Assembly (NCBI GenBank): GCA_012523095.1
Contig: JAAYJE010000126.1
Span: forward strand, 37,868-101,867
Direction of reading: 5' to 3'
DNA: 64,000 nt
Source of the DNA: Actinomycetota bacterium
GTDB lineage: Bacteria > Actinomycetota > Thermoleophilia > RBG-16-64-13
In this document: positions 1-64,000 of the stretch, in pieces
Layout of the letters: every line of letters begins with the position of its first letter
Numbering within the stretch: position 1 is the stretch's first letter
Notes under the pieces: generated by a model
Told to the model about the DNA's origin: nothing
The model's database searches: none
Seen by the model: only the letters and a program-made list of their open reading frames with translations
Translations under genes and position numbers: made by a program

Positions 1-88
1 CGACGCCCTCCACCTCAGGATCGCGGAGCAGTGCCAGCACCGACTTCTTGCCGAATAGCCCGCTCCCGCCGATCACGAGGACCCTCAT
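1..88 (-). CDS. NAD-dependent epimerase/dehydratase, N-terminal fragment cut by window edge
   Basis: Only the first 29 residues are present. They begin MRVLVIGGSGLFGKKSVLALL, which is the first beta strand, glycine-rich turn (GGSGLFG) and helix of a Rossmann fold of the extended SDR (epimerase/dehydratase) type. The ATG overlaps the TGA of the upstream transketolase gene as ATGA, so the two are translationally coupled and this is the next gene of the same minus-strand operon. The substrate cannot be told from the fragment. A sugar-nucleotide or sugar epimerase would fit a neighbour of a transketolase, but that is inference. Confidence 0.6.
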   Translation of the reverse strand, partial: MRVLVIGGSGLFGKKSVLALLRDPEVEGV

Positions 89-1068
89 CGCAGGGCTTCT
101 CGCTTGAGAATACACTTCTTGACCGCGTCGGCCACGTCCTTGGCGGAGAGGGCGAAGTGCTCCATGAGCTCGTCCTTCTCCTCGGTGATGAGACCTGACT
201 GGCCGAACTCGTCCTCAACACCCACTTTGACGAGCGGCGTCGGCAGGTTCTCGCAGAGAACACAAGCCACGGCGTCGCCGAGGCCGTTGATCTCGCTGGA
301 GTTCTCGGCGGTGACGATGGCCCCGGTCCGCTTCGCGGCCGCGACGATCGCCTCCTCGTCGATGGGTTTGAGCGTGCTGACGTTGAGAACGCCCACGTCC
401 AGCCCGTCCTCTTCCAGGAGGTCGACCGCCTTGACGGCCTCAGTCACCATGTAGCCGGTCGCGATGATGGTGGCGTCCTTTCCATCGCGGAGCGAGTAGG
501 CCTTGCCGAGATCGAACGGGTAGTCGGCCGTGAAGATGGTGAGCGGGTCGGGGCTCATCTCCTGCTTGATCACCGCGGGGCCGATGTACTGCATCATGGC
601 CGTCGCGGCCTTCTCAGCCTCCACCGCGTCGGCCGGGTTGATCATCATCAGGTTGGGCAGCACCCGCAGGCTCCCCCAGCCTTCCACCGTCGCGTGCGAT
701 ACGCCCACCTCGCCCCACACTCCCTCGCGGGCTATGAACTTCACGTTGAACCTATCGACCAAGATGCTCTGGCGGATCTGGTTGTAGGCGCGGCCCATGC
801 CTGCAAAGAGGAAGTTGTTGATGACGGGGGTGAAGCCCTCCGAGGCCAGGGCGGCCGCCACACAAGCGGCGTTCTGCTCGGCGATGCCGCACTCGATCAT
901 GCGGTCGAACATATTGTCAACGAACCATTCGATCTCGGGGAACTGCATGTCCTCCAGGATGGCGAGCGCCTTAGGGTCCTTCTGGAAGGCGGCCTTCATG
1001 GCTTTGCCGATCCCCTTGCCCACTCCCGCGGGCGGGCCGATCGCCACATGCTTATTCCATGTCGCCAT
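85..1068 (-). CDS. Transketolase, C-terminal subunit (split type)
   Basis: A 327-residue protein matching the pyrimidine-binding plus C-terminal domains of transketolase. It has the catalytic-Glu region IECGIAEQNAACVAAALASEG (quoted in part), the GVSHATVEG segment that follows, and a C-terminal transketolase_C domain (ATIIATGYMV, VLNVSTLKPID). With the N-terminal subunit encoded just upstream it would form a two-gene transketolase that transfers two-carbon ketol units using thiamine diphosphate in the cytoplasm. Such split transketolases are common in archaea and anaerobic bacteria and often serve specialised sugar or sugar-acid pathways rather than the central pentose pathway. The start codon lies within the end of the N-terminal subunit gene (17 bp overlap), so the two are coupled. 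The donor and acceptor are unknown. Confidence 0.9.
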   Translation of the reverse strand: MATWNKHVAIGPPAGVGKGIGKAMKAAFQKDPKALAILEDMQFPEIEWFVDNMFDRMIECGIAEQNAACVAAALASEGFTPVINNFLFAGMGRAYNQIRQSILVDRFNVKFIAREGVWGEVGVSHATVEGWGSLRVLPNLMMINPADAVEAEKAATAMMQYIGPAVIKQEMSPDPLTIFTADYPFDLGKAYSLRDGKDATIIATGYMVTEAVKAVDLLEEDGLDVGVLNVSTLKPIDEEAIVAAAKRTGAIVTAENSSEINGLGDAVACVLCENLPTPLVKVGVEDEFGQSGLITEEKDELMEHFALSAKDVADAVKKCILKREALR

Positions 1069-1954
1069 ATTTGGCCCTCCCTTCGCGCACGCCCTTCATC
1101 ATCTCTTCGCCGCGTCCCAAGTGCATATGGAGCGCCTCCCAATGGGAGATGCCACGGCCTTTCACCGTGTGGGCGATGATGACCTTGGGCCTATTGTCGC
1201 CGTACTGGTTGGCCACCATGTCGAGCGTGACCAGGATATCGTGGAACTCGTGCCCGTTGATCTCGTAGACGGACCAGCCGAAAGCCTTCCACTTATCCAC
1301 CAGCGGCTCGATGGGCATGACGTCATTGGTCGGCCCGTCGAGCGACCACTTGTTGTAGTCGACGATGGCGATGAGATTGTCGAGTTTGAACTTGGCCGCG
1401 AACATGGCCGCTTCCCACACCTGGCCTTCCTGCAGTTCCCCGTCGCCGAGGATGCAGTAGGTGCGATAAGTGGGGTTGTAACGCACGATGTAGCGGGGCA
1501 GGAAGGTGTCCTGCCGGGAAGGCGGGTTGTACTTCATCTTGAGCTTCTCGGACAAGGCAAGACCGGCCGCGAACGACAATCCCTGGCCCAGTGATCCTCC
1601 CGAGAAGTCGATGCCCGGCGTACACCAGCGGTCTGCGTGGCCCTGAAAGGGCGAACCGTAGCAGTAGTAGGTGCCGAGCGTCTCTTCCGGGTACATCCCC
1701 AGTTCCACCAGAGCCGCATATATGGCCTCGCAACAGTGAGCCTTGGACATCACCACTCGGTCGCGCTCCGGCCAGTCGGGGTTCTTGGGGTCGAACTTGA
1801 GATGATGGAAGTAGAGGGCCGTGATGATCTCGAGCACCGACATAGTGCCGCCTACATGGCCCTGGCTGAAGGTGCAGAATTGGTCCAAGCAATGGTTGAC
1901 CAAGACCTTGGCCTTGGCCTCCAGTTCCTGCACCAATGCATCGCTATGCGACAT
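1052..1954 (-). CDS. Transketolase, N-terminal (ThDP-binding) subunit
   Basis: A 300-residue protein containing the diphosphate-binding half of transketolase. The ThDP motif starts at GDGELQEGQ (about residues 170-178) and ends at the Asn of VDYNK (about 201). The N-terminal GHVGGTMSVLEI and SKAHCCEAIYA segments are also typical, although the latter more often reads KGHAAPALYA. The stretch between the first domain and the ThDP motif (about residues 140-166, KYNPPSRQDT...) is longer than in most homologues, where a short loop precedes the GDGE motif; this may be a lineage-specific insertion. It overlaps the zinc-ribbon gene upstream by 11 bp and the C-terminal subunit gene downstream by 17 bp, giving a tightly coupled three-gene unit. 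Confidence 0.9.
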   Translation of the reverse strand: MSHSDALVQELEAKAKVLVNHCLDQFCTFSQGHVGGTMSVLEIITALYFHHLKFDPKNPDWPERDRVVMSKAHCCEAIYAALVELGMYPEETLGTYYCYGSPFQGHADRWCTPGIDFSGGSLGQGLSFAAGLALSEKLKMKYNPPSRQDTFLPRYIVRYNPTYRTYCILGDGELQEGQVWEAAMFAAKFKLDNLIAIVDYNKWSLDGPTNDVMPIEPLVDKWKAFGWSVYEINGHEFHDILVTLDMVANQYGDNRPKVIIAHTVKGRGISHWEALHMHLGRGEEMMKGVREGRAKYGDME

Positions 1955-2147
1955 GCTCGGCCCTCCTTTTGAACGTGATCTTCACGGAATCCGTGGAGAG
2001 GGGAGCGCCACAGCGCGGACAGGTGTTGTCGTAAGCGGCGAGCACCGCGGCTTCGTCGGGGATGGCCCGCATGTAGAGCCGCCGGCTGATCTCCTCCCCG
2101 AAGTAGAGGAGCATGCCGCACTTGCCGCAATCGATCGTTTGGCTCAT
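1944..2147 (-). CDS. Small zinc-ribbon protein
   Basis: A 67-residue protein with two Cys pairs, CGKC near the N-terminus and CPRC in the second half, so a four-Cys zinc ribbon or rubredoxin-like knuckle is likely. The start is supported by GAGGTCGATCC in front of the ATG. It lies directly upstream of, and overlaps by 11 bp, the split transketolase, which suggests a dedicated partner (assembly, regulation or metal-binding accessory) rather than an independent gene. I do not recognise a named family and assign no biochemical function. Confidence 0.7.
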   Translation of the reverse strand: MSQTIDCGKCGMLLYFGEEISRRLYMRAIPDEAAVLAAYDNTCPRCGAPLSTDSVKITFKRRAEHVA

Positions 2148-2189
2148 GGATCGACCTCACTGCTATCGGACGTCATCTGTAGCGACCTC

Positions 2190-3209
2190 CTACGGTTTGA
2201 CCAAGATCTTGATGTCGGTGCTCGTCTTCCGGGCGGCCAAGGCTGTCGCGATATCCGCAAGGGGGACGATCTGAGTGATCATCGGCTCCAGGTCGAGCTT
2301 GGCGAGCAGTTTGAGCGCCCTCGGGAAGACGAAGGGAGCCAAGATCGTCGAACGGATGGTCAGCTCATTGGCGAACATATAGTAGGGATTGATCGGGAAC
2401 GTGGCATCCTCGTGATAGGAGCCCGCCCAGACGATGGTCCCGTCCTTGTCCGCCAGGCCGATGGTCTGCTCGACCGCGGAGAAGTTGCCGCTGGCCTCGA
2501 AGACCGTGTCGAAGCCTCGCCCGTCCGTATGCTGCCGACCGACGGTCACCAAGTCCTCCTTGAGGGGATCGACGGTCCAATCGGCCCCATACAGCTTGGC
2601 CATCTCCCGCTTCTCCGGCATGGGATCGGAGACCAAGACCCGGGCGGCCCCGGCCCGTATGGCTATCTGCTGGATGAGGAGGCCGATGGTCCCCGCGCCC
2701 GAGACGGCCACCGTCTTGCCCGGAGCTATGTTGCCCAGATCGACGGCGTGAACGGCGATGGTCACCGGTTCAAGCATGGCGCCACGTTCCAGACTCACAT
2801 CATCCGGAAGCGAGTAGAGACAGCTCTCGTCGTAGACCGCGTACTCGGCGAAACCCGCCTCGTACGACTTCACGTACTCACAGAACTGCTCCATCTTGTT
2901 GCGACAGTAGTAGCAGGCGCCACAGTACTTGCGGAAGTTCATGGCCACCCGCTGGCCCACCTTCCAGTCACCCAAGAGGCCGGGGCCCAGCTCGGCGATC
3001 ACACCCGAGGCTTCATGCCCTGTGCTGAAGGGGGCAGGGGGCCACCACGGCGCCTTGAGCAGCCCGAACGTGCCTTCGTAGATCTCCGGATCACTCCCGC
3101 AGATCCCGCAGTAAGCGATCTTGACCTTCACCTCACCCGGGCCGGGAGTCGGTTCGGGGACCTCCTCCACGCGGGTATCGAAAGGCCCATATGTCAAGGC
3201 AGCCTTCAT
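2190..3209 (-). CDS. Zinc-dependent alcohol/polyol dehydrogenase (MDR superfamily)
   Basis: A 339-residue medium-chain dehydrogenase. The catalytic zinc site is visible as CGICGSD (Cys37) and GHEASG (His65/Glu66), a structural zinc lobe as CGACYYC plus a following Cys, and the NAD(P) Rossmann turn as GAGTIG in the second half. The overall shape resembles sorbitol/threonine dehydrogenase relatives that oxidise a secondary alcohol to a ketone. It lies 4 bp after the VOC gene and 42 bp before the zinc-ribbon/transketolase unit. One inference is that it makes a keto compound (a ketose or keto acid) that the transketolase then cleaves. The exact substrate is not determinable. Confidence 0.85.
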   Translation of the reverse strand: MKAALTYGPFDTRVEEVPEPTPGPGEVKVKIAYCGICGSDPEIYEGTFGLLKAPWWPPAPFSTGHEASGVIAELGPGLLGDWKVGQRVAMNFRKYCGACYYCRNKMEQFCEYVKSYEAGFAEYAVYDESCLYSLPDDVSLERGAMLEPVTIAVHAVDLGNIAPGKTVAVSGAGTIGLLIQQIAIRAGAARVLVSDPMPEKREMAKLYGADWTVDPLKEDLVTVGRQHTDGRGFDTVFEASGNFSAVEQTIGLADKDGTIVWAGSYHEDATFPINPYYMFANELTIRSTILAPFVFPRALKLLAKLDLEPMITQIVPLADIATALAARKTSTDIKILVKP

Positions 3210-3213
3210 ATGC

Positions 3214-3675
3214 TCACGGCTCCCTCAGCTCGACGACCAGGTTGCCGACCTCAGAGCCTTCGAAGTAGCAGAAACCTATATCGTCTTCGGGGAAGGAGCT
3301 GGTCCATACCTTGGCCCCTTTGGCCGTCGCCCTCTCGATCTCGCCCTTCAGATCGGTTGTTAACCACCCGACATGATGCGGGCCTTCGCCCTGAGCATCG
3401 AGCGTCTCCCTAAGGGCTTGGTCGCCTTCGTAGGGCTCCAAGAGCTCCAGTTCTACCGAGCCCATTTTAGCGAAGCTGATCTTGGTGCTCCATTCGGCCG
3501 GCCTACCGTGCAGCTCACCTTTGAACTCGACGGTGAACACCTTATGCTCGTCATCGAACTTGAATGGTCCGAATCCCAGAGCCTCCAGATGGGTTATGGC
3601 CTTCTCGATGTCTCTCACCACGATGCCCACGTGGTGCGGCAGTGTCGTACAGAGCGATGATTCGACTTCGGACAT
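3214..3675 (-). CDS. VOC-family protein (glyoxalase/methylmalonyl-CoA epimerase-like)
   Basis: The ORF track extends this to 205 residues, but the natural start is the ATG at 3675. It is preceded by a near-perfect AAGGAGG and followed by MSEVESS and the beta-alpha fold segment PHHVGIVVRDIEKAITHLEA, giving 153 residues. The HHVGI opening, GPHHVGWLTTDL in the second module, and a closing acidic residue (LVVELREP) are typical of vicinal-oxygen-chelate proteins that hold a divalent metal with His/Glu side chains. Methylmalonyl-CoA epimerases have this size and layout, but so do many sugar-acid and aromatic VOC proteins. It is the first enzyme gene downstream of the LivMHFG genes and probably belongs with the ADH/transketolase pathway. 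Confidence 0.75.
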   Translation of the reverse strand: MSEVESSLCTTLPHHVGIVVRDIEKAITHLEALGFGPFKFDDEHKVFTVEFKGELHGRPAEWSTKISFAKMGSVELELLEPYEGDQALRETLDAQGEGPHHVGWLTTDLKGEIERATAKGAKVWTSSFPEDDIGFCYFEGSEVGNLVVELREP

Positions 3676-3763
3676 AATGGACCCTCCTTGTGGTCGGTTC
3701 TTCGCCGGCACACCTACGCTACAGCGCGTATGACGCATGCCGTCACGGTGTTCCTCCGCGCGC

Positions 3764-4801
3764 CTACTCGGGGGTCGTCGTTGCGACGGCCCCTTCCTTC
3801 TTTCGCCACAACGCAGGCGCCTTCGAGACAAGGCCCATGATACCGCCCGGCATAAACCTCATGACGAGGATGATGAGGAATCCCGAGAAGATGGGGTGAT
3901 ACCCGCCGAAGTAGATATCGCCATAGGCGAACAGCGCGCTGCAGATGAGCGATCCTATCACCGGGCCGATGATGGTGCCCGTACCCCCCAAGACCACCAT
4001 CAGGATCGGGTAGAAAAGCCAGTTCATGTTGAAGACGCTGGCGGGCTCCAGATGGAACAGGTAATAGCCATAGATGCTGCCCGCCAGACCGGCCAGAAAC
4101 GCACTCATGGCGAAAGCGAGGACCTTGTATTTGAGAACGTTCACCCCATGCGACGCCGCCGAGATGTCGTCTTCCCGGATGGCTTTGAGAGCCAGACCGA
4201 AACTCGAGCGGGTGAGGAGCCAGACGGCCAGCGTCGCAAGGACTGCGACCAACAGAGCCACCCAGTAGTAGACGCGCATGCTGGAGAAGTAGCTGGCGTC
4301 CAGGTAGATGCCGTTGGCGCCACCGGTGATCTTCCCGCCTTTGACGAAGAGGACATAGACGATCTGGGCCAGACCGAGCGTGCCGAACGAGAGATAGTCG
4401 CCCTTGAGACGGGACAGCAGCAGCAATCCGATGATGGACGCAACGATGGCCGGAGCGATACCTGCCACGACCATGAGCGTCACGTCGAAGAAGAAGTAAA
4501 GGCCGATCCCATTCAGCCACAACCCGGCCATGGTGTAGGCGCCGAGGCCGAAGAAAGCGTGAGTACCTAGGCTTATCTGTCCCGTGTACCCGGCGATGAG
4601 GTTCCATCCCTGGGCCACCGTGAGATACACGCAGGTGATGAAAAGATAGTAGCCTGTGTAGGATGCATCTACGTCCAGCCAGAAGGGTAGAGTGCCGAGG
4701 GCCGCAAGGGCTGCGACGATGATGCCCAACGAGATGAGGCCCTTGTGGCCCAGTCTCCGGTACAGTGCCTTCACGCCCACCTCGCGCACTTCTGTTTCCA
4801 T
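3764..4801 (-). CDS. livM: Branched-chain amino acid-type ABC transporter permease LivM
   Basis: A 345-residue integral membrane protein with about eight to ten hydrophobic segments and the LivM hallmarks AGYTGQISLGTHAFFGLGAY and IREDDISAASHGVN (the cytoplasmic coupling loop contacting the ATPases). It would form half of the inner-membrane channel with LivH and be energised by LivG/LivF. It is the last of four co-directional transporter genes (G-F-H-M). The Liv family also imports aromatic acids, amides and other organic acids, so a substrate cannot be assumed. No strong Shine-Dalgarno sequence precedes the ATG, so the N-terminus is slightly uncertain. Confidence 0.93.
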   Translation of the reverse strand: METEVREVGVKALYRRLGHKGLISLGIIVAALAALGTLPFWLDVDASYTGYYLFITCVYLTVAQGWNLIAGYTGQISLGTHAFFGLGAYTMAGLWLNGIGLYFFFDVTLMVVAGIAPAIVASIIGLLLLSRLKGDYLSFGTLGLAQIVYVLFVKGGKITGGANGIYLDASYFSSMRVYYWVALLVAVLATLAVWLLTRSSFGLALKAIREDDISAASHGVNVLKYKVLAFAMSAFLAGLAGSIYGYYLFHLEPASVFNMNWLFYPILMVVLGGTGTIIGPVIGSLICSALFAYGDIYFGGYHPIFSGFLIILVMRFMPGGIMGLVSKAPALWRKKEGAVATTTPE

Positions 4802-4831
4802 GGTTCTATACCCGATCGTTTCACCCCTGCC

Positions 4832-5713
4832 TCATACTTTCTTGACGGCAGCCCGTCCGCCGAAGATGCCGTTCGGCATGAATATAAGCACCAGGATGAA
4901 CACCGCGTATGAGATGGCATCGGCCCATCCGGCACCTATGTAGTAGGCCCCCAGACTCTCGATGACACCGAGTATGAGACCGGCGCTGAGGGCTCCCCAC
5001 ACGTTGCCGATGCCGCCTAGAGCCAATGCCACCAAAGCCTTGAGAGCAAACGTGAACCCGTAATTAGGGTCGAAGGAGTAGACCGACGCCATCACCACGC
5101 CGGCCAGCCCGGCCAGCCCGATGCCGATGCCGAAAGCCACCGCCATGACCCAGTTGGAGCTGATGCCGAGGAGCTTCACGGCCTGCATGTCGGCTGAAGC
5201 GGCGCGGACGGCCGTGCCCAAACGAGTCCGCTTCAGGAAGTAGAAGACAACGAAGGCCGCCAGCAACGCGATGACCAAAGCCATGAGGCGTACGAACGAG
5301 ATGTTGACATCGCCGATACGGATGGTGTAGCTGGCGTACGAAGTGGCGGCGAAACGCGGGTTGGCGGTCCAGAAGGTCAACATAAGGTTGTCGACCATAT
5401 ACATCAGACCAACCGCGAGCAGCAATGAGACGTTCTTGTCCTCGATGGCCGCGGCATCCTTGAACAACGTATAGAACAAGCCAAGACCGACCATGAACGC
5501 CACCGGGACCGAGATCAGGATACAGACATACGGATCTATCCCGAGAAGCGTGAAGAGCCAGTAGGTCAAGTAGGCGAACAGGACGATCATGGAGCCCTGA
5601 GCGAGGAAGATGATCCTCATGGTGCCGAACACCAGGCTGAGGCCGATGGCCGCGATACCATACATAGTCCCGAAGAGAACACCGTTGATCAGGACCTGAA
5701 GCAGTATGGTCAC
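4832..5713 (-). CDS. livH: Branched-chain amino acid-type ABC transporter permease LivH
   Basis: A 293-residue membrane permease beginning at GTG with AAGGGAG six bases upstream. Typical LivH features are GTMYGIAAIGLSLVFGTMRI at the first membrane segment and the coupling loop RAASADMQAVKLLGI. It overlaps the stop of livF by ATGA and is followed 30 bp later by livM, so the four transporter genes are one transcription unit. It pairs with LivM to form the translocation path. Confidence 0.93.
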   Translation of the reverse strand: MTILLQVLINGVLFGTMYGIAAIGLSLVFGTMRIIFLAQGSMIVLFAYLTYWLFTLLGIDPYVCILISVPVAFMVGLGLFYTLFKDAAAIEDKNVSLLLAVGLMYMVDNLMLTFWTANPRFAATSYASYTIRIGDVNISFVRLMALVIALLAAFVVFYFLKRTRLGTAVRAASADMQAVKLLGISSNWVMAVAFGIGIGLAGLAGVVMASVYSFDPNYGFTFALKALVALALGGIGNVWGALSAGLILGVIESLGAYYIGAGWADAISYAVFILVLIFMPNGIFGGRAAVKKV

Positions 5714-6459
5714 GATCCGCTCCCTTGGTTCCCGGTGACGGCCCGCCTGCCCAGGTAAGCCTTGCGTAGCTCCTCATTGGCGAGCAACTCCTCACCCGTC
5801 CCCGACATGACGATGTGGCCGGTACTCATCACGTAGGCCTTGTTGCAGTGTTTCAAGGCCATGTTGACGTTCTGCTCTATCATGAGGATGGTGGTGCCCT
5901 GCTGGTGAAGGGTTGTGATGAGGTCGAAGATGGCCATGGTCAGGATGGGGCTGAGTCCGAGCGAGGCCTCATCGATCATGATAAGCCTGGGCTGCGCCAT
6001 CACGGCGCGCCCGATGGCGAGCATCTGCTGTTCTCCCCCGCTCAGCAGTCCTGCTTTGCCGTTCTGCCTCTCCCTCAGCACGGGGAACAGGGAGAAGACG
6101 CGCTCCAGCGAATCCTTGTAGCCGGCCCGGGTTCTGGGCAGATACGCGCCGAGCTTGAGATTCTCGTGTACGGTCAGGTTCGGGAAGAGCCTGCGTCCTT
6201 CCGGAACCTGCACTATACCTTTGTTCACCCTGTGCCTTATGCTGGTTCTGCCCAGGTCTTCGCCCTCGAAGAGGATCTCTCCTTCGGTGGGATATATCAG
6301 CCCAGAGACGGCCTTGAGCAAAGTGCTCTTTCCGGCGCCGTTGCTCCCCACCAATGCCACGATCAGCCCCTCCTCGACGGTCAACGACACGCCGAAGAGA
6401 GCGCGCACGTCGCCGTACGACACGCTCAGATTTCGGACCTCAAGTAGGGGGCTCGCCAA
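5710..6459 (-). CDS. livF: Branched-chain amino acid-type ABC transporter ATP-binding protein LivF
   Basis: The track ORF starts far upstream inside livG. Homology begins at SPLLEVRNLSVSYGDV, and a TTG at 6459 preceded by GAGG gives 249 residues, close to the usual LivF length. Walker A is GSNGAGKST, the signature is LLSGGEQQMLAIGRA and Walker B is LIMIDEASLGLSP. The start lies inside the 3' end of livG (20 bp overlap), and the stop overlaps the GTG of livH. It acts as one of the two cytoplasmic ATPase subunits of the transporter. Confidence 0.9.
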   Translation of the reverse strand: MASPLLEVRNLSVSYGDVRALFGVSLTVEEGLIVALVGSNGAGKSTLLKAVSGLIYPTEGEILFEGEDLGRTSIRHRVNKGIVQVPEGRRLFPNLTVHENLKLGAYLPRTRAGYKDSLERVFSLFPVLRERQNGKAGLLSGGEQQMLAIGRAVMAQPRLIMIDEASLGLSPILTMAIFDLITTLHQQGTTILMIEQNVNMALKHCNKAYVMSTGHIVMSGTGEELLANEELRKAYLGRRAVTGNQGSGS

Positions 6460-7174
6460 GATATGCCTCGATGACTTTGGGGTCGCAGGCGACTTCGTCC
6501 GGACAGGCATCGGCGATCTTGGCGCCGTAATCCAGAACACCCACTCGATCACAGAAGTCGAGAACTGCGTCCACCTTGTGCTCTATCCAGAGGATTGAGA
6601 ACTTCCGCTCCTCTTTGGTCGCTCTGATCACCGTGAACAGATTGTCTATCTCGGTGGCGGTGAGACCCGCCATCGGCTCGTCGAGAAGTATCAGCGATGG
6701 CATAGAGGCAAGACCCATCGCGATCTCGAGCAGACGCCGATCGGACAAGGTCAGATGCGCCGCGATGACATCGCGTTTGCTCTCCAGCTGGACCAGCTCG
6801 AGCGCACTGAGGGTCCGCTCCTTGGAAGAGAGCTCGTGCGCGCCCCCGTATACGGCGGCGGTCATCACGTTATCGTGAACCGACATCTTCAGAAACGCCC
6901 GCACCAACTGATACGTGCGCGCTATCCCCAGATGACAGATCTTGTGAGGGGGAAGTCCGGCTATCTCCCTGCCTCTGAACTTGATGCTGCCGCTGTCGAG
7001 CTTGTAGATGGAGGTGATAAGGTTGAAGACGGTGGTCTTACCGGCCCCATTCGGACCGATCATGCCGACGATCTCTTCCTCATTCACCTGGAAATCGAGG
7101 TCGACGATGACCCTGAGGCCGCCGAAGCGCTTGTTGACCTTGTCGAGGACGAGGAGTGGGTCACCTGCGGCCAT
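6440..7174 (-). CDS. livG: Branched-chain amino acid-type ABC transporter ATP-binding protein LivG
   Basis: A 244-residue ATPase with Walker A GPNGAGKTT, a LivG-type long first lobe (IARTYQLVRAFLKMSVHDNV) and Walker B LILLDEPMAG. The signature motif is degenerate: where LSGGQ/LSYGQ is expected, this protein reads LSDRRLLEIA. That may lower its own ATPase contribution and leave the canonical site to LivF. It is the first gene of the minus-strand transporter operon. Upstream, a roughly 340-bp spacer separates it from the divergent solute-binding-protein leader. Confidence 0.9.
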   Translation of the reverse strand: MAAGDPLLVLDKVNKRFGGLRVIVDLDFQVNEEEIVGMIGPNGAGKTTVFNLITSIYKLDSGSIKFRGREIAGLPPHKICHLGIARTYQLVRAFLKMSVHDNVMTAAVYGGAHELSSKERTLSALELVQLESKRDVIAAHLTLSDRRLLEIAMGLASMPSLILLDEPMAGLTATEIDNLFTVIRATKEERKFSILWIEHKVDAVLDFCDRVGVLDYGAKIADACPDEVACDPKVIEAYLGEPPT

Positions 7175-7511
7175 GGTCTATCCCCGAGAGCGCCGAAGGA
7201 CCCGTATGAATACGTCGATGCAACTCGTCGTCGGTTGAAGCCATACTTGCTCCAATGGGTCACCGAACCTTGTCAACTGGCCGCCTTTCCGCTGACTGAT
7301 CTAATTGGCCCAGACCACAAAAGATGCGGATTCGCGACTCAAAGTATCAAGCCCACCCGGCTTTGTCCATATCCAGAACCGTTCCGTTGGGTCCAGAGAG
7401 CAAGACCCTGTTCCACCAACCGGCAGACAACACCGGCAGAAAGAGTTCAGAGAGGCCCGCCCTGCGGTATGATGAGATGGGCAGGGGAACACAGTGACGA
7501 GGAGGGAGTGT
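7175..7511. other. Divergent intergenic region between livG and the binding-protein leader
   Basis: About 340 bp without a credible gene. The long plus-strand ORF through it (6755-7555) reads antisense to livG and has no domain. On the plus strand the best promoter match is TTCAGA-N16-TATGAT (around 7446-7473), with a good -10 but a poor -35. On the minus strand no confident promoter for livG could be chosen. No riboswitch class was recognised. Confidence 0.4.
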
Positions 7512-7516
7512 ATGAC

Positions 7517-7555
7517 GTGAACCCGTTCTTGCATGTTGGATATGTCGTGGCTTGA
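7517..7555 (+). CDS. Possible 12-residue leader peptide upstream of binding-protein gene
   Basis: A GTG codon follows a very strong Shine-Dalgarno run (GAGGAGGGAG, 8 bases upstream) and opens a 12-codon frame, MNPFLHVGYVVA, then TGA. An even closer ATG in another frame is followed immediately by ACG TGA, a two-codon minigene. The frame ends 44 bases before the ATG of the solute-binding protein. A ribosome site this strong with no long gene behind it suggests a leader peptide or a decoy start with a regulatory role. Not in the ORF track because of its size. Confidence 0.35.
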   Translation: MNPFLHVGYVVA

Positions 7556-7558
7556 CCC

Positions 7559-7570
7559 CAACACGTGTTG
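7559..7570. promoter_or_regulatory. Perfect 12-bp palindrome CAACACGTGTTG before binding-protein gene
   Basis: CAACACGTGTTG is a perfect inverted repeat, 29 bases upstream of the ATG of the solute-binding-protein gene and just after the leader frame. It may be an operator or a small mRNA hairpin near the start site. No cognate regulator is evident. Confidence 0.3.
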
Positions 7571-7599
7571 TCTCAATCGTCTGTTCTGGGGAGATGCTC

Positions 7600-8862
7600 A
7601 TGAGAAACAGAAAGATGCTTGTAACGTTCCTAGCTCTCATCCTCGGCCTCGCGGCCGCCTTTGGCGCCGTGGCCTGCGGAGAAGAAAAGGCTCCTGAAAC
7701 CACGGCGGCCCCCACTGAAACCACGGCGGCTGGTGGTGATTTCGTCGGCCAGGTCAAGATAGGCGGCCTCGGCTCCATGACCGGCCAGAACGCGATGACC
7801 GGCGCCGAGATGATCTGGGCCTATGAACGGGCCGTCAAGGATATCAACGCCGCCGGCGGCATCAAGCTGCCCGACGGCAACTACGAACTGAAGCTCACCA
7901 TGGTCGACGACAAGACCGACGCCACAGAAGGAGCAGCCGGCGCTGAGAAGCTCATCAAAGCCGAGGGGATCGAGCTGATCCTCAGCTCCAATATCACCCC
8001 CATCAACCTGGCGGCGGGGATCGTGGCCGAGAAGTACCAGTGCTACTTCCAGATCGCGACGAGCTGGACCGACTACATCGAAGAACAGAATTTCGAGTGG
8101 GTGTCGGACATCTTCTTCACTCCGAAGGCCGCCACGGAGATACCGTTCAACGTGGCCGGTCTCATGCCTGAGAGCGACCGGCCGCAGAACTGGTGCATGC
8201 TTACCGAGGACAACACCGACGGTGAAGGCATGGCCGCCGGAGCCGTCGCCGTGTCTGACGAGTTCGGCTATGAGACCGCCATGGTGGAGAGGTACACGCC
8301 GGGAACGAAGGACTTCTCGTCCATCATTCTCAAGTTCAAGCAGAACGAGATCGACGCCCTCATCACGCTGATCGGCTCGGCCGACGCCATCACCTTCATG
8401 AAGCAGATGAAAGAGCAGAACTACTCGCCGAAGCTTCTGTTCGGCTGGAAAGGGTTCTGGCCGACGGAGTTCATGACCGCGCTCGGACCCGACTCGGACT
8501 ACGCAGGCCATGACGGCTTCTGGTCGGAGGGCAACGGAGCTCCCGGCTCGGCTGAACTCGGCCAAGCCTTCAAGGATGAACACAACGGCCTTGACTCAGT
8601 GAGTATCGGACTCTCGTACGCCAACGTCCAGATCATGGCTCAGGCCATCGAGAAGGCGGGGTCCACGGACCCGGCGGCGGTACGCGACCAGATCTTCGGA
8701 GGCAGCTTCGTCGGCACGACCATGGGCGACGTCACCTACAGCGACAAGGGCATCTGCAACACCACCCCCTACGGATTGTGGTGGAAAGACGGCAAGCGCG
8801 TCCAATACTGGCCGGATGCGGGCAATCAGGTCGAGTGGTTCGTCCCCTGGGATCAGAGGTAA
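7600..8862 (+). CDS. Liv-type ABC transporter solute-binding lipoprotein
   Basis: The start is set at the ATG at 7600, where GGGGAG lies six bases upstream; the two upstream in-frame starts (TTG 7552, ATG 7594) have no spacing for a ribosome site. The 420-residue product opens with a Sec lipoprotein signal ending in the lipobox GAVAC, then a Thr/Ala-rich tether (ETTAAPTETTAAGG). The type-I periplasmic binding-protein fold follows (IGGLGSMTGQNAMTGAEM, VDDKTDATEGA). It would be anchored outside the membrane and feed the LivMHFG channel encoded divergently at its 5' side. Substrates of this family include branched-chain amino acids but also aromatic and other organic acids. Confidence 0.9.
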   Translation: MRNRKMLVTFLALILGLAAAFGAVACGEEKAPETTAAPTETTAAGGDFVGQVKIGGLGSMTGQNAMTGAEMIWAYERAVKDINAAGGIKLPDGNYELKLTMVDDKTDATEGAAGAEKLIKAEGIELILSSNITPINLAAGIVAEKYQCYFQIATSWTDYIEEQNFEWVSDIFFTPKAATEIPFNVAGLMPESDRPQNWCMLTEDNTDGEGMAAGAVAVSDEFGYETAMVERYTPGTKDFSSIILKFKQNEIDALITLIGSADAITFMKQMKEQNYSPKLLFGWKGFWPTEFMTALGPDSDYAGHDGFWSEGNGAPGSAELGQAFKDEHNGLDSVSIGLSYANVQIMAQAIEKAGSTDPAAVRDQIFGGSFVGTTMGDVTYSDKGICNTTPYGLWWKDGKRVQYWPDAGNQVEWFVPWDQR

Positions 8863-8937
8863 CAGGCATGTGACCGCCCTCGACTCCGGGCCGTGAAGAC
8901 GGTCATCGTAGGCGAGACGGTCAAAGGAAGGAGATCG

Positions 8938-8973
8938 AACCCCGCCCTCTTCGTTCATCGAGAGGGCGGGGTT
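8938..8973. terminator. Hairpin after binding-protein gene
   Basis: A perfect 13-bp stem, AACCCCGCCCTCT / AGAGGGCGGGGTT, with a 10-base loop lies between the binding-protein gene and the cupin gene. There is only a short T-rich tail (GTTCTT), so it may be a leaky terminator or an mRNA-stabilising element that keeps the binding-protein message abundant. Confidence 0.6.
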
Positions 8974-8993
8974 CTTGCAGAAAGGAGCGCATC

Positions 8994-9458
8994 ATGAGCG
9001 GCAAGTACGACAAGTATTTCATCACCGAGACCCCGCCTCACCCCGACCATCCGCAGAGCAGGAACATCGTGAGTGATGTGCCTTGGTGCGACTCCCTCTG
9101 CATCATCAACGAGCTGGGCGGGACCGTTGAGGGCGCCTACTATCTCGAGACATGCATGGTCCTCCGGACGGGAACCATCGACTATCTGGAGGAGTCCCAC
9201 ACCCATGACTTTCCCGAGTATTTGTTGTTCTTGGGTACCAACCCTGAAGACCAGTTTGACTTGGGTGGAGAGGTAGAAGTGTGGATGGGCGACGAGCAGC
9301 ACACCGTCAACCGCACCTGCGCCGTGTTCGTCCCCCCGGGCGTGCCTCACTGCCCTATGATTGTACGTCGGGTCGACCGGCCCTTCATCTTCATCAGCAC
9401 GGGACCCGGGCTGGGCCGCGAGTACGACGGGCAGGCCGCCGACAGCGCGCCGCGGTGA
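8994..9458 (+). CDS. Cupin-domain protein, paralogue 1 of 3
   Basis: A 154-residue single-domain cupin-like protein; the ATG is preceded by AAAGGAG at good spacing. Cupin motif 1 is seen as ESHTHDFPEYLLFLG and motif 2 as PPGVPHCPM, which together would provide the metal-binding His residues of a small beta barrel. The N-terminal KYDKYFITE and the block GTNPEDQFDLGGEVEVWMG recur in the proteins at 9558-10019 and 55554-56048, so the three form a family within this window. It probably shares a transcript with the binding protein upstream. The function is unknown; ligand sensing or a small isomerase/lyase role is possible. Confidence 0.7.
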   Translation: MSGKYDKYFITETPPHPDHPQSRNIVSDVPWCDSLCIINELGGTVEGAYYLETCMVLRTGTIDYLEESHTHDFPEYLLFLGTNPEDQFDLGGEVEVWMGDEQHTVNRTCAVFVPPGVPHCPMIVRRVDRPFIFISTGPGLGREYDGQAADSAPR

Positions 9459-9463
9459 TCATT

Positions 9464-9487
9464 GCCGGTACAGTGCACTGCACCGGC
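9464..9487. promoter_or_regulatory. 24-bp near-perfect inverted repeat between convergent cupin genes
   Basis: GCCGGTaCAGTGCACTGcACCGGC is palindromic apart from one mismatched pair. It lies in the 100 bp between the ends of two convergent cupin genes. It may act as a bidirectional terminator hairpin (no T tract) or a protein-binding site. About 35 bp further on, the sequence TTGACGTgACTAC (9520-9532) is repeated as TTGACGTaACTAC (9549-9561), the second copy spanning the stop codon of the minus-strand gene. Confidence 0.4.
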
Positions 9488-9557
9488 GTGACGGTCCGCC
9501 GTCTGCGCCGTAACTGGATTTGACGTGACTACGCAGCCGTAGCGAGACTTGACGTAA

Positions 9558-10019
9558 CTACTTATATGTCGCCTTGCCTTCGTAGGTCGGGTTCATCACC
9601 ACGGAGAAGTGGAAGATGGGCCTGTCGACCTGGAGTATCCGCATAGGGTTGTGCGGGACGCCGGCGGGGCACCAGATCATCGTCGAACGCGTGAGCCTAT
9701 GCGCCTCCCCGTTCATCGAGAACTCGATGACCCCACTCAGGTTGTAAGGGTCGTCGGGGTCGCTGCCGTAGAACCCGATGAGCTCGTCGTAGTCGTGCAC
9801 GTGCTCCACGAAGATGGGGTCCCGCGGGGCGGGGGCGAAGTACCAGGCGGTGTTCATCTGAAAAGCGCCTTTGCAGACATCGTCGTCCATCCATAGGATG
9901 CGTTCGGCGAACTGTCTGTACAACTCACGGAACTCCGGCGTGCCCATGCCGGGCGGCTCCTGAAGCTCCTGCACGAAATACCTACCGTACTCGCCGCCCT
10001 TGTTGTTATCGTAGACCAT
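9558..10019 (-). CDS. Cupin-domain protein, paralogue 2 of 3
   Basis: The track ORF (392 residues) runs through the neighbouring dehydrogenase in another frame. The coding part starts at the ATG at 10019 with GAAAGGA upstream and gives 153 residues beginning MVYDNNKGGEYGRYFV. Cupin blocks are FVEHVHDYDELIGFYG and CPAGVPHNPMRI, aligned with those of the protein at 8994-9458 and ending in the shared NPTYEGKA-type tail also found at 55554. It lies 38 bp downstream of the hydroxyacyl-CoA dehydrogenase on the same strand and is convergent with its paralogue. The role is unknown. Confidence 0.7.
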   Translation of the reverse strand: MVYDNNKGGEYGRYFVQELQEPPGMGTPEFRELYRQFAERILWMDDDVCKGAFQMNTAWYFAPAPRDPIFVEHVHDYDELIGFYGSDPDDPYNLSGVIEFSMNGEAHRLTRSTMIWCPAGVPHNPMRILQVDRPIFHFSVVMNPTYEGKATYK

Positions 10020-10057
10020 ATGGCGATCCTTTCTCATGCAACCGATCCGAAGGCCGG

Positions 10058-11008
10058 CTATTCCTTGGGCATGTCCCAATCTATGAAACGCCAATAAGGA
10101 GCATTGACCCGTTTCTGGTAGGCCTCCATGTCCACACTTCGCCAATCGTAGAAGCCCACCCCCGTCTTGGCGCCCAGATCGCCCCGGCCCACCCGGTCGG
10201 TGACGGCAGGGGGCGCTTCGGCCATGTTGCTGAGCGAGGGGAACACAGCATCGCACGTGCGCATATTCAGAGTCAGGTCGCCGTTGTCGAAGTGCTCGAA
10301 GATCCCGATGGACGTGTAACGAGGGCAGAAACTGTACATCAGACAGGTGTCGATGTCCCTGGGATCCGCGATGCCGCTCTCGATGAGGTTGAGCGCCTCC
10401 CGCCACAGCGCGAACTGCAGGCGGTTGCCTATGAAGCCGGGTGCAGGCTTCTTGAGCACCACCGGCCTGCGGTCGAGAGACTCCAGCAGTTCCTTGGCGA
10501 ACTGAAGGACGGCCGGATCGGTGGCAGCGCCGCCGCACAGCTCGAAAAACGGCACCATATGGGCGGGGTTGAAGGGGTGAGTGATTATGATACGGTCCTT
10601 GTACTTCGTAGCCTTCTCGGCCAGACGGTCGGGCACCAGAGACGAGCTCACCGAGCAGATGGCCTTGATCTTGGGACAGGTCTCCTCGATACGGGCATAG
10701 ATCTCGTGTTTGAGATCCAAGACCTCCGGTACACATTCGAAGATCACGTCGCAGTCGGCCAGATCACGGTGATCAGTGGTGTACGCAAGGTATCTCTCGC
10801 AGATGGAGAGCTGCTCCGCGGGCATGAGGCCCTGCTCGATCATCTGGCGGAAGTAGCCGTCGTAGATCTTCTTGTACTCAGGGATCATCTCCGCGCGGCG
10901 TACGAGGCACGTGGCCCGGTAGCCGTGACCGGTCGCAAGCACGGCCAGACTGTCCCCGATCATTCCCGCGCCGATTATGCCGATGTGATCCACACTGTCG
11001 AGCTTCAT
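10058..11008 (-). CDS. 3-hydroxyacyl-CoA dehydrogenase family protein (carnitine-dehydrogenase-like)
   Basis: A 316-residue NAD-dependent dehydrogenase with the N-terminal Rossmann turn GIIGAGMIGDS and the catalytic region SVSSSLVPDRL...HPFNPAHMVPFFELCGG, including the conserved His of the 3-hydroxyacyl-CoA dehydrogenase family. The C-terminal helical domain has PGFIGNRLQFALWREAL and ends early, as in the short single-domain members (L-carnitine dehydrogenase, 3-hydroxybutyryl-CoA dehydrogenase, L-gulonate dehydrogenase). The neighbouring beta-keto acid cleavage enzyme suggests that it oxidises a beta-hydroxy acid or its CoA ester to the beta-keto form that is then cleaved, as in carnitine breakdown. 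The substrate is not shown by the sequence. Confidence 0.85.
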   Translation of the reverse strand: MKLDSVDHIGIIGAGMIGDSLAVLATGHGYRATCLVRRAEMIPEYKKIYDGYFRQMIEQGLMPAEQLSICERYLAYTTDHRDLADCDVIFECVPEVLDLKHEIYARIEETCPKIKAICSVSSSLVPDRLAEKATKYKDRIIITHPFNPAHMVPFFELCGGAATDPAVLQFAKELLESLDRRPVVLKKPAPGFIGNRLQFALWREALNLIESGIADPRDIDTCLMYSFCPRYTSIGIFEHFDNGDLTLNMRTCDAVFPSLSNMAEAPPAVTDRVGRGDLGAKTGVGFYDWRSVDMEAYQKRVNAPYWRFIDWDMPKE

Positions 11009-11055
11009 ATCATGCGTCCATTCCTCCGACGATTACCAGGAGCGGCGGGTGCACA

Positions 11056-11940
11056 CTATTTGAGCGGGCGAAGACCAAGGATCTCTCTCGCTTCAGCCGG
11101 AGTCGCGACTTCCATCTCCAGTTCGTGGATGATACGGACCATCCGCTCGACCAACTGCGCGTTGCTCTTGGCCAGCTCGCCGTACCGGTAGTAGATGTTG
11201 TCCTCCATGCCCACGCGGACGCTGCCTCCCTTGAGCAGACCGTAGGTGATGCCGTGGAGCTGGTTCGCCCCGATGGCCATGGTGGACCAATTGACGGAGC
11301 GATCGGTGGGAAGCAGGCTGATCATGAAGTCGAGGTTGTGCTGGCTGAAGGAGATGGCGCCCTGGCTGACCTTGTTCATACCCATGACGAAGGTAAGCGA
11401 CGGAGGATCGGCGATCACGCCCGCGGGCACGAGCACGTTGAAGACGTCTTCGACGCTGGAGGGATTGAACACCTCGAGCTCTGGTTTGATGCCCAGGTCC
11501 ATCATCTTCTGGGCGGTCTTGATGAGCCAGGGGCGCTCCCACTTGTAGATGAAGGACAGGTCGCCCCACACGGTGGTGATGAGAGAGCAGTCCAACGAGC
11601 ACATCTCGGGCAGGCAGGACTTGTCCTCCATGTCGAGCAAGACGGTCCCGTCGTCGGCCGTGGAGCCGGGCTTGGTTGCGGGGGCGGTTGAGTTCTGGAT
11701 GATGACGGGACATCTCGCACGGAGACCCGTGTTGATCTCGGCGAAGATGTCAGGGTCGTTGCTAGAGTTGCCTTCCTTGTCGCGGGCATGGATATGGATG
11801 ATCGCAGCTCCCGCGTTGTAGCAATCGTATGCAGACGAGATGATCTCGTCAGGTTGCTCGGGCAGAGCCGGGTTGGCGGCCTTGCCCTGGAAGTTCCCCG
11901 TCTGGGCGACGGTGATGATGACTTTTCGCTTCTCGGCCAC
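11056..11940 (-). CDS. Beta-keto acid cleavage enzyme (BKACE, DUF849)
   Basis: A 294-residue TIM-barrel protein of the family whose founding member is 3-keto-5-aminohexanoate cleavage enzyme. It condenses a beta-keto acid with acetyl-CoA to give acetoacetate and a new CoA ester, using zinc. Visible marks are AAIIHIHARDKEG (zinc His pair), the SLDCS strand near position 120 and the C-terminal GGSVRVGMEDNIYY. The track starts at TTG 11946, but the GTG at 11940 lies seven bases after AAAGGAG and is preferred. Following the OYE gene and preceding the hydroxyacyl-CoA dehydrogenase, it fits a short route: oxidise a beta-hydroxy compound, then cleave it. Confidence 0.9.
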   Translation of the reverse strand: MAEKRKVIITVAQTGNFQGKAANPALPEQPDEIISSAYDCYNAGAAIIHIHARDKEGNSSNDPDIFAEINTGLRARCPVIIQNSTAPATKPGSTADDGTVLLDMEDKSCLPEMCSLDCSLITTVWGDLSFIYKWERPWLIKTAQKMMDLGIKPELEVFNPSSVEDVFNVLVPAGVIADPPSLTFVMGMNKVSQGAISFSQHNLDFMISLLPTDRSVNWSTMAIGANQLHGITYGLLKGGSVRVGMEDNIYYRYGELAKSNAQLVERMVRIIHELEMEVATPAEAREILGLRPLK

Positions 11941-11974
11941 GTTCAAACTCCTTTGGTGGGACGTCGGATCGTCG

Positions 11975-12112
11975 TCACGATCTTGACCCGGGCGTCGTTT
12001 CCGAACCGGCCGCCTCCGCCGCCGGCTTCTTTGCTATGTCCGTCCGCAGGGCCTTCTTGTCGAGCCTCTGCGCAGCAGTGTAGGACATGACGTCGGCGGC
12101 CGCCAGTTCCAC
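11975..12112 (-). CDS. Short unrecognised ORF between OYE and BKACE genes
   Basis: After the OYE stop the minus strand stays open in one frame from 12163 to a TGA at 11975. Possible starts are GTG at 12112 (45 residues) or ATG at 12076. The reading, including AAADVMSYTAAQRLDKKALR, has normal codon use and an amphipathic look, as if it were the C-terminus of a larger enzyme that has lost its front. AGGGAGAGGAG lies at the OYE stop but is not followed by a clear start codon. It is either a small protein or a relic; no family recognised. Confidence 0.25.
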   Translation of the reverse strand: MELAAADVMSYTAAQRLDKKALRTDIAKKPAAEAAGSETTPGSRS

Positions 12113-12164
12113 ATCCGGGCGCCGGTCTATCAGCCCTCCGTTCGCGGTGACGCTGCTCCTCTCC

Positions 12165-14285
12165 CTAGATCGCGTAACCGGTGAGAGCGCCCTCGCGCAC
12201 CGCGTCCACGATCCACCCCGGCTCCCCGCAGCTGCCGATCACACGAGTATCGTCCACCAATCCCCCTAGCTCCTCGATAACAGCCGTGTTCGGCCCCCAG
12301 TCTTGGGTGATGATGACATCCTCACCCTCGAGAACGAACACCCGCTTATCGGGCGTCCGTATCTTCAAGCCCCTATCGATGACCTCGCGGTACTCTGCGT
12401 CGGACCAGATGGGTACGTGCTTCAATTTGAACCACGGCCACAGGTTCTCTAGATCGTCCTTAGTCATCCCGTCGCCCAGCTCCGCATAAGGACCGTTGTG
12501 AGCGATGGTCACCCGCCGACCCCTTTTGGCCAGGAACTCGGCCAGCTCGCAGCCGTGGAGAGTACCCCCAACAACCACTACACTCCGGGCCACGGGCATC
12601 CACAACCGCGTGAGTCTCTCCAGGCGACGCGCGGAGATGAACCTGAGAGCCGACCTAAGCAGGCCGTGCAGCTTCTCGGTCTTGATGACTTTGGGGCCGT
12701 CCGCGCCGGGAAGACGGAACTCGGTATGCGCAGCCCCTGCTGCAAGGACGAGTACATCGGGTCGTTCGGTCTGTACCACCTCAGGAGTAACCTTTACCTT
12801 CAAGTTGACGTTCACATGCTCATTCTGGAGCTGTGTCTTCAGGTATCTCACGAAGTCGGTGAGATCTTCCGTCTCCATATCCTTGACTACGGCCGCCAAG
12901 GGGATCAGCCCTCCGAGGCGCGAAGTCGCCTCATACAGCGCCACCTCATGGCCCCGGCGGGCGGCCACCCGAGCCACCTCCATGCCCGCGGGGCCGCCGC
13001 CGACCACCAACACCTTCTTCTTCGGGGCGGCCGGCCCACATCGGTATCCGGGTTCGAGTTCTCGGCCTAGGGTGGCGTTGACGCGGCACTCCAGTCGCTT
13101 GTTCTTGTTCCGCATATCGAAGCAGTGCAGGCAGCCGGTGCAGGTGCGGATGTCCTTCAACCGCCCGGCTCTCACCTTGTTGGGGAGGGCGGGATCGGCA
13201 AGCAGACGTCGTGTCATGCCCACGAAATCAAGGCTGCCTTTGCGCAGATACTCCTCCCCCATATCCGGATCGAGACGGCAGGCGGTCCAAACAGGGATGG
13301 TGACCCCTTTTCTTTTGACCGCCTCCGCGAGAGGCACCGTCGCCCCCTTGCCGTCCCGGCTCCAATCCAGATCGACCGGCAGTTCTTCCGGAGGCTCGGG
13401 GTAGAGGATGCGGTCCGGCTGGATGAGACCGCCCCTGTGGCCGTAACGCTCGGCCCGGACGTTGATCCCGTCGGCCACCTTGCTGATGAGCCTGGCCATC
13501 TCGGCACCCTCTTCCATCGTGGTCGCCAGCGGGTGGTTGTATTCCACGACGTTGAACAACGTGTGTACGGCGAATCCCGAGCCGCACCGTCGCTTGGCCT
13601 CGATGATGATGCTCCGCAGGAAGCGGGTACGGTCCTCGTAGCTCTGAGGACCGTACTCGTCGTCGCGCTTGTTCCAAACGCGGGATAAGAAGGTGTTGCC
13701 CTGGTGGGCGGTGCCGTGATTGATCTCACAGGCGTCGAAGCCGGCCTTGTAGGCCCGCTCGGCGGCAGACGCCCATAGGTCGATCTGGTCCTCGACCTCT
13801 TGCTTGGTCATCGCGCGGCAGGGAAGGAAATCGGGACCGGGTAGCTCTTCGACGGTCATGGCCGAAGCGCACTTGACGTCGCGGATGTTCATGTCGCGAG
13901 GCATGAGGCCGGTAGGGTTCCAAGGGCCGGCGTGCTGAAACTGTATGGATACCGGACAGCCCTGCTTGTGCACGGCCTCGGTCAGCCGCTGGAACCCGGG
14001 TATGAACCTGTCGTCGTCCAGATGCAGCTGCACACCCTCGTAAGCACCGTCGGGGAAGTAGTGTACATGCTGGATACCCAGCGGGTACTCCACTCCACAC
14101 GACTCCACCACTAGGAAGCCGACGCCGCCGCGGGCCAGACGCTCGTAGTAGGCGATCATACGCGGCCCCACCGTCTGGTCTTCCTCCACGTACGAGGTGC
14201 CGTTGGCCGTCTTGATGATGCGGTTGCGGGTTTTTACCGGGCCGATCGTCCCCGGTTCGAGGAGCTTCTCGAATTGCTCTCTCAT
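12165..14285 (-). CDS. OYE-family FMN/[4Fe-4S]/FAD enoate reductase, paralogue 1 of 4
   Basis: A 706-residue protein with the layout of 2,4-dienoyl-CoA reductase, BaiCD/BaiH and trimethylamine dehydrogenase. An FMN TIM barrel (about 1-375) is followed by a four-Cys cluster CTGCLHC...C (Cys382/385/388/400), then a FAD/NAD domain starting VLVVGGGPAG (about 425) with a second dinucleotide fold near 565. These enzymes use NAD(P)H to reduce activated C=C bonds through FAD, FeS and FMN. The segment that normally reads HGAHGYL is here NHGTAHQGNTFLS, so the usual first His of the pair is replaced by Asn; this is shared with the paralogues at 39496 and 52410. The start overlaps the stop of the dehydrogenase gene upstream (ATGA). 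Confidence 0.88.
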   Translation of the reverse strand: MREQFEKLLEPGTIGPVKTRNRIIKTANGTSYVEEDQTVGPRMIAYYERLARGGVGFLVVESCGVEYPLGIQHVHYFPDGAYEGVQLHLDDDRFIPGFQRLTEAVHKQGCPVSIQFQHAGPWNPTGLMPRDMNIRDVKCASAMTVEELPGPDFLPCRAMTKQEVEDQIDLWASAAERAYKAGFDACEINHGTAHQGNTFLSRVWNKRDDEYGPQSYEDRTRFLRSIIIEAKRRCGSGFAVHTLFNVVEYNHPLATTMEEGAEMARLISKVADGINVRAERYGHRGGLIQPDRILYPEPPEELPVDLDWSRDGKGATVPLAEAVKRKGVTIPVWTACRLDPDMGEEYLRKGSLDFVGMTRRLLADPALPNKVRAGRLKDIRTCTGCLHCFDMRNKNKRLECRVNATLGRELEPGYRCGPAAPKKKVLVVGGGPAGMEVARVAARRGHEVALYEATSRLGGLIPLAAVVKDMETEDLTDFVRYLKTQLQNEHVNVNLKVKVTPEVVQTERPDVLVLAAGAAHTEFRLPGADGPKVIKTEKLHGLLRSALRFISARRLERLTRLWMPVARSVVVVGGTLHGCELAEFLAKRGRRVTIAHNGPYAELGDGMTKDDLENLWPWFKLKHVPIWSDAEYREVIDRGLKIRTPDKRVFVLEGEDVIITQDWGPNTAVIEELGGLVDDTRVIGSCGEPGWIVDAVREGALTGYAI

Positions 14286-15232
14286 GACTCACTTCTTCCT
14301 TGGAGAGCCTCATCAACGATCCGAGCCGCCGCCGCCAGCACGTCGGCGCTGCGCGTGAGTCCTTCTCTCTCCTCCGGTTCCAACTCCCACTCCAGTATCT
14401 CGCGGACCCCGCTCCTGCCCAACGAGACCGGCGCCGCCATACTGAGTCCGCGCCGGCCGTACTCTCCGTCCAACACCACCGAACAGGGGAAGACCTCTCC
14501 GGTATCGTCGCGGATGGCGCGCACCAACGCCGCCAACCCGACGGCGCACGTCCAGCCCGCGGTACGGCCCGCCTGCAATGCCTCGTAGCGATGTAGGACC
14601 TCGAGCGCCTCAGCACGTATCCTGGTCTTCTCGTACTCGCTGAAGACAACAGGCCTTCCGTCGATGCGAGCCGAGCTGAATACCGGCACCTGGGTGGCGC
14701 CGTGCTCCCCCAGTACCGTGGCCTGCACCCGACCGACCTCCACCCCTTTGGCGCGGGCGATCTGTTCCCGAAAGCGGAGCGAATCGTTGAACGAGTAACC
14801 CAGGACCCGGCGTCGTGGGAAGCCTCCCACCCGCCAGGTGGCATAGTTAAGGGGATCCACCGGATTAGTGGCCGTGATGACCACGGCGTCGGGACAGCTA
14901 CGTCTCAACTGTTCTGCGATCTCGCGCACCAAGGGAAGATTCCGAGGCAGCATCTCCATACGATCGCTGAGCAGACCCTGCGATGCTCCCGCCGCGTCGA
15001 TCACCACATCCGAGCCGACGGCGTCGGAGTAGGAGCCAGCCTTCACGGTTATATCGAGCGCCGACACGGCCGTGGCGAGGTCCATGGCATGCTGTTGCAC
15101 CATGTTGGAGCGCGGGTCGACCATGACGACCTCGTCGACCAGACCTTGGGCGGCCAAGTAGAACGCGGCCGGCGCACCGACCGCACCCGCAGCGCCGATG
15201 ATGGTCGCTTTCGTCGCGTACCTCCCCTTCAA
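14282..15232 (-). CDS. Lactate/malate dehydrogenase-like protein
   Basis: A 316-residue NAD-dependent 2-hydroxyacid dehydrogenase of the LDH/MDH fold. It has the glycine motif GAAGAVGAP, VVMVDPRSN, the substrate-binding Asn in TATNPVDPLNYAT and the catalytic His in LGEHGATQVP. The mobile-loop segment that defines malate or lactate preference is short (DRMEMLPRNL), so specificity cannot be called. The only upstream start is TTG with weak ribosome-site support; an AGGGGAGG sequence lies just inside the frame, so the N-terminus is uncertain by a few residues. It is the first gene of the run LDH-OYE-(small ORF)-BKACE-HADH-cupin and has a promoter match upstream. Confidence 0.82.
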   Translation of the reverse strand: MKGRYATKATIIGAAGAVGAPAAFYLAAQGLVDEVVMVDPRSNMVQQHAMDLATAVSALDITVKAGSYSDAVGSDVVIDAAGASQGLLSDRMEMLPRNLPLVREIAEQLRRSCPDAVVITATNPVDPLNYATWRVGGFPRRRVLGYSFNDSLRFREQIARAKGVEVGRVQATVLGEHGATQVPVFSSARIDGRPVVFSEYEKTRIRAEALEVLHRYEALQAGRTAGWTCAVGLAALVRAIRDDTGEVFPCSVVLDGEYGRRGLSMAAPVSLGRSGVREILEWELEPEEREGLTRSADVLAAAARIVDEALQGRSES

Positions 15233-15284
15233 CCACTTCTTGACAGGTCCTCACCCGACCGAACCGGGCTCATGGTCACGTGGA

Positions 15285-15315
15285 GTATTAACCAGCAAGA
15301 AGCGCCGGCTGTCAA
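15285..15315 (-). promoter_or_regulatory. Sigma-70-type promoter for the LDH/OYE/BKACE operon
   Basis: On the minus strand TTGACA (15315-15310) is followed after 18-19 bases by TTAATA/TAATAC (15291-15285). It lies about 50 bases upstream of the TTG start of the dehydrogenase. This is one of the best promoter matches in the window. Confidence 0.5.
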
Positions 15316-15340
15316 CCGCCGGCTCGTGAGGAGCCGGCGG
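15316..15340. terminator. Hairpin 3' of the GMC-like oxidoreductase gene
   Basis: A 10-bp perfect stem CCGCCGGCTC / GAGCCGGCGG with a 5-base loop lies between the end of the GMC-like gene and the promoter of the next minus-strand operon. It lacks a clean T tract. It probably insulates the two transcription units. Confidence 0.45.
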
Positions 15341-15453
15341 ACGACAGCCGCTCGACCGAGAAGAACAGCTACGTGTTCAGAAGCGCACCGTCCGAGCACG
15401 GATAGTCCCGGCGTGGGCGGATCCGCCTCTCCGGCTCCTCTCGATGGGAAGGC

Positions 15454-16758
15454 TCAGACCGCCAGTTGCTCTGCCACAAGCCGCTTCGCGAGCCCCAATA
15501 TCATGAAGACCGGGGGCAGACCGCACGGCTCGGGGATCACGCTCGAATCGCACACAAAGAGACCTTTGATCTTCGTCTGTAGGTCTCTGTCGATCTGATC
15601 ATCGATACGCACCGTCCCGGCCGGGTGGGCGCCCCGGGGAGGAGCCGAATTGATGGACTCAGGGATACAACCCGCCCGGCGCAGTATCTGACCAGAGACT
15701 TCCATGCCTCGCGCAAGGAGCTTCTGATCCGCCTCCTCCAACGGTTTGGACACCGTACCGTCGGCCTTCACATAGCCGGCGTGCCGGTCGCGGGTCTTCG
15801 CCATGATTCCCAGAACGTGCGGGAAGTGCCGGAAGCTCAGAAGCGCCTTGGGACCGCCCATGAACAATCCGAAGAGATACCACGGCCAAGGATCGCAGCA
15901 GTCCATCAGGATGATGCCCTCATCCTTGAGATCAAGCGTGCCACAGCCCATGGGTATGTCGCGGTAGGAACCTCGTCCCGAGTAGAGCCCGTAGGTCAAT
16001 ACCAACGGATCGATGATGACTCCTTTACCGGCGTCTGAGAAGCCCGAGTTCTGCATGATAGGAGCGGTGCCCAGCCCGCCCGCCGCGAGAACCACGCGTT
16101 CCGCCTCCACCTCGAAGGGGCCGGACCGCCCCGTCCCCCGGACTCCGGTGACGCGATCGTCCTTGGACAGGACTGCCTTCACCTGCATCCGTGTCTCCAG
16201 ATGAGCCCCGTGCGAACGCGCCTCCTCGACATACTCACGCGCCGTCCACTTCGCCCCCTTGGCGGAGCCGGCAAAAAGCCTGCTGGGTCGAGTGCGCATC
16301 TTGTCCCAACGTATGAAGTGCGGCATGGGGTTCCAGTCAAAGCCTTCCGCGCGCGCCGCTTCCATGATCCGTTCAGCCCCTTCCCCGATAAGGCTTTCCG
16401 GCATGGGGGAAGGCTTGAGTTCTTCACGCACCTGGGCGATATACTGGGCCAGATCGATACCATGTTCCTCCTTGAGCCAGGCCGGCGGCTCGAAGGCCGT
16501 GCCTAGATAGGAGAGGGTCGACCCGCCTACCGTCAGCAGACGCACCATCTGTGTGCCCTCGATGGAAGCCAGCGTGAGGGCCCGGTCCGCCATGCGGAAG
16601 GTGTTCAGCCAGCTGCCTTCTCTGTGGTAGGCGCCTTGTTCCAGGATGAGCACGTCCTTGCCGCGGAGGGCGAGTTCCCGGGCGACGGCTGCTCCGCCCG
16701 GTCCGCTGCCCACAACCACGGTTTCGGCTTTTAGACGCTTGATCCCACCGGCCATCAT
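15454..16758 (-). CDS. GMC-like FAD-dependent oxidoreductase
   Basis: A 434-residue flavoprotein. The N-terminal dinucleotide fold (ETVVVGSGPGGAAVAREL, FAD ADP-binding) is followed by VGGSTLSYLG. The C-terminal GMC-type segment has the active-site His in PRGAHPAGTVRI and the closing GLFVCDSSVIPEPCGLPP. It is shorter than classic glucose-methanol-choline oxidases and closer to the compact bacterial GMC/fructose-dehydrogenase-like proteins that oxidise alcohols or steroids with a redox partner. TAGGAGGA precedes two adjacent ATGs, and the second gives better spacing. It is divergent from the tetR at 16939, with that regulator's palindrome in between, so it is a likely regulated target. Confidence 0.82.
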   Translation of the reverse strand: MMAGGIKRLKAETVVVGSGPGGAAVARELALRGKDVLILEQGAYHREGSWLNTFRMADRALTLASIEGTQMVRLLTVGGSTLSYLGTAFEPPAWLKEEHGIDLAQYIAQVREELKPSPMPESLIGEGAERIMEAARAEGFDWNPMPHFIRWDKMRTRPSRLFAGSAKGAKWTAREYVEEARSHGAHLETRMQVKAVLSKDDRVTGVRGTGRSGPFEVEAERVVLAAGGLGTAPIMQNSGFSDAGKGVIIDPLVLTYGLYSGRGSYRDIPMGCGTLDLKDEGIILMDCCDPWPWYLFGLFMGGPKALLSFRHFPHVLGIMAKTRDRHAGYVKADGTVSKPLEEADQKLLARGMEVSGQILRRAGCIPESINSAPPRGAHPAGTVRIDDQIDRDLQTKIKGLFVCDSSVIPEPCGLPPVFMILGLAKRLVAEQLAV

Positions 16759-16938
16759 TCCTCCTATGTGTCTAGAGCCGACCTTGAACGCCGGTGCAGA
16801 AATCGTGACCCAGATCCAGCAGTGGCGGCTGCCATGACAACTCGGTTCTCATCGGCCGACGAAGAACATCCCATGGAGCCACGATCGACCATGCGATCTT
16901 CCTCGCACGACGAAGGAGCCTCTTGCCCTTGCAAGAGA

Positions 16939-17616
16939 ATGAGCGTACTCTCACTGAGCATGTGCTCAGTGGACAAGATAGTAGCCGGCCAAGACCCTGT
17001 CAAGCCGTGTAGACGAACACTGCCTCCCGACGAGCGAAAGCGGCAGATCGTCGACGCAGTCCGGCATGTCGTAGCCGAGCACGGGGTACCGAACACCACG
17101 GTGTCACGAGTGGCGGAGGCCGCCGGCGTCGCCCAAGGGACGCTGTACCTCTACTTCCGCAACCGAACCGAGATGCTCCTCGCCGCCTTGGACTCCATCT
17201 GGACCGAGATGCAGGGCGTGGTCGAGATCCCGGGAGAGACCAACGAGCTCGAACGACTGCGAAAGGGCGGGCTGAAGCACAACGAGTTGATGACGACCGA
17301 ACTGGGCGGGTTCGCCGTCCCCTGGGTGGAGTTCATCGCGGCCCCGGCCGGCATGGGCCTGCGGGGTGCCGTCGGGGAGACGCAGCGTCGCGCTTTCCGA
17401 AAGCTGCGCGAAATAGTGGAATCGGGGAAGGCCAACGGGCAGATACGCGCGGATGTCGACTCCGATCAACTCGCCTGGGAATGGCTGATGCTGGCTTGGG
17501 CGGAGAACATCGCCTGCCTGGTGGGATTGACCGAGTTCTTCGAAGAGAGGCGGTCGGAGCCGCTGCGTTCTATGATCCTGGACGACGCTGCGCCGGAAGG
17601 CGGATGCCGAGCCTAG
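16939..17616 (+). CDS. TetR-family regulator, paralogue 1
   Basis: The track ORF is over-extended at its N-terminus. Homology begins at LPPDERKRQIVDAVRHVVAE, followed by the helix-turn-helix VSRVAEAAGVAQGTLYLYF and NRTEMLLAALDSI. Possible starts are ATG 16939, ATG 16960 or GTG 16969; none has a strong ribosome site and the gene may be leaderless. The DNA-binding domain and the C-terminal ligand domain (including GQIRADVDSDQLAWEW and AWAENIACLVGLT) are very like those of the protein at 22722-23369, so the two are recent paralogues and may share operators and ligand class. A palindrome lies at the start of the gene. Confidence 0.85.
   Translation: MSVLSLSMCSVDKIVAGQDPVKPCRRTLPPDERKRQIVDAVRHVVAEHGVPNTTVSRVAEAAGVAQGTLYLYFRNRTEMLLAALDSIWTEMQGVVEIPGETNELERLRKGGLKHNELMTTELGGFAVPWVEFIAAPAGMGLRGAVGETQRRAFRKLREIVESGKANGQIRADVDSDQLAWEWLMLAWAENIACLVGLTEFFEERRSEPLRSMILDDAAPEGGCRA
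16952..16971. promoter_or_regulatory. TetR-type operator at tetR paralogue 1
   Basis: CACTGAGCATGTGCTCAGTG has 9-bp arms around two central bases and contains TGAGC-ATGT-GCTCA. It lies between the divergent GMC-like gene and the tetR coding region, overlapping possible tetR start codons and just after a TTGCCC-N17-TACTCT promoter-like pair. Related sites occur at 22723, 25853 and 37206. Autoregulation plus control of the divergent oxidoreductase is inferred. Confidence 0.55.
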
Positions 17617-17634
17617 TCCGCCCCTCTAACCGTA

Positions 17635-18843
17635 TCACGGGCTGCCGGTCGTGCCGCTCCCCGGGGCGACGGTCGTAGTGGTTGGAGCCGGAGGCGACCA
17701 GTCGAGGCCCATGAAGCGAGCGGCTTCGGTAAGCACCGCCACCATGTCTTCGACGATCCCGAGATTCTGAGCCCGGCTCATGCACCCCTGTGCACCGTAT
17801 TCGAACAGAAGTCGATACCACTTGTCGGTATCCTCCGTGCCCAAGGAACCGACGGTCACACCGGCGTCTGCAAGCATCTCAAGTTGTCCGGACACGTAAC
17901 CGGAGTCCAGTTCCAGACTGTAGTCCGCGGCCCGCTCAGCGGCTTCGTAGAAGACGGCGCGTGTCTCGGGGGCCAGCCTTGCCCAGGTGTCGAGGTTGAT
18001 GACGATAGAGCTACCTACTCCATAGACACCGTCCCACACGAAGTGCTTGGCCACATCGTAGAGCTTGAGGTCGATACTGCCTTTGAAGCCGGCCCGGACG
18101 GCCTCGAAGACGCCTTCCGCCAAGGCATCGTGCATCCTCGCGGAATTGGTCTTGACGATGTCACAGCCCAAGGCCTCGAGTGCCGGCACGAAACCGCTCG
18201 CGCCGAACCTCTTGCCCGACAGGTCGGCCAACCCGGTGAATGCTCTTCTGGACACGAACACGTTGCCGCCCCCAGACGTGAAACCCAATACGAAGATGTT
18301 GTCGACTCCGGCCTCCGCCTGGATGAGCAGCGAGGTTCTCGGCTCGTCGAAGACGAGGTGGTGCGCGTAGTCGAGCGCCGCCTGAGCATCGGGCGCCGCC
18401 CACATGGGGAAGTTCGCGAGCGGCAGCCGATCGGCATATCCAGACAGGGCCAGAGAGGTCATGTCCACCGAGCCGGAACCGACCAGTCCCAACTCCTCCG
18501 AGTCGCCGGCCAGGACTCCGCCGAAGAAGACTTCAAAGGCCACTACGCCGCCTGTGGCCTCCTTGACGTAGTCGATAAAACGCCGGATGACCTTACCACC
18601 GGTGTCGTCCTCTTTGAATCTGGTGGCGTACTTGATCGTCATCGGCTCCTGTGTGAGAGGCGCCACCGTGGTCTCCCTCATCGCGGTGGTGGTGGTTAAT
18701 GACACCATGGTCGACGAGGTGGTCCCGTTTTCGGACGCGGTCGTCGCGATGGCGACATCGGTATCGCGGGCCCGGCTGCACGAGACTATGGCGATCGCCA
18801 AGGCGGCCACCAACACCAGCCCCACGATCAATCCCCTCTTCAC
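17635..18843 (-). CDS. TRAP-transporter-type (DctP) solute-binding lipoprotein A
   Basis: A 402-residue secreted lipoprotein starting at GTG with AAGGAGG five bases upstream. The signal peptide ends at the lipobox IVSC, followed by a Ser/Thr-rich tether and a DctP-like domain from about residue 65 (QEPMTIKYATRF). Typical TRAP features follow: VFFGGVLAGDSEELGLVGSGSVDM and, later, NLDTWARLAPETRAVFYEAA. It ends with a second Thr-rich tail. It lies downstream of a paralogue of identical length and shared domain order. No TRAP membrane (DctQM) genes are in the window, so the partner must be elsewhere. Confidence 0.82.
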   Translation of the reverse strand: MKRGLIVGLVLVAALAIAIVSCSRARDTDVAIATTASENGTTSSTMVSLTTTTAMRETTVAPLTQEPMTIKYATRFKEDDTGGKVIRRFIDYVKEATGGVVAFEVFFGGVLAGDSEELGLVGSGSVDMTSLALSGYADRLPLANFPMWAAPDAQAALDYAHHLVFDEPRTSLLIQAEAGVDNIFVLGFTSGGGNVFVSRRAFTGLADLSGKRFGASGFVPALEALGCDIVKTNSARMHDALAEGVFEAVRAGFKGSIDLKLYDVAKHFVWDGVYGVGSSIVINLDTWARLAPETRAVFYEAAERAADYSLELDSGYVSGQLEMLADAGVTVGSLGTEDTDKWYRLLFEYGAQGCMSRAQNLGIVEDMVAVLTEAARFMGLDWSPPAPTTTTVAPGSGTTGSP

Positions 18844-18956
18844 CGCCCGCCCTCCTTACGACTTTCTCCGTGGATCCCTCTCGCCACCGCCGGACTGCGC
18901 AGACCCTCACTATACAAGAACGACCGCCTCACCGGCCGCGACGGCCTTGAGGAACA

Positions 18957-20165
18957 TCATCCAGCAGGCGGCGCCCAGGGGAGGCCGGAAAACGCAGCTG
19001 CGGCCGACAGGACCACGGTCATGTCGCTTGTTATGCCAAGAGTGACGGCCCGGCTCATGCTCCCAGAGGCCCCATCCTCAAAGAGGAGCAGTGACCAGGC
19101 TGCCTGGTCTTCAGGGCTGAGCGACCCGAACGTGACTCCCGCCTTTTCGAGCGTCCCGGTAGAGGCCCTCACTTCCGCCGCGCTCAGCTCGCTACTGAAG
19201 GCTTCCGCATCCAGGGCGGCCTCGCGAAAGACCTCCTGCGTTTCCGGAGACAGTCTCGCCCAAGTCCGCAGGTTGACCGTGAGCGCGCAGGCACCCGAGC
19301 ACGTGCCGTCCCAGACGTAGTGTGTCACGGGTTCGTACCACTTCAGGTTCAGCGTCTTGAAAAAACCGGCCCTGGTCACGTCCACGACGTCACCGGCCAG
19401 CGCCTCATAAATGCCGGCCGATGACGTCTCCACCACCATGACATCCAGAGCCTCGAGGGCCGAAGTGGGAGCGGCGGCACCGAACCGCATGCCGGCAAGA
19501 TCGGCAAGAGCGGCAACGGGCCCGCACCCCACGAAAACGTTGACGTCGCCGGCAATGAAGCCTATATAGGTGATGTTGTTGGCCCTCGCCTCTGCATGAA
19601 TGAGACGGACCGTGTCGCGGTTCTGGAAGGCAATATGATCCAGACAGTCAACCACCTTCCGCCCTTCAACCGACCTGCAGTCGGGCAGGTATAGAAGCGG
19701 CAGCCGGTCGGGGAACACCGAGAGGCGCAAAGAGACCATATCTACGAATCCGGACCCGACCAACTCAAGCTCCTCCCCCGTGCCACCAAGCATCCCATCG
19801 AAGAATACGTCGAATGTAACGGCCCCATCCGTCGCTTTTTCGACGCGATCGATGAAGCGACGGATGGTCCTGCCGGACACCTCGTCCCTAGCGGAGGTGG
19901 TGGCGAACCTAAGCGTCATCGGTTCCTGAGAGAACGCCGTTGTCGTGGTCGACATGGATGTGGACGTGGAACTGGTCTGAACGGTGGTCGAAGTGGTAGT
20001 CGAGATAGTCTCGACCGTAGTCGAAGTGGTCATGGCGGCAGTCCAGGCGGCGGTGTTCGCTGTAGTCATGATCGCCGGCTCGTCGGCAGTGCAGGCCGCG
20101 GATCCCAAACCGAGGGTCGCGATGAGGGCCGCCAGCACCGACCCGAGGACCAGGCCCTTCTTCAT
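18957..20165 (-). CDS. TRAP-transporter-type (DctP) solute-binding lipoprotein B
   Basis: A 402-residue paralogue of the downstream gene. It has a lipoprotein signal ending SAAC, an unusually Thr/Ser-rich tether of about 50 residues, and then QEPMTLRFATTSARDEVSGRTIRRFIDRV and VFFDGMLGGTGEELELVGSGFVDM in parallel with the sister protein (both segments quoted as landmarks). The ligand-pocket stretch is diverged (CRSVEGRKVVDCLDH instead of WAAPDAQAALDYAHH), with two extra Cys, so the two may bind different ligands or one may be drifting. Transcribed ahead of the sister with 113 bp between. Confidence 0.8.
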   Translation of the reverse strand: MKKGLVLGSVLAALIATLGLGSAACTADEPAIMTTANTAAWTAAMTTSTTVETISTTTSTTVQTSSTSTSMSTTTTAFSQEPMTLRFATTSARDEVSGRTIRRFIDRVEKATDGAVTFDVFFDGMLGGTGEELELVGSGFVDMVSLRLSVFPDRLPLLYLPDCRSVEGRKVVDCLDHIAFQNRDTVRLIHAEARANNITYIGFIAGDVNVFVGCGPVAALADLAGMRFGAAAPTSALEALDVMVVETSSAGIYEALAGDVVDVTRAGFFKTLNLKWYEPVTHYVWDGTCSGACALTVNLRTWARLSPETQEVFREAALDAEAFSSELSAAEVRASTGTLEKAGVTFGSLSPEDQAAWSLLLFEDGASGSMSRAVTLGITSDMTVVLSAAAAFSGLPWAPPAG

Positions 20166-20308
20166 GAATCATCTCCTCCGCTCCGTCCTGTGCCCCCACT
20201 ATGGACAAAACAACCGGCACCCGCAAGTTCAGTGTTGGCAGAGTCACCGCCCGCGGGTTAAGCTGGAACGCACGCCTCAAGGCCTTAACACTACGCTGAG
20301 GGAGACGG

Positions 20309-21646
20309 GTGAACCCAAGCATCGAGCTCGGTGGGCAACTAGGATTCTGGACCCTCGCTCCCTTCGCGTGCATGCTGCTCGCTGTCGCGATAATGCCGTT
20401 AGCATGCGGCCGCTGGTTCGAGCGCAACTTGAACAAGGGCATCGTAGCGTTCGTGCTGGGCGTCCCGACGGTCGTGTATCTGGTAGTCCGCTTCGGTAGC
20501 CTGGGTCTGGAGAATGCCGCCCATACAGCCCAGGAGTATGTGCAATTCATCATCCTGCTGTTCGCCCTCTTCACCATCTCGGGCGGCATCTACGTCGCGG
20601 GGAACCTGGTCGCCACTCCTAAGACCAACCTTGGCTTCCTGGCCATCGGCGCCGTGGTCGCCAGCTTCATAGGCACCATGGGAGCCTCTATGGTGCTCAT
20701 CCGGCCACTGCTTCGGGCGAATTCCGAGCGTACCCATCTTAAGCACACCGTGGTCTTCTTCATCTTCACTGTCAGCAACGTGGGCGGCCTTCTGACGCCA
20801 CTCGGCGACCCGCCGCTGTTCCTGGGCTTCCTGAGGGGCGTTCCCTTCACGTGGACATTCCGCCTGTGGGCTGAGTGGCTGTTGGCGACGGCTCTGCTGC
20901 TGGTGGCGTATCTCATGTTCGAGCTTTGCTACTACCGCAAAGAACCCGCTCCTGCCCGGCGTATAGATGCGGCCGACTACGTCCCCATGAGGCTCAAGGG
21001 CGGCGTCAACATGCTGCTGCTCGCGCTCGTGATAGTCACCGTGCTCTTCTCCGGACCATTGGCCCAAGCGGGGGAAGCGATCCGCTTCCCCTTCGTCCGT
21101 GAGCTGGTGTTGGTCGTTCTGGCCGTGCTCTCCCTGGTGATAGGGCCGAAGGACCCACGGACCTCCAACCTTTTCAGCTGGCACCCTATCATCGAGGTGG
21201 CGGTCTTGTTCGCCGGCATCTTCGCGACTATGATCCCGGCCCTAGCTCTGCTGCAGGCCCACGGAGCATCGATCGGACTGAGCCACCCGTGGCACTACTT
21301 CTGGACCACCGGAGGCCTCTCCGCCTTCCTCGACAACGCGCCGACCTACCTGGCCTTCACCTCGGTGGCCCAGGGCCAAGTGGGGGTCGACACGGTCGGG
21401 GCGCTGATCTCCACCGATCTGATCGCCCGGCTCGGCTTCTCACCTGCCGACTTCCTCAAGGCCATCTCCTGTGGAGCCGTCATGCTGGGCGCCATGACCT
21501 ACATAGGCAACGCGCCCAACTTCGCCGTGAAGTCCATAGCCGAACGGTCGGGGCTCCGCATGCCCTCCTTCTTCGGCTATCTGGGCTATTCAGTGGTCAT
21601 CCTGGTACCCATCTTCGTCATCATCACCGCCGTCTTCTTCCTGTGA
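20309..21646 (+). CDS. Sodium/proton antiporter or citrate-type transporter (ion transporter superfamily)
   Basis: A 445-residue polytopic membrane protein starting at GTG with GAGGGAG upstream. It has about 11 to 12 hydrophobic segments and the motif FTVSNVGGLLTPLGDPPLFLG (quoted in part), characteristic of NhaD/CitMHS-like ion transporters of the UIT3 type (putative citrate transport). A second inverted-repeat landmark is ISCGAVMLGAMTYIGNAPNF. It may exchange Na+ for H+ or carry a di-/tricarboxylate; the sequence does not decide. It ends convergently with, and overlaps by 23 bp, the EamA gene. Confidence 0.8.
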   Translation: MNPSIELGGQLGFWTLAPFACMLLAVAIMPLACGRWFERNLNKGIVAFVLGVPTVVYLVVRFGSLGLENAAHTAQEYVQFIILLFALFTISGGIYVAGNLVATPKTNLGFLAIGAVVASFIGTMGASMVLIRPLLRANSERTHLKHTVVFFIFTVSNVGGLLTPLGDPPLFLGFLRGVPFTWTFRLWAEWLLATALLLVAYLMFELCYYRKEPAPARRIDAADYVPMRLKGGVNMLLLALVIVTVLFSGPLAQAGEAIRFPFVRELVLVVLAVLSLVIGPKDPRTSNLFSWHPIIEVAVLFAGIFATMIPALALLQAHGASIGLSHPWHYFWTTGGLSAFLDNAPTYLAFTSVAQGQVGVDTVGALISTDLIARLGFSPADFLKAISCGAVMLGAMTYIGNAPNFAVKSIAERSGLRMPSFFGYLGYSVVILVPIFVIITAVFFL

Positions 21647-22619
21647 CCAGTTCGCGGATGGCCACCAGCAACAGTGCCCCCACGACGCCGACCATCCCCA
21701 GCCCCTCGATGACCCCGGGCCGCTCGCCTAGTTGGATCCAGGCCGAGCTGATGCCGATCACGGGTGTGAGCAGAGTGGCAAGTCCCGCCGTCCCGGCTCG
21801 AAACGAATCCAGGATGTAGAGCCAGAGTATCCAAGCAACCGCGTTTCCTAAGATGGTCACATAGACAAGTGCCACAATGAAGGCACCCGTCCACTCCGGC
21901 CGACCCTCCCAGGTGGCGATGGCGATGGCGATAAGGGGTATGGAGCCCAGCAGCATCTGCCAAGCCGTAAGCGACAGTAGGTCGACTTCATGGTTCTTGC
22001 GCAGCACCTTGGCGTACACGGCGCTCGCCGCCCAGCTGACGGCCCCTCCTACCGCCAGAAAGTCGCTCACCTTGCCCTGCAACCGCCACGGGGCAAGGAT
22101 CAACACCAGCCCGCAGAGAGCCAATCCCACCGCCACCCATTGGAAGCCCCTCAGTCTCTCCCCTAAGACTACCCAAGCCATGAGCAGAAGCCAGAAGGGC
22201 ATGGTGTAGGTGAGGATAGAGGTCTTGCCCGCCCCGCCGCCCTCGAGCGCCCAGGTCATCAGACCCACGAACCCCGTCGTCTGCAGGAGCCCTAACAGCG
22301 CCGTGGAGCCGATTGCCTTGGGCTTCAAAGGCCGCCGCATCAAGGGCAACACGATGAACAGCGAGACGGCGCCGAAGAACGTGCGCATGGCGGAGAACAG
22401 AAAGGGCTCCGTGTAATCGAGCGCGATCTTCATGACCACCCAGGAGTAGCCCCAGATGAGCGCCAGGAGAATGAGGGCCGCTATCGGCAGGCGATAGCGG
22501 CCGACGGCATGCGGGCCGACCCGTCCCGTTGCAGCTTTGTCCACGATTTCGTCGGGAGCGGGGCCACCTGGGGCGGCGTGCTTGGCAGTGTCGCCGACTT
22601 TGCTCGTAGCGATCTCCAT
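21624..22619 (-). CDS. EamA/DMT-family transporter
   Basis: The track ORF begins upstream, but the ATG at 22619 follows GAGGGGGA and gives 331 residues with about ten membrane segments in two EamA repeats. The first begins LILLALIWGYSWVVMKIALD, the second SAVYAKVLRK onwards, and it ends in a short basic tail. DMT proteins export or exchange amino acids, nucleosides or small metabolites. It is divergent from the second tetR, with a TetR-type palindrome in the spacer, so it may be controlled by that regulator; an efflux role for the regulator's ligand is a reasonable guess. Confidence 0.85.
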   Translation of the reverse strand: MEIATSKVGDTAKHAAPGGPAPDEIVDKAATGRVGPHAVGRYRLPIAALILLALIWGYSWVVMKIALDYTEPFLFSAMRTFFGAVSLFIVLPLMRRPLKPKAIGSTALLGLLQTTGFVGLMTWALEGGGAGKTSILTYTMPFWLLLMAWVVLGERLRGFQWVAVGLALCGLVLILAPWRLQGKVSDFLAVGGAVSWAASAVYAKVLRKNHEVDLLSLTAWQMLLGSIPLIAIAIATWEGRPEWTGAFIVALVYVTILGNAVAWILWLYILDSFRAGTAGLATLLTPVIGISSAWIQLGERPGVIEGLGMVGVVGALLLVAIRELVTGRRRR

Positions 22620-22667
22620 TCCCCCTCTGGCAGAAGTCCATCCCCCACAATCGAGAATAGCAGGCGA

Positions 22668-22736
22668 TAGACAGAGTATGATGACTCCGTCGTATAACAC
22701 GAAGCGCGGGGGAGAACGGAATTGAGCACACACTCA
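22668..22736 (+). promoter_or_regulatory. Promoter and TetR-type operator of tetR paralogue 2
   Basis: TAGACA (22668-22673) is followed after 19 bases by TATAAC (22693-22698). Downstream, TGAGC-ACAC-ACTCA (22723-22736) overlaps the TTG start codon of the regulator. The half-sites match those of the palindrome at tetR paralogue 1, which fits autorepression. Confidence 0.5.
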
Positions 22737-23369
22737 GTCGAACAGCCGGCGAAACGCACGTCCGATATGCGGCGCGCACGCAGACTCCCGCCCGACCAGC
22801 GACGCGAGCAGATCATCGCAGCGGTCATCAGGGTGGTGGCCGAGTACGGCGTTCCTGAGGCCACCGTCTCCCGCATCGCCGAGGCGGCGGGAGTCTCCGA
22901 GGGGACCCTGTATGTCTACTTCGACAACCGCACCGACATGCTCCTCACGGCGCTCGACTCCATCCGCTCAGAGATGCACGAGCTTATTGACGATTCCGTC
23001 GGCTCCGACGCGCTCGACCGCATGCGAAACATCGGGAAGGCCCATACGGAAATGACCCGGACCAACCATGCGGGGTTCACGTACCCTTGGTTCGAGTTCA
23101 TCGCGGCCGGACCCCAGGTCGGTCTGCGTGAATCGGTTGCCCAGACCCACAAGAGCGCCTCCCGCCGACTGAAGAAGATCATCGAGGAAGGCCAAGCTAA
23201 CGGCGAGATCAGAGCGGACATCGATCCGGACGAGTTGACTTGGGGGTTCTACACGGTCGTCTGGGCCGAGAACATGGCCTGTCTCATGGGTCTCACCGAC
23301 TACGTGGAGCGCGGTCACGCCGCCCGTGTGCTGGACCTCATCTTGAAGGACGCCCTTCCATACTCGTAG
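22722..23369 (+). CDS. TetR-family regulator, paralogue 2
   Basis: A 215-residue protein. TTG at 22722 with GGGGAGA six bases upstream is the best-supported start; an internal ATG at 22767 (MRRARRLPP) is the alternative. The helix-turn-helix is VSRIAEAAGVSEGTLYVYF, followed by DNRTDMLLTALDSI. The C-terminal regulatory domain carries NGEIRADIDPDELTWGF and AENMACLMGLTDY, matching paralogue 1 almost block by block. It sits between the divergent EamA gene and the convergent SDR gene. The ligand is unknown, possibly an acyl-CoA or an aromatic compound given the neighbourhood. Confidence 0.88.
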   Translation: MSTHSVEQPAKRTSDMRRARRLPPDQRREQIIAAVIRVVAEYGVPEATVSRIAEAAGVSEGTLYVYFDNRTDMLLTALDSIRSEMHELIDDSVGSDALDRMRNIGKAHTEMTRTNHAGFTYPWFEFIAAGPQVGLRESVAQTHKSASRRLKKIIEEGQANGEIRADIDPDELTWGFYTVVWAENMACLMGLTDYVERGHAARVLDLILKDALPYS

Positions 23370-23382
23370 CGAGCCGGGCAGC

Positions 23383-24162
23383 CTATCTCGCGAGATACCC
23401 GCCATCGACGGCGATCAACTCACCACACATATAACTGCAGGCGTCCGAGGCCAGTAGGAGCGCCAAACCCTTGAGCTCCTCCGGTAGGCCGACCCTGCCC
23501 ATCGGCACAAGTGGGGTCGCCTGTTCCAGCCATTCCGGGTCCTCGGAGCAGTTGTTGCCGATCTTGGTCTTTATGAAGCCGGGGCAGATGCCGTTGACGT
23601 TGATCCCATAGGGCGCATAGCAGATCCCCAGTTCGCGGGTGAGGGTGTTGAGGGCACCCTTAGCGGCGTTATACGCCGGGCACGATTGCAGCGCCGAGGA
23701 GCCGGTCCATCCCCAGACAGACGAGGTGATGATGATCTTGCCGCTGCGCCTTGACACCATCACCTTGAGCGCTTCCCGAGCGCAGTAGAAGGCGCCGTGC
23801 AGATCGATGTCGATGAGCTGCTTCCATTCTTCCGTTTCAAGTTCGTGCACCGGGGTGGGCACTTGGCCGGTCCCGGCGTTGTTGAAGAGGATATCGAGGG
23901 TGCCGAAGGCTTCCACGGTCTTGCGGACCATGTCCTTGACCTCGACCTCCTTCGAGACATCACACTTGATGGCGATAGCCCCCTGACCTTTGGCCGTGAC
24001 CACTTCAACGACTTCCGCCAGGCCTTGTTCGTCAATGTCGGCGCAGGCCACGTCGGCCCCCGCCTCGGCCATCGTCTCGGCGAACATGAGACCCAGACCG
24101 CTCGCCGCTCCCGTCACCAGGGCCACCTTGCCCTTGCACGAGAAGATGTCTGCGAAGCCCAC
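23383..24162 (-). CDS. Short-chain dehydrogenase/reductase (SDR)
   Basis: A 259-residue classical SDR. It has the cofactor motif TGAASGLG near residue 18, NNAGTG, the catalytic Ser in IIITSSVWG, and Tyr and Lys in CPAYNAAKGAL. Asp near the end of the second strand (ACADIDEQG) favours NAD over NADP. The closing GELIAVDGGYLAR is typical. It follows the Liv-type binding-protein gene after a strong hairpin and would oxidise a secondary alcohol or reduce a ketone; the substrate is unknown. Confidence 0.9.
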   Translation of the reverse strand: MGFADIFSCKGKVALVTGAASGLGLMFAETMAEAGADVACADIDEQGLAEVVEVVTAKGQGAIAIKCDVSKEVEVKDMVRKTVEAFGTLDILFNNAGTGQVPTPVHELETEEWKQLIDIDLHGAFYCAREALKVMVSRRSGKIIITSSVWGWTGSSALQSCPAYNAAKGALNTLTRELGICYAPYGINVNGICPGFIKTKIGNNCSEDPEWLEQATPLVPMGRVGLPEELKGLALLLASDACSYMCGELIAVDGGYLAR

Positions 24163-24180
24163 TATCTACCTCCCAACTGA

Positions 24181-24211
24181 GGTGGACTCGCCCCCGAGGG
24201 GCGAGTCCACC
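24181..24211. terminator. Strong hairpin between binding-protein and SDR genes
   Basis: A perfect 14-bp stem, GGTGGACTCGCCCC / GGGGCGAGTCCACC, with a 3-base loop (CGA). No T tract follows on the minus strand. It may partly terminate transcription or protect the 3' end of the abundant binding-protein mRNA. Confidence 0.55.
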
Positions 24212-24242
24212 ATGTATCGCTTAGGTTCCCTACCCCGATCTA

Positions 24243-25694
24243 CTAATACTGCATGGGCTCGATCTTGCCCTGGATGGTGACCATCGGCGCCTCAGCGTTG
24301 CCCACGATCACCGGCTCGAACATGTACTTGGTTCCCTTGCGCCACTGGACTGCGCAGTACAACTGCTTGTATACGTTCTCGTTCGGGTGCCAACCCTTCG
24401 GGTCGATCGGCTCAGTGAAGTTGATGGGGCCCTGCATGGTTATCATGTTCGTGGTCTTGATGGCCTCGACGACCGTCTCTTTGTCCATGGGGTCGGCGGC
24501 CCGCTTGAAAACGTCGATCGCCCATTCCAACTTAGTGTAGGAAGCCATAGCGGCCGTCCACATGTCGCCGGTGAAAGCCTCGTATTCATCGGCAAGCTCC
24601 TGGCAGGTCATCCCGGTGAGTGTGTCTTTGAACGGCCAAGTGGGGTGCCATACGCCCTCGCCCAGGAAGCCGTAAGCGATCTCGCCCATCGCCTCGAGGG
24701 CCGACACGTATCCGAGAGCCTTGCCGCTACTGGCGATCTTGGGATGGAAACCCTGTTGTAGCGCCTGCTTCCAGAAGTTGGTCAGCTCGGCGGGGTTGTT
24801 GGTGCCGCATAGGATCTCGACTCCCTCCTTCTTGAACATCGAGATCTGTTCGGTGAAGTCCTCGGCACCGGGCTGATACAAGCTGGGTAGGACCATATCG
24901 TAGCCGTACTCCTTCAACACCACCGGCGCGCCGGTCTTCTCGTCCAGCCAACCCTGAGCGTCGGTATCGTTGGCGAAGAGCATTCCCACTTTCTTGTTGG
25001 TCTCGATGTCTTTGTACACCTCGACGAAGATGTGCATAGCCTGCTCAGTGCCGAGAAGCAGGCCGTAGGTCCACTTGAACGGCTGGGGATTGGCCGGGTC
25101 CTTCTGGCGTCCGAAGTAGAAGGGCTGGTACGGAGCCAGGCCCGCGAGTAAAGGCGTCTCGAAAGCTTCGGCCTGGTCGGCCGCCGGATCGATGGTGTCC
25201 GGCGTGCCGCCGGCCAAGATCATGCTACATCCGTCGTTCTGGATCATATCGCCGGCGACCTGCGCGGCGCGGTTGGAGTCGGACTGGCTGTCGCGGACGA
25301 CTATCTGGATGGGGTGCAACTTGCCGTCGGCTCCCACGATCCCGTCGCCCAGAGCTCTGGTCGCATGGTCCACCCACCAGTTGTCGACTACGCCGTACAT
25401 GGCTAAACCACCGGTCTGCGGAGAGACGACGCCGATCTTTATCGTGTCGCCACGGGAGGGAGCCCCATTGCCTGTCGTGACGCTCTGAGCGGCGCTGGTG
25501 GTGGTCTCGGATGCAGCGCCGGTGGTGGTGGTCTCGGCGGGCGGCTTGTCGTCTCCGCATGCCGCTACCAGACCACCCAGGCCCCCTGCGAGGCTGATGG
25601 ATGCGCCGGCGACACCGGCCATCTTCAGGAATTGACGCCGGCTGACGCCGCCGGCCGCCTGCACCTCGAGCTCTTCACGGTGTTCGTCGTTCAT
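24243..25694 (-). CDS. Tat-exported Liv-type solute-binding lipoprotein
   Basis: The ATG at 25694 has AGGAGGA six bases upstream and gives 483 residues. The N-terminal extension is followed by a twin-arginine motif, SRRQFLKMAG, and a lipobox LVAAC, so the protein is probably folded and cofactor- or ligand-loaded before export, and lipid-anchored. A Thr-rich tether then leads to the periplasmic binding fold (IKIGVVSPQTGGLAMYG, RDSQSDSNRAAQV). The same Tat plus lipobox layout is found in the protein at 35639. No permease genes adjoin it. A TetR-type operator lies at its promoter. Confidence 0.88.
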   Translation of the reverse strand: MNDEHREELEVQAAGGVSRRQFLKMAGVAGASISLAGGLGGLVAACGDDKPPAETTTTGAASETTTSAAQSVTTGNGAPSRGDTIKIGVVSPQTGGLAMYGVVDNWWVDHATRALGDGIVGADGKLHPIQIVVRDSQSDSNRAAQVAGDMIQNDGCSMILAGGTPDTIDPAADQAEAFETPLLAGLAPYQPFYFGRQKDPANPQPFKWTYGLLLGTEQAMHIFVEVYKDIETNKKVGMLFANDTDAQGWLDEKTGAPVVLKEYGYDMVLPSLYQPGAEDFTEQISMFKKEGVEILCGTNNPAELTNFWKQALQQGFHPKIASSGKALGYVSALEAMGEIAYGFLGEGVWHPTWPFKDTLTGMTCQELADEYEAFTGDMWTAAMASYTKLEWAIDVFKRAADPMDKETVVEAIKTTNMITMQGPINFTEPIDPKGWHPNENVYKQLYCAVQWRKGTKYMFEPVIVGNAEAPMVTIQGKIEPMQY

Positions 25695-25852
25695 CTCCTG
25701 TCCTCCTGCTCTCAAGGTAGTGATAAAGATGCCACTGCCGTCATCTTGAACTCAGCGGATCCACCTGCTCCATCAGCCGGCCACTGTCGACCTGAATACT
25801 CTCCCACTGTCCGCATTGCCTCAAAGCCGGCCACAGTCACCCCCTATCTTAT

Positions 25853-25906
25853 TGAGTAAGCGCTCGCTCAACAGTACCGAATACCATGAAACAGGAACCC
25901 TGTCAA
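25853..25906 (-). promoter_or_regulatory. Promoter and TetR-type operator of the Tat-exported binding-protein gene
   Basis: On the minus strand TTGACA (25906-25901), a 17-base spacer and TATTCG (25883-25878) form a promoter-like pair. At the expected start of transcription lies TTGAGTAAGCGCTCGCTCAA (25852-25871), which contains overlapping, slightly imperfect versions of the TGAGC-N4-GCTCA palindrome seen at the tetR genes. A leader of about 175 bases would precede the ATG. Confidence 0.45.
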
Positions 25907-25981
25907 TGAATATGCACCCTGCCGTGGCCGCGTCGGAGCAGTGCGCCCCGGAGGGTCGAGACTTCGTTTTTCAGCGGGCCG

Positions 25982-26803
25982 CTATGGGGCGGGAGTCAGA
26001 GGCGGCGGCGCCGACTCCTCAACACTCGGGCCGGCCTCCGGACCGCCGGACGCGTCTTCAGACGACGATGTGGCCGACTCCGCAGCCCCAGTCGCCGGGG
26101 GTTGCACATCGACGATGGTCGTGTCGATGCCCGAGCCGTCCCTTGCAACGGTATCCGGCGACGAGGCGTCTGCTTCTTCACCACCCGCCGTGGGGGGAAC
26201 CACAGGAACCGAGCCGGGCGACGCGGGGACACGGATGGTCGTAGCGGATCGTTCCCCGGTCAAGGGGCCGGCTTCGGCGCCCGTCGATATCGGAGTCTCC
26301 GGCTCCGTGGTCACCGTCACCGTCTTCTCGATCACCTGGCGTTGTACAACAACCTTCTCGACGGTCTCGGCGGCCGGCGGCGACGCAACCGCGTAGACGC
26401 TGGTCGCAAGCGCCACGAAAGCCGAGACTGCCAGCAGCCATTGAGGATTCATGCGACGACGCCCCACGGTGCGGTAATAGGTGACCACGCCCTGCTCTTC
26501 GGCGGTCCCCCCCTCTGGGCCTGAGGACAACGTCTCCGAAGGCTCATGAGTGAGGGGCGCGTTCCGCCCGCCTGCCTCTGATGACCTCGCCTTCGCCAGG
26601 CCCCGAAAGGGCATGCGAAATTCCAGCCACTCTCCCGCCCGGTCGAGGCCGACAGACGCCGCATACGAGACCAGGGTGCAGATGACGGGGATCATCGCTG
26701 CGCCGGCCGGCGTCCCCAGCAGACTCGTTCGACTGACCACGACGAAGGCGGCCGCGGAAGCGGCCGCTCCGGAAACGATCGCAGCTATGCGCGGACGGTC
26801 CAT
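25982..26803 (-). CDS. Hypothetical membrane protein with Pro/Thr/Ser-rich C-terminus
   Basis: A 273-residue protein, starting at the ATG at 26803 (GAGG about 10 bases upstream). Hydrophobic segments lie at about residues 8-25 and 35-50, a third near 125-145 (LLAVSAFVALATSVYAVA). It ends in a long, low-complexity, acidic and Pro/Ser/Thr-rich extracellular-type tail from about residue 150. I do not recognise a family. The layout (short cytoplasmic region, membrane anchor, extended tail) is seen in actinobacterial envelope proteins. Confidence 0.6.
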   Translation of the reverse strand: MDRPRIAAIVSGAAASAAAFVVVSRTSLLGTPAGAAMIPVICTLVSYAASVGLDRAGEWLEFRMPFRGLAKARSSEAGGRNAPLTHEPSETLSSGPEGGTAEEQGVVTYYRTVGRRRMNPQWLLAVSAFVALATSVYAVASPPAAETVEKVVVQRQVIEKTVTVTTEPETPISTGAEAGPLTGERSATTIRVPASPGSVPVVPPTAGGEEADASSPDTVARDGSGIDTTIVDVQPPATGAAESATSSSEDASGGPEAGPSVEESAPPPLTPAP

Positions 26804-26909
26804 TGCGTACAAACCTCATGATGATCCGGGATCCCTACGTATGGTTTGACTGAACAACGCCGCCCCCGGTTCCCAGAGGTCCGGACTCCGGCACGCGTGG
26901 CTCAAGGCT

Positions 26910-26960
26910 TTGACGTGGGCGACTCCATTCCGTAACATGGACGACGCCGGGTGATCACCC
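26910..26960 (+). promoter_or_regulatory. Promoter of the SPFH gene with adjacent palindrome
   Basis: TTGACG (26910-26915), a 17-base spacer and TAACAT (26933-26938) form a good promoter match. Immediately downstream, GGGTGATCACCC (26949-26960) is a perfect 12-bp palindrome at about +5 to +16, a plausible operator. Confidence 0.45.
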
Positions 26961-27000
26961 CATCGGGTGTCACCTACAGAGAGCGAAAAGGAGGCCTCCC

Positions 27001-27897
27001 ATGACCGACGTGATCATCGGTGTCGTGGTGGTCGTAATCGTGCTCTTCTTCCTAGCCGGCATACGGATCGTGCGGCCGACCACCCGGGGCCTGGTGGAGC
27101 GCCTGGGCAAGTACAACCGCTATGCCGATCCTGGATTCCATTGGATCATCCCCGTCATCGAGCGGATGTTCAAAGTCGACATTCGCGAACTTCTAGTCGA
27201 TGCCCAGCCTCAGATGATCATCACCAACGACAACCTGAACGCTCGAGTCGACGCTCAGGTCTACCTGAAGGTCAAGGCCGACGAAGACAGCGTCAAAGCC
27301 TCCCAGTACAACGTGGCCAACTACGAGTTGCAGATCGTGAACCTGGCCCGCACCACGCTCCGTAACATCATCGGCACTTTGACTCTCAAGTCGGCCAACA
27401 GCGAGCGCGGCAGGATCAACGAGGAGCTGCGCAAAACGCTCCTCTATGAAACCGCCAACTGGGGCATCGAGATCCTCCGCACTGAACTCAAAGAGATCGA
27501 TCCGCCCGAGGACGTCCAGGTCACCATGAACAAGGTGGTCAAGGCTGAGAACGAGAAGATCGCCGCCGTCGACTTCGCAACCGCCACGGAGACGCAGGCC
27601 GACGGTCTGCGCCGCGCAGAGATCAAGAAAGCCGACGGCAACAAGCAGGCTCGCATCCTCGAAGCCCAAGGCCAGGCGGAGGCCATACGACTGGTCAACG
27701 AGGCCGCGGATCGATACTTCATCGGCAACGCTCAGGTCCTGCGGAAGCTGGAGGCCATGGAGAGGGCCCTCGTCCAGAACGCCAAGGTGGTCGTCCCGGC
27801 CGACACGCAGTTGATCAACGTGATAGGCGACCTCGCCGGGATCACCCCTGTCCCCGTCTCAAAGAATCCGGCCGCGCCCTCTCAAGACAGAAGGTAG
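27001..27897 (+). CDS. SPFH/band-7 (stomatin-like) membrane protein
   Basis: A 298-residue protein with AAAAGGAGG in front of the ATG. An N-terminal membrane segment (residues 4-22) is followed by RIVRPTTRGLVERLGKYNRY and the band-7 core (NARVDAQVYLKV, ELRKTLLYETANWGIEIL), then an Ala/Glu/Lys-rich coiled-coil stretch near 190-235. Stomatin-like proteins form large membrane-attached oligomers that organise lipid domains or regulate membrane proteases. A partner NfeD-like gene, common beside stomatins, is absent. Confidence 0.92.
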   Translation: MTDVIIGVVVVVIVLFFLAGIRIVRPTTRGLVERLGKYNRYADPGFHWIIPVIERMFKVDIRELLVDAQPQMIITNDNLNARVDAQVYLKVKADEDSVKASQYNVANYELQIVNLARTTLRNIIGTLTLKSANSERGRINEELRKTLLYETANWGIEILRTELKEIDPPEDVQVTMNKVVKAENEKIAAVDFATATETQADGLRRAEIKKADGNKQARILEAQGQAEAIRLVNEAADRYFIGNAQVLRKLEAMERALVQNAKVVVPADTQLINVIGDLAGITPVPVSKNPAAPSQDRR

Positions 27898-27949
27898 GAT
27901 TTACGCCCCTTGAAGGCGAATCTCTTGCGTAGCGAGTCGTCGATGCGAC

Positions 27950-27978
27950 TTGCAGTTTGGACGCTGTCAGAGTACGCT
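27950..27978 (+). promoter_or_regulatory. Promoter of the 36-residue peptide gene
   Basis: TTGCAG (27950-27955), 17 bases, TACGCT (27973-27978), placed about 20 bases upstream of a strong ribosome site. Moderate match to a sigma-70-type promoter. Confidence 0.35.
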
Positions 27979-28000
27979 GTCCGCTAGAGGAGGTCGAAAG

Positions 28001-28111
28001 ATGGGAAACGTCCTCGTCCTCGTCATATTGGCCGTCGGTGCAGTGGGATGCGAGGTATATCTGCGGCGACTGAGTTCGCAGAGCCGCCACCGCAGGTTCG
28101 CCAAGCGTTAG
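28001..28111 (+). CDS. 36-residue membrane peptide
   Basis: Not in the ORF track because of its size. AGAGGAGGT lies seven bases before an ATG that opens a 36-codon frame, MGNVLVLVILAVGAVGC followed by EVYLRRLSSQ and a very basic end (SRHRRFAKR). It thus has one hydrophobic segment of about 16 residues, then a positively charged cytoplasmic tail. The Cys at position 17 after AVG resembles a lipobox, but a plain single-pass small membrane protein is equally likely. It stands alone between the SPFH gene and the UbiD gene with its own promoter match. Confidence 0.5.
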   Translation: MGNVLVLVILAVGAVGCEVYLRRLSSQSRHRRFAKR

Positions 28112-28302
28112 CTTCCACACTGCTCAACCGGATTCTCGCGGCCGCTGCTGAGGCGACCGCCTGCGGTGGCTCGTCCGATTTTCGGCGCCGCGCCGGGTTC
28201 CGTCGTCTTCTCCCTCAGGATCAGACCTAGAGGAGCGTAACCTGTCTCGTCCGGTCGTCGTTGGGGCACTCCAGAATGAACGTGCTCACAAAGTCGGGAA
28301 GA

Positions 28303-29790
28303 TCACGACTCGGGCGGCAGGAATCTCTTCACGTCCACATCGATGAACGGCGAGCGCTCGAAGTTGTCCTTCAGATCCCACGGCACCGTGCAGTCGAAGA
28401 TGGTCTTGCAGCTGATGCTCGAATGGCGAAGCAGCGGGTTGAACTCCGGCGTGCCCGAGGGGTCGAGGGTGTGGCACTTGACCCCGGGTATGAAAATGGT
28501 GCTCACGTCTCCCTGGTAGCGCGTCGTCATGGCCCACATGACGTCGTTGGAGTCGTAGATGTCCACGTCTTCGTCGACCAGGATGACGTGTTTGAGCTCC
28601 GAGAAGGCGGCGAAGGCGGCAAGAGCCGCTTGGCGCTGGCGGCCTTCGTCAGTCCAAGCCCGCTTCTTGATCTGCAAGATGGCCAGGTACTTGCCCCCGC
28701 CCCCGGGATGGCAGTATACGTTTTGCAGGAAACCGGGGATGGCGTCCTCGACGAGGCGGTAGATGCTCGCCTCGGTGGGGAGTCCGGAAAGCGTGACGTG
28801 CTCCTCCCCCGGTCCCACCAAGATCTGAAGGATAGGCCTGACACGGTGGGTGATCCCCGTAACCCGGAACACGGCTAAGTCCCTCTGGGCAAGCCCTAGA
28901 TAGCCCGGGAACTCGGGCATCGCCCACCCGGCGTGGTCGGTGTTCTCGTCCTCGTCGGCCCGTTCTCCGGGCCTGAACTCGCCCTCGAGCACTATCTCGG
29001 CATGCGCCACGGCCTTGGCGCCCGGCTGCGTGACACACTCCACCAGCTCGACGGGGCGGCCCCGGAGACCCCCGCCGATGGTGAGTTCGTCCAGACCGAG
29101 GGGAGTCGTGGGAGCCTCGAACGACGTAGCCACGTAGATCGCCGGGTCCACCCCGATGCTCACGGAGACCGGCAGTGGTTTGCCTGCCGCCTCAGCCTTA
29201 CGCCGGAACACGTCGATGTGCCGCCCGGGCGTGAAGCTCACACTCATCCTGTCGGGCCCGAGGACGCACATCCGGTGGATTGTGACGTCAGAAACCCCGG
29301 TCTCGGGATCCTCGGCACGCATGAGACCCATATTGAAGAAGGCCCCGGCATCGCGCTCGGTGCTCACGATAGGTGGGATCACCTTGCTGACGTCGAAGGG
29401 CGACTTGATCACAACCTCTTGACAGGGAGCCTGGTCGCGCGCCACGACGACGGGCGCAACGGGTTCGTTGAGCGCATCGATCAGGTCGAAGAGCAGCCGT
29501 TCGGGGGCGCTCCCCAGGAGCAGGGCGGTGCGCTTCCTGCTGGCAAGGACACCTGCCACCACCGACATGTCGTAGCCCTTGACGTTCTCGAATAGCATAG
29601 CGGGGCCGATCTTGGTGGGAGGAGCAACCGGGGTACCCGCGCCCACCTGCTTATAGACGCCGGCGATCTCCAGATAGGGATCAGCCTCCACGTCCGTGGA
29701 GACCAGCTGTCCGGGATGCTGGGCAAGGAAGGCAAGCGCCGTCCTCAGATCGATTATGTCTGCGGCCTTCAGGGGCTTTGGAACCCTCAT
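28303..29790 (-). CDS. UbiD-family prenylated-FMN decarboxylase
   Basis: A 495-residue protein matching the UbiD fold from end to end: DLRTALAFLA at the N-terminus, FENVKGYDMSVVAGVLASRK, TIHRMCVLGPDRMSVSFTPGRH, the HAEIVLEGEF segment with one of the catalytic Glu residues, and a C-terminal domain with VILVDEDVDIYDSNDVMWAM. UbiD enzymes reversibly decarboxylate aromatic or alpha,beta-unsaturated acids with prenylated FMN supplied by UbiX. No ubiX gene is in the window. The loop after the first catalytic Glu (ERADEDENTDHAGWAMPEF) does not read EGPFGE as in UbiD/Fdc1, so a different substrate is likely. GAGAGGAG precedes the ATG. Confidence 0.88.
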   Translation of the reverse strand: MRVPKPLKAADIIDLRTALAFLAQHPGQLVSTDVEADPYLEIAGVYKQVGAGTPVAPPTKIGPAMLFENVKGYDMSVVAGVLASRKRTALLLGSAPERLLFDLIDALNEPVAPVVVARDQAPCQEVVIKSPFDVSKVIPPIVSTERDAGAFFNMGLMRAEDPETGVSDVTIHRMCVLGPDRMSVSFTPGRHIDVFRRKAEAAGKPLPVSVSIGVDPAIYVATSFEAPTTPLGLDELTIGGGLRGRPVELVECVTQPGAKAVAHAEIVLEGEFRPGERADEDENTDHAGWAMPEFPGYLGLAQRDLAVFRVTGITHRVRPILQILVGPGEEHVTLSGLPTEASIYRLVEDAIPGFLQNVYCHPGGGGKYLAILQIKKRAWTDEGRQRQAALAAFAAFSELKHVILVDEDVDIYDSNDVMWAMTTRYQGDVSTIFIPGVKCHTLDPSGTPEFNPLLRHSSISCKTIFDCTVPWDLKDNFERSPFIDVDVKRFLPPES

Positions 29791-29835
29791 AGATACTCCT
29801 CTCTCGAAGCCGTCGGCGCCACATCACGCCGAAGT

Positions 29836-30636
29836 CTAGTAGCAGACCACGCCCCCATTGACCACCAGCGTGATCGCGGTCACAAAATCGCCGTCCTCAG
29901 AAGCAAGGAAGAGGGCCGGTCCCGCGAGGTCTTCCGGCATTTCGTTGCGCTCTCGAAGCGCCTGCTGGTCGCGCATCACCTTGTCCCAGCCCGGCCTACC
30001 CTCAGCCTGGACGATGCTCTCCTCGGTCATGGTGTAGCCGGGAGCGAGGGCGTTCACACGGATGCCGTACTCGCCCACTTCCTTCGCAAGACCTCTGGTG
30101 AACCCGATCACCGCACCCTTGCTGGATATGTAGTGGATGAAGCCGGGTACCCCCACCAGGAACGAATCGGACGTGACGTTGATGATCTTGCCGTAGCCTC
30201 GCTCCTTCATGTAAGGGACCACCGCCTTAGCGCAGTTCCACATCCCACGCACGTTGACGGCCATCATCCTGTCCCACTGCTCCTCGGTCCATTCATCGAA
30301 GGGTCTGAAACCGCCCATGCCCTTGTACCAGGCGGCACAGTTGACGAGGATATCGACACGGCCACCCCAGGAGACGGCCAAGGAGTCGACGGCGGTTCTG
30401 ACTGCGGCCGCGTCGGTGACATCGCACTCCCGCGCGGCCGCCACGCCTCCGCCCGTGTCGATCTCCGCGACGGCGTCCTCAGCTCCGGCCTGATCGATAT
30501 CCAGAATCCCCACCTTCGCGCCTTCTTCGGCGAAACGCATACAGATGGCGCGACCGATGCTCGGGTCGCCGCCGCCTCCTGTCACAATCGCCACTCTACC
30601 CTCGAGACGCTGCGCTACTGCCGGTTTGATATTCAT
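29836..30636 (-). CDS. Short-chain dehydrogenase/reductase (SDR)
   Basis: A 266-residue classical SDR with TGGGGDPSIGRAI (a longer glycine loop than usual, like some enoyl-ACP reductase-type or cyclic-alcohol SDRs), LDIDQAG pointing to NAD, the catalytic Ser in NVTSDSF and Tyr/Lys in HYISSKGAV. The typical final NGGVVCY block is present. It lies 45 bp upstream of the UbiD-family gene on the same strand, so the two probably form an operon that processes an aromatic or alicyclic acid. Confidence 0.88.
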   Translation of the reverse strand: MNIKPAVAQRLEGRVAIVTGGGGDPSIGRAICMRFAEEGAKVGILDIDQAGAEDAVAEIDTGGGVAAARECDVTDAAAVRTAVDSLAVSWGGRVDILVNCAAWYKGMGGFRPFDEWTEEQWDRMMAVNVRGMWNCAKAVVPYMKERGYGKIINVTSDSFLVGVPGFIHYISSKGAVIGFTRGLAKEVGEYGIRVNALAPGYTMTEESIVQAEGRPGWDKVMRDQQALRERNEMPEDLAGPALFLASEDGDFVTAITLVVNGGVVCY

Positions 30637-30744
30637 CCTGGTTTCCTTCCACAGTGTCGTCGGTGGCTTCCGACCGTTCGCAGGTTAGCAGCTTACTTCA
30701 CCATAGGTATGGCAGCAAGCGCAGCAACCTGAAGAGGCGGATTC
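30637..30744. other. Spacer between divergent SDR genes
   Basis: Contains no gene I can support. With the following sequence up to 31005 it forms a 370-bp divergent region holding a plus-strand promoter match (30745-30774) and a short translated frame that is coupled to the next SDR gene. Confidence 0.4.
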
Positions 30745-30774
30745 TTGACATCGACGAGCGGGGCGTGTTCAATA
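30745..30774 (+). promoter_or_regulatory. Promoter of the plus-strand SDR transcript
   Basis: TTGACA (30745-30750) with TTCAAT/TCAATA 17-18 bases downstream (30768-30774). A perfect -35 hexamer and an acceptable -10; transcription would start near 30780 and include the short coupled frame. Confidence 0.45.
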
Positions 30775-30910
30775 CCGGGCGCATGACACTTGTTCTTTGA
30801 AAGAAGCCGCGCCCGGCAGCCGACATCGTGGCCGGCGGGGCCCGTGCTGCATGCCTGTGAAGCCTTGGTTCGAGATGCTGAGACAGAAGTACTGAGCCAA
30901 CGCGAAACGC

Positions 30911-31009
30911 ATGGGGATGCTCGACGTGTTCCGGCCGGAGATAGACATGTACGAACGGTTCTCCGACCACGACGGCTACAGTTCATCTTGCAACATGGAC
31001 CTTCTATGA
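30911..31009 (+). CDS. Short ORF translationally coupled to the SDR gene, possibly interrupted upstream
   Basis: A 32-codon frame, starting MGMLDVFRPEIDMYERF, ends in TGA that overlaps the ATG of the SDR gene as ATGA. Upstream the same frame continues without interruption through QKY-TGA-ANAKR to an ATG at 30851 (MPVKPWFEML), so a 52-codon reading would be complete if the in-frame TGA at 30893 were a sense codon. The residues on both sides look like one amphipathic protein. Either the gene has an early nonsense mutation, or translation starts at 30911. No family recognised. Confidence 0.3.
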   Translation: MGMLDVFRPEIDMYERFSDHDGYSSSCNMDLL

Positions 31010-31800
31010 CCACAAGGCACGCACTCGTCACCGGAGGGTGTTCAGGCATCGGGCTCGAGATAGCCCGCGAGCTGGCCGGCCGCGGATATCACCTGCTGCT
31101 TGCGAGCAACCGTGACGCCGAGCTGGAAGCGGCGGCTCAGGAGATCGCCGCGACCTACGGCGTGAACGCCTATCCCATCAAGATGGATCTGGCCCGTCCC
31201 GAAGCCGCCCGGGCGCTTCACGAAGAGGTAAGCAGACGCGGCTTGGAGATCGAGATCCTTGTCAGCAACGCAGGGATGTTCTTCTTCGGAGAAGTCGCCG
31301 ACGCCGACCCCGCCCGCGTGGAGACCATGATGCAGCTCCATGTGGTCACACCCTCGCTGCTGGCCCACTTCTTCGGCCAGGACATGCGTGCGCGGAGATC
31401 GGGACATATCCTCTTCACTTCGAGCATCTCGGCCTGGCGGGACTTCCCCGGCATCGCCTACTACGGCAGCTCCAAGACCTTCCTGCGCAGCTTCGCCTGC
31501 GCGCTCCGTGAAGAGCTCTCCGTCTGGGGCGTCAACGTCACCTGCCTCGCACCTGGGGCCGTGGCCACCAACCTTTACGACCGGACCGGCGTCCCGGTGC
31601 AGAAGGCGGTCAGGTACGGAGTGATGAAAGACCCCGCTCAGATAGCACGAGCGGCCGTACAAGGTATGTTCCGCGGCAAGGCGGTAGTGGTGCCCGGGCT
31701 TTCGGCCAAGATCATGGTCTTCGCCATGGCCCATCTCCCCCAATGGGCCATCAGACTCCTGCGGCGCCGGGCCCCCTTCCTCCCCATGCCCAAGGACTGA
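31006..31800 (+). CDS. Short-chain dehydrogenase (SDR, DltE/YqjQ-like)
   Basis: The track ORF starts too early; the ATG at 31006 opens MTTRHALVTGGCSGIGLEIAREL and gives 264 residues. The cofactor motif is GGCSGIG, the catalytic Ser is in ILFTSSISAW, and Tyr/Lys in AYYGSSKTF. The C-terminal LRRRAPFLPMPKD lacks the usual closing DGG block and has a hydrophobic helix (MVFAMAHLPQWAIRLL), as in SDRs of the short, membrane-associated DltE/YqjQ type. Specificity is unknown. Translation is coupled to the short frame upstream. Confidence 0.85.
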   Translation: MTTRHALVTGGCSGIGLEIARELAGRGYHLLLASNRDAELEAAAQEIAATYGVNAYPIKMDLARPEAARALHEEVSRRGLEIEILVSNAGMFFFGEVADADPARVETMMQLHVVTPSLLAHFFGQDMRARRSGHILFTSSISAWRDFPGIAYYGSSKTFLRSFACALREELSVWGVNVTCLAPGAVATNLYDRTGVPVQKAVRYGVMKDPAQIARAAVQGMFRGKAVVVPGLSAKIMVFAMAHLPQWAIRLLRRRAPFLPMPKD

Positions 31801-31936
31801 CGGACGTCACGGGCGCCGACGGCGGATCCGGCCGACCTGAGGGCAGACTCTGCAGACCCGTACGCCCGAGCCGGCACCGGCGACGGGCTTTGTGACTCCC
31901 GTTCGTGACGGCGAGAGACCTGCGCCGATTGGCTCT

Positions 31937-33592
31937 CTAGCCGAGTACGGCTCCCTGGTCCGCTCCTCTGACCGTCGCCACGTAACGGCTAAGGACGCCG
32001 GATGCCTTCTCCGGCGGGCGTCGCCAGACCGACCGCCTGGCGGCAAGCTCATCTGCAGGCACCTCGAGGTCGAGCCGGCGCTCGGGTATGTCGATGGATA
32101 CGATGTCGCCGTCGCGCACCAGAGCGATGGGGCCGCCGTCCGACGCCTCCGGCACCACGTGACCCACGCAGGCTCCCCGCGTGGCCCCGCTGAAACGGCC
32201 GTCGGTGACCAACGCCACCCGGTCGTCCAGACCGGCGCCGACCAGCGTCGAAGTGGGCGTGAGCATCTCCGGCATGCCCGGCCCACCTTTCGGACCCACA
32301 TAGCGGATGACGACCACACATCCGGGTTCGATGGCGTCGCCTGCGATGGCCTCGACGGCCGAAGCCTCGTCGTCGAAGACGCGAGCGGGACCTCGATGTT
32401 GAAGCATTCCCGGCAACACCGCCGCCTCCTTGACGACCGCGCCTCCGGGCGCGAGACTGCCGAAGAGAACGGCCAGGCCTCCGGTAGGTGAGTAGGGGCG
32501 ATCCAAGGGTCTGATGACCTCGTCGTCGCGGGGCTCGGCCACCCGATACTGTCGGGCCAAGTCCCATCCCGAGACGGTGGGGACGCTCCCGTCGATAAGC
32601 CCTGCCGCCGCCAAACGCCACAGCGCGGCCATGACTCCGCCCGCTCTGTGGAAGTCCTCCATGTAGAAGTGACCGGCGGGTGACAGCTTGACCAGATGGG
32701 GCGTGTGGGCCGACACCTCGTTGAAGGTCTCGAGCGGGAGTCTCAGCCCCACTTCGTGCGCGATGGCGATCAGGTGAAGAACCGTATTGGTGGAGCAACC
32801 CAGAGCCGCGTCCAAAGTGAGCGCATTTCGTAGGCTCGCGGGGGCCAGGAACCGCCGGGCGCTCCAGCCCTGCCGCACGGCTTCGACGGCCTGTACCCCG
32901 CTCCGACGGGCCAGTTCGAGCCGCGCGGAGAACACCGCCGGCAAAGTGCCGTCGCCGGGAAGGGCCAGCCCCAGACACTCCGTCAGGCAACTCATGGAAT
33001 TGGCCGTGAACAGACCCGCACACGAGCCGCAGGTAGGACAGGCCACCTCCTCGAGATCCCGCAACTCCTCGGCGGTCAGCCGGCCGCGGAAATAAGCGCC
33101 CACACCTTCAAGCACGTCTTTGTTCTCAACGCGCCGCCCCTGGTGGGAACCCGCCAACATCGGCCCACCCGAGACCACCACCGCCGGCAGGTCGAGGCGC
33201 CCGGCGGCCATCACCATCCCGGGCACGATCTTGTCGCAATTGGTGATCAGCACCAAGCCGTCCAAAGCATGCGCCCGCGCCATGATCTCCACCGAATCGG
33301 CGATCACCTCACGACTGACCAGGGAATAGTTCATACCCTCGTGGTTCATCGCCAGGCCGTCGCACACACCTATCACGTCGAACTCCAGGGGAATGCCGCC
33401 TCCCTGATATACGCCGTACTTGACCTGCTCTGCGACGGCGCGAAGGTGCATATGGCCCGGCACCAGCTCGTTGAAAGAGTTGGCCACCCCGATGAAAGGA
33501 CGTCCCAGGTCGGCCCGGCCGATCCCCAGGGCGCGGAGCAGGGAGCGGTGCGGCGCGCGCGCCGGTCCTTCTGTCACTTGGTCACTTCGCAC
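31937..33592 (-). CDS. ilvD: Dihydroxy-acid dehydratase
   Basis: A 551-residue protein of the IlvD/EDD family at the normal length for IlvD. It starts at GTG with AAGGGGG upstream. The FeS-cluster and active-site Cys are in [18 protein letters not shown] and [11 protein letters not shown]; the closing segment includes [20 protein letters not shown]. It removes water from 2,3-dihydroxy-isovalerate or -methylvalerate in valine and isoleucine synthesis. Since no other ilv genes adjoin it, a sugar-acid dehydratase role of the same family is an alternative, but the motifs look like true IlvD. Confidence 0.92.
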
Positions 33593-34051
33593 GGCGCCCC
33601 CTTGATATTCGCCGTCTTCTTCGCCCGCCGTCCGGCTCGTCAGAGGTCTTCGTGCCCGGTCGTCTCGTGCGAGCGCTGTTCTGACCGGTAACGGCGCTCC
33701 GCCCTCCCGAGGGAGGGCGGAGCGGTGAGGTTATTGGTTTTCCGGCTGGTATCCTTTTCCAGACCGGCGACCGGAATCCTTCCACAACGGGCCCCGATCC
33801 TCCGTGGCTGCCGGTGACCCCACTGATGGACTCAACCTGGTGCTTCATGCCCGTCTCCCGCGGTGTCCATGGGGAACTCCTTGTTGAACACGCCTTGCCG
33901 GCGCGCACCAGGTCCGTCATGGTGCCGGGAGCGGCCCGGCCCGCGGCTGCGCAGCGGGCGGCCGCCTGCTGTCGACCGCTTGCGAAACGCACGAGTTCAT
34001 CGGTATCCTGTCCGGAGCCGACCCGCTCCGGATCGGCCGGAGAGGGGTGCC
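33593..34051. other. Divergent region upstream of ilvD and the DUF1846 gene
   Basis: About 460 bp with no gene I trust. On the minus strand, AAGGAG followed by an ATG at 33870 gives a 12-codon frame (MDTAGDGHEAPG), and a CCGG-rich stem (around 33741-33773) precedes the strong hairpin at 33695-33724. Together this looks like a structured 5' leader of ilvD. The peptide is not rich in Ile, Leu or Val, so classic attenuation is not supported, and I could not find the T-box core sequence. Confidence 0.35.
33695..33724. terminator. Strong hairpin in the ilvD leader region
   Basis: CGCTCCGCCCTCCC / GGGAGGGCGGAGCG is a perfect 14-bp inverted repeat with only two bases between the arms. On the plus strand it is followed by a T-rich stretch (GGTTATTGGTTTTCC), on the minus strand it is not. 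It could be a terminator for plus-strand transcription or a leader hairpin of ilvD. Confidence 0.45.
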
Positions 34052-35566
34052 GTGGCTAAGCAGATCGGTTTCGACAACGACAAGTACCTCGAAGAGCAAA
34101 GCCGCGCCATCATCGAGCGGTCGGAGTGCATTGGCGGCAGGCTCTACCTTGAGTTCGGCGGCAAGATCGCATATGATTTTCACGCCGCCCGCGTCCTCCC
34201 AGGCTACGACCCCAACGTCAAGATCCGCCTGCTCCAGAAACTGAGGGACCAGGCCGAGATCATCGTATGCATTTACGCGGGAGCCATCGAACGACGCAAA
34301 GTGCGGGCCGATTTCGGGATCCCCTATGACGTCGACGTTCTCAAGCTTATCGACGACCTGCGCGACTGGGGCCTGTTGGTACGAGGCGTGGTCATCACCC
34401 GCTTCGAAGACCAACCTTCCGCTCGGGTGTTCAAGGCCAGACTGGAACGCCGGAGCGTCGCCGTCTGCGCTCACCGTCTGACCAGCGGATATCCGACCGA
34501 TGTGGACCGTATCGTCAGCGACGAGGGCTATGGCGCCAACGACTACATACGTACCGAGAGGCCCGTGGTCGTGGTGGCGGGCCCGGGGCCGGGCAGCGGC
34601 AAACTGGCCACCTGCCTGTCGCAGGTCTATCACGAGAACCTGCGCGGCAACGCCGCCGGATACGCCAAGTTCGAGACCTTCCCCATCTGGAATCTTCCGC
34701 TGAAGCACCCCGTGAACGTCGCCTATGAAGCAGCTACGGTGGAGCTCAAGGACGTCAACCAGATCGACCCCTTCCACCTGGCCGCCTATGGCGAACAAGC
34801 AATCAGCTACAACCGCGACATCGAGGCGTTCCCACTCCTTGCGCGGATCCTGGAACGGATCGGTGGTGATGTGTCGTACCGCTCCCCGACAGATATGGGC
34901 GTGAACCGCGCGGGCTTCGCAATAACAGACGACGCGGTGGTACGGACGGCTGCGGAACAGGAGGTCATACGCCGCCACTTCCGTTATGCCTGCGAGTACG
35001 CGGTGGGCCTCGTCGAACTCGAGGACGCCAACCGCGCTCAACTCATCATGAGCGGACTCGGCCTGGACGAGGAGCAACGGGTGGTGGTGCGCCCGGCACG
35101 TGAGGCCGCGGCCGAGGGCGAAGTCAAGGGCAAGGGTAACGAGGGTGTCTACTGTGGAGCCGCCATCGCTCTGCCCGACGGCCGCATAGTCACCGGGAAG
35201 AACTCAGCCCTGATGCACGCTGCGTCGGCGGCCGTTCTGAACGCGGTCAAAGAATTGTCGGGCATACCGGACGAGATGCCGCTCCTCACGCGCAGCGTGA
35301 TGGAATCCATCGCCGGGATGAAGAAGAACATCCTGCGCATGAAGTCGGTCAGTCTCGATCTCGACGAGATGCTGATCGCCCTCGGTATCAGTGCCGCCGC
35401 CAACCCGGCCGCCCAACTGGCCCTGGAGCACCTGAAGCAGCTCCAGGGCTGCGAGTTCCATACTACCCATCTACCGACGGCGGGCGACGAGGCCGGCCTC
35501 CGACGCTTGGGCCTGAACGCGACCAGCGACCCGCAGTTCGCCACCACCTCTTTGGTGCTCGGATAG
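34052..35566 (+). CDS. DUF1846 family protein
   Basis: The track ORF extends upstream into non-coding sequence; GTG at 34052 with GAGAGGGG five bases before it gives 504 residues, the usual length of DUF1846 proteins. Recognised by IGFDNDKYLEEQSRAIIERS, CIYAGAIERRKVRADFGIPYD, the nucleotide-binding-like loop GPGPGSGKLATCLSQ and the conserved HMN-type regions of the middle domain. Structures of the family are known but the biochemical role is not. It is convergent with the next gene and separated from ilvD by the region described above. Confidence 0.85.
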   Translation: MAKQIGFDNDKYLEEQSRAIIERSECIGGRLYLEFGGKIAYDFHAARVLPGYDPNVKIRLLQKLRDQAEIIVCIYAGAIERRKVRADFGIPYDVDVLKLIDDLRDWGLLVRGVVITRFEDQPSARVFKARLERRSVAVCAHRLTSGYPTDVDRIVSDEGYGANDYIRTERPVVVVAGPGPGSGKLATCLSQVYHENLRGNAAGYAKFETFPIWNLPLKHPVNVAYEAATVELKDVNQIDPFHLAAYGEQAISYNRDIEAFPLLARILERIGGDVSYRSPTDMGVNRAGFAITDDAVVRTAAEQEVIRRHFRYACEYAVGLVELEDANRAQLIMSGLGLDEEQRVVVRPAREAAAEGEVKGKGNEGVYCGAAIALPDGRIVTGKNSALMHAASAAVLNAVKELSGIPDEMPLLTRSVMESIAGMKKNILRMKSVSLDLDEMLIALGISAAANPAAQLALEHLKQLQGCEFHTTHLPTAGDEAGLRRLGLNATSDPQFATTSLVLG

Positions 35567-35586
35567 AGTCTACGGGCGCAGAATGA

Positions 35587-35610
35587 GCGGGGGTCCCGAA
35601 GGACCCCCGC
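35587..35610. terminator. Bidirectional terminator hairpin
   Basis: GCGGGGGTCC-CGAA-GGACCCCCGC, a 10-bp stem with a CGAA tetraloop, lies between the convergent DUF1846 and binding-protein genes and is likely used by both. Confidence 0.6.
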
Positions 35611-35638
35611 CTGACGCTCCGATGTTCGCAGACGCGTC

Positions 35639-37093
35639 CTAGGCTCCGCCGTATGTCATACCCAACGTTTCGCCCCCAAGAGACAGCGTACCCTCAAGCT
35701 CGGGGAAGCCTCCGTATCCCACGATAACCTGGTCGAAGGGCCACTTGCCCTTGCCCTTCTGCCACTGGCCCCCCATCACCGGGAGCACAAAGACGCTCGG
35801 GTGCGGGCGCTGTTTGTGACCAACCGGCAGGGTGAAGTCCATGGGGTACGCGGCGCTGTCGATCTTCGCCGTGCCGATGGCCTCGATGAGGGACTCCGGG
35901 TCCTCGACGTTGTCGGCCCGGGTGAAGGCGTCCACAGCCCATTCATAAAGTCTGATGGCATTCAGGATACCCTGTCCCTGATTGCCGGTGCGCTCTTCGT
36001 ATTCATCCCAAATCTCCGCACAGGTCTGGCCGGTGAGCGGCGACGTCCAGGGGAAGCTCGGGTCGAAGGCGATCTCCATGATGCAGTTCTCAGCGGCCGG
36101 TCCCATAGAAGCCGGGGCGCTCGGGAACAGGAGCGCGATACCGTTGGACATGAGCGGAGGCTTGAAGCCCTGCTGTACGGCCTGGCTGAAGAAGTTCGCG
36201 AACTCAGGGGTCACACCGGAGCCCATGAGCATCTCGCAGCCTTCTTTCTTGAACGTGGAGATCTGCGCTGTGAAATCCTCGGATCCGGGGGGATACAGGT
36301 CCGGCATGACCCACGTATAGCCCAGCTCGTCGAGCAGCGGCGGGATGCCGTTGTCCATGTCGGCATATTCGATGCCGTTCGCGTTGTTGGGATAGAGCAG
36401 CGCGACCTTCTTGTTGGTGCCTGGGGTGTAGCGCTCGAAAGCGCTGACGGCGGCACGGCCGTTCTCCTGAGTCCCGATGGTAACGGCATAGGTCCACTTG
36501 AAAGGGGTCACGCCGTCATTGCCCCGTCCGAATGTGAAGGCGGTCCAGGGAAGGTTGCAGAAGATGCCCGGGCACCCCAGCGCCTCGCACTGGTCGGCGG
36601 GACCGAGCACCGAATCCGGCCCACCCTCGGCCATGATCAGATTGACTTTGTTGTTCTGGATGAGGTCGCCGGTCACGGTCGCAGCACGGTTGGAGTCCGA
36701 CTGGCTGTCGTACTCGATCCACTCCAGCGCACGTTCCTTGTTGTCTTTGGTGACGATCTTCCCGCCGGTGACCTCTTTCACCTTCTCGGTCAGATACTTG
36801 GTCGGCGCACCGAACTCGGCCAACGGTCCGGTCATGGGCATGACGACACCCACCTTGAGCGGTGAGCCCTGCTCCGGGCCGGCGGCGGCCGTAGTCGTGG
36901 TCTCTCCCGCCGCGGTGGTGGTGGTCTCTCCCGCCGCGGTGGTGGTGGTCTCTCCCGCCGCGGTGGTGGTGGTCTCTTTTTCGTCGCCACAAGCCGCCAG
37001 CAGGCCGCCAAGTCCTCCAGCCATGCCTACCGCAGCGCCGGCCACGCCGGCCATCTTCAGGAATTCACGGCGGCTTACTTCCTTACTCTCCAT
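35639..37093 (-). CDS. Tat-exported Liv-type solute-binding lipoprotein with repeated tether
   Basis: A 484-residue protein with a twin-arginine signal (SRREFLKMAG) and lipobox LLAAC, like the protein at 24243. The tether contains three exact 8-residue repeats of the AAGETTTT type, encoded by a 24-bp tandem repeat, so its length can change by slippage. The binding fold follows (LKVGVVMPMTGPLAEFG, YDSQSDSNRAATV). It is divergent from the CocE-like hydrolase, with a TetR-type operator and a good promoter in the spacer. With only one Liv permease set in the window, it may share LivMHFG or use a distant one. Confidence 0.9.
   Translation of the reverse strand: MESKEVSRREFLKMAGVAGAAVGMAGGLGGLLAACGDEKETTTTAAGETTTTAAGETTTTAAGETTTTAAAGPEQGSPLKVGVVMPMTGPLAEFGAPTKYLTEKVKEVTGGKIVTKDNKERALEWIEYDSQSDSNRAATVTGDLIQNNKVNLIMAEGGPDSVLGPADQCEALGCPGIFCNLPWTAFTFGRGNDGVTPFKWTYAVTIGTQENGRAAVSAFERYTPGTNKKVALLYPNNANGIEYADMDNGIPPLLDELGYTWVMPDLYPPGSEDFTAQISTFKKEGCEMLMGSGVTPEFANFFSQAVQQGFKPPLMSNGIALLFPSAPASMGPAAENCIMEIAFDPSFPWTSPLTGQTCAEIWDEYEERTGNQGQGILNAIRLYEWAVDAFTRADNVEDPESLIEAIGTAKIDSAAYPMDFTLPVGHKQRPHPSVFVLPVMGGQWQKGKGKWPFDQVIVGYGGFPELEGTLSLGGETLGMTYGGA
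36901..36972 (-). repeat. Three exact tandem copies of a 24-bp repeat in the lipoprotein tether
   Basis: TCTCTCCCGCCGCGGTGGTGGTGG occurs at 36901-36924, 36925-36948 and 36949-36972 without a mismatch. It encodes the Thr-rich tether of the binding lipoprotein in frame, so copy-number change would alter linker length only. Confidence 0.85.
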
Positions 37094-37174
37094 ATCCTTC
37101 GCTCCTTGTCGCCATGTACGGAGACCGCGAGCACGGCCCGTCCCCCTCCCAGAAGGCCCGCGCCACGTACCAGT

Positions 37175-37219
37175 AACATACGGGAGTCGGTCACCAACGT
37201 CAAGCTGAGCGCCCGCTCA
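37175..37219 (-). promoter_or_regulatory. Promoter and TetR-type operator of the repeat-tether binding protein
   Basis: On the minus strand TTGACG (37203-37198), 17 bases, TATGTT (37180-37175). Two bases upstream of the -35 lies TGAGC-GCCC-GCTCA (37206-37219), the cleanest copy of the palindrome found at the tetR genes. The site is in the shared spacer with the divergent hydrolase and could control both. Confidence 0.55.
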
Positions 37220-37361
37220 ATAGGTGCTTCATCCACCTTGTGGAACAGTGCCGGCCCTCTTGTAGCGTCGCGTCCGGTCGCCCTGGACCTCTCCGGCGTT
37301 GGACCTTATAGTGATGATCAGCAGGCCCGCACAGCGGTCGAAACACTCAAGGAGGCAGACC

Positions 37362-39104
37362 TTGTATTCCAAGACACTCGATCCCGAGATCATGCGCACG
37401 ATGTTGCCCGAGGGCTTTCCGGCCGATAAGCTGAGCAAACCTCTCTACGGCATGACGGTGGAACGCGACGTTATGATCCCCATGCGTGACGGCACCCTCA
37501 TCGCCGCCAATATCTACAAGCCCGACGCCCCGGGTAAGTATCCCGCCATCCATGCGGCCGACTCTTACCAGAAGGACCTCGACCACCTGCCGAGCCTGCC
37601 CATCTTCCACATGCGGGAGACCAATGACATCGGCTATTTCGTAAGCCGCGGCTACGTCTTCGTCCACACCGACTCCCGCGGCACCGGCCATTCGCCCACC
37701 GGCCAGTGGGACCTCTTCGGCCTGGAGATGCAGAACGACCTCTACGACATGACCGAATGGATCGCAGCGCAGGAATGGTGCACAGGAAAAGTAGGTATGT
37801 TGGGTGAATCCCTTCTGGCCTTCAGCCAGTGGTTCTGCGCCGTCCAGCAACCACCCCATCTGGCCTGCATCCTGCCCTGGGACGCCGGCGCCGACATGTA
37901 CCGCGACCTGACTTGGCACGGCGGACTGATGGCGGTCGGTTTTCCCACCATGTGGCACATGTGGGAGATCCGAGGCCACTACCGTCTCGGGATCCCTGAA
38001 CGCTTCGGGACTCCCGCGCCCAATCCCGAGATGGGCAAATGGGATCTGGTCTGGAATGTAGTGAACCACCCTACCTGCGATGACTTCTGGAAACTGCGCA
38101 GTCCCGACTTCTCCAAGATCCAGTGCCCGGTCTTCGTGGTGGGCGCGCTGCACAAGGTGGGCCTGCACCTGCGTGGCGTAGTGCGCGGCTACGAGGAGGT
38201 CCGGACTCCCAAGAAGATGATGCTTATCCACGGACTCATCGACGGTGACGAGATGGCCATCTACAACTCACCGGAGATGCGCCTCCTAATGCTCAGATGG
38301 TATGACCATTGGCTGAAGGGCAACGATACCGGGTTCATGGACGAGCCCCCCGTGTCGGTCTTCGCGCGTGGCGAAGATGAGTACCGCCTGGTCGACGACT
38401 GGCCCGTACCAGGCACGGAGTACCGCAAACTCTACTTCCACGCTGGGCCCAGCGGCGCCGTGGACTCCTTGAACGACGGCCTCCTCTCCTGGGAGCCGCC
38501 GACTGAGACGGATAGTTCTTTCAGCTACTCCTACCCCGATCCCGACTGGACGCATTTTTCCGGCGGAGGCTCAGCCGTCCAGGACAACGGCATCATCTAC
38601 GGGCAGAAGCGCATCCCCACCTTCACGTCCGCTCCTTTGGAGGAGGACCTCCAGGTCATGGGCAACATCGTGCTGGTGCTCTACGCCTCGTCCGACCAAC
38701 AGAACACCGACTTCTGCGTACGCCTCGTAGACCAGGCTCCGGACACTGAGCAGACGCCGGGGATGCCGCCGCAAGGCATTATCCTCACCCGCGGCTGGCT
38801 GAAGGCTTCGCACGCCTGTACCAAGAGCGAGGAGCTTTCCAAGCCCGACCGGCCCTACTACCTGCATGACGATCCCCGGCCCATCGAGCCGGACAAGATA
38901 TACAGGTATGAGATCGAGATCTGGCCCACCAGCAACGTCTTCAAAAAAGGCCACCGTATCCGGCTGGACGTGGCCTGCCACGACTCGCCGGCCCTCGACT
39001 TCGGCGGCCATTACTACGGCATCAAGGTGGGCTCCGATACCTACTACCACGACAAGGACCATCCGTCGCACATCATCTTGCCGGTGGCACCGCGACAAAA
39101 ATGA
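37362..39104 (+). CDS. CocE/NonD-family hydrolase
   Basis: The start is the TTG at 37362, six bases after a perfect AAGGAGG, giving 580 residues. The N-terminal half is an alpha/beta hydrolase: VMIPMRDGTLIAANIYKP, HTDSRGTGHSPTG, the nucleophile elbow GESLLAFSQW, and DG/His later (HGLIDGDEMAIY). The C-terminal half is the jelly-roll domain of X-Pro dipeptidyl-peptidase/cocaine esterase proteins (GHRIRLDVACHDSPALDFGG). It would cleave an ester or amide bond. No signal peptide is seen, so it acts in the cytoplasm. A -10-like TATAGT lies about 60 bases upstream. Confidence 0.88.
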   Translation: MYSKTLDPEIMRTMLPEGFPADKLSKPLYGMTVERDVMIPMRDGTLIAANIYKPDAPGKYPAIHAADSYQKDLDHLPSLPIFHMRETNDIGYFVSRGYVFVHTDSRGTGHSPTGQWDLFGLEMQNDLYDMTEWIAAQEWCTGKVGMLGESLLAFSQWFCAVQQPPHLACILPWDAGADMYRDLTWHGGLMAVGFPTMWHMWEIRGHYRLGIPERFGTPAPNPEMGKWDLVWNVVNHPTCDDFWKLRSPDFSKIQCPVFVVGALHKVGLHLRGVVRGYEEVRTPKKMMLIHGLIDGDEMAIYNSPEMRLLMLRWYDHWLKGNDTGFMDEPPVSVFARGEDEYRLVDDWPVPGTEYRKLYFHAGPSGAVDSLNDGLLSWEPPTETDSSFSYSYPDPDWTHFSGGGSAVQDNGIIYGQKRIPTFTSAPLEEDLQVMGNIVLVLYASSDQQNTDFCVRLVDQAPDTEQTPGMPPQGIILTRGWLKASHACTKSEELSKPDRPYYLHDDPRPIEPDKIYRYEIEIWPTSNVFKKGHRIRLDVACHDSPALDFGGHYYGIKVGSDTYYHDKDHPSHIILPVAPRQK

Positions 39105-39188
39105 GGATCGTCTCTAGCGAGAGGGCATCCACCTCGCGGCCCAGGTCGCGGCGACACCGACAGCGTAACGCTTCAGGGAGGATCTTCG

Positions 39189-39443
39189 ATGGAAGGATTG
39201 CAACACACGGCGCGCCTGCGTGTACGGGCGGAGAACTTCTGGTGCGAAGGAGACATGGTGGTGCCGAGACCGGGCGCATACAAGGGCCGCGTTCACGACA
39301 TCCTTAACGGCAACGAACAGTTCATCGCCCTGACCGGCGTGGTGCTGCACAACGATACCTACGGAGAAGACGACGATCCCGTGACCCACGATGTCCTCAT
39401 CATGCGCAAGGGCGCGATAGAGTTCGTCGTCCCTCTGGATTGA
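39189..39443 (+). CDS. Small conserved-looking protein (84 residues)
   Basis: The ATG is preceded by AGGGAGG at a suitable distance. The protein starts MEGLQHTARLRVRAENFWCEG and has a beta-rich pattern with YKGRVHDILNGNEQFIALTGV and IMRKGAIEFVVPLD. It resembles small beta-barrel proteins of the DUF6812 kind that bind nucleotide or act in signalling, but I am unsure. It follows the hydrolase by 84 bp on the same strand and is probably co-transcribed. Confidence 0.6.
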   Translation: MEGLQHTARLRVRAENFWCEGDMVVPRPGAYKGRVHDILNGNEQFIALTGVVLHNDTYGEDDDPVTHDVLIMRKGAIEFVVPLD

Positions 39444-39456
39444 GGGTCTCTCTCAG

Positions 39457-39490
39457 TCGAGGGTCTCCCGAGGCGGAGGGAGGCCCTCGA
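39457..39490. terminator. Bidirectional terminator hairpin
   Basis: TCGAGGGTCTCCC / GGGAGGCCCTCGA (one wobble pair) with an 8-base loop, between the convergent 84-residue protein gene and the OYE gene. Confidence 0.55.
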
Positions 39491-39495
39491 AGCTC

Positions 39496-41598
39496 CTAGA
39501 TCGCGCGCCCTACCCTCGCTCCGTCCTCGACGGCGTCGACGATATAGCCCGGCTCGCGAGCGTCGCCGAGCACGTACACCTCGCTCGCGGCATCCTCGAA
39601 CCTCTCGAGCAACCCGGCGTCGGCAAGCATCGGAAGGGCGGTCAAGACCTTGTCGGCCCGAAGGGTCCGTTTCTTACCCTCCTTGGTGGTGACGACCAGG
39701 CCCTCCTTCGTCACCGCCTCGTACTCGACTTCTGTGACGATCTGCACTCCGTTCTCTTGCAACCACAGAAGAAGCCACGGCTTGACCAGTGTCTCCACCA
39801 GCCCATCACCGATCTGGTCCTCAGTGCAGCTATCAACGATGGTGACCCTCCTGCCCCGCTTGACAAGGAACTCCGCCGTCTGGCATCCGTGGAGTCTGCC
39901 GCCGATGATCACGACGCGTTTGCCGAGCATGAAGGGCAGCACGAACCTGCTTCCCCACCGCAGGACCCCGGGCCCAACGAGAAGCAGCAGCGACTTGAGC
40001 ATATGGTGCAACTTCTCACTGGTCATGACCTTGCGCCCATCTATGCCCGGGATATCCGGGATGTAATGCCCGGCCCCGGCGGCGAGCAGCAGGACGTCGG
40101 GCTTGATCTGTCTGACCAGCTCGGGGGTGACCGCATGTCTAACGTTGAGCTTGACGTTGAGCTTCCTGAGCTGCGTCTTGTAGTAACGGGCCAGAGCCGG
40201 CAGATCTTCCTTCTCCGAACCTTTGACGACCGTTGCGACGAGTGTGGATCCGCCCAGTCGTCCCATGGACGTGTACAAAGAGACATCATGGCCTCTGAGG
40301 GCCGATACGCGCGCCGCTTCTAGGGCGGCGGGGCCGCCCCCCACGACCATCACCTTCTTCTTCGTCGCGGCCGGCGTGATCTCATACTCCTTCTCCCTGC
40401 CCAAGGCTGGGTTGATGCGGCAGCGAGGAGCCTCGCCGCGCTCGACGTTGTGGTAGCAGGTCATGCAGGCAGTGCAAGGAGCGATATCTTCTTCCCGGCC
40501 CTCAGCCAGCTTCTTCGGCAGCTCATGGTCCGCCATGAGACGCCGGTTGATGCTGATGAAATCGGCCTGCCCCTTCCGCAGGATCTTCTCACCCAGCGCC
40601 GGATCGAGCCTCCCCACGGCGACGACGGGGATGGACACCACTTTCTTGATCTCGGCGGCCGACGGCACCCACGCGGCCCGGCCGTGACGACTCACATCGA
40701 TGATCTTAGGCAACCCCTCCGGCGGGGTCGGATACGCGACCATGTCGGGGAAGTGCGTGCTGTCTCGCTTAGTAGCGTCGCTGGGATTGGTGTAGAACTC
40801 CACTCTGGGATGCAGAGCATCGGCGCCGGCCTGTTCCACTATCTTGGCGAAAGCCTTGCTCTCTTCGAGAGTGATGCCGTCCCTCAGTCCGTACTCCATG
40901 CTGTTGAGGATGACAATGACCGGGAAGCCACTGCCGCAGGCCTCCTTGATGCCCTGCATGATCTCCAGCAGGAACCTGGCCCGATTCTCCAGACTGTCGC
41001 AGCCGTATTCGTCGTGTCGCTTGTTCCAGGCACGCGAGAGGAAGGAGTTGATCAAGTGGTTGCAGCCGGCGTTCAGCTCTATGCCGTCGAAGCCGGCCTT
41101 CTGAGCATTCACCGTCGCAAATACGAACCGCTCGGTCACCCTATGGATATCGTCGATGCTCATCGCCCTGGGTAGGAAGAAATCGGACCTAGGGAGTTCT
41201 TCACGCGTCAGGGCGGTGGCTGCTATGCCCTGAAGGCCCGAAAGCGGCGTCGGGTGCATCGGCCCTAAGTGAAGTTCCTGGATGAAGGCCGGGCAGTCGT
41301 GTTTGTGGATGGCGTCCGCCAGCCTCTGCAGACTGGGGATGTACTCCTCCCCATCCAGGCGATAGCCGTGGTTCGGCACCGTTCCTATGGGGTAGTCGAT
41401 CTCACCCGAGCCCACCGTCACCAAGCCCACACCCCCGGCCGCCAACATCTCGTAGTAGTCGATGATAGGCTGCTGGACCAAGCCTCTGTCGTAGGGGTAG
41501 AAGCCAGGATTGGCGCCCGTCTTGATGAGGCGGCTTCTGGTTCTGACCGGTCCTATGAAACCAGGCTCCAGTAACTTCCGGTACTTTGGACTGTTCAT
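39496..41598 (-). CDS. OYE-family FMN/[4Fe-4S]/FAD enoate reductase, paralogue 2 of 4
   Basis: The track start is 23 residues too early; paralogues begin at the segment KYRKLLEPGFIGPVRTRSRL, so the ATG at 41598 (MNSPKYRKLL, with AGGGGG just upstream) is chosen, giving 700 residues. It has the FMN barrel, cluster Cys in CTACMTC...CRIN, then VMVVGGGPAA and a second nucleotide fold RVVIIGGRLHG. The motif that is HGAHGYL in standard enoate reductases reads NAGCNHLINSFLS. It stands alone, between a terminator and a divergent ACT-domain gene. Expected role: NAD(P)H-dependent reduction of a conjugated C=C bond. Confidence 0.88.
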   Translation of the reverse strand: MNSPKYRKLLEPGFIGPVRTRSRLIKTGANPGFYPYDRGLVQQPIIDYYEMLAAGGVGLVTVGSGEIDYPIGTVPNHGYRLDGEEYIPSLQRLADAIHKHDCPAFIQELHLGPMHPTPLSGLQGIAATALTREELPRSDFFLPRAMSIDDIHRVTERFVFATVNAQKAGFDGIELNAGCNHLINSFLSRAWNKRHDEYGCDSLENRARFLLEIMQGIKEACGSGFPVIVILNSMEYGLRDGITLEESKAFAKIVEQAGADALHPRVEFYTNPSDATKRDSTHFPDMVAYPTPPEGLPKIIDVSRHGRAAWVPSAAEIKKVVSIPVVAVGRLDPALGEKILRKGQADFISINRRLMADHELPKKLAEGREEDIAPCTACMTCYHNVERGEAPRCRINPALGREKEYEITPAATKKKVMVVGGGPAALEAARVSALRGHDVSLYTSMGRLGGSTLVATVVKGSEKEDLPALARYYKTQLRKLNVKLNVRHAVTPELVRQIKPDVLLLAAGAGHYIPDIPGIDGRKVMTSEKLHHMLKSLLLLVGPGVLRWGSRFVLPFMLGKRVVIIGGRLHGCQTAEFLVKRGRRVTIVDSCTEDQIGDGLVETLVKPWLLLWLQENGVQIVTEVEYEAVTKEGLVVTTKEGKKRTLRADKVLTALPMLADAGLLERFEDAASEVYVLGDAREPGYIVDAVEDGARVGRAI

Positions 41599-41755
41599 AT
41601 CCCCCTGCTTGATTGGTATTACCATTGGTCCCTTGAGCTTAGCAGAATTGACGGCGGCGTGATACACGCCGCGAATATCCGTAGCGACTACACGGCCTGC
41701 GAAGTGGGTAGATCATGGATTATGAGTCGTGTTCACGCCCAAGGAAGGAGTGACG

Positions 41756-42178
41756 ATGGACTTGATCGTCGGAAGGGAAGACGTCTGGGCGGCGAGTGTC
41801 GATGACAAACCCGGGGCACTGGCGGCCAAGCTGGCGGCGCTCATCGACGCCGGGGCCGACCTGGATTTCATCATCGTCCGCCGGGCCCCTGACAAGCCTG
41901 GGACGGGAGTGGTGTTCGTGACTCCACTCCGCGGCGACCGCGAAGTGAGGGCCGCAGCGGCGGTGGGTTTCGCGGTCACCTCCACTCTTCGCTCGGTCCG
42001 CGTCGAAGGGCCTAACGAACCGGGTGTCACAGCCGAGTTGACGAAAGCGGCGGGCGACGCCGGTATCAATCTGAGGGGCTTTTCGGCGGCCGTTATCGGC
42101 GCCAGATTCGTGGCCCACTTCGGAGTGGATACGGCGGAGGATGAAGCGGCGCTCGTCGAGCTGCTCTCCAATATATAG
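41756..42178 (+). CDS. Tandem ACT-domain protein
   Basis: Starts at the ATG at 41756 with AAGGAAGGAG upstream; 140 residues forming two ACT modules (VDDKPGALAAKLAALIDAGAD and EGPNEPGVTAELTKAAGDAGIN). Stand-alone ACT proteins bind amino acids or related small molecules and regulate enzymes or transport. It is divergent from the OYE paralogue 2 gene and convergent with paralogue 3. Confidence 0.8.
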   Translation: MDLIVGREDVWAASVDDKPGALAAKLAALIDAGADLDFIIVRRAPDKPGTGVVFVTPLRGDREVRAAAAVGFAVTSTLRSVRVEGPNEPGVTAELTKAAGDAGINLRGFSAAVIGARFVAHFGVDTAEDEAALVELLSNI

Positions 42179-42182
42179 GAAG

Positions 42183-42218
42183 CCCGAGGGGGTGCCGACT
42201 CCCGAGGGGGTGCCGACT
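42183..42218. repeat. Perfect 18-bp tandem duplication
   Basis: CCCGAGGGGGTGCCGACT occurs twice without a gap, between the stop of the ACT gene and the stop of OYE paralogue 3. The second copy runs up to the last stop codon, so the duplication could act as a GC-rich terminator segment or is simply a recent slippage product. Confidence 0.8.
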
Positions 42219-44251
42219 CAGATGTCGCGGGCGACCGCGAAGGCCATGCGCGTGGCCTCGAGTACGTTCCTCGGTATCCAGCAGTCGCCTATCTGGTGGA
42301 ACTCCGGAGCGCAGAAACGCAGAGCGTCGGCTTCCGCATGTAGCGGCTGCAGTCCCGTGGCGTACACCACGGTATCAGCTCCGTAGAGCTTCGTACTCCC
42401 CACCTCGGCATCCGCCCGTATCACTTTGCTGAAGCTACTCGATTGTAGAACGGCTTCTTGCACCGTTGGGGAGGGCAGTGGGGTGAAGGCGTCTCCCACG
42501 TACTCACCCACAGCGCCTCCTTCCGTGATCTCCACCGCTCTCGTGGCGGTGACGACCTCGATGCCGTGCTTGTCGATCTCGTTCATCAGAGCTAGGGCAT
42601 GGACGGGATTGCCGCCGTCACTCAGGGTCTCCATCATCTCCATGATCGTGACTCTGCGCCCGAGCCCCGACAGGTAGATGGCCAGCTCTATACCGGCCAA
42701 CCCCCCGCCCAGGACGACCACCCTGCGCCCGGTCTTCTCCGGAAACAGGTAAGCCTGTTCCACACCCAAGACATCGTCGTCGATGCCGGGGATATCCGGT
42801 TTGCACGGACGCGCCCCCACTGCACAGATGATGGCGTCCGCTCCCTCCGCGGTGGCGCACTCCGGCGTCACCATGACGCCGAGCCGCACCTCCACCGGCA
42901 CCCGGGAGAGCATCCTCACCTGGTAGTCGAGGTACTCGGCAAGGAGTCTCTTGAAGGGCACCTTCCCCTCACATCTGAGGATACCGCCCAGACGAGACTC
43001 CTTCTCGAGGAGGACCACCTCGTGGCCCCGTTCCGAGGCGGTGAGGGCAGCCTGCATGCCGGCCACCCCGCCGCCCACGACCAACACTCTCTTCGGGGGG
43101 GTCGCCGGCAGCGCGTGCCGCACGTCCTCCTCGAAGCCGACCTCGGGGTTGACCGCACACCGGTTCTTGCGCTTGGTGGTGATACCGGCGAAGCACTCGA
43201 AGCAACGGATGCACGGCCTGATCTCGTCGGCCCGGCCTGCGCGCGCCTTCTTGGGCAGGTCGGGGTCGGCGAAGAGCGCCCGGGCGACCTGTACCACGTC
43301 CGCCTTCCCCGAAGCGATGATCTCCTCCATCATCTCCGGGTCGTTCAGGGCGCCGACCGTCGCGACCGGGGTACTTACGTGCTTCTTGATCTCCACCGCG
43401 TATTCTACGTTCACCCCGTCGGGTAAGAACATGCTGGGATGCGTCAGGGTGAACACCTGCGCGACCTCGTGGCTGCCGGCAGAGACGTGGATCAGGTCCA
43501 CCTTGCCGTCGAGCTGCTTGGCGATAGCTACTCCATCGTCGATGCCGTAGCCTCCCTCGTAGCCCTCCGACCCGCTGATGCGTATCTCTACCGGAAACCG
43601 CCGGCCGCACTTCTGTCTGATCCGTTCAACGATCGCCAGAGGGAGACGGCAGCGATTCTCGAGACTGCCGCCCCACCGGTCCTTGCGGTTGTTAACCTTG
43701 GGCGAGAGGAACTGGGCGAGCAACCACCCATGGCCGGCATGCAACGTCACCAGACCGAATCCGCAGAACTTGGCGAAGGCCGCCGCGTCGCCGTAGGCTT
43801 CGATAGTCTCTTCGATGACCTCCTCGGGCATAGCAGGAACAAACCAACCGAGGGCGTTCTCCCCGTCAACGGCTCCGTATATCTGGTTGCCCCGCACCGC
43901 CGATATGTACGCGTTGGCCCCACAGTGCTGAAGCTCGACGGCCGCCACCGCCCCATGCCGGTTGATGGCCGATGCCAGCTGATAGACGGGGGGAAGCGCC
44001 GTAGGGTCATCCAGGTACAGGTTGCTGAGCCCTATGGGGCCCCTCTTGCTGTCGGGCACCGCGGAACCGACGTTGACCGCCGCCGCGCCGCCGATCGCCT
44101 TGCGCTCGTAGAACGCGACGGTCTCGCTAAGCGGATGGTTCTTGGACGACAGATACTCGTAACCGACCGGAGCAACGAAGAGCCGATTGCGGAAGACCGT
44201 ATCTCCAAGCCTTATCGGAGAGAAGAGACGTGGGTATCTGCAGGTATACAT
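42218..44251 (-). CDS. OYE-family FMN/[4Fe-4S]/FAD enoate reductase, paralogue 3 of 4 (canonical type)
   Basis: 677 residues from the ATG at 44251 (MYTCRYPRLF), with AAGGAG 11 bases upstream; the TTG further up lacks support. FMN barrel with LGDTVFRNRLFVAPV, the canonical His pair motif LHAGHGWLLAQFLSP, NNRKDRWGGSLENR, then the cluster Cys CIRCFEC...C and FAD/NAD folds VLVVGGGVAGMQ and VVVLGGGLAGIELA. This is the only one of the four paralogues that keeps the standard active-site motif, and so resembles BaiCD/BaiH and 2,4-dienoyl-CoA reductase. It starts 20 bp after the start of the overlap with the molybdoenzyme gene end and closes the large minus-strand cluster. Confidence 0.9.
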   Translation of the reverse strand: MYTCRYPRLFSPIRLGDTVFRNRLFVAPVGYEYLSSKNHPLSETVAFYERKAIGGAAAVNVGSAVPDSKRGPIGLSNLYLDDPTALPPVYQLASAINRHGAVAAVELQHCGANAYISAVRGNQIYGAVDGENALGWFVPAMPEEVIEETIEAYGDAAAFAKFCGFGLVTLHAGHGWLLAQFLSPKVNNRKDRWGGSLENRCRLPLAIVERIRQKCGRRFPVEIRISGSEGYEGGYGIDDGVAIAKQLDGKVDLIHVSAGSHEVAQVFTLTHPSMFLPDGVNVEYAVEIKKHVSTPVATVGALNDPEMMEEIIASGKADVVQVARALFADPDLPKKARAGRADEIRPCIRCFECFAGITTKRKNRCAVNPEVGFEEDVRHALPATPPKRVLVVGGGVAGMQAALTASERGHEVVLLEKESRLGGILRCEGKVPFKRLLAEYLDYQVRMLSRVPVEVRLGVMVTPECATAEGADAIICAVGARPCKPDIPGIDDDVLGVEQAYLFPEKTGRRVVVLGGGLAGIELAIYLSGLGRRVTIMEMMETLSDGGNPVHALALMNEIDKHGIEVVTATRAVEITEGGAVGEYVGDAFTPLPSPTVQEAVLQSSSFSKVIRADAEVGSTKLYGADTVVYATGLQPLHAEADALRFCAPEFHQIGDCWIPRNVLEATRMAFAVARDI

Positions 44252-44270
44252 CTTGCCTCTCGCTCCTTCT

Positions 44271-46973
44271 CTATTCAATGAGCCAACTCGACAGCGACAC
44301 GCCTGTCGCCGGATCGTAGCGCCTGTTGAACGCCTCAGGGCACTCCCTGCGCCAAGCCTCCATCTCCTTGTCGGCGACCTTCTCGACCTCGACCAAGAAG
44401 CCGCTCACCACCATGCCGGTGGCCTTCTTGGAGGTCGGCCTACGGGGTGTGATGGTGTTGATCGCCCCTCCTCTGTCGAGGACACCCGGGATAATCGGGT
44501 CCCATCTGGCTCCGTGGTCCATATAGGCGACCCGCGGCATGAGGCGCTCCGTGACGTAGGCCCCGCCCAGGACGACGCCGCGCTCGTTGTAGATCTTGAC
44601 GATGTCGCCATGTTCGATGCCACGGGCTGCGGCCTCCGCCGGGTTGAGCCAGACCGGTTCGTAGAGATACCCATCGGGGCCTCTCACCTTCATGGTGGGG
44701 ATCTCCCTCGTCCAGGTGATGTCGTCACCCTGAGCGTGCATGCGCCAGCGCGGGTGGTTGGACATGCAAAGGAGCGGATATTCCTCGGCCCGCTCGCCGC
44801 TCAGGCGCTCGTCGTGACTCTCGCTGCTCTCGATCCAGGCCGGTACGGGCGGCCGCTCGGGATCGTCGGAGAAATGCCTCTCGAGCGCCGACGACGAGTA
44901 CTCCAGGAGTCCGGTGGGAGTACTGAGGGGATTGCTCTCGGGATCGCGCCAGAACTCACTCAATCCCGGCGGCTGTTCCCTGACCCGTGGATCGCAGGGG
45001 ATCACGAAGTACTGCTTCGCCTGCAGCTCTTCCCAGGACACCATACCTTCGACACCCGAGACCTCGAAGGAGAGTCGCTGCCGCTCCTCCACCGTCCCCC
45101 CACGCGTGTACTCTTCGCGGAGCCCCAGTTTTTCGGCCACTTTCGCCACGACCTCGAAGTCGGAGAGCGAGTCACCTTCAGGCTCGATGCACTCCTCTTC
45201 CAAGAAGATCGACGTGAAGACACCGCTCCCCATGTCGCTTCCGATGTCGAGCATCTCGAATCTTGTACCGACCGGCAGGACGATGTCCGCCAGAAGGCAG
45301 TCGTTCTCCAGCCAGGGGTGTTGCGCCACGATACACTCCACGGAAGGCTGCTGCAGAGCCTGGATGTATCTATTGGAATCGTTCCAGCAGGTGATCCAGC
45401 AAGGGGAATCGGTCCAGATCATGTGGATGGTAGAGCGTCCCGGGGCAGGGAAGGTGTGCTCGGTGAACTGCTCCTCGGCGCTCTCCAGGAACTTGCGGAC
45501 ACCCCACCAGCTGACGGGCGGGTCGAGAAGCGCCTCGTGTACCAGGCACTTGGGAATCGCCTGAAGGGGAGGGTTCTCCTCGAGTCTGGTGAGTTCCTGC
45601 ATCCTTGGATGATCGCCGGAATATAGGGGTGGGGTCAATTCGCTCGGATCCATACCGCCGGCCGGACGGACCTGCTCCGAGAAGTTGGGGAGATCAGGTC
45701 TGACCACGCCTTGATAGGGGAGCGGCAGCCATCTTCGCCATATCCACCACTCAAGCATCTTCGCCTGGTGGCGGCCGGGTTTGCCCAAGCCCTGCATGCC
45801 CAGCAACATCGCTTCGAGACGAGCGGGCTCGCTCGAGTACGGGCCCCTGATGGCCGGGCCGGCGTTGCCGTGGATGAGGCTGGTGGCTTTGCGGGCCCAT
45901 TGTCGCGCGAGCGCCTTGATGGTCCACACGGGAACGGCGCACTTCTCCGCCGCCCATGCCGGGGTCTTGGGCACACCGTCGGTCGTGCCCAGCACGTACT
46001 CCTCGAACTTCTCGAATCCGTAGGAATGGCCGGCGATGTACTCCTTGTCATAGGCGCCCTCGGTCAGCCAGACGTAGGCGATGGCGAGCTGCAACGCCGC
46101 ATCGGTATTCGGCAGTACCGGTATCCACTTGTCGGCGTGCACTGCAGCGCCGTAGTTGAGGTCCGGAGAGATGTACACGGACTCGAGACCTATCTGCGTG
46201 AGCCAGTAGCATAGGTTACTGGCCATCATGCCCTGAATCGCGTGAGGAGTAGTCTCCGGGTCGCAACCCCAGAATAGAAGCAACTCGCCGTGCTCGGCGA
46301 TATCGGGGTAGAGGTTGGCGGCAGGCATCATCTCGCCGACCGGCTCGCAGCCCCACACATGCTTGGCCCCCCAGGTCTGTCCTTCCCAGCTGTCGAAATT
46401 GCGCATCTGGATCGTGTATCCACCAAGCAGGGAGAGGAGCCTGTTCGCGCAGCCGTGGCTCGGACTGAGGTGTTTCGTCTCGCCGTGCATGTCGGCCTGG
46501 GAGAGCACGGCTTCCGGCCCGTAGGCCGCCCCTACCCGCTTCAGCTCCGCGGCCACGAGCTCCGCGGCTTCATCCCAGGAGATGCGGACGTAACCGCTCC
46601 TACCCCGGTTCTGAGTGTTGCGGCCGCCGGAGCCGGTGGAGCCGGGAGCCCCGGTAGGATCCCAGTCTATGCGCTTAAGCGGATAACGGACCCGGTTCTC
46701 CGAGTAGACCCGCTTCTTGTAAGCCAGGCCGAGCGGGCCGACGGGAGCACGCATAGGAGGCTCCAATATCTTCCCCCCGACCTCCATCTTCCAGGCATTG
46801 AAGTCCTTGGGGTCGTAGCTCATGTCGTAGTGGAGAGGCCGGATCCTCATGATCCGGCCTCTCCGTACGTCCACAAGAGTCGGTGGGCCCGAATCCCCGT
46901 TGCCGATCAGACCCGACCCGCGGATGACCTGCTTATCCCCACTGCTATCCACGCCAGTCGCGTCCGGTGTCAA
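44271..46973 (-). CDS. Molybdopterin enzyme resembling pyrogallol-phloroglucinol transhydroxylase large subunit
   Basis: A 900-residue member of the DMSO-reductase family. There is no N-terminal Cys cluster motif; instead the protein begins with a segment like that of the transhydroxylase alpha subunit (RGRIMRIRPL, WKMEVGGKIL), followed by GYVRISWDEAAELVAAEL and AYGPEAVLSQADMHG. DSWEG (Ser195) matches the Mo-ligating Ser region of that enzyme and His163 its proposed catalytic His (comparison from memory of the family). ADKWIPVLPNTDAALQLAIAY and DKEYIAGHSYGFEKFEEYVLG are close to the transhydroxylase. The family includes resorcinol hydroxylase and gut catechol dehydroxylases. No FeS small-subunit gene is adjacent. 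The start is TTG inside the upstream gene (29 bp overlap); the exact N-terminus is uncertain. Confidence 0.85.
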   Translation of the reverse strand: MTPDATGVDSSGDKQVIRGSGLIGNGDSGPPTLVDVRRGRIMRIRPLHYDMSYDPKDFNAWKMEVGGKILEPPMRAPVGPLGLAYKKRVYSENRVRYPLKRIDWDPTGAPGSTGSGGRNTQNRGRSGYVRISWDEAAELVAAELKRVGAAYGPEAVLSQADMHGETKHLSPSHGCANRLLSLLGGYTIQMRNFDSWEGQTWGAKHVWGCEPVGEMMPAANLYPDIAEHGELLLFWGCDPETTPHAIQGMMASNLCYWLTQIGLESVYISPDLNYGAAVHADKWIPVLPNTDAALQLAIAYVWLTEGAYDKEYIAGHSYGFEKFEEYVLGTTDGVPKTPAWAAEKCAVPVWTIKALARQWARKATSLIHGNAGPAIRGPYSSEPARLEAMLLGMQGLGKPGRHQAKMLEWWIWRRWLPLPYQGVVRPDLPNFSEQVRPAGGMDPSELTPPLYSGDHPRMQELTRLEENPPLQAIPKCLVHEALLDPPVSWWGVRKFLESAEEQFTEHTFPAPGRSTIHMIWTDSPCWITCWNDSNRYIQALQQPSVECIVAQHPWLENDCLLADIVLPVGTRFEMLDIGSDMGSGVFTSIFLEEECIEPEGDSLSDFEVVAKVAEKLGLREEYTRGGTVEERQRLSFEVSGVEGMVSWEELQAKQYFVIPCDPRVREQPPGLSEFWRDPESNPLSTPTGLLEYSSSALERHFSDDPERPPVPAWIESSESHDERLSGERAEEYPLLCMSNHPRWRMHAQGDDITWTREIPTMKVRGPDGYLYEPVWLNPAEAAARGIEHGDIVKIYNERGVVLGGAYVTERLMPRVAYMDHGARWDPIIPGVLDRGGAINTITPRRPTSKKATGMVVSGFLVEVEKVADKEMEAWRRECPEAFNRRYDPATGVSLSSWLIE
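46833..46863. repeat. 13-bp perfect inverted repeat inside the molybdoenzyme coding region
   Basis: GAGAGGCCGGATC-CTCAT-GATCCGGCCTCTC lies in codons about 37-47 of the molybdoenzyme, about 110 bases after its start. In mRNA it would form a very stable hairpin near the 5' end of the gene. It may be incidental to the Arg-rich reading (GRIMRIRP) or may influence translation or processing of this message. Confidence 0.7.
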
Positions 46974-48300
46974 GCATGGCTTTCAGACACTCGGCCTTGG
47001 CTTCGTCCAACACGGCCCCGTTCTGAAGCATGAAGCCCCCGTCCTTCGCGCACGTCTCCAGGAGGTCGAGGGTGTACTTCTCCACCTCAGCGGGCGTACC
47101 CAGGGCCAGTAGAGCCGTTGGAACATTGCCCGCGATGGCGGAGTGGCCGCGCAAGGCCTGCTTTGCCGCCGCCATGTCGGTCTGGTCGAAGAGCCAGAAC
47201 ATGCTGCCGACGGGCAGATCGGGATCGGCGATCACGTCCAACCTCTTGTTGTAGCCTCCTTCGGCGAACATGGTCGGCACGATGCCCTCGTCGATCAGAC
47301 CCTTCAACACAGCCTTGAGCGTAGGCCAGTAGAACTGCCGGAAGTCGGCGTCGGACATGAAGCTGTCGGCACCCTTGTGAAGGACGAAGGTGACGAGCGG
47401 GGCGCCCGTCATCTCGGTCTGCCGCATGCCCCAGTCGATGATGATGGGGACGAACCGCTCACAGGCTTCCAGGATCTTCTCAGGTCGACGGAAGCGGTCG
47501 ATCATGATGCCCCGAGTGCCGCGCAGTGTGTCGGCCAATATGTCGTAGGGGGCCTTGGCGATGCCCCCGAACGACGAGGGGATACCCAGCCGGCCGGCGG
47601 CGTCCGCGCCGGCGGCCCCCAGAGCCATCAGGTACGCGAGACACTCACGGGCGGCTTCCGCCATCCTCTGCATCCCCTCCACCACCTTAGGATCGGCGAA
47701 GGCAGGCAGGCTGAAGAGCATCGTGGTCGCCTCCACCATGTCAGTAAGCGGCGGGAGGCTCGCCAGAGGAGCAAAAGCCGACCCGAAGCGCGGCAACAGA
47801 CGGCGGCGGAAGTAGACATCGGGGTCGGCTATGAGTGCGTCGTACTCGTCTTCCCTCATGTACTCGGCCTCGAGATACTGCCACGGGGTCTCGTCGGCCA
47901 GACCATTGCCGGGCCAATCCACCAGCCGTAGGCCCAGGAGCTCGAAGACCCTGGCCGGAGCGACGGAGGAGGTCTGAAAATCGGGACGGAAGTCCTCGTG
48001 GAACTTGATAACGGCAGCCGCGGCCTTCTCGTAGTCATGCATGGACTGCTTCTTGGTTAGACCGCTGTGCCTGCCCACATAAAAGCCGGCCGTGACGGTG
48101 ACCGGTACCCGGGCGGGCTTCTTCAGCTTGATCACATCTATGAGCAGCCGGACACGCTCTTGATATTCCACGCGCACCGAATCGCTCTTGAACTCCACAC
48201 CGGGCGCGCTCAGCCATCGCGCGAAACGACGCTCGCGACGCTCCTGCCAATCAAGCTCATCCCAACCTTCAAACGTCTCACCACGATCCTCGGTGCTCAT
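46945..48300 (-). CDS. Uroporphyrinogen decarboxylase (UroD/MtaA)-family protein
   Basis: A 451-residue protein with an excellent ribosome site (AAAGGAGG). The second half shows the UroD-like TIM barrel: FRRPEKILEACERFVPIIIDWG, MTGAPLVTFVLHKGADSFMSDADFRQFYWPTLK (landmarks quoted in part), MFAEGGY and DQTDMAAAKQALRGHSAIAGNVPTALL. The family includes corrinoid methyltransferases and methoxyarene or glycine-betaine demethylation proteins. It has a longer N-terminal region (about 80 residues) than UroD proper, so haem synthesis is unlikely. It overlaps the molybdoenzyme gene and lies directly before it, suggesting a joint role, perhaps O-demethylation of the aromatic substrate. Confidence 0.85.
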   Translation of the reverse strand: MSTEDRGETFEGWDELDWQERRERRFARWLSAPGVEFKSDSVRVEYQERVRLLIDVIKLKKPARVPVTVTAGFYVGRHSGLTKKQSMHDYEKAAAAVIKFHEDFRPDFQTSSVAPARVFELLGLRLVDWPGNGLADETPWQYLEAEYMREDEYDALIADPDVYFRRRLLPRFGSAFAPLASLPPLTDMVEATTMLFSLPAFADPKVVEGMQRMAEAARECLAYLMALGAAGADAAGRLGIPSSFGGIAKAPYDILADTLRGTRGIMIDRFRRPEKILEACERFVPIIIDWGMRQTEMTGAPLVTFVLHKGADSFMSDADFRQFYWPTLKAVLKGLIDEGIVPTMFAEGGYNKRLDVIADPDLPVGSMFWLFDQTDMAAAKQALRGHSAIAGNVPTALLALGTPAEVEKYTLDLLETCAKDGGFMLQNGAVLDEAKAECLKAMLDTGRDWRG

Positions 48301-48319
48301 CGAACCTCCTCCTTTGCGG

Positions 48320-48742
48320 CATTCGCCGCTTCGTGAACTTCGCCCAACAGAGCTCGGAACTGTAGAGCCATCTAGACTGATGCGGCATGCGATCGGAGCA
48401 ACCGTGGTTGGGCGTCGGATATTCCTTGTTGCCCCGCAGACCCACGAGCCTGCCGTCTTCGACCGTTGCGATAGCCCGCATTGGTGGATGCAACCCGGAG
48501 AGGCCCGGCAGACGATGTGTGAAGACCGGCGAAGAACAGAGGGCGACGGTGGAGGCCTTCACTGCTTGGCGAGGCAGCCCTCCGTTCGAGGTCACTCTGC
48601 GCACCGAGGGCGCCTCCATCTCTTTGTTGAGACCGGGCCGGGAATTGAACCGTTCCCTTCCGTCGATCATCTCTTCGGTGACCTCCTTGGTGCTGAGGTC
48701 GACGTGGATTATCTTTCAGTATGTGTAGGGTTCTCGCCCCAT
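48320..48742 (-). pseudogene. Decayed N-terminal fragment of a molybdopterin oxidoreductase
   Basis: AGAAGGAGCGGCAC precedes an ATG at 48742 that opens MGREPYTY and then meets TGA (48718-48716); the same frame continues KIIHVDLSTKEVTEEMI. About 200 bases on, the Cys cluster motif CRASPGCIHQCG is in the +1 frame, and the continuation AIATVEDGRLVGLRGNKEYP and HGCSDRMPHQSRWLYSSE is back in the first frame, which requires a one-base deletion after the cluster. The match stops about 50 bp before the UroD-family gene. This is the start of a [4Fe-4S]-containing molybdoenzyme, now broken by a nonsense codon, a frameshift and loss of the remainder. Confidence 0.65.
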
Positions 48743-48788
48743 ATGTGCCGCTCCTTCTGCGATTCAGCCGGGCCTGGGCACACCTACG

Positions 48789-49640
48789 TCAACCGGCGCC
48801 TCCGGACAGGTTGATATCTTCCCCGGTTATGTACTTGGCTTTGTCGGAAACGAGGAACGACACCAGGTCGGCGATGTCTTGCGGCGTGCCCAGCCTGCCC
48901 AGAGGGATGGGCGGCGGTCCCGCCTGCCCGGTGGGACCGGTAGTGCCGGCCTTCAGCGAGTCAGACACGCTCATGCCCCGGTCGGCGGCCTGCTTCGCGA
49001 CGCTGTCGTCGCGGAAATTGGTGTCGAAGCCGCCGGGATTGATCGCATTGACGTTGATCTTATAGGGTGCCAGCTCGCGTGCCAGAGTCTTCATCAGGCC
49101 CAGGAGCCCGTGCTTAGAGGCCGCGTAACCGGCCCCTCCCGGGTAGGGCCCAATACCGGCCATGGACGAGATGAGAACGACCTTCTTACCTTCCGGATCC
49201 GGGATCATGACCTCGGCCACGGCTTTGCAGACCAGGAAGGCTCCGGTGAGGTTCACATCGATGAGCATCCGCCAGGTCTCTTCGTCCAGGTCCACCACCG
49301 GCACCGGCACCGGGCCACGCACACCCACACAGTGCACCAGGATGTCGATCTTCCCGCACTCCTCCAAGACCCAGGCCACCATCGCGTCCACTTCAGCACT
49401 CTTGCTGATATCATAGGCCAGAGGCACACCTTTCCTGCCCTGGGCCCGGATCTCGGCGACCACGTCGTCGAGGCCCTTCCAATCCTGGTCCTCAGGCCGG
49501 ATACTCTCCGGCACGGCATACTTGTCGACCACCACTACGTCGGCGCCGTCTTTGGCCAGTTGTACCGCGATACCGCGCCCCATGCTCCGTTTGGCCGCCG
49601 CCCCGGTGACCAGGGCGACTTTGCCGTCGAGAGAGCTCAT
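48789..49640 (-). CDS. Short-chain dehydrogenase/reductase (SDR)
   Basis: Start at ATG 49640, overlapping the stop of the upstream SDR gene (ATGA); 283 residues. Cofactor loop TGAAAKRSMGRGIAVQ, an Asp-bearing VVVDKYA segment with an extra insertion (VPESIRPEDQDWKGLDD), the catalytic Ser in VVLISSMAGIG and Tyr/Lys in AGYAASKHGL, final GEDINLSGGAG. The insertion near residue 50-70 is longer than in typical SDRs and is similar to that of cyclic-alcohol dehydrogenases. It works next to another SDR, so a pair acting on different hydroxyl groups is likely. Confidence 0.88.
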   Translation of the reverse strand: MSSLDGKVALVTGAAAKRSMGRGIAVQLAKDGADVVVVDKYAVPESIRPEDQDWKGLDDVVAEIRAQGRKGVPLAYDISKSAEVDAMVAWVLEECGKIDILVHCVGVRGPVPVPVVDLDEETWRMLIDVNLTGAFLVCKAVAEVMIPDPEGKKVVLISSMAGIGPYPGGAGYAASKHGLLGLMKTLARELAPYKINVNAINPGGFDTNFRDDSVAKQAADRGMSVSDSLKAGTTGPTGQAGPPPIPLGRLGTPQDIADLVSFLVSDKAKYITGEDINLSGGAG

Positions 49641-50467
49641 AGTAGGCCCCTCTCTTTCAGATAGGCTTCGATGTTGAAGGTGGCCTCCTGAGCCAACAGC
49701 GGCTGACCTCCGGCCACGCATAAGGTCTGGCCGGTCACGTAGTCGGAGAGCTCAGAGGCGAAGAACAGGGCTGCGCCCGCGATGTCCTTCGGGCTCCCTA
49801 CTCTGCCGAGGGGCACCTCCCGCTTGGACACGGCCGCAAAGAAGGCATCCCGCTCGGGTCCCGGAGGCATGAGCGAATCCCAGAAGGTGGTTTCAATCGG
49901 GCCCGGGACGATGTTGTTGACGCAGATGTTGTATGGAGCCAGTTCGAAGGCGAGGTTGAGAGAGAGTCCGATGGCGCCTGCTTTGGCGGCGTGATAGTGG
50001 AGCACCGACACCACCGGCGATACGGCTCCCATCGAGGAGATGAAGACGATCCTCCCCCGCTTATTCTTCTTCATGGTAGGGATCACGGCCTCGCTCACGA
50101 GCCAAGGCCCCTTCATGTTGATGGCGACTATCCGATCCCACTCCTCTTCGGTGAAGGTACCCGTGGCTCCCGACCCATGGGTGCCCGGCACGCCTCCGGC
50201 GCAGTTGATGAGCACGTCCACAGTCCCCAAGTCGTCCAGCGTGCCCGCGACCATCTCGTCGACCTGAGCCTTGTTGGTGATGTCGGTTCTGAACGCAAGC
50301 GCCTTCCGCCCCAAGGCTTCGACCTCGCCCGCGACACTCAGGCAGCCGTCCAGGTCGATGTCGCACACCACCACGTCCGCCCCCTCTTCGGCGAATTTGA
50401 GGGCGATACCTCTACCCATACCCTTGGCTCCGCCGGTGACGATGGCCACCTTGTTCTCGAGTAGCAT
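49637..50467 (-). CDS. Short-chain dehydrogenase/reductase (SDR)
   Basis: The ATG at 50467 has TTGGAG seven bases upstream and is preferred over the track start at 50485; 276 residues. VTGGAKGMGRGIALKF, VVCDIDLDGC (NAD type), NCAGG, catalytic Ser in VFISSMGAVS and Tyr/Lys in LHYHAAKAGAI. The C-terminus is longer than usual (ATFNIEAYLKERGLL). Its gene is coupled to the next SDR gene and follows the AOR gene by 47 bp. Confidence 0.88.
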   Translation of the reverse strand: MLLENKVAIVTGGAKGMGRGIALKFAEEGADVVVCDIDLDGCLSVAGEVEALGRKALAFRTDITNKAQVDEMVAGTLDDLGTVDVLINCAGGVPGTHGSGATGTFTEEEWDRIVAINMKGPWLVSEAVIPTMKKNKRGRIVFISSMGAVSPVVSVLHYHAAKAGAIGLSLNLAFELAPYNICVNNIVPGPIETTFWDSLMPPGPERDAFFAAVSKREVPLGRVGSPKDIAGAALFFASELSDYVTGQTLCVAGGQPLLAQEATFNIEAYLKERGLL

Positions 50468-50513
50468 CTTTCGCTCCAAGCTCATGGGAACGGCATCGAA
50501 ACCGTTCCCGGTT

Positions 50514-52400
50514 TCAGAGTATGTCGTCCAGCCCCAGAGAGATGACCCGCTCTCTGTCGATCGCCCCGGTCTCGGGATCGAAGCCCATGGCCTCGTAGAA
50601 CCCCCGCTTGAGCGCCTCCGAATCGACGGTCACACCCTTCAGCTCGCCCACCTGAAGAGGAGGGTTGCCTCTCGCCCGCTCGGGCAGCTTGAAGTCGTCG
50701 GGCTTGAACCCTTCGCGCAGGTTGAAGGCGTGTAGGAGGGTGGTGATCCGCCTGCCCGTCTCCACTATCTCTTCATAGTCGAGCCCCCAGCCGGTGATGG
50801 CGTTCATGCAGCCCAGGAAGTCCAGGGGCATGCTGTCGATCCCGAAAAGGCAGGCGCCCGAGGTGTTGACCCAATGCTGCCAACCGGCGAGGATGGCATG
50901 GTATACGCCCTTGTCGGTAGGATCATAACGCGGCATCGAGAAGGGAACGCCCATTCCCGCATAGGCCCTCTCGTTCACGCCGCCGTGCTCGGCGAAGGCG
51001 GTCCCGCCGCGAGTATGCCGGCCGGGTGTGGAGTCGGAGATGTAGGTGGCGCCCCAACCGGGAAAACAGCGCGGATCGTGCATGGCGAGGAGCTCGCCGC
51101 CCGCATGCATGGCGAACTGCTCCGCTCCTTCCCCGATCTTCTCAGCCGCCCATTTGGCACCGTCGGCCAGGATGTCGCCGAGGCCCTCACGCCGGCACAT
51201 CATCTCCAACACCGCCACCTGGGCGTCGCTGTTGCCCCAGGTGAGCTCATGACCGTTGGTGTCGCTCTTGGTGATCAGCCCATTCTCGTAGCACTCGACC
51301 GCGAAGGCCATGGTGGCTCCGGCCGAGATGGTGTCGAGCCCATACAAGTTGCAGAGTTCGTTGGCATAGATGAGCGACTCCATATTGTCGTTCAGGCACA
51401 TGGGCCCGAAGGCCGCCAAGGTCTCGTACTCCGGCTTGTGTGTGTCGCGAACCGGGTACTTGCCCTCCTCGACCGTGAGCACCGAGCCACACGCGACCGG
51501 GCAGCCTGCGCAGGCATACTTCTTGGTCACGTACTTGACCATCCCGTTCCAGGCCACCGAGTCCCACTTCCACTCGGGGAAGTCCTCCACATTATTGCCG
51601 GCCCAATTCTTGATGGGCACGTCGTGGTCGTGCATGTGCATGACCATCGCCCCTGGAGTGCCGCCGTGGGTCAGCCCGAAGAACATGCCCGAGGGGTTCT
51701 CCCTCGTCTCACGCATCATCTCCTTCATCATGGCCTGGATGGCCGGCCTGTCGACCACCTCCGGCTTCATGGATCCGGTGCAGGCCACGGCCTTGAGGTT
51801 CTTGGAACCCATGACCGCCCCCAACCCCGACCTCGCCGCGGCCCTCCCCCGGTCGTTGATGACCGCGGCTATCCTGGCGAGGCGCTCGCCGGCCGGTCCG
51901 ATGACCGCCACCTTCAAGTTCTTGTTGTCGTTCTCTTCACGGAGGAGTTCCTCGGCGACAGTGGTGTCCTTGCCCCACAGATGGCGGGCATCCCGGAGCT
52001 CCGGCCTGCCGTTGTCGATCAACAGGTAGACCGGGTGTTCCGCCTTCCCCTGGAAGAACACGATGTCATAGCCGGAGGCCTTGAAAGTGTTCGCGAAGTC
52101 GCCGCCGCTGTTGGCGTCGCCCCAGTATCCGGTGAGAGGCGACTTCCCCATGGTGGAGAAACGGCAGGTGGAGTACACGCCCGAGAGTGTGAGCGGCCCC
52201 GTGCCGATGCCGAATATATTGTCCGGGCCCAGCGGATCCACGCCCGGCTTCATACGCTCCAGGATGACCCGAGCCCCGATGCCGTAACCGCCCACGAAGC
52301 GGCGGGCGACTTCATCAGACAACTCCTCCTCGTGCATCGTGCCGTTCGCCAGGTCGACGAACAGCAACCTGCCCATGTAACCGTATCGCGCCCTAGCCAC
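50514..52400 (-). CDS. aor: Aldehyde:ferredoxin oxidoreductase (tungsten enzyme)
   Basis: A 628-residue protein starting at GTG with AGGAGGCCG upstream. The AOR N-domain is seen as GRLLFVDLANG and FVGGYGIGARVI, the pterin contacts as FSTMGKSPLTGYWGDANSGG (quoted as one block), and the [4Fe-4S] Cys as CAGCPVAC (about 297-304), with a further Cys near SGACLFG. Members oxidise aldehydes to acids, or reduce acids and aromatic carboxylates, with ferredoxin as partner; the tungsten-dependent benzoyl-CoA reductase BamB is a more distant relative. Inside this cluster it probably handles an aldehyde intermediate or supplies reduced ferredoxin. Confidence 0.93.
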   Translation of the reverse strand: MARARYGYMGRLLFVDLANGTMHEEELSDEVARRFVGGYGIGARVILERMKPGVDPLGPDNIFGIGTGPLTLSGVYSTCRFSTMGKSPLTGYWGDANSGGDFANTFKASGYDIVFFQGKAEHPVYLLIDNGRPELRDARHLWGKDTTVAEELLREENDNKNLKVAVIGPAGERLARIAAVINDRGRAAARSGLGAVMGSKNLKAVACTGSMKPEVVDRPAIQAMMKEMMRETRENPSGMFFGLTHGGTPGAMVMHMHDHDVPIKNWAGNNVEDFPEWKWDSVAWNGMVKYVTKKYACAGCPVACGSVLTVEEGKYPVRDTHKPEYETLAAFGPMCLNDNMESLIYANELCNLYGLDTISAGATMAFAVECYENGLITKSDTNGHELTWGNSDAQVAVLEMMCRREGLGDILADGAKWAAEKIGEGAEQFAMHAGGELLAMHDPRCFPGWGATYISDSTPGRHTRGGTAFAEHGGVNERAYAGMGVPFSMPRYDPTDKGVYHAILAGWQHWVNTSGACLFGIDSMPLDFLGCMNAITGWGLDYEEIVETGRRITTLLHAFNLREGFKPDDFKLPERARGNPPLQVGELKGVTVDSEALKRGFYEAMGFDPETGAIDRERVISLGLDDIL

Positions 52401-52409
52401 ACCGGCCTC

Positions 52410-54509
52410 CTACACCGTGACCGCGGTCTGCAGACCGGCGTTGATGGCATCGCGGATGAGGCCGGGCTGCACGCAGTCGCCGACGGTATAGATCTCGGGC
52501 ACCTTACCCTGTAATGTCGCCGCAAGGTCGGGCTGGGGCGTAAGCGGCAGCGCTGAGACGAAGGTGTCTGCCTGGAGCGTGACTTTGATGCCGTCTTGGC
52601 CGACGATGGTGAGCCCCCTGTCATCGATGCCCACGTATTCCCTCACACCGGTCAACATCTTGACGTCGTTCTTGTTGAACCAGATCTTCAGATATCCCCA
52701 AAGGGCAGGGACCATCCCCTCGCCGAACTCTTCGGCCCTGTCCACGATGGTCACCTTGCGGCCGCGCTTGGCCAAGAACTCGGCCAACTCGCAGCCCTGC
52801 AGCGCCCCGCCGATGACCACCACGTTCCTGCCGATCTTGGGCATGTAAAGCTTGGAGAGCGACCGGAGCGTATATGGAGTGAGGTACCGGGCGTAGAACT
52901 TGAGCATCTGATGTAGGTCGCCTCCCGCGACCACGTTCCTATGGTCGATGCCTTTTATCTCGGGGATGGTCTGCTGTGCGCCGGTAGCGACGAACACCAC
53001 GTCCGGCTTCATCTCTTCGACCACCGCCACGTCGGCTTCCTTACCCAACCGAATCTTCACGCCCAGTTTGCGGAGTTGCCTGCTCAGATAGTCCACCATG
53101 AGCATGACGTCCTCCGGATGTGGACCCTTCACCATGGCGGCGATAGGCAGCAGGCCCCCCAGGATCTTCTGTTTCTCCATCAGCGTGACATCATGTCCGC
53201 GGAGCGCCGAGACCCGAGCCGCCTCCATACCGCCGGGACCGCCGCCTATCACGAGCACGTTCTTCTTCGCGTCCGCCTTATCGATGGTGTTGAACGGGTA
53301 ACCCATGAGGGCGTTGATACGGCAACGCTTGGTGCCGAGGCAGTTGTCGCAACCGGTGCACGGGGCTATGTCGTCCAGCCGGCCTTCCTTCACCTTGTTC
53401 GCGTATTCGGGGTCGGCGTGCAGACGTCTGGTCATGCCGATGAAGTCGGCCATGCCCTGCTCGAGGATCTGCTCGCCTAGATCGCAGTCGAGTCTACCCA
53501 CCACGATCACAGGTACGCTCACCGCGCTCTTCACACCCGCGGCTATCAGCATGTTGGCGCCGGCGCCCTTCTGCGCGGTGTAGTACACCTCGGGGAAATC
53601 CTCCAGAGGGATGGGGGCGTCGGGATAGAACAGCGCGTCGCAGAGGTAGGCGGCTTCGTGGTAGCCGATCCAGTGGCTGCGCACCATGATGCCGTCGGCC
53701 CCGGCCTTCTCGATGAGACGCGCGTGCTCCTTGGCGGTCTCGTTGGTGATGCAGTTGTTGTCGTCGATGCCGCAGAGTTGGCCGGCTTCCAGACCGTTGA
53801 TGCACACCGTCACCGGGAAGTCCTCGCCACACAGTCTCTTGATCTCAGTGACCACCTGGCAGACGAAGCGGCTGCGATTCTCAGCGGTACCGCCGTATTC
53901 ATCGATGCGCCGGTTCCAGAACGGCGAAAGGAAATTGTGGAGCAGATGGCTGCTCGACGCGTTGATGTCGACCCCGTCGAAGCCCGCCTTCTTGGCGCGG
54001 AGGGCGCAGTTCCCGAACTTGTCTACTATGTCCTCGATCTCAGCGACGGTGAGCGGATGCGGCCTCTCGTTATGGAAATCGGTCTCGCAGTGCACCACCA
54101 CGTCGGAGGCCGCGTAAGGCAGCCCCTTGTACGGGGGATCGGGCGAGAACGACAGGTGGGCCTGCCAAGTGCCGTCGTGGTTCATCTGCATGAAAGTGGG
54201 GCATCCGTGTTTGTGGATGACCTCGGCGATCTGCGCCATCCCCGGGATGAACTTGTCGTCGTCCAGACGGTAGCGGTCGCGCCAGCGGCAGCCCGCCGGG
54301 TAGTCCACCGTCGGCGACTCCACGATGATAAGGCCCGTGCCCCCCCGCGCCATGGCCTCGTAGAAGGCCAGGACCTCCGGTCTCATCACAGTGTCGGACT
54401 CGTGCCACATCATCACGCCGGCGCCGGTCTTGATGATGCGGTTACGGGTGGTCACCGATCCGATCTTGCCGGACTCGAGAAGCTTGCTGTACTTGGGGTT
54501 ATCGGTCAC
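52410..54509 (-). CDS. OYE-family FMN/[4Fe-4S]/FAD enoate reductase, paralogue 4 of 4
   Basis: 699 residues starting at GTG with AAAGGG upstream. FMN barrel with IGSVTTRNRIIKTGAG, the modified active-site segment INASSSHLLHNFLSP in place of HGAHGYL, NRRIDEYGGTAENR, then the cluster Cys CTGCDNC...C, FAD fold VLVIGGGPGG and second fold VVVIGGALQGCELA. Shares the N...H active-site variant with paralogues 1 and 2. It lies 9 bp before the AOR gene and after the NTF2-like genes, so it is embedded in the glycyl-radical cluster. Confidence 0.88.
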   Translation of the reverse strand: MTDNPKYSKLLESGKIGSVTTRNRIIKTGAGVMMWHESDTVMRPEVLAFYEAMARGGTGLIIVESPTVDYPAGCRWRDRYRLDDDKFIPGMAQIAEVIHKHGCPTFMQMNHDGTWQAHLSFSPDPPYKGLPYAASDVVVHCETDFHNERPHPLTVAEIEDIVDKFGNCALRAKKAGFDGVDINASSSHLLHNFLSPFWNRRIDEYGGTAENRSRFVCQVVTEIKRLCGEDFPVTVCINGLEAGQLCGIDDNNCITNETAKEHARLIEKAGADGIMVRSHWIGYHEAAYLCDALFYPDAPIPLEDFPEVYYTAQKGAGANMLIAAGVKSAVSVPVIVVGRLDCDLGEQILEQGMADFIGMTRRLHADPEYANKVKEGRLDDIAPCTGCDNCLGTKRCRINALMGYPFNTIDKADAKKNVLVIGGGPGGMEAARVSALRGHDVTLMEKQKILGGLLPIAAMVKGPHPEDVMLMVDYLSRQLRKLGVKIRLGKEADVAVVEEMKPDVVFVATGAQQTIPEIKGIDHRNVVAGGDLHQMLKFYARYLTPYTLRSLSKLYMPKIGRNVVVIGGALQGCELAEFLAKRGRKVTIVDRAEEFGEGMVPALWGYLKIWFNKNDVKMLTGVREYVGIDDRGLTIVGQDGIKVTLQADTFVSALPLTPQPDLAATLQGKVPEIYTVGDCVQPGLIRDAINAGLQTAVTV

Positions 54510-54543
54510 GGGATCCCTTTCTCACGCTCGCTCGCAGTCGCTC

Positions 54544-55014
54544 TCAGTTGCCCTTCTTGGATGCGTCCACTGTGTAGGCCGCAGCCTCAACGTCCGGGAC
54601 CATCGCCTGCCAGAAGAAGCGGACGACGGCTATCTTGAGCTCCCCGTTTTCGTCGATCTCAAGTTCGTAGAGGGGCAGGTAGTCCTTCTGCACCTTCACG
54701 TTGTTGGTGGCCGTGTCGTAGACGGTGGCCTGCAGGAACGCCACCGCCACCAATCGCTTCTCGTCTACGAAGATGTCGTGCACCACGAACGTCTCGTAGT
54801 CCTCCGGGTGGCCGGTAAGCATATTGTAGAAGTCGTCGCGGCTGTTGATGGCCTGTTCGGGCCCGCCGAAGACATACATGTAAGGGATGAACGTCAAATC
54901 CGCCGCGAAGTACTTGTCCATACGATGGACGGTCTCCGCACTCTGCGCGCCGGCATTGTACTCGTCGAAGTAGTCCCTCATCCACTTCAATATCTCGTCG
55001 TACGTCGGCTTCAT
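54544..55014 (-). CDS. NTF2/SnoaL-like protein, paralogue 1
   Basis: 156 residues. The first helices YDEILKWMRDYFDEYNAG are followed by HRMDKYFAADLTFIPYMYVFGG and the curved beta-sheet strands of an alpha+beta cone (ETFVVHDIFVDEKRLVAVAF, IAVVRFFWQAMV). The fold includes ketosteroid isomerase, SnoaL cyclases and the bile-acid dehydratase BaiE. A sister with the same block order follows at 55060. Isomerase or dehydratase activity on a ring compound is a guess from fold and context only. Confidence 0.7.
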   Translation of the reverse strand: MKPTYDEILKWMRDYFDEYNAGAQSAETVHRMDKYFAADLTFIPYMYVFGGPEQAINSRDDFYNMLTGHPEDYETFVVHDIFVDEKRLVAVAFLQATVYDTATNNVKVQKDYLPLYELEIDENGELKIAVVRFFWQAMVPDVEAAAYTVDASKKGN

Positions 55015-55059
55015 CCCCTCTAACCTCCCGTACTGTCCCTTCGAGCGGTTCTCCGGTCT

Positions 55060-55527
55060 CTATGCCTGTTCGCGCTGCCGCTTCCAGTCTCTCTCGAAGA
55101 CATCGTCGATCTCCAGCGCTCCGGCCGGCAGTACCTCCCAGAAGAAGTCGAGCCGCTCGATCTTCGGCCTGCCCTCCTCCTCGATGAGAGGGTAGCGTGC
55201 CAGATAACGCTTGCTCAGCAACAGCTGATTCGTGTCGCGGTCCCAAAGCTCGGCTTTGATCTGCGCGACAAAGACCTGCCGCCGCTCGTCGATGACCACG
55301 TCTTCCGCGGTGAGCTTCTCGATGCCGGAGGGATGCGAACAGAGCACCTTGTACCAGTTGTCACGTCCCGCCACCTTGCCCACGTGGTCGATGAACGGGT
55401 TGAACACGAAATCCTTGGCGAAGTACTCGTCCATGCGGTGAATGGTATCGGGGTTCTGACCGTATTTATCGAAAGCGTCGAAATACTCGTCAATCCAGGC
55501 GAGTATCTCCTCGTAGGTCATTCTCAT
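55060..55527 (-). CDS. NTF2/SnoaL-like protein, paralogue 2
   Basis: ATG at 55527 with GGAGG upstream; 155 residues. TYEEILAWIDEYFDAFDKYG, HRMDEYFAKDFVFNPFIDHVG and ERLDFFWEVLP match the paralogue at 54544 (HRMDKYFAADLTFIPY, VVRFFWQAM) block by block. The two may form a heterodimer or act on successive intermediates. Located between the cupin gene and its sister in the glycyl-radical cluster. Confidence 0.7.
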   Translation of the reverse strand: MRMTYEEILAWIDEYFDAFDKYGQNPDTIHRMDEYFAKDFVFNPFIDHVGKVAGRDNWYKVLCSHPSGIEKLTAEDVVIDERRQVFVAQIKAELWDRDTNQLLLSKRYLARYPLIEEEGRPKIERLDFFWEVLPAGALEIDDVFERDWKRQREQA

Positions 55528-55553
55528 CGGCTTATCCTCCATCCCGGGTCGAC

Positions 55554-56048
55554 TTACTCGAGCACCCTCTTGTAGTTCGGATCCGCGGCCGCTTCGAACA
55601 TGACGATGGGGGTATCGATCCTCTTGAAAGTGACGGGGCAGTGCTCCACTCCTTTGGGCACGTGGATGAGGCAGGTCTTGGTGATGGTGTGTTTCTCTCC
55701 ACCGATCAGGAACTCGATCTCCCCTCCCAGCTCCCGCGGGTAGTTGCGGTTCGTGCCGACGAAGCCGACGACCTCGTCGAAATCATGGGTGTGGGGGATC
55801 TCGATGGCAACCGGCTTCCCGCCGGGCAGTCCCCACAGGATCTCGCAGCCCGCGAACAACGGACAACCTGGGACTATGGAATCCATGATCCCGAGCAGCA
55901 TCGTCCTATCGAGGATCCTGCCCTCCTTCTCCTGTTCTTCCATAGCCTCGAGCCAGCCGGGAGGCGGGGGCGGCATGAGATCCTCGGTCACGAAGTTCCT
56001 CCCGTACTTCGACTCCGTGGCGCCGTCGCTTCTACTCTCTTGGCTCAT
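55554..56048 (-). CDS. Cupin-domain protein, paralogue 3 of 3
   Basis: 164 residues, ATG with GGAG seven bases upstream. N-terminal KYGRNFVTEDL, cupin motif 1 in PHTHDFDEVVGFVGTN, ELGGEIEFLIGGEKHTITKT, motif 2 in PKGVEHCPVTF and closing DPNYKRVLE, all matching the proteins at 8994 and 9558. The presence of one copy inside the glycyl-radical cluster and two beside the BKACE genes suggests that the family is tied to related catabolic pathways. Confidence 0.72.
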   Translation of the reverse strand: MSQESRSDGATESKYGRNFVTEDLMPPPPPGWLEAMEEQEKEGRILDRTMLLGIMDSIVPGCPLFAGCEILWGLPGGKPVAIEIPHTHDFDEVVGFVGTNRNYPRELGGEIEFLIGGEKHTITKTCLIHVPKGVEHCPVTFKRIDTPIVMFEAAADPNYKRVLE

Positions 56049-56179
56049 CTGAGTACTCCTATGGTCTCGTGCTCACGCGCGCAGGGGCCACCATCTCAGT
56101 GAAGGTGCACCCGTGATAGAAATAGAGCCGGTTGGTTCCCACGTCGATCGTCCTGCATCACACGCCCTCTCGCCGGACT

Positions 56180-56614
56180 CTACCGGTGTCCGGCTCGTTT
56201 CCGACTTAGGTCTTCTTTGAGGTCCTCGATGGCCGCCCTGATGTCGGTCTCCGGTGGGTACACCCGGTCGAAACCCATACGTTTGAACTTAGCCTCGTCT
56301 TCGGCGAAATCATGCCGGGCGACTCCAAGGATGCCTCCCACATACAGAAGGATATCCTCCAGCCCGGCTTCGGTGCACTTCTCTCTGAAACCCTCCAGGT
56401 CCAACTCGGCCATGCCGTAGAGAGAACTGATCATCATGGCGTCGGCGGCGGTCTCCTGGGCGGCCCTGATGAACTCCTCCACAGGGGTCTGAGCGCCCAA
56501 CTCAATGACCATGAATCCGGCATCACGCAGAGCCCGGGATATCACCTTCGTCCCGATGACATGGGCATCCACACCGACCGTTCCCGTGATGACACAGCCC
56601 AGATGGTCCTCCAT
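56180..56614 (-). CDS. B12-binding protein resembling methylaspartate mutase S subunit
   Basis: 144 residues, ATG with GGAGGAGACG upstream. It is a stand-alone cobalamin-binding domain: DAHVIG (residues 16-21, the DxHxxG lower-ligand motif), SSLYG (63-67) and YVGGILG (91-97). The middle block DLEGFREKCTEAGLEDILLY and FKRMGFDRVYPP are like those of the small subunit of glutamate (methylaspartate) mutase, which has this length. The large subunit (MutE) and the reactivase (MutL) are not in the window. Lying 37 bp after the activase gene of a glycyl radical enzyme, it may serve an unrecognised mutase, or a methyltransferase such as the UroD-family protein at 46945. Confidence 0.85.
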   Translation of the reverse strand: MEDHLGCVITGTVGVDAHVIGTKVISRALRDAGFMVIELGAQTPVEEFIRAAQETAADAMMISSLYGMAELDLEGFREKCTEAGLEDILLYVGGILGVARHDFAEDEAKFKRMGFDRVYPPETDIRAAIEDLKEDLSRKRAGHR

Positions 56615-56651
56615 CGTCTCCTCCCGCGATTGATTCAGTGTGTCGTGGATG

Positions 56652-57563
56652 CTACACAGTCACCTTGCAGGCGAGTTGCTTGGCTTTGACGATCTCACAC
56701 GCGGCCTTCATGAAGTCTTGCGAAGGGGCATCGGCGGTCGGCATCTCATAGTCCAATCCCAGCATCTCGTACTTCTGCTGACCGTAGCGATGATAGGGCA
56801 GCAGGTGCACGGTCGCCCCCGGCGACGTAGTGGCGACCAGGTCGGCGATGTCGGAGATGGCATCGCTCGAATCGTTGAACCCCGGCACCACCGGCACCCG
56901 CACTACGAAGGGTACACCGCTCGCCGCCACTTCCTTGAAGTTGCGCAGTATGGCCTCGTTGGTCCTACCGGCCTGGGCGCGGTGGATCTTGGGGTCGATG
57001 TGTTTGATGTCGAAATACACCAGGTCGACGTAGGGGAGCAGGCTCTTCAAGCCCTCGGTATTCCCCTGCCCCGCCGTGTCCAGGGTGGTGTGGAACCCCG
57101 CCTCCTTACAGCGCTTGAGCAGCGCTAGGGCGAATTCGGGTTGCAGCAGGACCTCACCGCCCGAGAGCGTGACGCCTCCGCCCGAATCGCGGTAGAAATC
57201 GACGTCGCGTTCGACCACCTTGAACACCTCGTCAACCGTCATCTCCTTGCCGGTGATCCGCATGGCATCGTGCGGGCATGCTTCGACACAGTCGCCGCAC
57301 ATTGTGCAAAGGTCGCGGTCGATCTCGATGCCGTCCGGTCCCACCGTGATCGCCCCTTCCGCGCAGGCTTCCACACACCGGTAGCACCTCTTGCAGATAG
57401 ACTGCCGATGCATGAGCTCCGGATCAAGGTTCTGAGATTCAGGGTTGGAGCACCACACGCAGCTCAACGGACAGCCCTTGAAAAAGACGGTAGTCCGGAT
57501 ACCCGGACCATCGTCGATACTGTACCGCTGTATGTTGAACACGGTCCCTTTGGCGCCTGCCAC
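56652..57563 (-). CDS. Glycyl-radical-enzyme activating protein (radical SAM)
   Basis: 303 residues from GTG, AAGGAG nine bases upstream. The radical-SAM cluster is GCPLSCVWC (CxxxCxxC, Cys31/35/38) after SIDDGPGIRTTVFFKG; a ferredoxin-type insert with two Cys sets (CKRCYRCVEAC and CTMCGDCVEAC) follows at about 57-100, as in activases of choline lyase, benzylsuccinate synthase and decarboxylases but not PFL. TLSGGEVLLQPEFAL is the conserved glycine-rich strand. It abstracts the hydrogen from the radical Gly of the enzyme encoded immediately upstream; the two genes are separated by a strong hairpin. Confidence 0.95.
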   Translation of the reverse strand: MAGAKGTVFNIQRYSIDDGPGIRTTVFFKGCPLSCVWCSNPESQNLDPELMHRQSICKRCYRCVEACAEGAITVGPDGIEIDRDLCTMCGDCVEACPHDAMRITGKEMTVDEVFKVVERDVDFYRDSGGGVTLSGGEVLLQPEFALALLKRCKEAGFHTTLDTAGQGNTEGLKSLLPYVDLVYFDIKHIDPKIHRAQAGRTNEAILRNFKEVAASGVPFVVRVPVVPGFNDSSDAISDIADLVATTSPGATVHLLPYHRYGQQKYEMLGLDYEMPTADAPSQDFMKAACEIVKAKQLACKVTV

Positions 57564-57596
57564 TGCCGGTCACTCCTTGCTCTCTCACGCTGACAT

Positions 57597-57630
57597 GCGG
57601 GAGCGCCGCCCCCGGGGGCGGCGCTCCCGC
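57597..57630. terminator. 34-bp perfect palindrome between the glycyl radical enzyme and activase genes
   Basis: GCGGGAGCGCCGCCCCC followed directly by its reverse complement: 17-bp arms and no spacer. It lies 17 bases after the stop of the glycyl radical enzyme. Without a T tract it probably lowers read-through so that the activase is made in smaller amounts than its target, or protects the upstream mRNA. Confidence 0.6.
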
Positions 57631-57647
57631 CGAAAGCAGGTCCTTCG

Positions 57648-60203
57648 CTAGCCTACCTCATGCATGGTCCGCTCGACGATCTCGTCCTGGAGTTCCGGCG
57701 GCAGGTCCACGAAGTAGGCGCTGTAGCCGCCCACCCGCACCAACAGATCCTTGTGAGCCGCCGGCTCCTTACGGGCCTTCATGAGCTCTTCAGCGCTGTG
57801 GATGTTGAACTGGATGTGCCAACCCTCGCGCTTCATGAACGTCTTGATGAGAGAGGCTACCTTGCTCAGCTTCTCAGGCGAATTGAGCACGGCCTTCGAG
57901 AACTTCATGTTGTGGGCGACGCCCGCACATTCGTACGGGGTCGGATACTTGGTGGCCGACAAGATGAGGGCCGTCGGGCCGTTGACATCGCCGCCGGCCA
58001 TGGCCGAAGTACCCCCGTCGTAGATGGGGGTGCCTGCGTAGCGTCCGTTGGGCATGGCGCCGACGGCCTTGCCCTGGGTCACGTGGCCGGCAGCCGCACC
58101 CTTGAACAGCATGGGTCTCTCGCCGGTGATGGGGTCAGGCCGGCTCTGCAGTATCCTCTGCGTGTCGCGCGACGCGCGGACGTACCACTCGTCCACATAG
58201 TCGTCGTCATTGCCGTACTTAGGGGCCTTCAGACACATCTGGCGGATGTCTTCATGACCCTCCCAGTTGGCGTCCATGGCCTCCAACAGCTGAGCCATGG
58301 TGACCTGCTTCTCATCGAACACCAGATACTTGACGGCGGCCAGGTAGTCGGCGCAGTCGCAGATGCCCTTGTCGCCCACCCACGACATCTTGCCGATGGG
58401 GTATCGACAACCGCCCTCCCGGGAAGCGAGCCCGGCGGGGATGCAGTCGCGGAAGAGCATGCCGGCGCGCAGCCCGCTCATGGGGCTGTTCGCGATCTCA
58501 GTGGTCCACCAGATGAAGTAATGGTCGCGCATCTTCTCCACGAAGTAGTCTTCCTGCTTCAGAAAAGCTTCATAGAGCTCATCGATCGACTTGAAGTCGC
58601 GGGGGTCGCCTGTGTGCAGGCCCACCTGTTTGCCGGTGCGTGGGTCGAAGCCGTCGTGCAGGGCCACCTCCATGACCTTGGCCTGCACCAAGTTGAAGGC
58701 GCCGGCCATGTGCTCCGCACACTCCAGGTGATAGCCCAGGCAGCCGCTCGCGCTCCAGTTGCAGGCATCCTCTATGGGTATGCCGCGATCCAGGTAGCGC
58801 CGCGTGCCCAACTCATCGTTCAGGAAGGCGGGATTGCCTCCCCCGAAGTCACGGTTGCGTTCCAGGGCATGGATCAGGAAAGCCTCGTCCTGATCTTCGT
58901 GATACCGAACGTATACGGCCGGTTCGGACAGGTGGACCTGTACCATGACTTCAAGGATCATCCAGGAGAGCTCGTTGGTGAGATCGTTGCCGTCCTTGTC
59001 CCGGCCGCACAGAGTCACGTTAGGCAGCTGGCTGCCCGGCGCTGCACGGTGTTCGCGCTTGATGGTGACCAGGTTCTCGACCTCGCGGATCTTCAACCAC
59101 ATGGCGCCGATCAGCTCGGCCGCCTGCCGGCGGGTGAGTCTACCGCTCTCGATATCCGCCTTGTAGTATGGATACCAGAACTGGTCGATCCTTCCTATCC
59201 CCACCTCAGCGCGTTCGGGGCTCTCTTTCCAGGCCGCCAGATGCATGAAGCGCACCGACTGGACGGCTTCCCAGAAGTCGCGCGGGGGCTCGGCCGGCAC
59301 GTGCTCGCACACGTCCGCGATCTTCTCAAGCTCGGCCTTGCGGACCGGGTCGGTCGTCTTGGCGGCCATCTCACGCGCGAGGTCGGCGTGCCGCTTAGCG
59401 AAGGCGACAACGGCCTCGAACATGATGACGATAGACTTGAGGAGGTACCACTTGCGGAGCGCGTTGGCGCTCGAACGGTCCTCTAGGGCCCCTTCCGCCT
59501 TCATCTTATCCATCTCGGCTTTGGCCAAGCCGATCACGTAGTTGAAGCCCTTGTGAAGCACTTCAGCGGTCAGCATGATCACTCCGCCGCCCATGGCGCC
59601 GTATCCCTGGAAGAGGCCGCGGTCGGGATTCTCGCGCACGCCCCTGCCTTCGAGGATCATGGCGTGGTCGAACAGCAGGTCGAAGTGCTCCTTGCCCAGC
59701 TCCTCCTCCAGCGCAACATTCACGTAGTTGACCGGGTTCATGTGCTCGACCCAGTACTCGGCGTCCGCCTTCAGCTTCTCCAGGTCTTCAGGGTCGATCA
59801 CAGTGGAGGAGATGTCGCTCAGCTTGCGGTCGAAACGGCCGCTCTCGCACATGGCGAGGATCTCGCGCGGCTTGACGGCGCAGAGCGTGTTGTTACCGCG
59901 GATGAACTTCGTGGACGAGCCGACGATGATCTCGTCGTCACGGATCAGGATGGGGCAGTTCTCCATCCTCTTCTGGAAGGCCTTGGCCCACCGGAAGTCG
60001 ACCGGCATCTGCTCGGTCTCCTTCCATGATTCGGTGAAGAGGAGCGTGTCGTCGACGTACACTTGAGGAGCCGCGTCTTCCCATTCCTTCTTGAGCTTTT
60101 TGAGGCGATCAGTCATAACGACCACGGATCGGATCTCCTCGGCGGCCCTGGGGTCGATCTTGCCTTGTACCACGGGGGTGATGTTCGAGGTCTCAGGCGC
60201 CAT
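57648..60203 (-). CDS. Glycyl radical enzyme of unknown reaction
   Basis: 851 residues from the ATG at 60203 (AAGGGAG upstream); the track start is 5 residues earlier. The PFL-like barrel is complete. The thiyl Cys is in NWSASGCLGYH (about residue 488) and the radical Gly in VRVGGYSAYF (about 826), 25 residues from the end. Eliminase-type enzymes (choline, diol, isethionate, hydroxyproline) and 4-hydroxyphenylacetate decarboxylase carry G-C-x-E at the Cys; here the position is Gly (GCLG), so the general-base Glu is missing. The second Cys of PFL (CC) is also absent. No small subunits of benzylsuccinate-synthase or HPA-decarboxylase type are encoded nearby. A palindromic operator precedes the gene. 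Confidence 0.92.
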   Translation of the reverse strand: MAPETSNITPVVQGKIDPRAAEEIRSVVVMTDRLKKLKKEWEDAAPQVYVDDTLLFTESWKETEQMPVDFRWAKAFQKRMENCPILIRDDEIIVGSSTKFIRGNNTLCAVKPREILAMCESGRFDRKLSDISSTVIDPEDLEKLKADAEYWVEHMNPVNYVNVALEEELGKEHFDLLFDHAMILEGRGVRENPDRGLFQGYGAMGGGVIMLTAEVLHKGFNYVIGLAKAEMDKMKAEGALEDRSSANALRKWYLLKSIVIMFEAVVAFAKRHADLAREMAAKTTDPVRKAELEKIADVCEHVPAEPPRDFWEAVQSVRFMHLAAWKESPERAEVGIGRIDQFWYPYYKADIESGRLTRRQAAELIGAMWLKIREVENLVTIKREHRAAPGSQLPNVTLCGRDKDGNDLTNELSWMILEVMVQVHLSEPAVYVRYHEDQDEAFLIHALERNRDFGGGNPAFLNDELGTRRYLDRGIPIEDACNWSASGCLGYHLECAEHMAGAFNLVQAKVMEVALHDGFDPRTGKQVGLHTGDPRDFKSIDELYEAFLKQEDYFVEKMRDHYFIWWTTEIANSPMSGLRAGMLFRDCIPAGLASREGGCRYPIGKMSWVGDKGICDCADYLAAVKYLVFDEKQVTMAQLLEAMDANWEGHEDIRQMCLKAPKYGNDDDYVDEWYVRASRDTQRILQSRPDPITGERPMLFKGAAAGHVTQGKAVGAMPNGRYAGTPIYDGGTSAMAGGDVNGPTALILSATKYPTPYECAGVAHNMKFSKAVLNSPEKLSKVASLIKTFMKREGWHIQFNIHSAEELMKARKEPAAHKDLLVRVGGYSAYFVDLPPELQDEIVERTMHEVG

Positions 60204-60264
60204 TTTGTCTCCCTTCACGAATGCAAGACGGGGCAGCCCGAAGGCCGCCTCCGTTTATCCTCAT

Positions 60265-60298
60265 CTGTTCCGTATACGGAACAGTGTTCCGTACTATA
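60265..60298 (-). promoter_or_regulatory. Operator and promoter of the glycyl radical enzyme gene
   Basis: CTGTTCCGTATACGGAACAG (60265-60284) is a perfect 20-bp palindrome. A third half-site, GTTCCGTA, follows at 60286-60293 next to a -10-like TATAGT (60298-60293 on the minus strand). The arrangement places a repressor at the transcription start. The regulator is not encoded in the adjacent sequence. Confidence 0.6.
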
Positions 60299-60357
60299 CC
60301 ATCGTAATTTTCGCTTGAACGCCGCCCTTTGTCAAGCGGGCGGGCAGCCGTGCGTAG

Positions 60358-61809
60358 TCACCTCTCCAGATACTCGAGCGCGCTTTTCCCGGCGATACGA
60401 CCCGAATTGAGGGCGAAGGCCGAAGCGAGCCCTGACGAGCCCTTGATGGGATAGCTGTCGCCGTACATGCCGCCGGCATCGAATCCACCCGCGTACAATC
60501 CCGGGATCACCGCGTCCTTCTTGTCCAGCACTTCGAGCCTCGCGTTGACCTTGACGCCACCCATGGTCCCCAAGAAGACGGTGCGCCCTCTCACGGCGTA
60601 GAACCTCGGGCCGACCACCGGATGCAGATAACGACGGTCCTTGACGAAGAGTTCGTCGTGACCCTTGGCGCAGTACCCGTTGTAATCCTCGATCGTAGCC
60701 CGGAGAACGGCCGGGTCCATCCCGGTCTGAAAGGCCAGGTCTTCTATCGACTCGGCCACGAAGACCTCCGTACTGCCGTTATCTACGGCCGCCTGTATCT
60801 CTTTTCGCAGGCTTGTCAACTTATAGCCGGGCGGGTAATCCATCCCCACTCCCCGTTCGAGACCCCGGTCCTGCAGCCGCTCGATGATGGAGTCGTCGAA
60901 CACGCTGAAGGTGTAGCCGTCGTGCTTGAGCCTTGCTTGGGCGTTGCCGACCGGGGTGTCCCAAAAACTGATGGTCTCGTCGCAGAATCTCTCGCCTCGG
61001 GCGGTGACCCAAAGGTCCGGCTGCGCACCGGCCTGCTCGAGTTCGCAGCCCATGGCGAACTCCGCCCCCAAGGGCGCCACCCGGAACAGCTCTATGGTCT
61101 CCACTCCCTCCTCAGCCGCTCCCACCTCCCAGGCCATCCTCAAGCCGTCTCCCGTCTTACCCGTGTTGCCGACCGGGAAGAGATTGGCCCCAAGATCGAA
61201 TCCCGTGTACTTCTTGATCCACTCTTTGTTGTTGGCGAAGCCACCGGTGGCCACCACGACCGCCTTGATCGCCACTTCCATCTCTTCGCCGTCGGCCTCG
61301 GCCACCACGCCGGAGATACGCCCGCCTTCCTTGAGAAGAGCCATCACAGGAATGCCGGGGAAGAACTCGACGCCTTTGCTCTTCGCCTGATCGACCAACG
61401 CCTTCACCATCGCTTCGCCCTTGCCCTTGATCACGTGATAGGTGAGAGGCGCATCGGGCATGTTGATGGTCACCTCGGTGAAGACCACTCCCCGACTCTG
61501 CAGCCAGCTGATGGTGGGTCCCGACTCATCGATGATGGCCCTTACCAAACGGGGGTTCGCGCGCCAGTGGCTGTAGTCCATGGTGCCCTTGAAGGCGGCA
61601 TCGCACGTGTAGTCCACATAGCGTTCGCGTTGCATGTCGCTCTCCGCGGCGAAGACGCCCTGAAGGAAGTTGGACGTGCCCCCCAAGGAGCGCTGTTTCT
61701 CGAAAACGACCACCTTGGCGCCGCCCTCGGCGAGCGTCACGGCGGCGGCCAGCCCCGTTGCGCCCGACCCGATCACAGCGACGTCGGCCTGCGTAGGTAT
61801 CGGACTCAT
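60358..61809 (-). CDS. FAD-dependent reductase/dehydrogenase (fumarate-reductase flavoprotein family)
   Basis: 483 residues; the second ATG (61809) has AAAGGG at proper spacing. N-terminal FAD fold ADVAVIGSGATGLAAAVTLAEGG and VVVFEKQRSLGGTSN; middle AVVVATGGFANNKEWI; C-terminal GLYAGGFDAGGMYGDSYPIKGSSGL with the FAD-closing segment. The family includes fumarate and urocanate reductases and 3-ketosteroid dehydrogenases, all acting on a C-C bond next to a carbonyl. No haem motif or Tat signal, so it is cytoplasmic. It lies between the NuoG/GltD-like gene and the glycyl radical enzyme gene. Confidence 0.85.
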   Translation of the reverse strand: MSPIPTQADVAVIGSGATGLAAAVTLAEGGAKVVVFEKQRSLGGTSNFLQGVFAAESDMQRERYVDYTCDAAFKGTMDYSHWRANPRLVRAIIDESGPTISWLQSRGVVFTEVTINMPDAPLTYHVIKGKGEAMVKALVDQAKSKGVEFFPGIPVMALLKEGGRISGVVAEADGEEMEVAIKAVVVATGGFANNKEWIKKYTGFDLGANLFPVGNTGKTGDGLRMAWEVGAAEEGVETIELFRVAPLGAEFAMGCELEQAGAQPDLWVTARGERFCDETISFWDTPVGNAQARLKHDGYTFSVFDDSIIERLQDRGLERGVGMDYPPGYKLTSLRKEIQAAVDNGSTEVFVAESIEDLAFQTGMDPAVLRATIEDYNGYCAKGHDELFVKDRRYLHPVVGPRFYAVRGRTVFLGTMGGVKVNARLEVLDKKDAVIPGLYAGGFDAGGMYGDSYPIKGSSGLASAFALNSGRIAGKSALEYLER

Positions 61810-61844
61810 ACTCATCCCTTTCTGGTGACGTTACGTTTCCAACA

Positions 61845-63956
61845 CTAATAGCTACCCCAGAATCTCACCGGCTTGATCTTCAGCCGGAGATCACACTGCA
61901 GGCACCTATACGCTTCACGGCCGGCCGCATCCTCACTCATGCCCAGGGCCATCTCGCAGAAGCCGGCCAGGCGCTCCGCCGGGGCCATGCAGACCTCAGC
62001 GACGCGGGTCAGCGCAGCGAAACCTTCGCCCGGCCCTAAGCAGCCGGCCGGCTCGGATTGCGGAGCCAGCTTCCTGTCGATCCTGCCGCTGCCCCCCAGA
62101 TACTTGTCCAGGGCCACGGCGGCTCTCCTGCCCGAGGCGACGGCCTTGATGACCGAGGCCGTGCCGGTGACCACGTCACCGGCGGCGAACACTCCTTCTC
62201 GACTGGTGCAGGAAGTGAACGGGTCCACCTCGATGAGACCGCGATCGGTCTTGTCTATGTCGAACCCTTCGGGTATCTCCGGACGCTGGCCCACGGCGAA
62301 GATCACGGTGTCGGCCTCGATGACATGCGTCGAACCGGCCACTGTCTCGATCTGCGGGATCCCTTCTTCGTCGAACAAGCACGACTCCACACCCAGAAAT
62401 TCCACCCCGGTCACCTTGCCGTCGTCGGCGAGGATGCGCGTGGGGGTGCGCGAGGGCTCGATGACGATGCCTTCCTCCTCACCCTGCTCGATCTCGTCGC
62501 CGGCGGCCGGCATCTCCTCCCTGCACTCCAGGCAGGCCACGCGCACCTGTTCGGCCCCCAGCCGCCGGGCGGCGCGGGCGCAGTCGAAAGCGACGTTCCC
62601 GCCGCCCAACACCACCACCCGCCTCCCTACGGCCGGAGCCTCTCCCATGTTCAGCGCCCGGAGGAAGTCCGTGCCGACCAGGACCCCCGCGCTGTTCGCC
62701 CCCGGGATACGGAGCTTCTGCCCCTTGTGAGCGCCGACGGCTACGATGACGCCGTCGTAGCCCTCCCGGAGCAATTCATCCAGGGACTCCACCCGGACGC
62801 CGGTCTCGATAGCCACGCCGGAATCCTCGATGGCACGGACCTCGCTTTCGAGTACGCGGCGGGGAAGCTGATACTCCGGGATGCCGTAGCCCAGCATGCC
62901 CCCCGCGGCGGGCAGCGCTTCGAAGACGGTCACCTCGTGGCCCTGCAACCGCAGAGCATAGGCCGCCGTCAGACCGGCCGGACCCGAGCCGATGACGGCG
63001 ACACGCTTCCCGGTGGAAGACTTCGGGGTGACGCCTTCCTTCCACACGCTGCCGTCGTCCTGTTCCGCCGCGTAGCGCTTGAGCTCCCTGATGGCTATGG
63101 GCTCGTTGACCTCTCCTCTCCGGCACCCCGTCTCACACGGATGATCGCAGACGTAGCCGAGGACCCAGGGGAAGGGTACCTTCTCCCTTATCACTGCGGC
63201 GGCACCCCGGTAGTCGCCGTCTTTGACCAGCCGCACGTACTTAGGAACGTCGATCTCGGCCGGACACGTGCTCCTGCAGGGCACCAACGCCGCCCTGCGG
63301 TTGTCGACTTGGACGAGGTCCTCCTTGTCCTGTATCGCGCCGGTCGGGCAGACCTCTGCGCAGGCTCCGCAGAAGCGGCAGCCCGACTCCGCCGGCGATG
63401 CGCCTTCGGAGGTGTATATGTGGAACTCTTCGCCCAGCCTCTTGTAATGAAGGACCCCAACGCCGCGCATATCCCAACAGGCCCGTACGCAGCGACCGCA
63501 GAGCACGCATTTGTTGGGGTCGTAGTCAAAGAGTGGATTGGCGCTGTTCACCGGGAGTAGCTTGGCGCGCCGCGTTATGCGGAGTTCCTCCACGCCCAGA
63601 TACTGTTTGAGCGACTGCAGCTCGCAGTTGAGGTACTTCCGGCACGTACCGCATTCCGGAGGGTGCCCGGCCAGCAGCAACTCCATGGCCATGCGCCGAG
63701 CCCCTGCGATCGGGTCGGACTGGGTGCGCACCACCATGCCTTCGGCGACGGGGGTCACACAGGAGGCGGCCAGACCTTCGACGCCCTCTATCTCGACCAC
63801 ACAGAGCCGGCACACCCCGTACGGCGGCAGGTCGGGGTGGTGGCAGAGATGGGGCACGTAGATACCCGCCTCCAGAGCGGCGTCAAGGACGCTGCCGCCC
63901 GCAGGCGCCTCCACGTCGCGGCCGTCTATGGTCAGCCTGATGGTCGCTTCGTCCTT
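61845..63956 (-). CDS. NuoG/GltD-like FeS-flavoprotein, NAD(P)-dependent electron-transfer subunit
   Basis: Shown here without the ATG overlap base triplet; the frame opens at the ATG at 63959 and encodes 704 residues. The N-terminal [2Fe-2S] domain has Cys39/50/53/67, then a His/Cys cluster segment (HPPECGTCRKYLNC) and two ferredoxin clusters (CVLCGRCVRAC, CRFCGACAEVC), as in NuoG/HydA N-termini. From about residue 225 a GltD-like part follows with CPAEIDVPKYV and FAD/NAD folds VAVIGSGPAGLTAAYAL and VVVLGGGNVAFDCA. Such fusions split electrons between NAD(P)H and ferredoxin or feed dehydrogenases. It ends in a CLQC pair. Confidence 0.88.
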   Translation of the reverse strand, partial: KDEATIRLTIDGRDVEAPAGGSVLDAALEAGIYVPHLCHHPDLPPYGVCRLCVVEIEGVEGLAASCVTPVAEGMVVRTQSDPIAGARRMAMELLLAGHPPECGTCRKYLNCELQSLKQYLGVEELRITRRAKLLPVNSANPLFDYDPNKCVLCGRCVRACWDMRGVGVLHYKRLGEEFHIYTSEGASPAESGCRFCGACAEVCPTGAIQDKEDLVQVDNRRAALVPCRSTCPAEIDVPKYVRLVKDGDYRGAAAVIREKVPFPWVLGYVCDHPCETGCRRGEVNEPIAIRELKRYAAEQDDGSVWKEGVTPKSSTGKRVAVIGSGPAGLTAAYALRLQGHEVTVFEALPAAGGMLGYGIPEYQLPRRVLESEVRAIEDSGVAIETGVRVESLDELLREGYDGVIVAVGAHKGQKLRIPGANSAGVLVGTDFLRALNMGEAPAVGRRVVVLGGGNVAFDCARAARRLGAEQVRVACLECREEMPAAGDEIEQGEEEGIVIEPSRTPTRILADDGKVTGVEFLGVESCLFDEEGIPQIETVAGSTHVIEADTVIFAVGQRPEIPEGFDIDKTDRGLIEVDPFTSCTSREGVFAAGDVVTGTASVIKAVASGRRAAVALDKYLGGSGRIDRKLAPQSEPAGCLGPGEGFAALTRVAEVCMAPAERLAGFCEMALGMSEDAAGREAYRCLQCDLRLKIKPVRFWGSY

Positions 63957-64000
63957 CATACGCCGTCTCCGGCTCCCGCGGTGTCTCCGGGGCCCCCGCC
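63956..64000 (-). CDS. C-terminal end of a gene cut by the window edge
   Basis: A frame reading GGGPGDTAGAGDGV and then TGA overlaps the ATG of the NuoG/GltD-like gene as ATGA, the coupling used by most genes in this cluster. Only 14 residues are visible, a Gly-rich tail with no domain. The gene could be a NuoF/NuoE-like partner, but this cannot be seen; another frame is also open here. Confidence 0.3.
   Translation of the reverse strand, partial: GGGPGDTAGAGDGV

Follow-up and report, generated by a model that had tools for sequence, protein, structure and literature searches.

Relatives among known enzymes

The closest described relatives of the molybdoenzyme studied here, P0001, are the catalytic subunits PgtL of pyrogallol-phloroglucinol transhydroxylase (also AthL; Pelobacter acidigallici, structure 4v4c) and RhL of resorcinol hydroxylase (Azoarcus anaerobius), which are Ser-coordinating and cytoplasmic (PMC10100899). 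PgtL resembles P0001 in fold, domain order, Ser ligand and His/Asp pair, and in having no N-terminal cluster, and the two proteins are 36% identical over 808 aligned positions; it differs in that P0001 lacks Tyr152, Tyr404, Tyr560 and Trp354 of PgtL, has no adjacent small-subunit gene and lies in a different operon. RhL belongs to the same Ser-coordinating group as PgtL according to PMC10100899. The DMSO/TMAO reductases DorA and TorA form a sister group in our tree and are likewise Ser-ligated bis-MGD proteins without an N-terminal cluster, but they are only 24–27% identical to P0001 in a fold alignment and have a Trp where P0001 has His163. Acetylene hydratase and the gut catechol dehydroxylases belong to the same superfamily, and an acetylene-hydratase-like gene is found in the corresponding operon of relatives; they differ from P0001 in having a ligand region of the Cys type and a 4Fe-4S motif at the N-terminus, and the acetylene-hydratase-like protein of that operon is only about 25% identical to P0001. 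We report here that P0001 comes from an uncultured actinobacterium, is a member of a subfamily sister to pyrogallol transhydroxylase, and has no FeS partner gene on its contig.

The P0001 gene and its operon

The window (the whole 64,000-nucleotide stretch analysed) includes the following features around the P0001 gene.

42218–44278, minus strand: old-yellow-enzyme (OYE)/FadH/BaiCD-like flavoenzyme with an FMN domain, a Cx2Cx2Cx11C cluster motif and a FAD/NAD(P)H domain; likely start ATG 44251
44271–46973, minus strand: P0001, transhydroxylase-like molybdoenzyme large subunit; open frame of 900 codons
46485–46487 (His163), 46392–46394 (Asp194) and 46389–46391 (Ser195), minus strand: active-site codons of P0001
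46945–48300, minus strand: UroD-superfamily protein; best PDB match CdmB of Acetobacterium
48353–48516, minus strand: 5' remnant (15 + 40 residues) of an acetylene-hydratase-like (AHlike) molybdo/tungsto-enzyme gene
48599–48751, minus strand: broken pieces of AOR2, a second gene for an aldehyde oxidoreductase
48789–49721, minus strand: SDR dehydrogenase of the conserved cluster
49637–50485, minus strand: SDR dehydrogenase of the conserved cluster; best PDB match BbsD
50514–52400, minus strand: AOR, an enzyme resembling aldehyde:ferredoxin oxidoreductase; part of the conserved cluster
52410–54509, minus strand: second OYE/FadH-like flavoenzyme of the conserved cluster
54544–56048, minus strand: two small proteins that look SnoaL/NTF2-like when judged by eye, and a cupin-like protein; no Pfam match; conserved with the cluster
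56652–60218, minus strand: glycyl radical enzyme (57648–60218) and activase (56652–57563), conserved with the cluster

The 900-residue protein of the initial annotation is a real open frame, but it lies on the minus strand (a plus-strand reading of 44271–46973 is broken by stops) and is probably slightly shorter. The family alignment picks up at about residue 8. The GTG found there, at 46952, overlaps the stop codon of UroD, and the alignment together with the operon context makes it the probable start, which gives a protein of 893 amino acids. Translation of OYE probably begins at ATG 44251, 19 nucleotides beyond the stop of P0001, and a AGAAGGAG ribosome-binding site precedes this start. Because of this overlap on one side and this short gap and ribosome-binding site on the other, UroD, P0001 and OYE very probably form a single operon. 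The translation of P0001 contains no Cys cluster at its N-terminus, as had been noted, and the UroD-family and OYE neighbours are also as first described.

The four-Cys cluster motif of OYE is close to those of NCR/FadH. The UroD-superfamily protein lacks the C-terminal Cys that MtaA-type Zn methyltransferases should have. Several families are strongly expanded in the genome (G000, 2.5 Mb), with 25 Molybdopterin-domain matches, 37 OYE/FadH matches and about nine relatives of the UroD protein. Identity of the two SDR proteins as phloroglucinol reductases is unsupported; their best matches are BbsD and carveol dehydrogenase. The glycyl radical enzyme, which scores far under every NCBIfam cut-off, and its activase are kept with the cluster in the related genomes G001 and G004, and the activase also in G002. 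Elsewhere in the window, 28303–29790 encodes a UbiD-family decarboxylase whose nearest relative is VdcC, subunit C of hydroxyarylic acid decarboxylase. With genes for UbiD, AOR, OYE, SDR and a glycyl radical enzyme, this region may serve the anaerobic breakdown of aromatic or alicyclic compounds.

Family placement and active site

The best PDB match of P0001 by sequence is PgtL (4v4c), over its full length and with an E value of 6e-136, which is far above chance and far ahead of the DMSO/TMAO reductases; the Pfam AhtL-like domain 1 scores 25.4, just below its cut-off of 27. An AlphaFold model built from 40 sequences (pLDDT 87, pTM 0.89) also finds 4v4c as its best Foldseek match (E 3e-78, TM 0.82), followed by DMSO/TMAO reductases (TM 0.73–0.76) and the remaining listed structures (TM 0.54–0.63). 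In trees of about 130 sequences, with PgtL, DorA/TorA and acetylene hydratase among them, P0001 falls inside the PgtL-type family with support of 1.0, and DorA/TorA is the sister group. The kinship to transhydroxylase proposed in the initial annotation is thus borne out by tree, sequence match and fold, and P0001 is almost certainly a member of the RhL/PgtL family. Within it, P0001 belongs to a 103-member subfamily (support 0.80–0.86) opposite the one that holds PgtL. Since RhL lies outside the sequences of the tree, this subfamily might prove to be RhL-like; we know of no substrate, product or activity for any of its 103 members.

Other placements fare worse. P0001 lies outside the DorA/TorA clade (support 1.0), and formate dehydrogenases give far weaker matches in both sequence and fold. 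The gut catechol dehydroxylases, which had been named as relatives, are reported to group with acetylene hydratase and not with transhydroxylase (PMC7028382). P0001 does not group with acetylene hydratase, has no N-terminal 4Fe-4S site and lies with PgtL and DorA in the tree, so that kinship to the catechol dehydroxylases beyond superfamily level is rejected.

The DMH and DSWEG segments had been assigned to the sites of the catalytic His and the Mo-ligating Ser, and the alignment agrees: P0001 H163, D194 and S195 align with PgtL H144, D174 and S175, which are kept in 100/100, 99/100 and 100/100 of the subfamily members with data, respectively. PgtL Tyr152, Tyr404 and Tyr560, substrate-pocket residues whose positions we checked in the sequence, are absent together with Trp354 from the whole 103-member subfamily, P0001 included; the three tyrosines are present in 20 of the 27 sequences outside it.

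The FeS small subunit

No small FeS partner gene lies beside P0001, as the initial annotation had stated, or anywhere on its contig: a Pfam PF13247 profile search of the genome gave no match on C81 (101.9 kb), which holds the window, and when eight FeS subunits were compared by BLAST with the open reading frames of the window and the rest of C81, no transhydroxylase-type FeS gene was found. The BLAST search backs the profile negatives, since a PF01208 genome search had missed the window's own UroD. The other contigs, however, carry at least eight transhydroxylase-type FeS genes, each beside a transhydroxylase-type large subunit, so the different electron source that had been suggested for P0001 is not required.

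The closest paralog of P0001 (69% identical, contig C128) has an FeS gene beside it, as does the next relative, L048, and the FeS protein encoded on C128 is a full-length match to the small subunit of PgtL. P0001 and its orthologs in the genus branch together as an orphan clade (support 0.98) within these FeS-linked relatives, so the orphan state of P0001 is, on this branching, a derived loss of the FeS gene. Adjacency to an FeS gene (found in 74 of 91 scorable subfamily members and missing in 17) has changed about 12 times within the subfamily by parsimony. Because tandem large subunits with one common FeS gene occur (L087, L093 and L104), sharing of an FeS subunit between large subunits is plausible, and we put the chance at about even that P0001 borrows in trans an FeS subunit encoded with a paralog.

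Operon comparison

The related genomes G003 and G004 have the cluster order OYE-AOR-SDR-SDR-AOR2-AHlike-UroD-OYE with no P0001, and in G012, whose operon has neither P0001 nor UroD, OYE directly follows AHlike. The AHlike protein of G004 matches acetylene hydratase (2e7z) with an E value of 1e-124. Orthologs of the window's OYE are 69–81% identical in G001–G004 and G012. P0001 with OYE directly downstream is kept in three genomes, G000 (the window), G001 and G002, and the last two retain AOR2 and AHlike. The comparison uses contigs of metagenome-assembled genomes, some of them broken inside P0001 orthologs: in G002 one contig (end of C19) closes with AHlike and then the 5' end of the P0001 ortholog, and another (start of C29) opens inside the P0001 ortholog and continues with OYE, so that the order in G002 would be AHlike-P0001-OYE when the two contigs are read together. 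The P0001-OYE pair of G001 is on a different contig from its AHlike gene.

The window has in-order remnants of both missing genes between the SDR and UroD genes. AOR2 is represented by an N-terminal piece with a stop (48659–48751) and a near-C-terminal piece (48599–48649), and AHlike by 55 residues of its N-terminus in two parts that are 93% and 80% identical to G004, with one frameshift and the rest deleted. A search of G000 for an AHlike ortholog returns this remnant only. Misassembly is an unlikely cause of the missing gene, since the remnants of two genes stand in order and carry a stop and a frameshift. In the simplest history that fits these arrangements, P0001 would have been inserted beside the AHlike gene, and AOR2 and AHlike would then have decayed in G000. 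This apparent exchange of molybdoenzymes within one operon gives a handle on function, in that two distinct molybdo/tungsto-enzymes occur in one pathway cluster and in G000 the gene for one has decayed beside the other. P0001 may have taken over the AHlike reaction, and a changed pathway substrate would leave an identical trace.

The linkage of P0001 to UroD and OYE pointed out in the initial annotation stands for OYE, which is beside P0001 in all three genomes. It does not stand for UroD as a conserved partner: UroD is also present in the AHlike version of the operon, the G012 operon lacks it, and another P0001-type copy in G002 has an OYE-like gene upstream in its place. The UroD gene of G003 (L176, 7174–8597) is split over two frames, by assembly error or decay.

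Possible function

By analogy with its relatives, it is fairly probable that P0001 hydroxylates or dehydroxylates a cyclic or phenolic compound. In the joint explanation that we favour, at a little better than even confidence, P0001 would serve as catalytic subunit in a Ser-ligated bis-MGD molybdoenzyme of the cytoplasm, within the sister subfamily of PgtL. A substrate hydroxyl would bind Mo as in PgtL, His163 and Asp194 would shuttle protons in PgtL-like acid-base catalysis, and at the metal a hydroxyl or oxygen of a phenolic intermediate, or of a cyclic enol or enone, would be added, removed or moved. If there is net redox change, electrons would most likely travel by way of a paralog's FeS subunit, such as that on C128, used in trans; if turnover is redox neutral, the FeS subunit may be unneeded. 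The downstream OYE would reduce one of the substrates or products in this pathway, probably an enone or dienone. P0001 would have entered the existing catabolic operon OYE-AOR-SDR-SDR-AOR2-AHlike-UroD-OYE, and the later decay of AHlike and AOR2 in G000 would have left it in the slot before OYE.

That P0001 catalyses a redox-neutral transhydroxylase or hydratase-type reaction and so needs no FeS subunit at all is, taken by itself, unlikely, though it deserves some weight. The reaction of PgtL, the family prototype, involves no net redox change, the operon enzyme of relatives resembles acetylene hydratase, which is likewise net redox neutral, and orphan large subunits recur in the subfamily. However, PgtL itself retains its FeS subunit, the FeS gene is adjacent in most scorable subfamily members (74/91, above), and the acetylene-hydratase branch also includes the reductive catechol dehydroxylases (PMC7028382).

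It is rather improbable that OYE, with its FMN, 4Fe-4S, FAD and NAD(P)H sites, has replaced the FeS subunit as direct partner and made P0001 part of an NAD(P)H-linked two-protein molybdoenzyme. The 19-nucleotide gap and ribosome-binding site, the retention of the pair in G000, G001 and G002, and the NCR/FadH-like four-Cys motif would fit such a partnership, but the same OYE is tied to the AHlike enzyme in operons without P0001 (G003, G004 and G012), so that its role is probably older than P0001. In addition, OYE/FadH homologs are numerous in the genome and normally reduce enones alone, and P0001 retains positions that are near-invariant in FeS-linked members. More doubtful still is a replacement between branches of the superfamily within one operon, in which P0001 would now do the work of a W/Mo enzyme of the acetylene-hydratase/catechol-dehydroxylase type, with OYE replacing FeS as redox partner.

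P0001 is very unlikely to be a plain pyrogallol-phloroglucinol transhydroxylase. PgtL is its closest characterised homolog and shares its His, Asp and Ser, but identity is just 36% and all four PgtL residues named above are missing throughout the subfamily. Moreover, the same genome encodes a protein (L017, contig C153, 47263–49872) that is 79% identical to Pelobacter PgtL, has identical pocket residues (Y152, Y404, Y560 and W354 kept) and has an FeS gene adjacent. L017 is likely a true pyrogallol transhydroxylase in this uncultured actinobacterium, so it is very probable that G000 has a dedicated enzyme for pyrogallol transhydroxylation and that P0001 does something else. If the whole subfamily is named "pyrogallol hydroxytransferase", models of polyphenol turnover under anoxic conditions would be led astray; comparing these residues tells close PgtL homologs from other members.

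P0001 keeps 164 of 168 near-invariant positions (those at least 97% conserved in FeS-linked subfamily members), which is no proof of a kept FeS interface; other orphans depart at 0–4 of these positions and most FeS-linked members at 0–6. Its dN/dS against three orthologs is about 0.13–0.19. P0001 is thus under purifying selection, and these values give no sequence sign of decay or of release from family-wide constraint. That P0001 is a decaying, non-functional orphan, as loss of its FeS partner gene and decay of neighbouring genes might suggest, is highly improbable given its intact frame, the retention of all catalytic positions and this low dN/dS.

Distribution of the subfamily

The subfamily sister to PgtL is represented by at least 579 confirmed stretches of relatives in our genome scan, with several members in G000. 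Its hosts include rumen and termite-gut Oscillospiraceae, sediment Dehalococcoidia, sediment Actinobacteria and sulfate reducers. The RpoB protein of G000 shares 91% identity with its counterparts in Actinomycetes bin.430 (the genome with L093) and Actinobacteria bacterium RBG_16_64_13 (the genome with L109), which places this uncultured actinobacterial metagenome-assembled genome in their group. A genus named RBG-16-64-13 is reported to be active in thawing peat (PMC10805028). We note that in two Dehalococcoidales loci (L078, 12636–13280, and L094, 12780–13361) a gene that is UbiX-like by eye follows an orphan large subunit of the P0001 subfamily.
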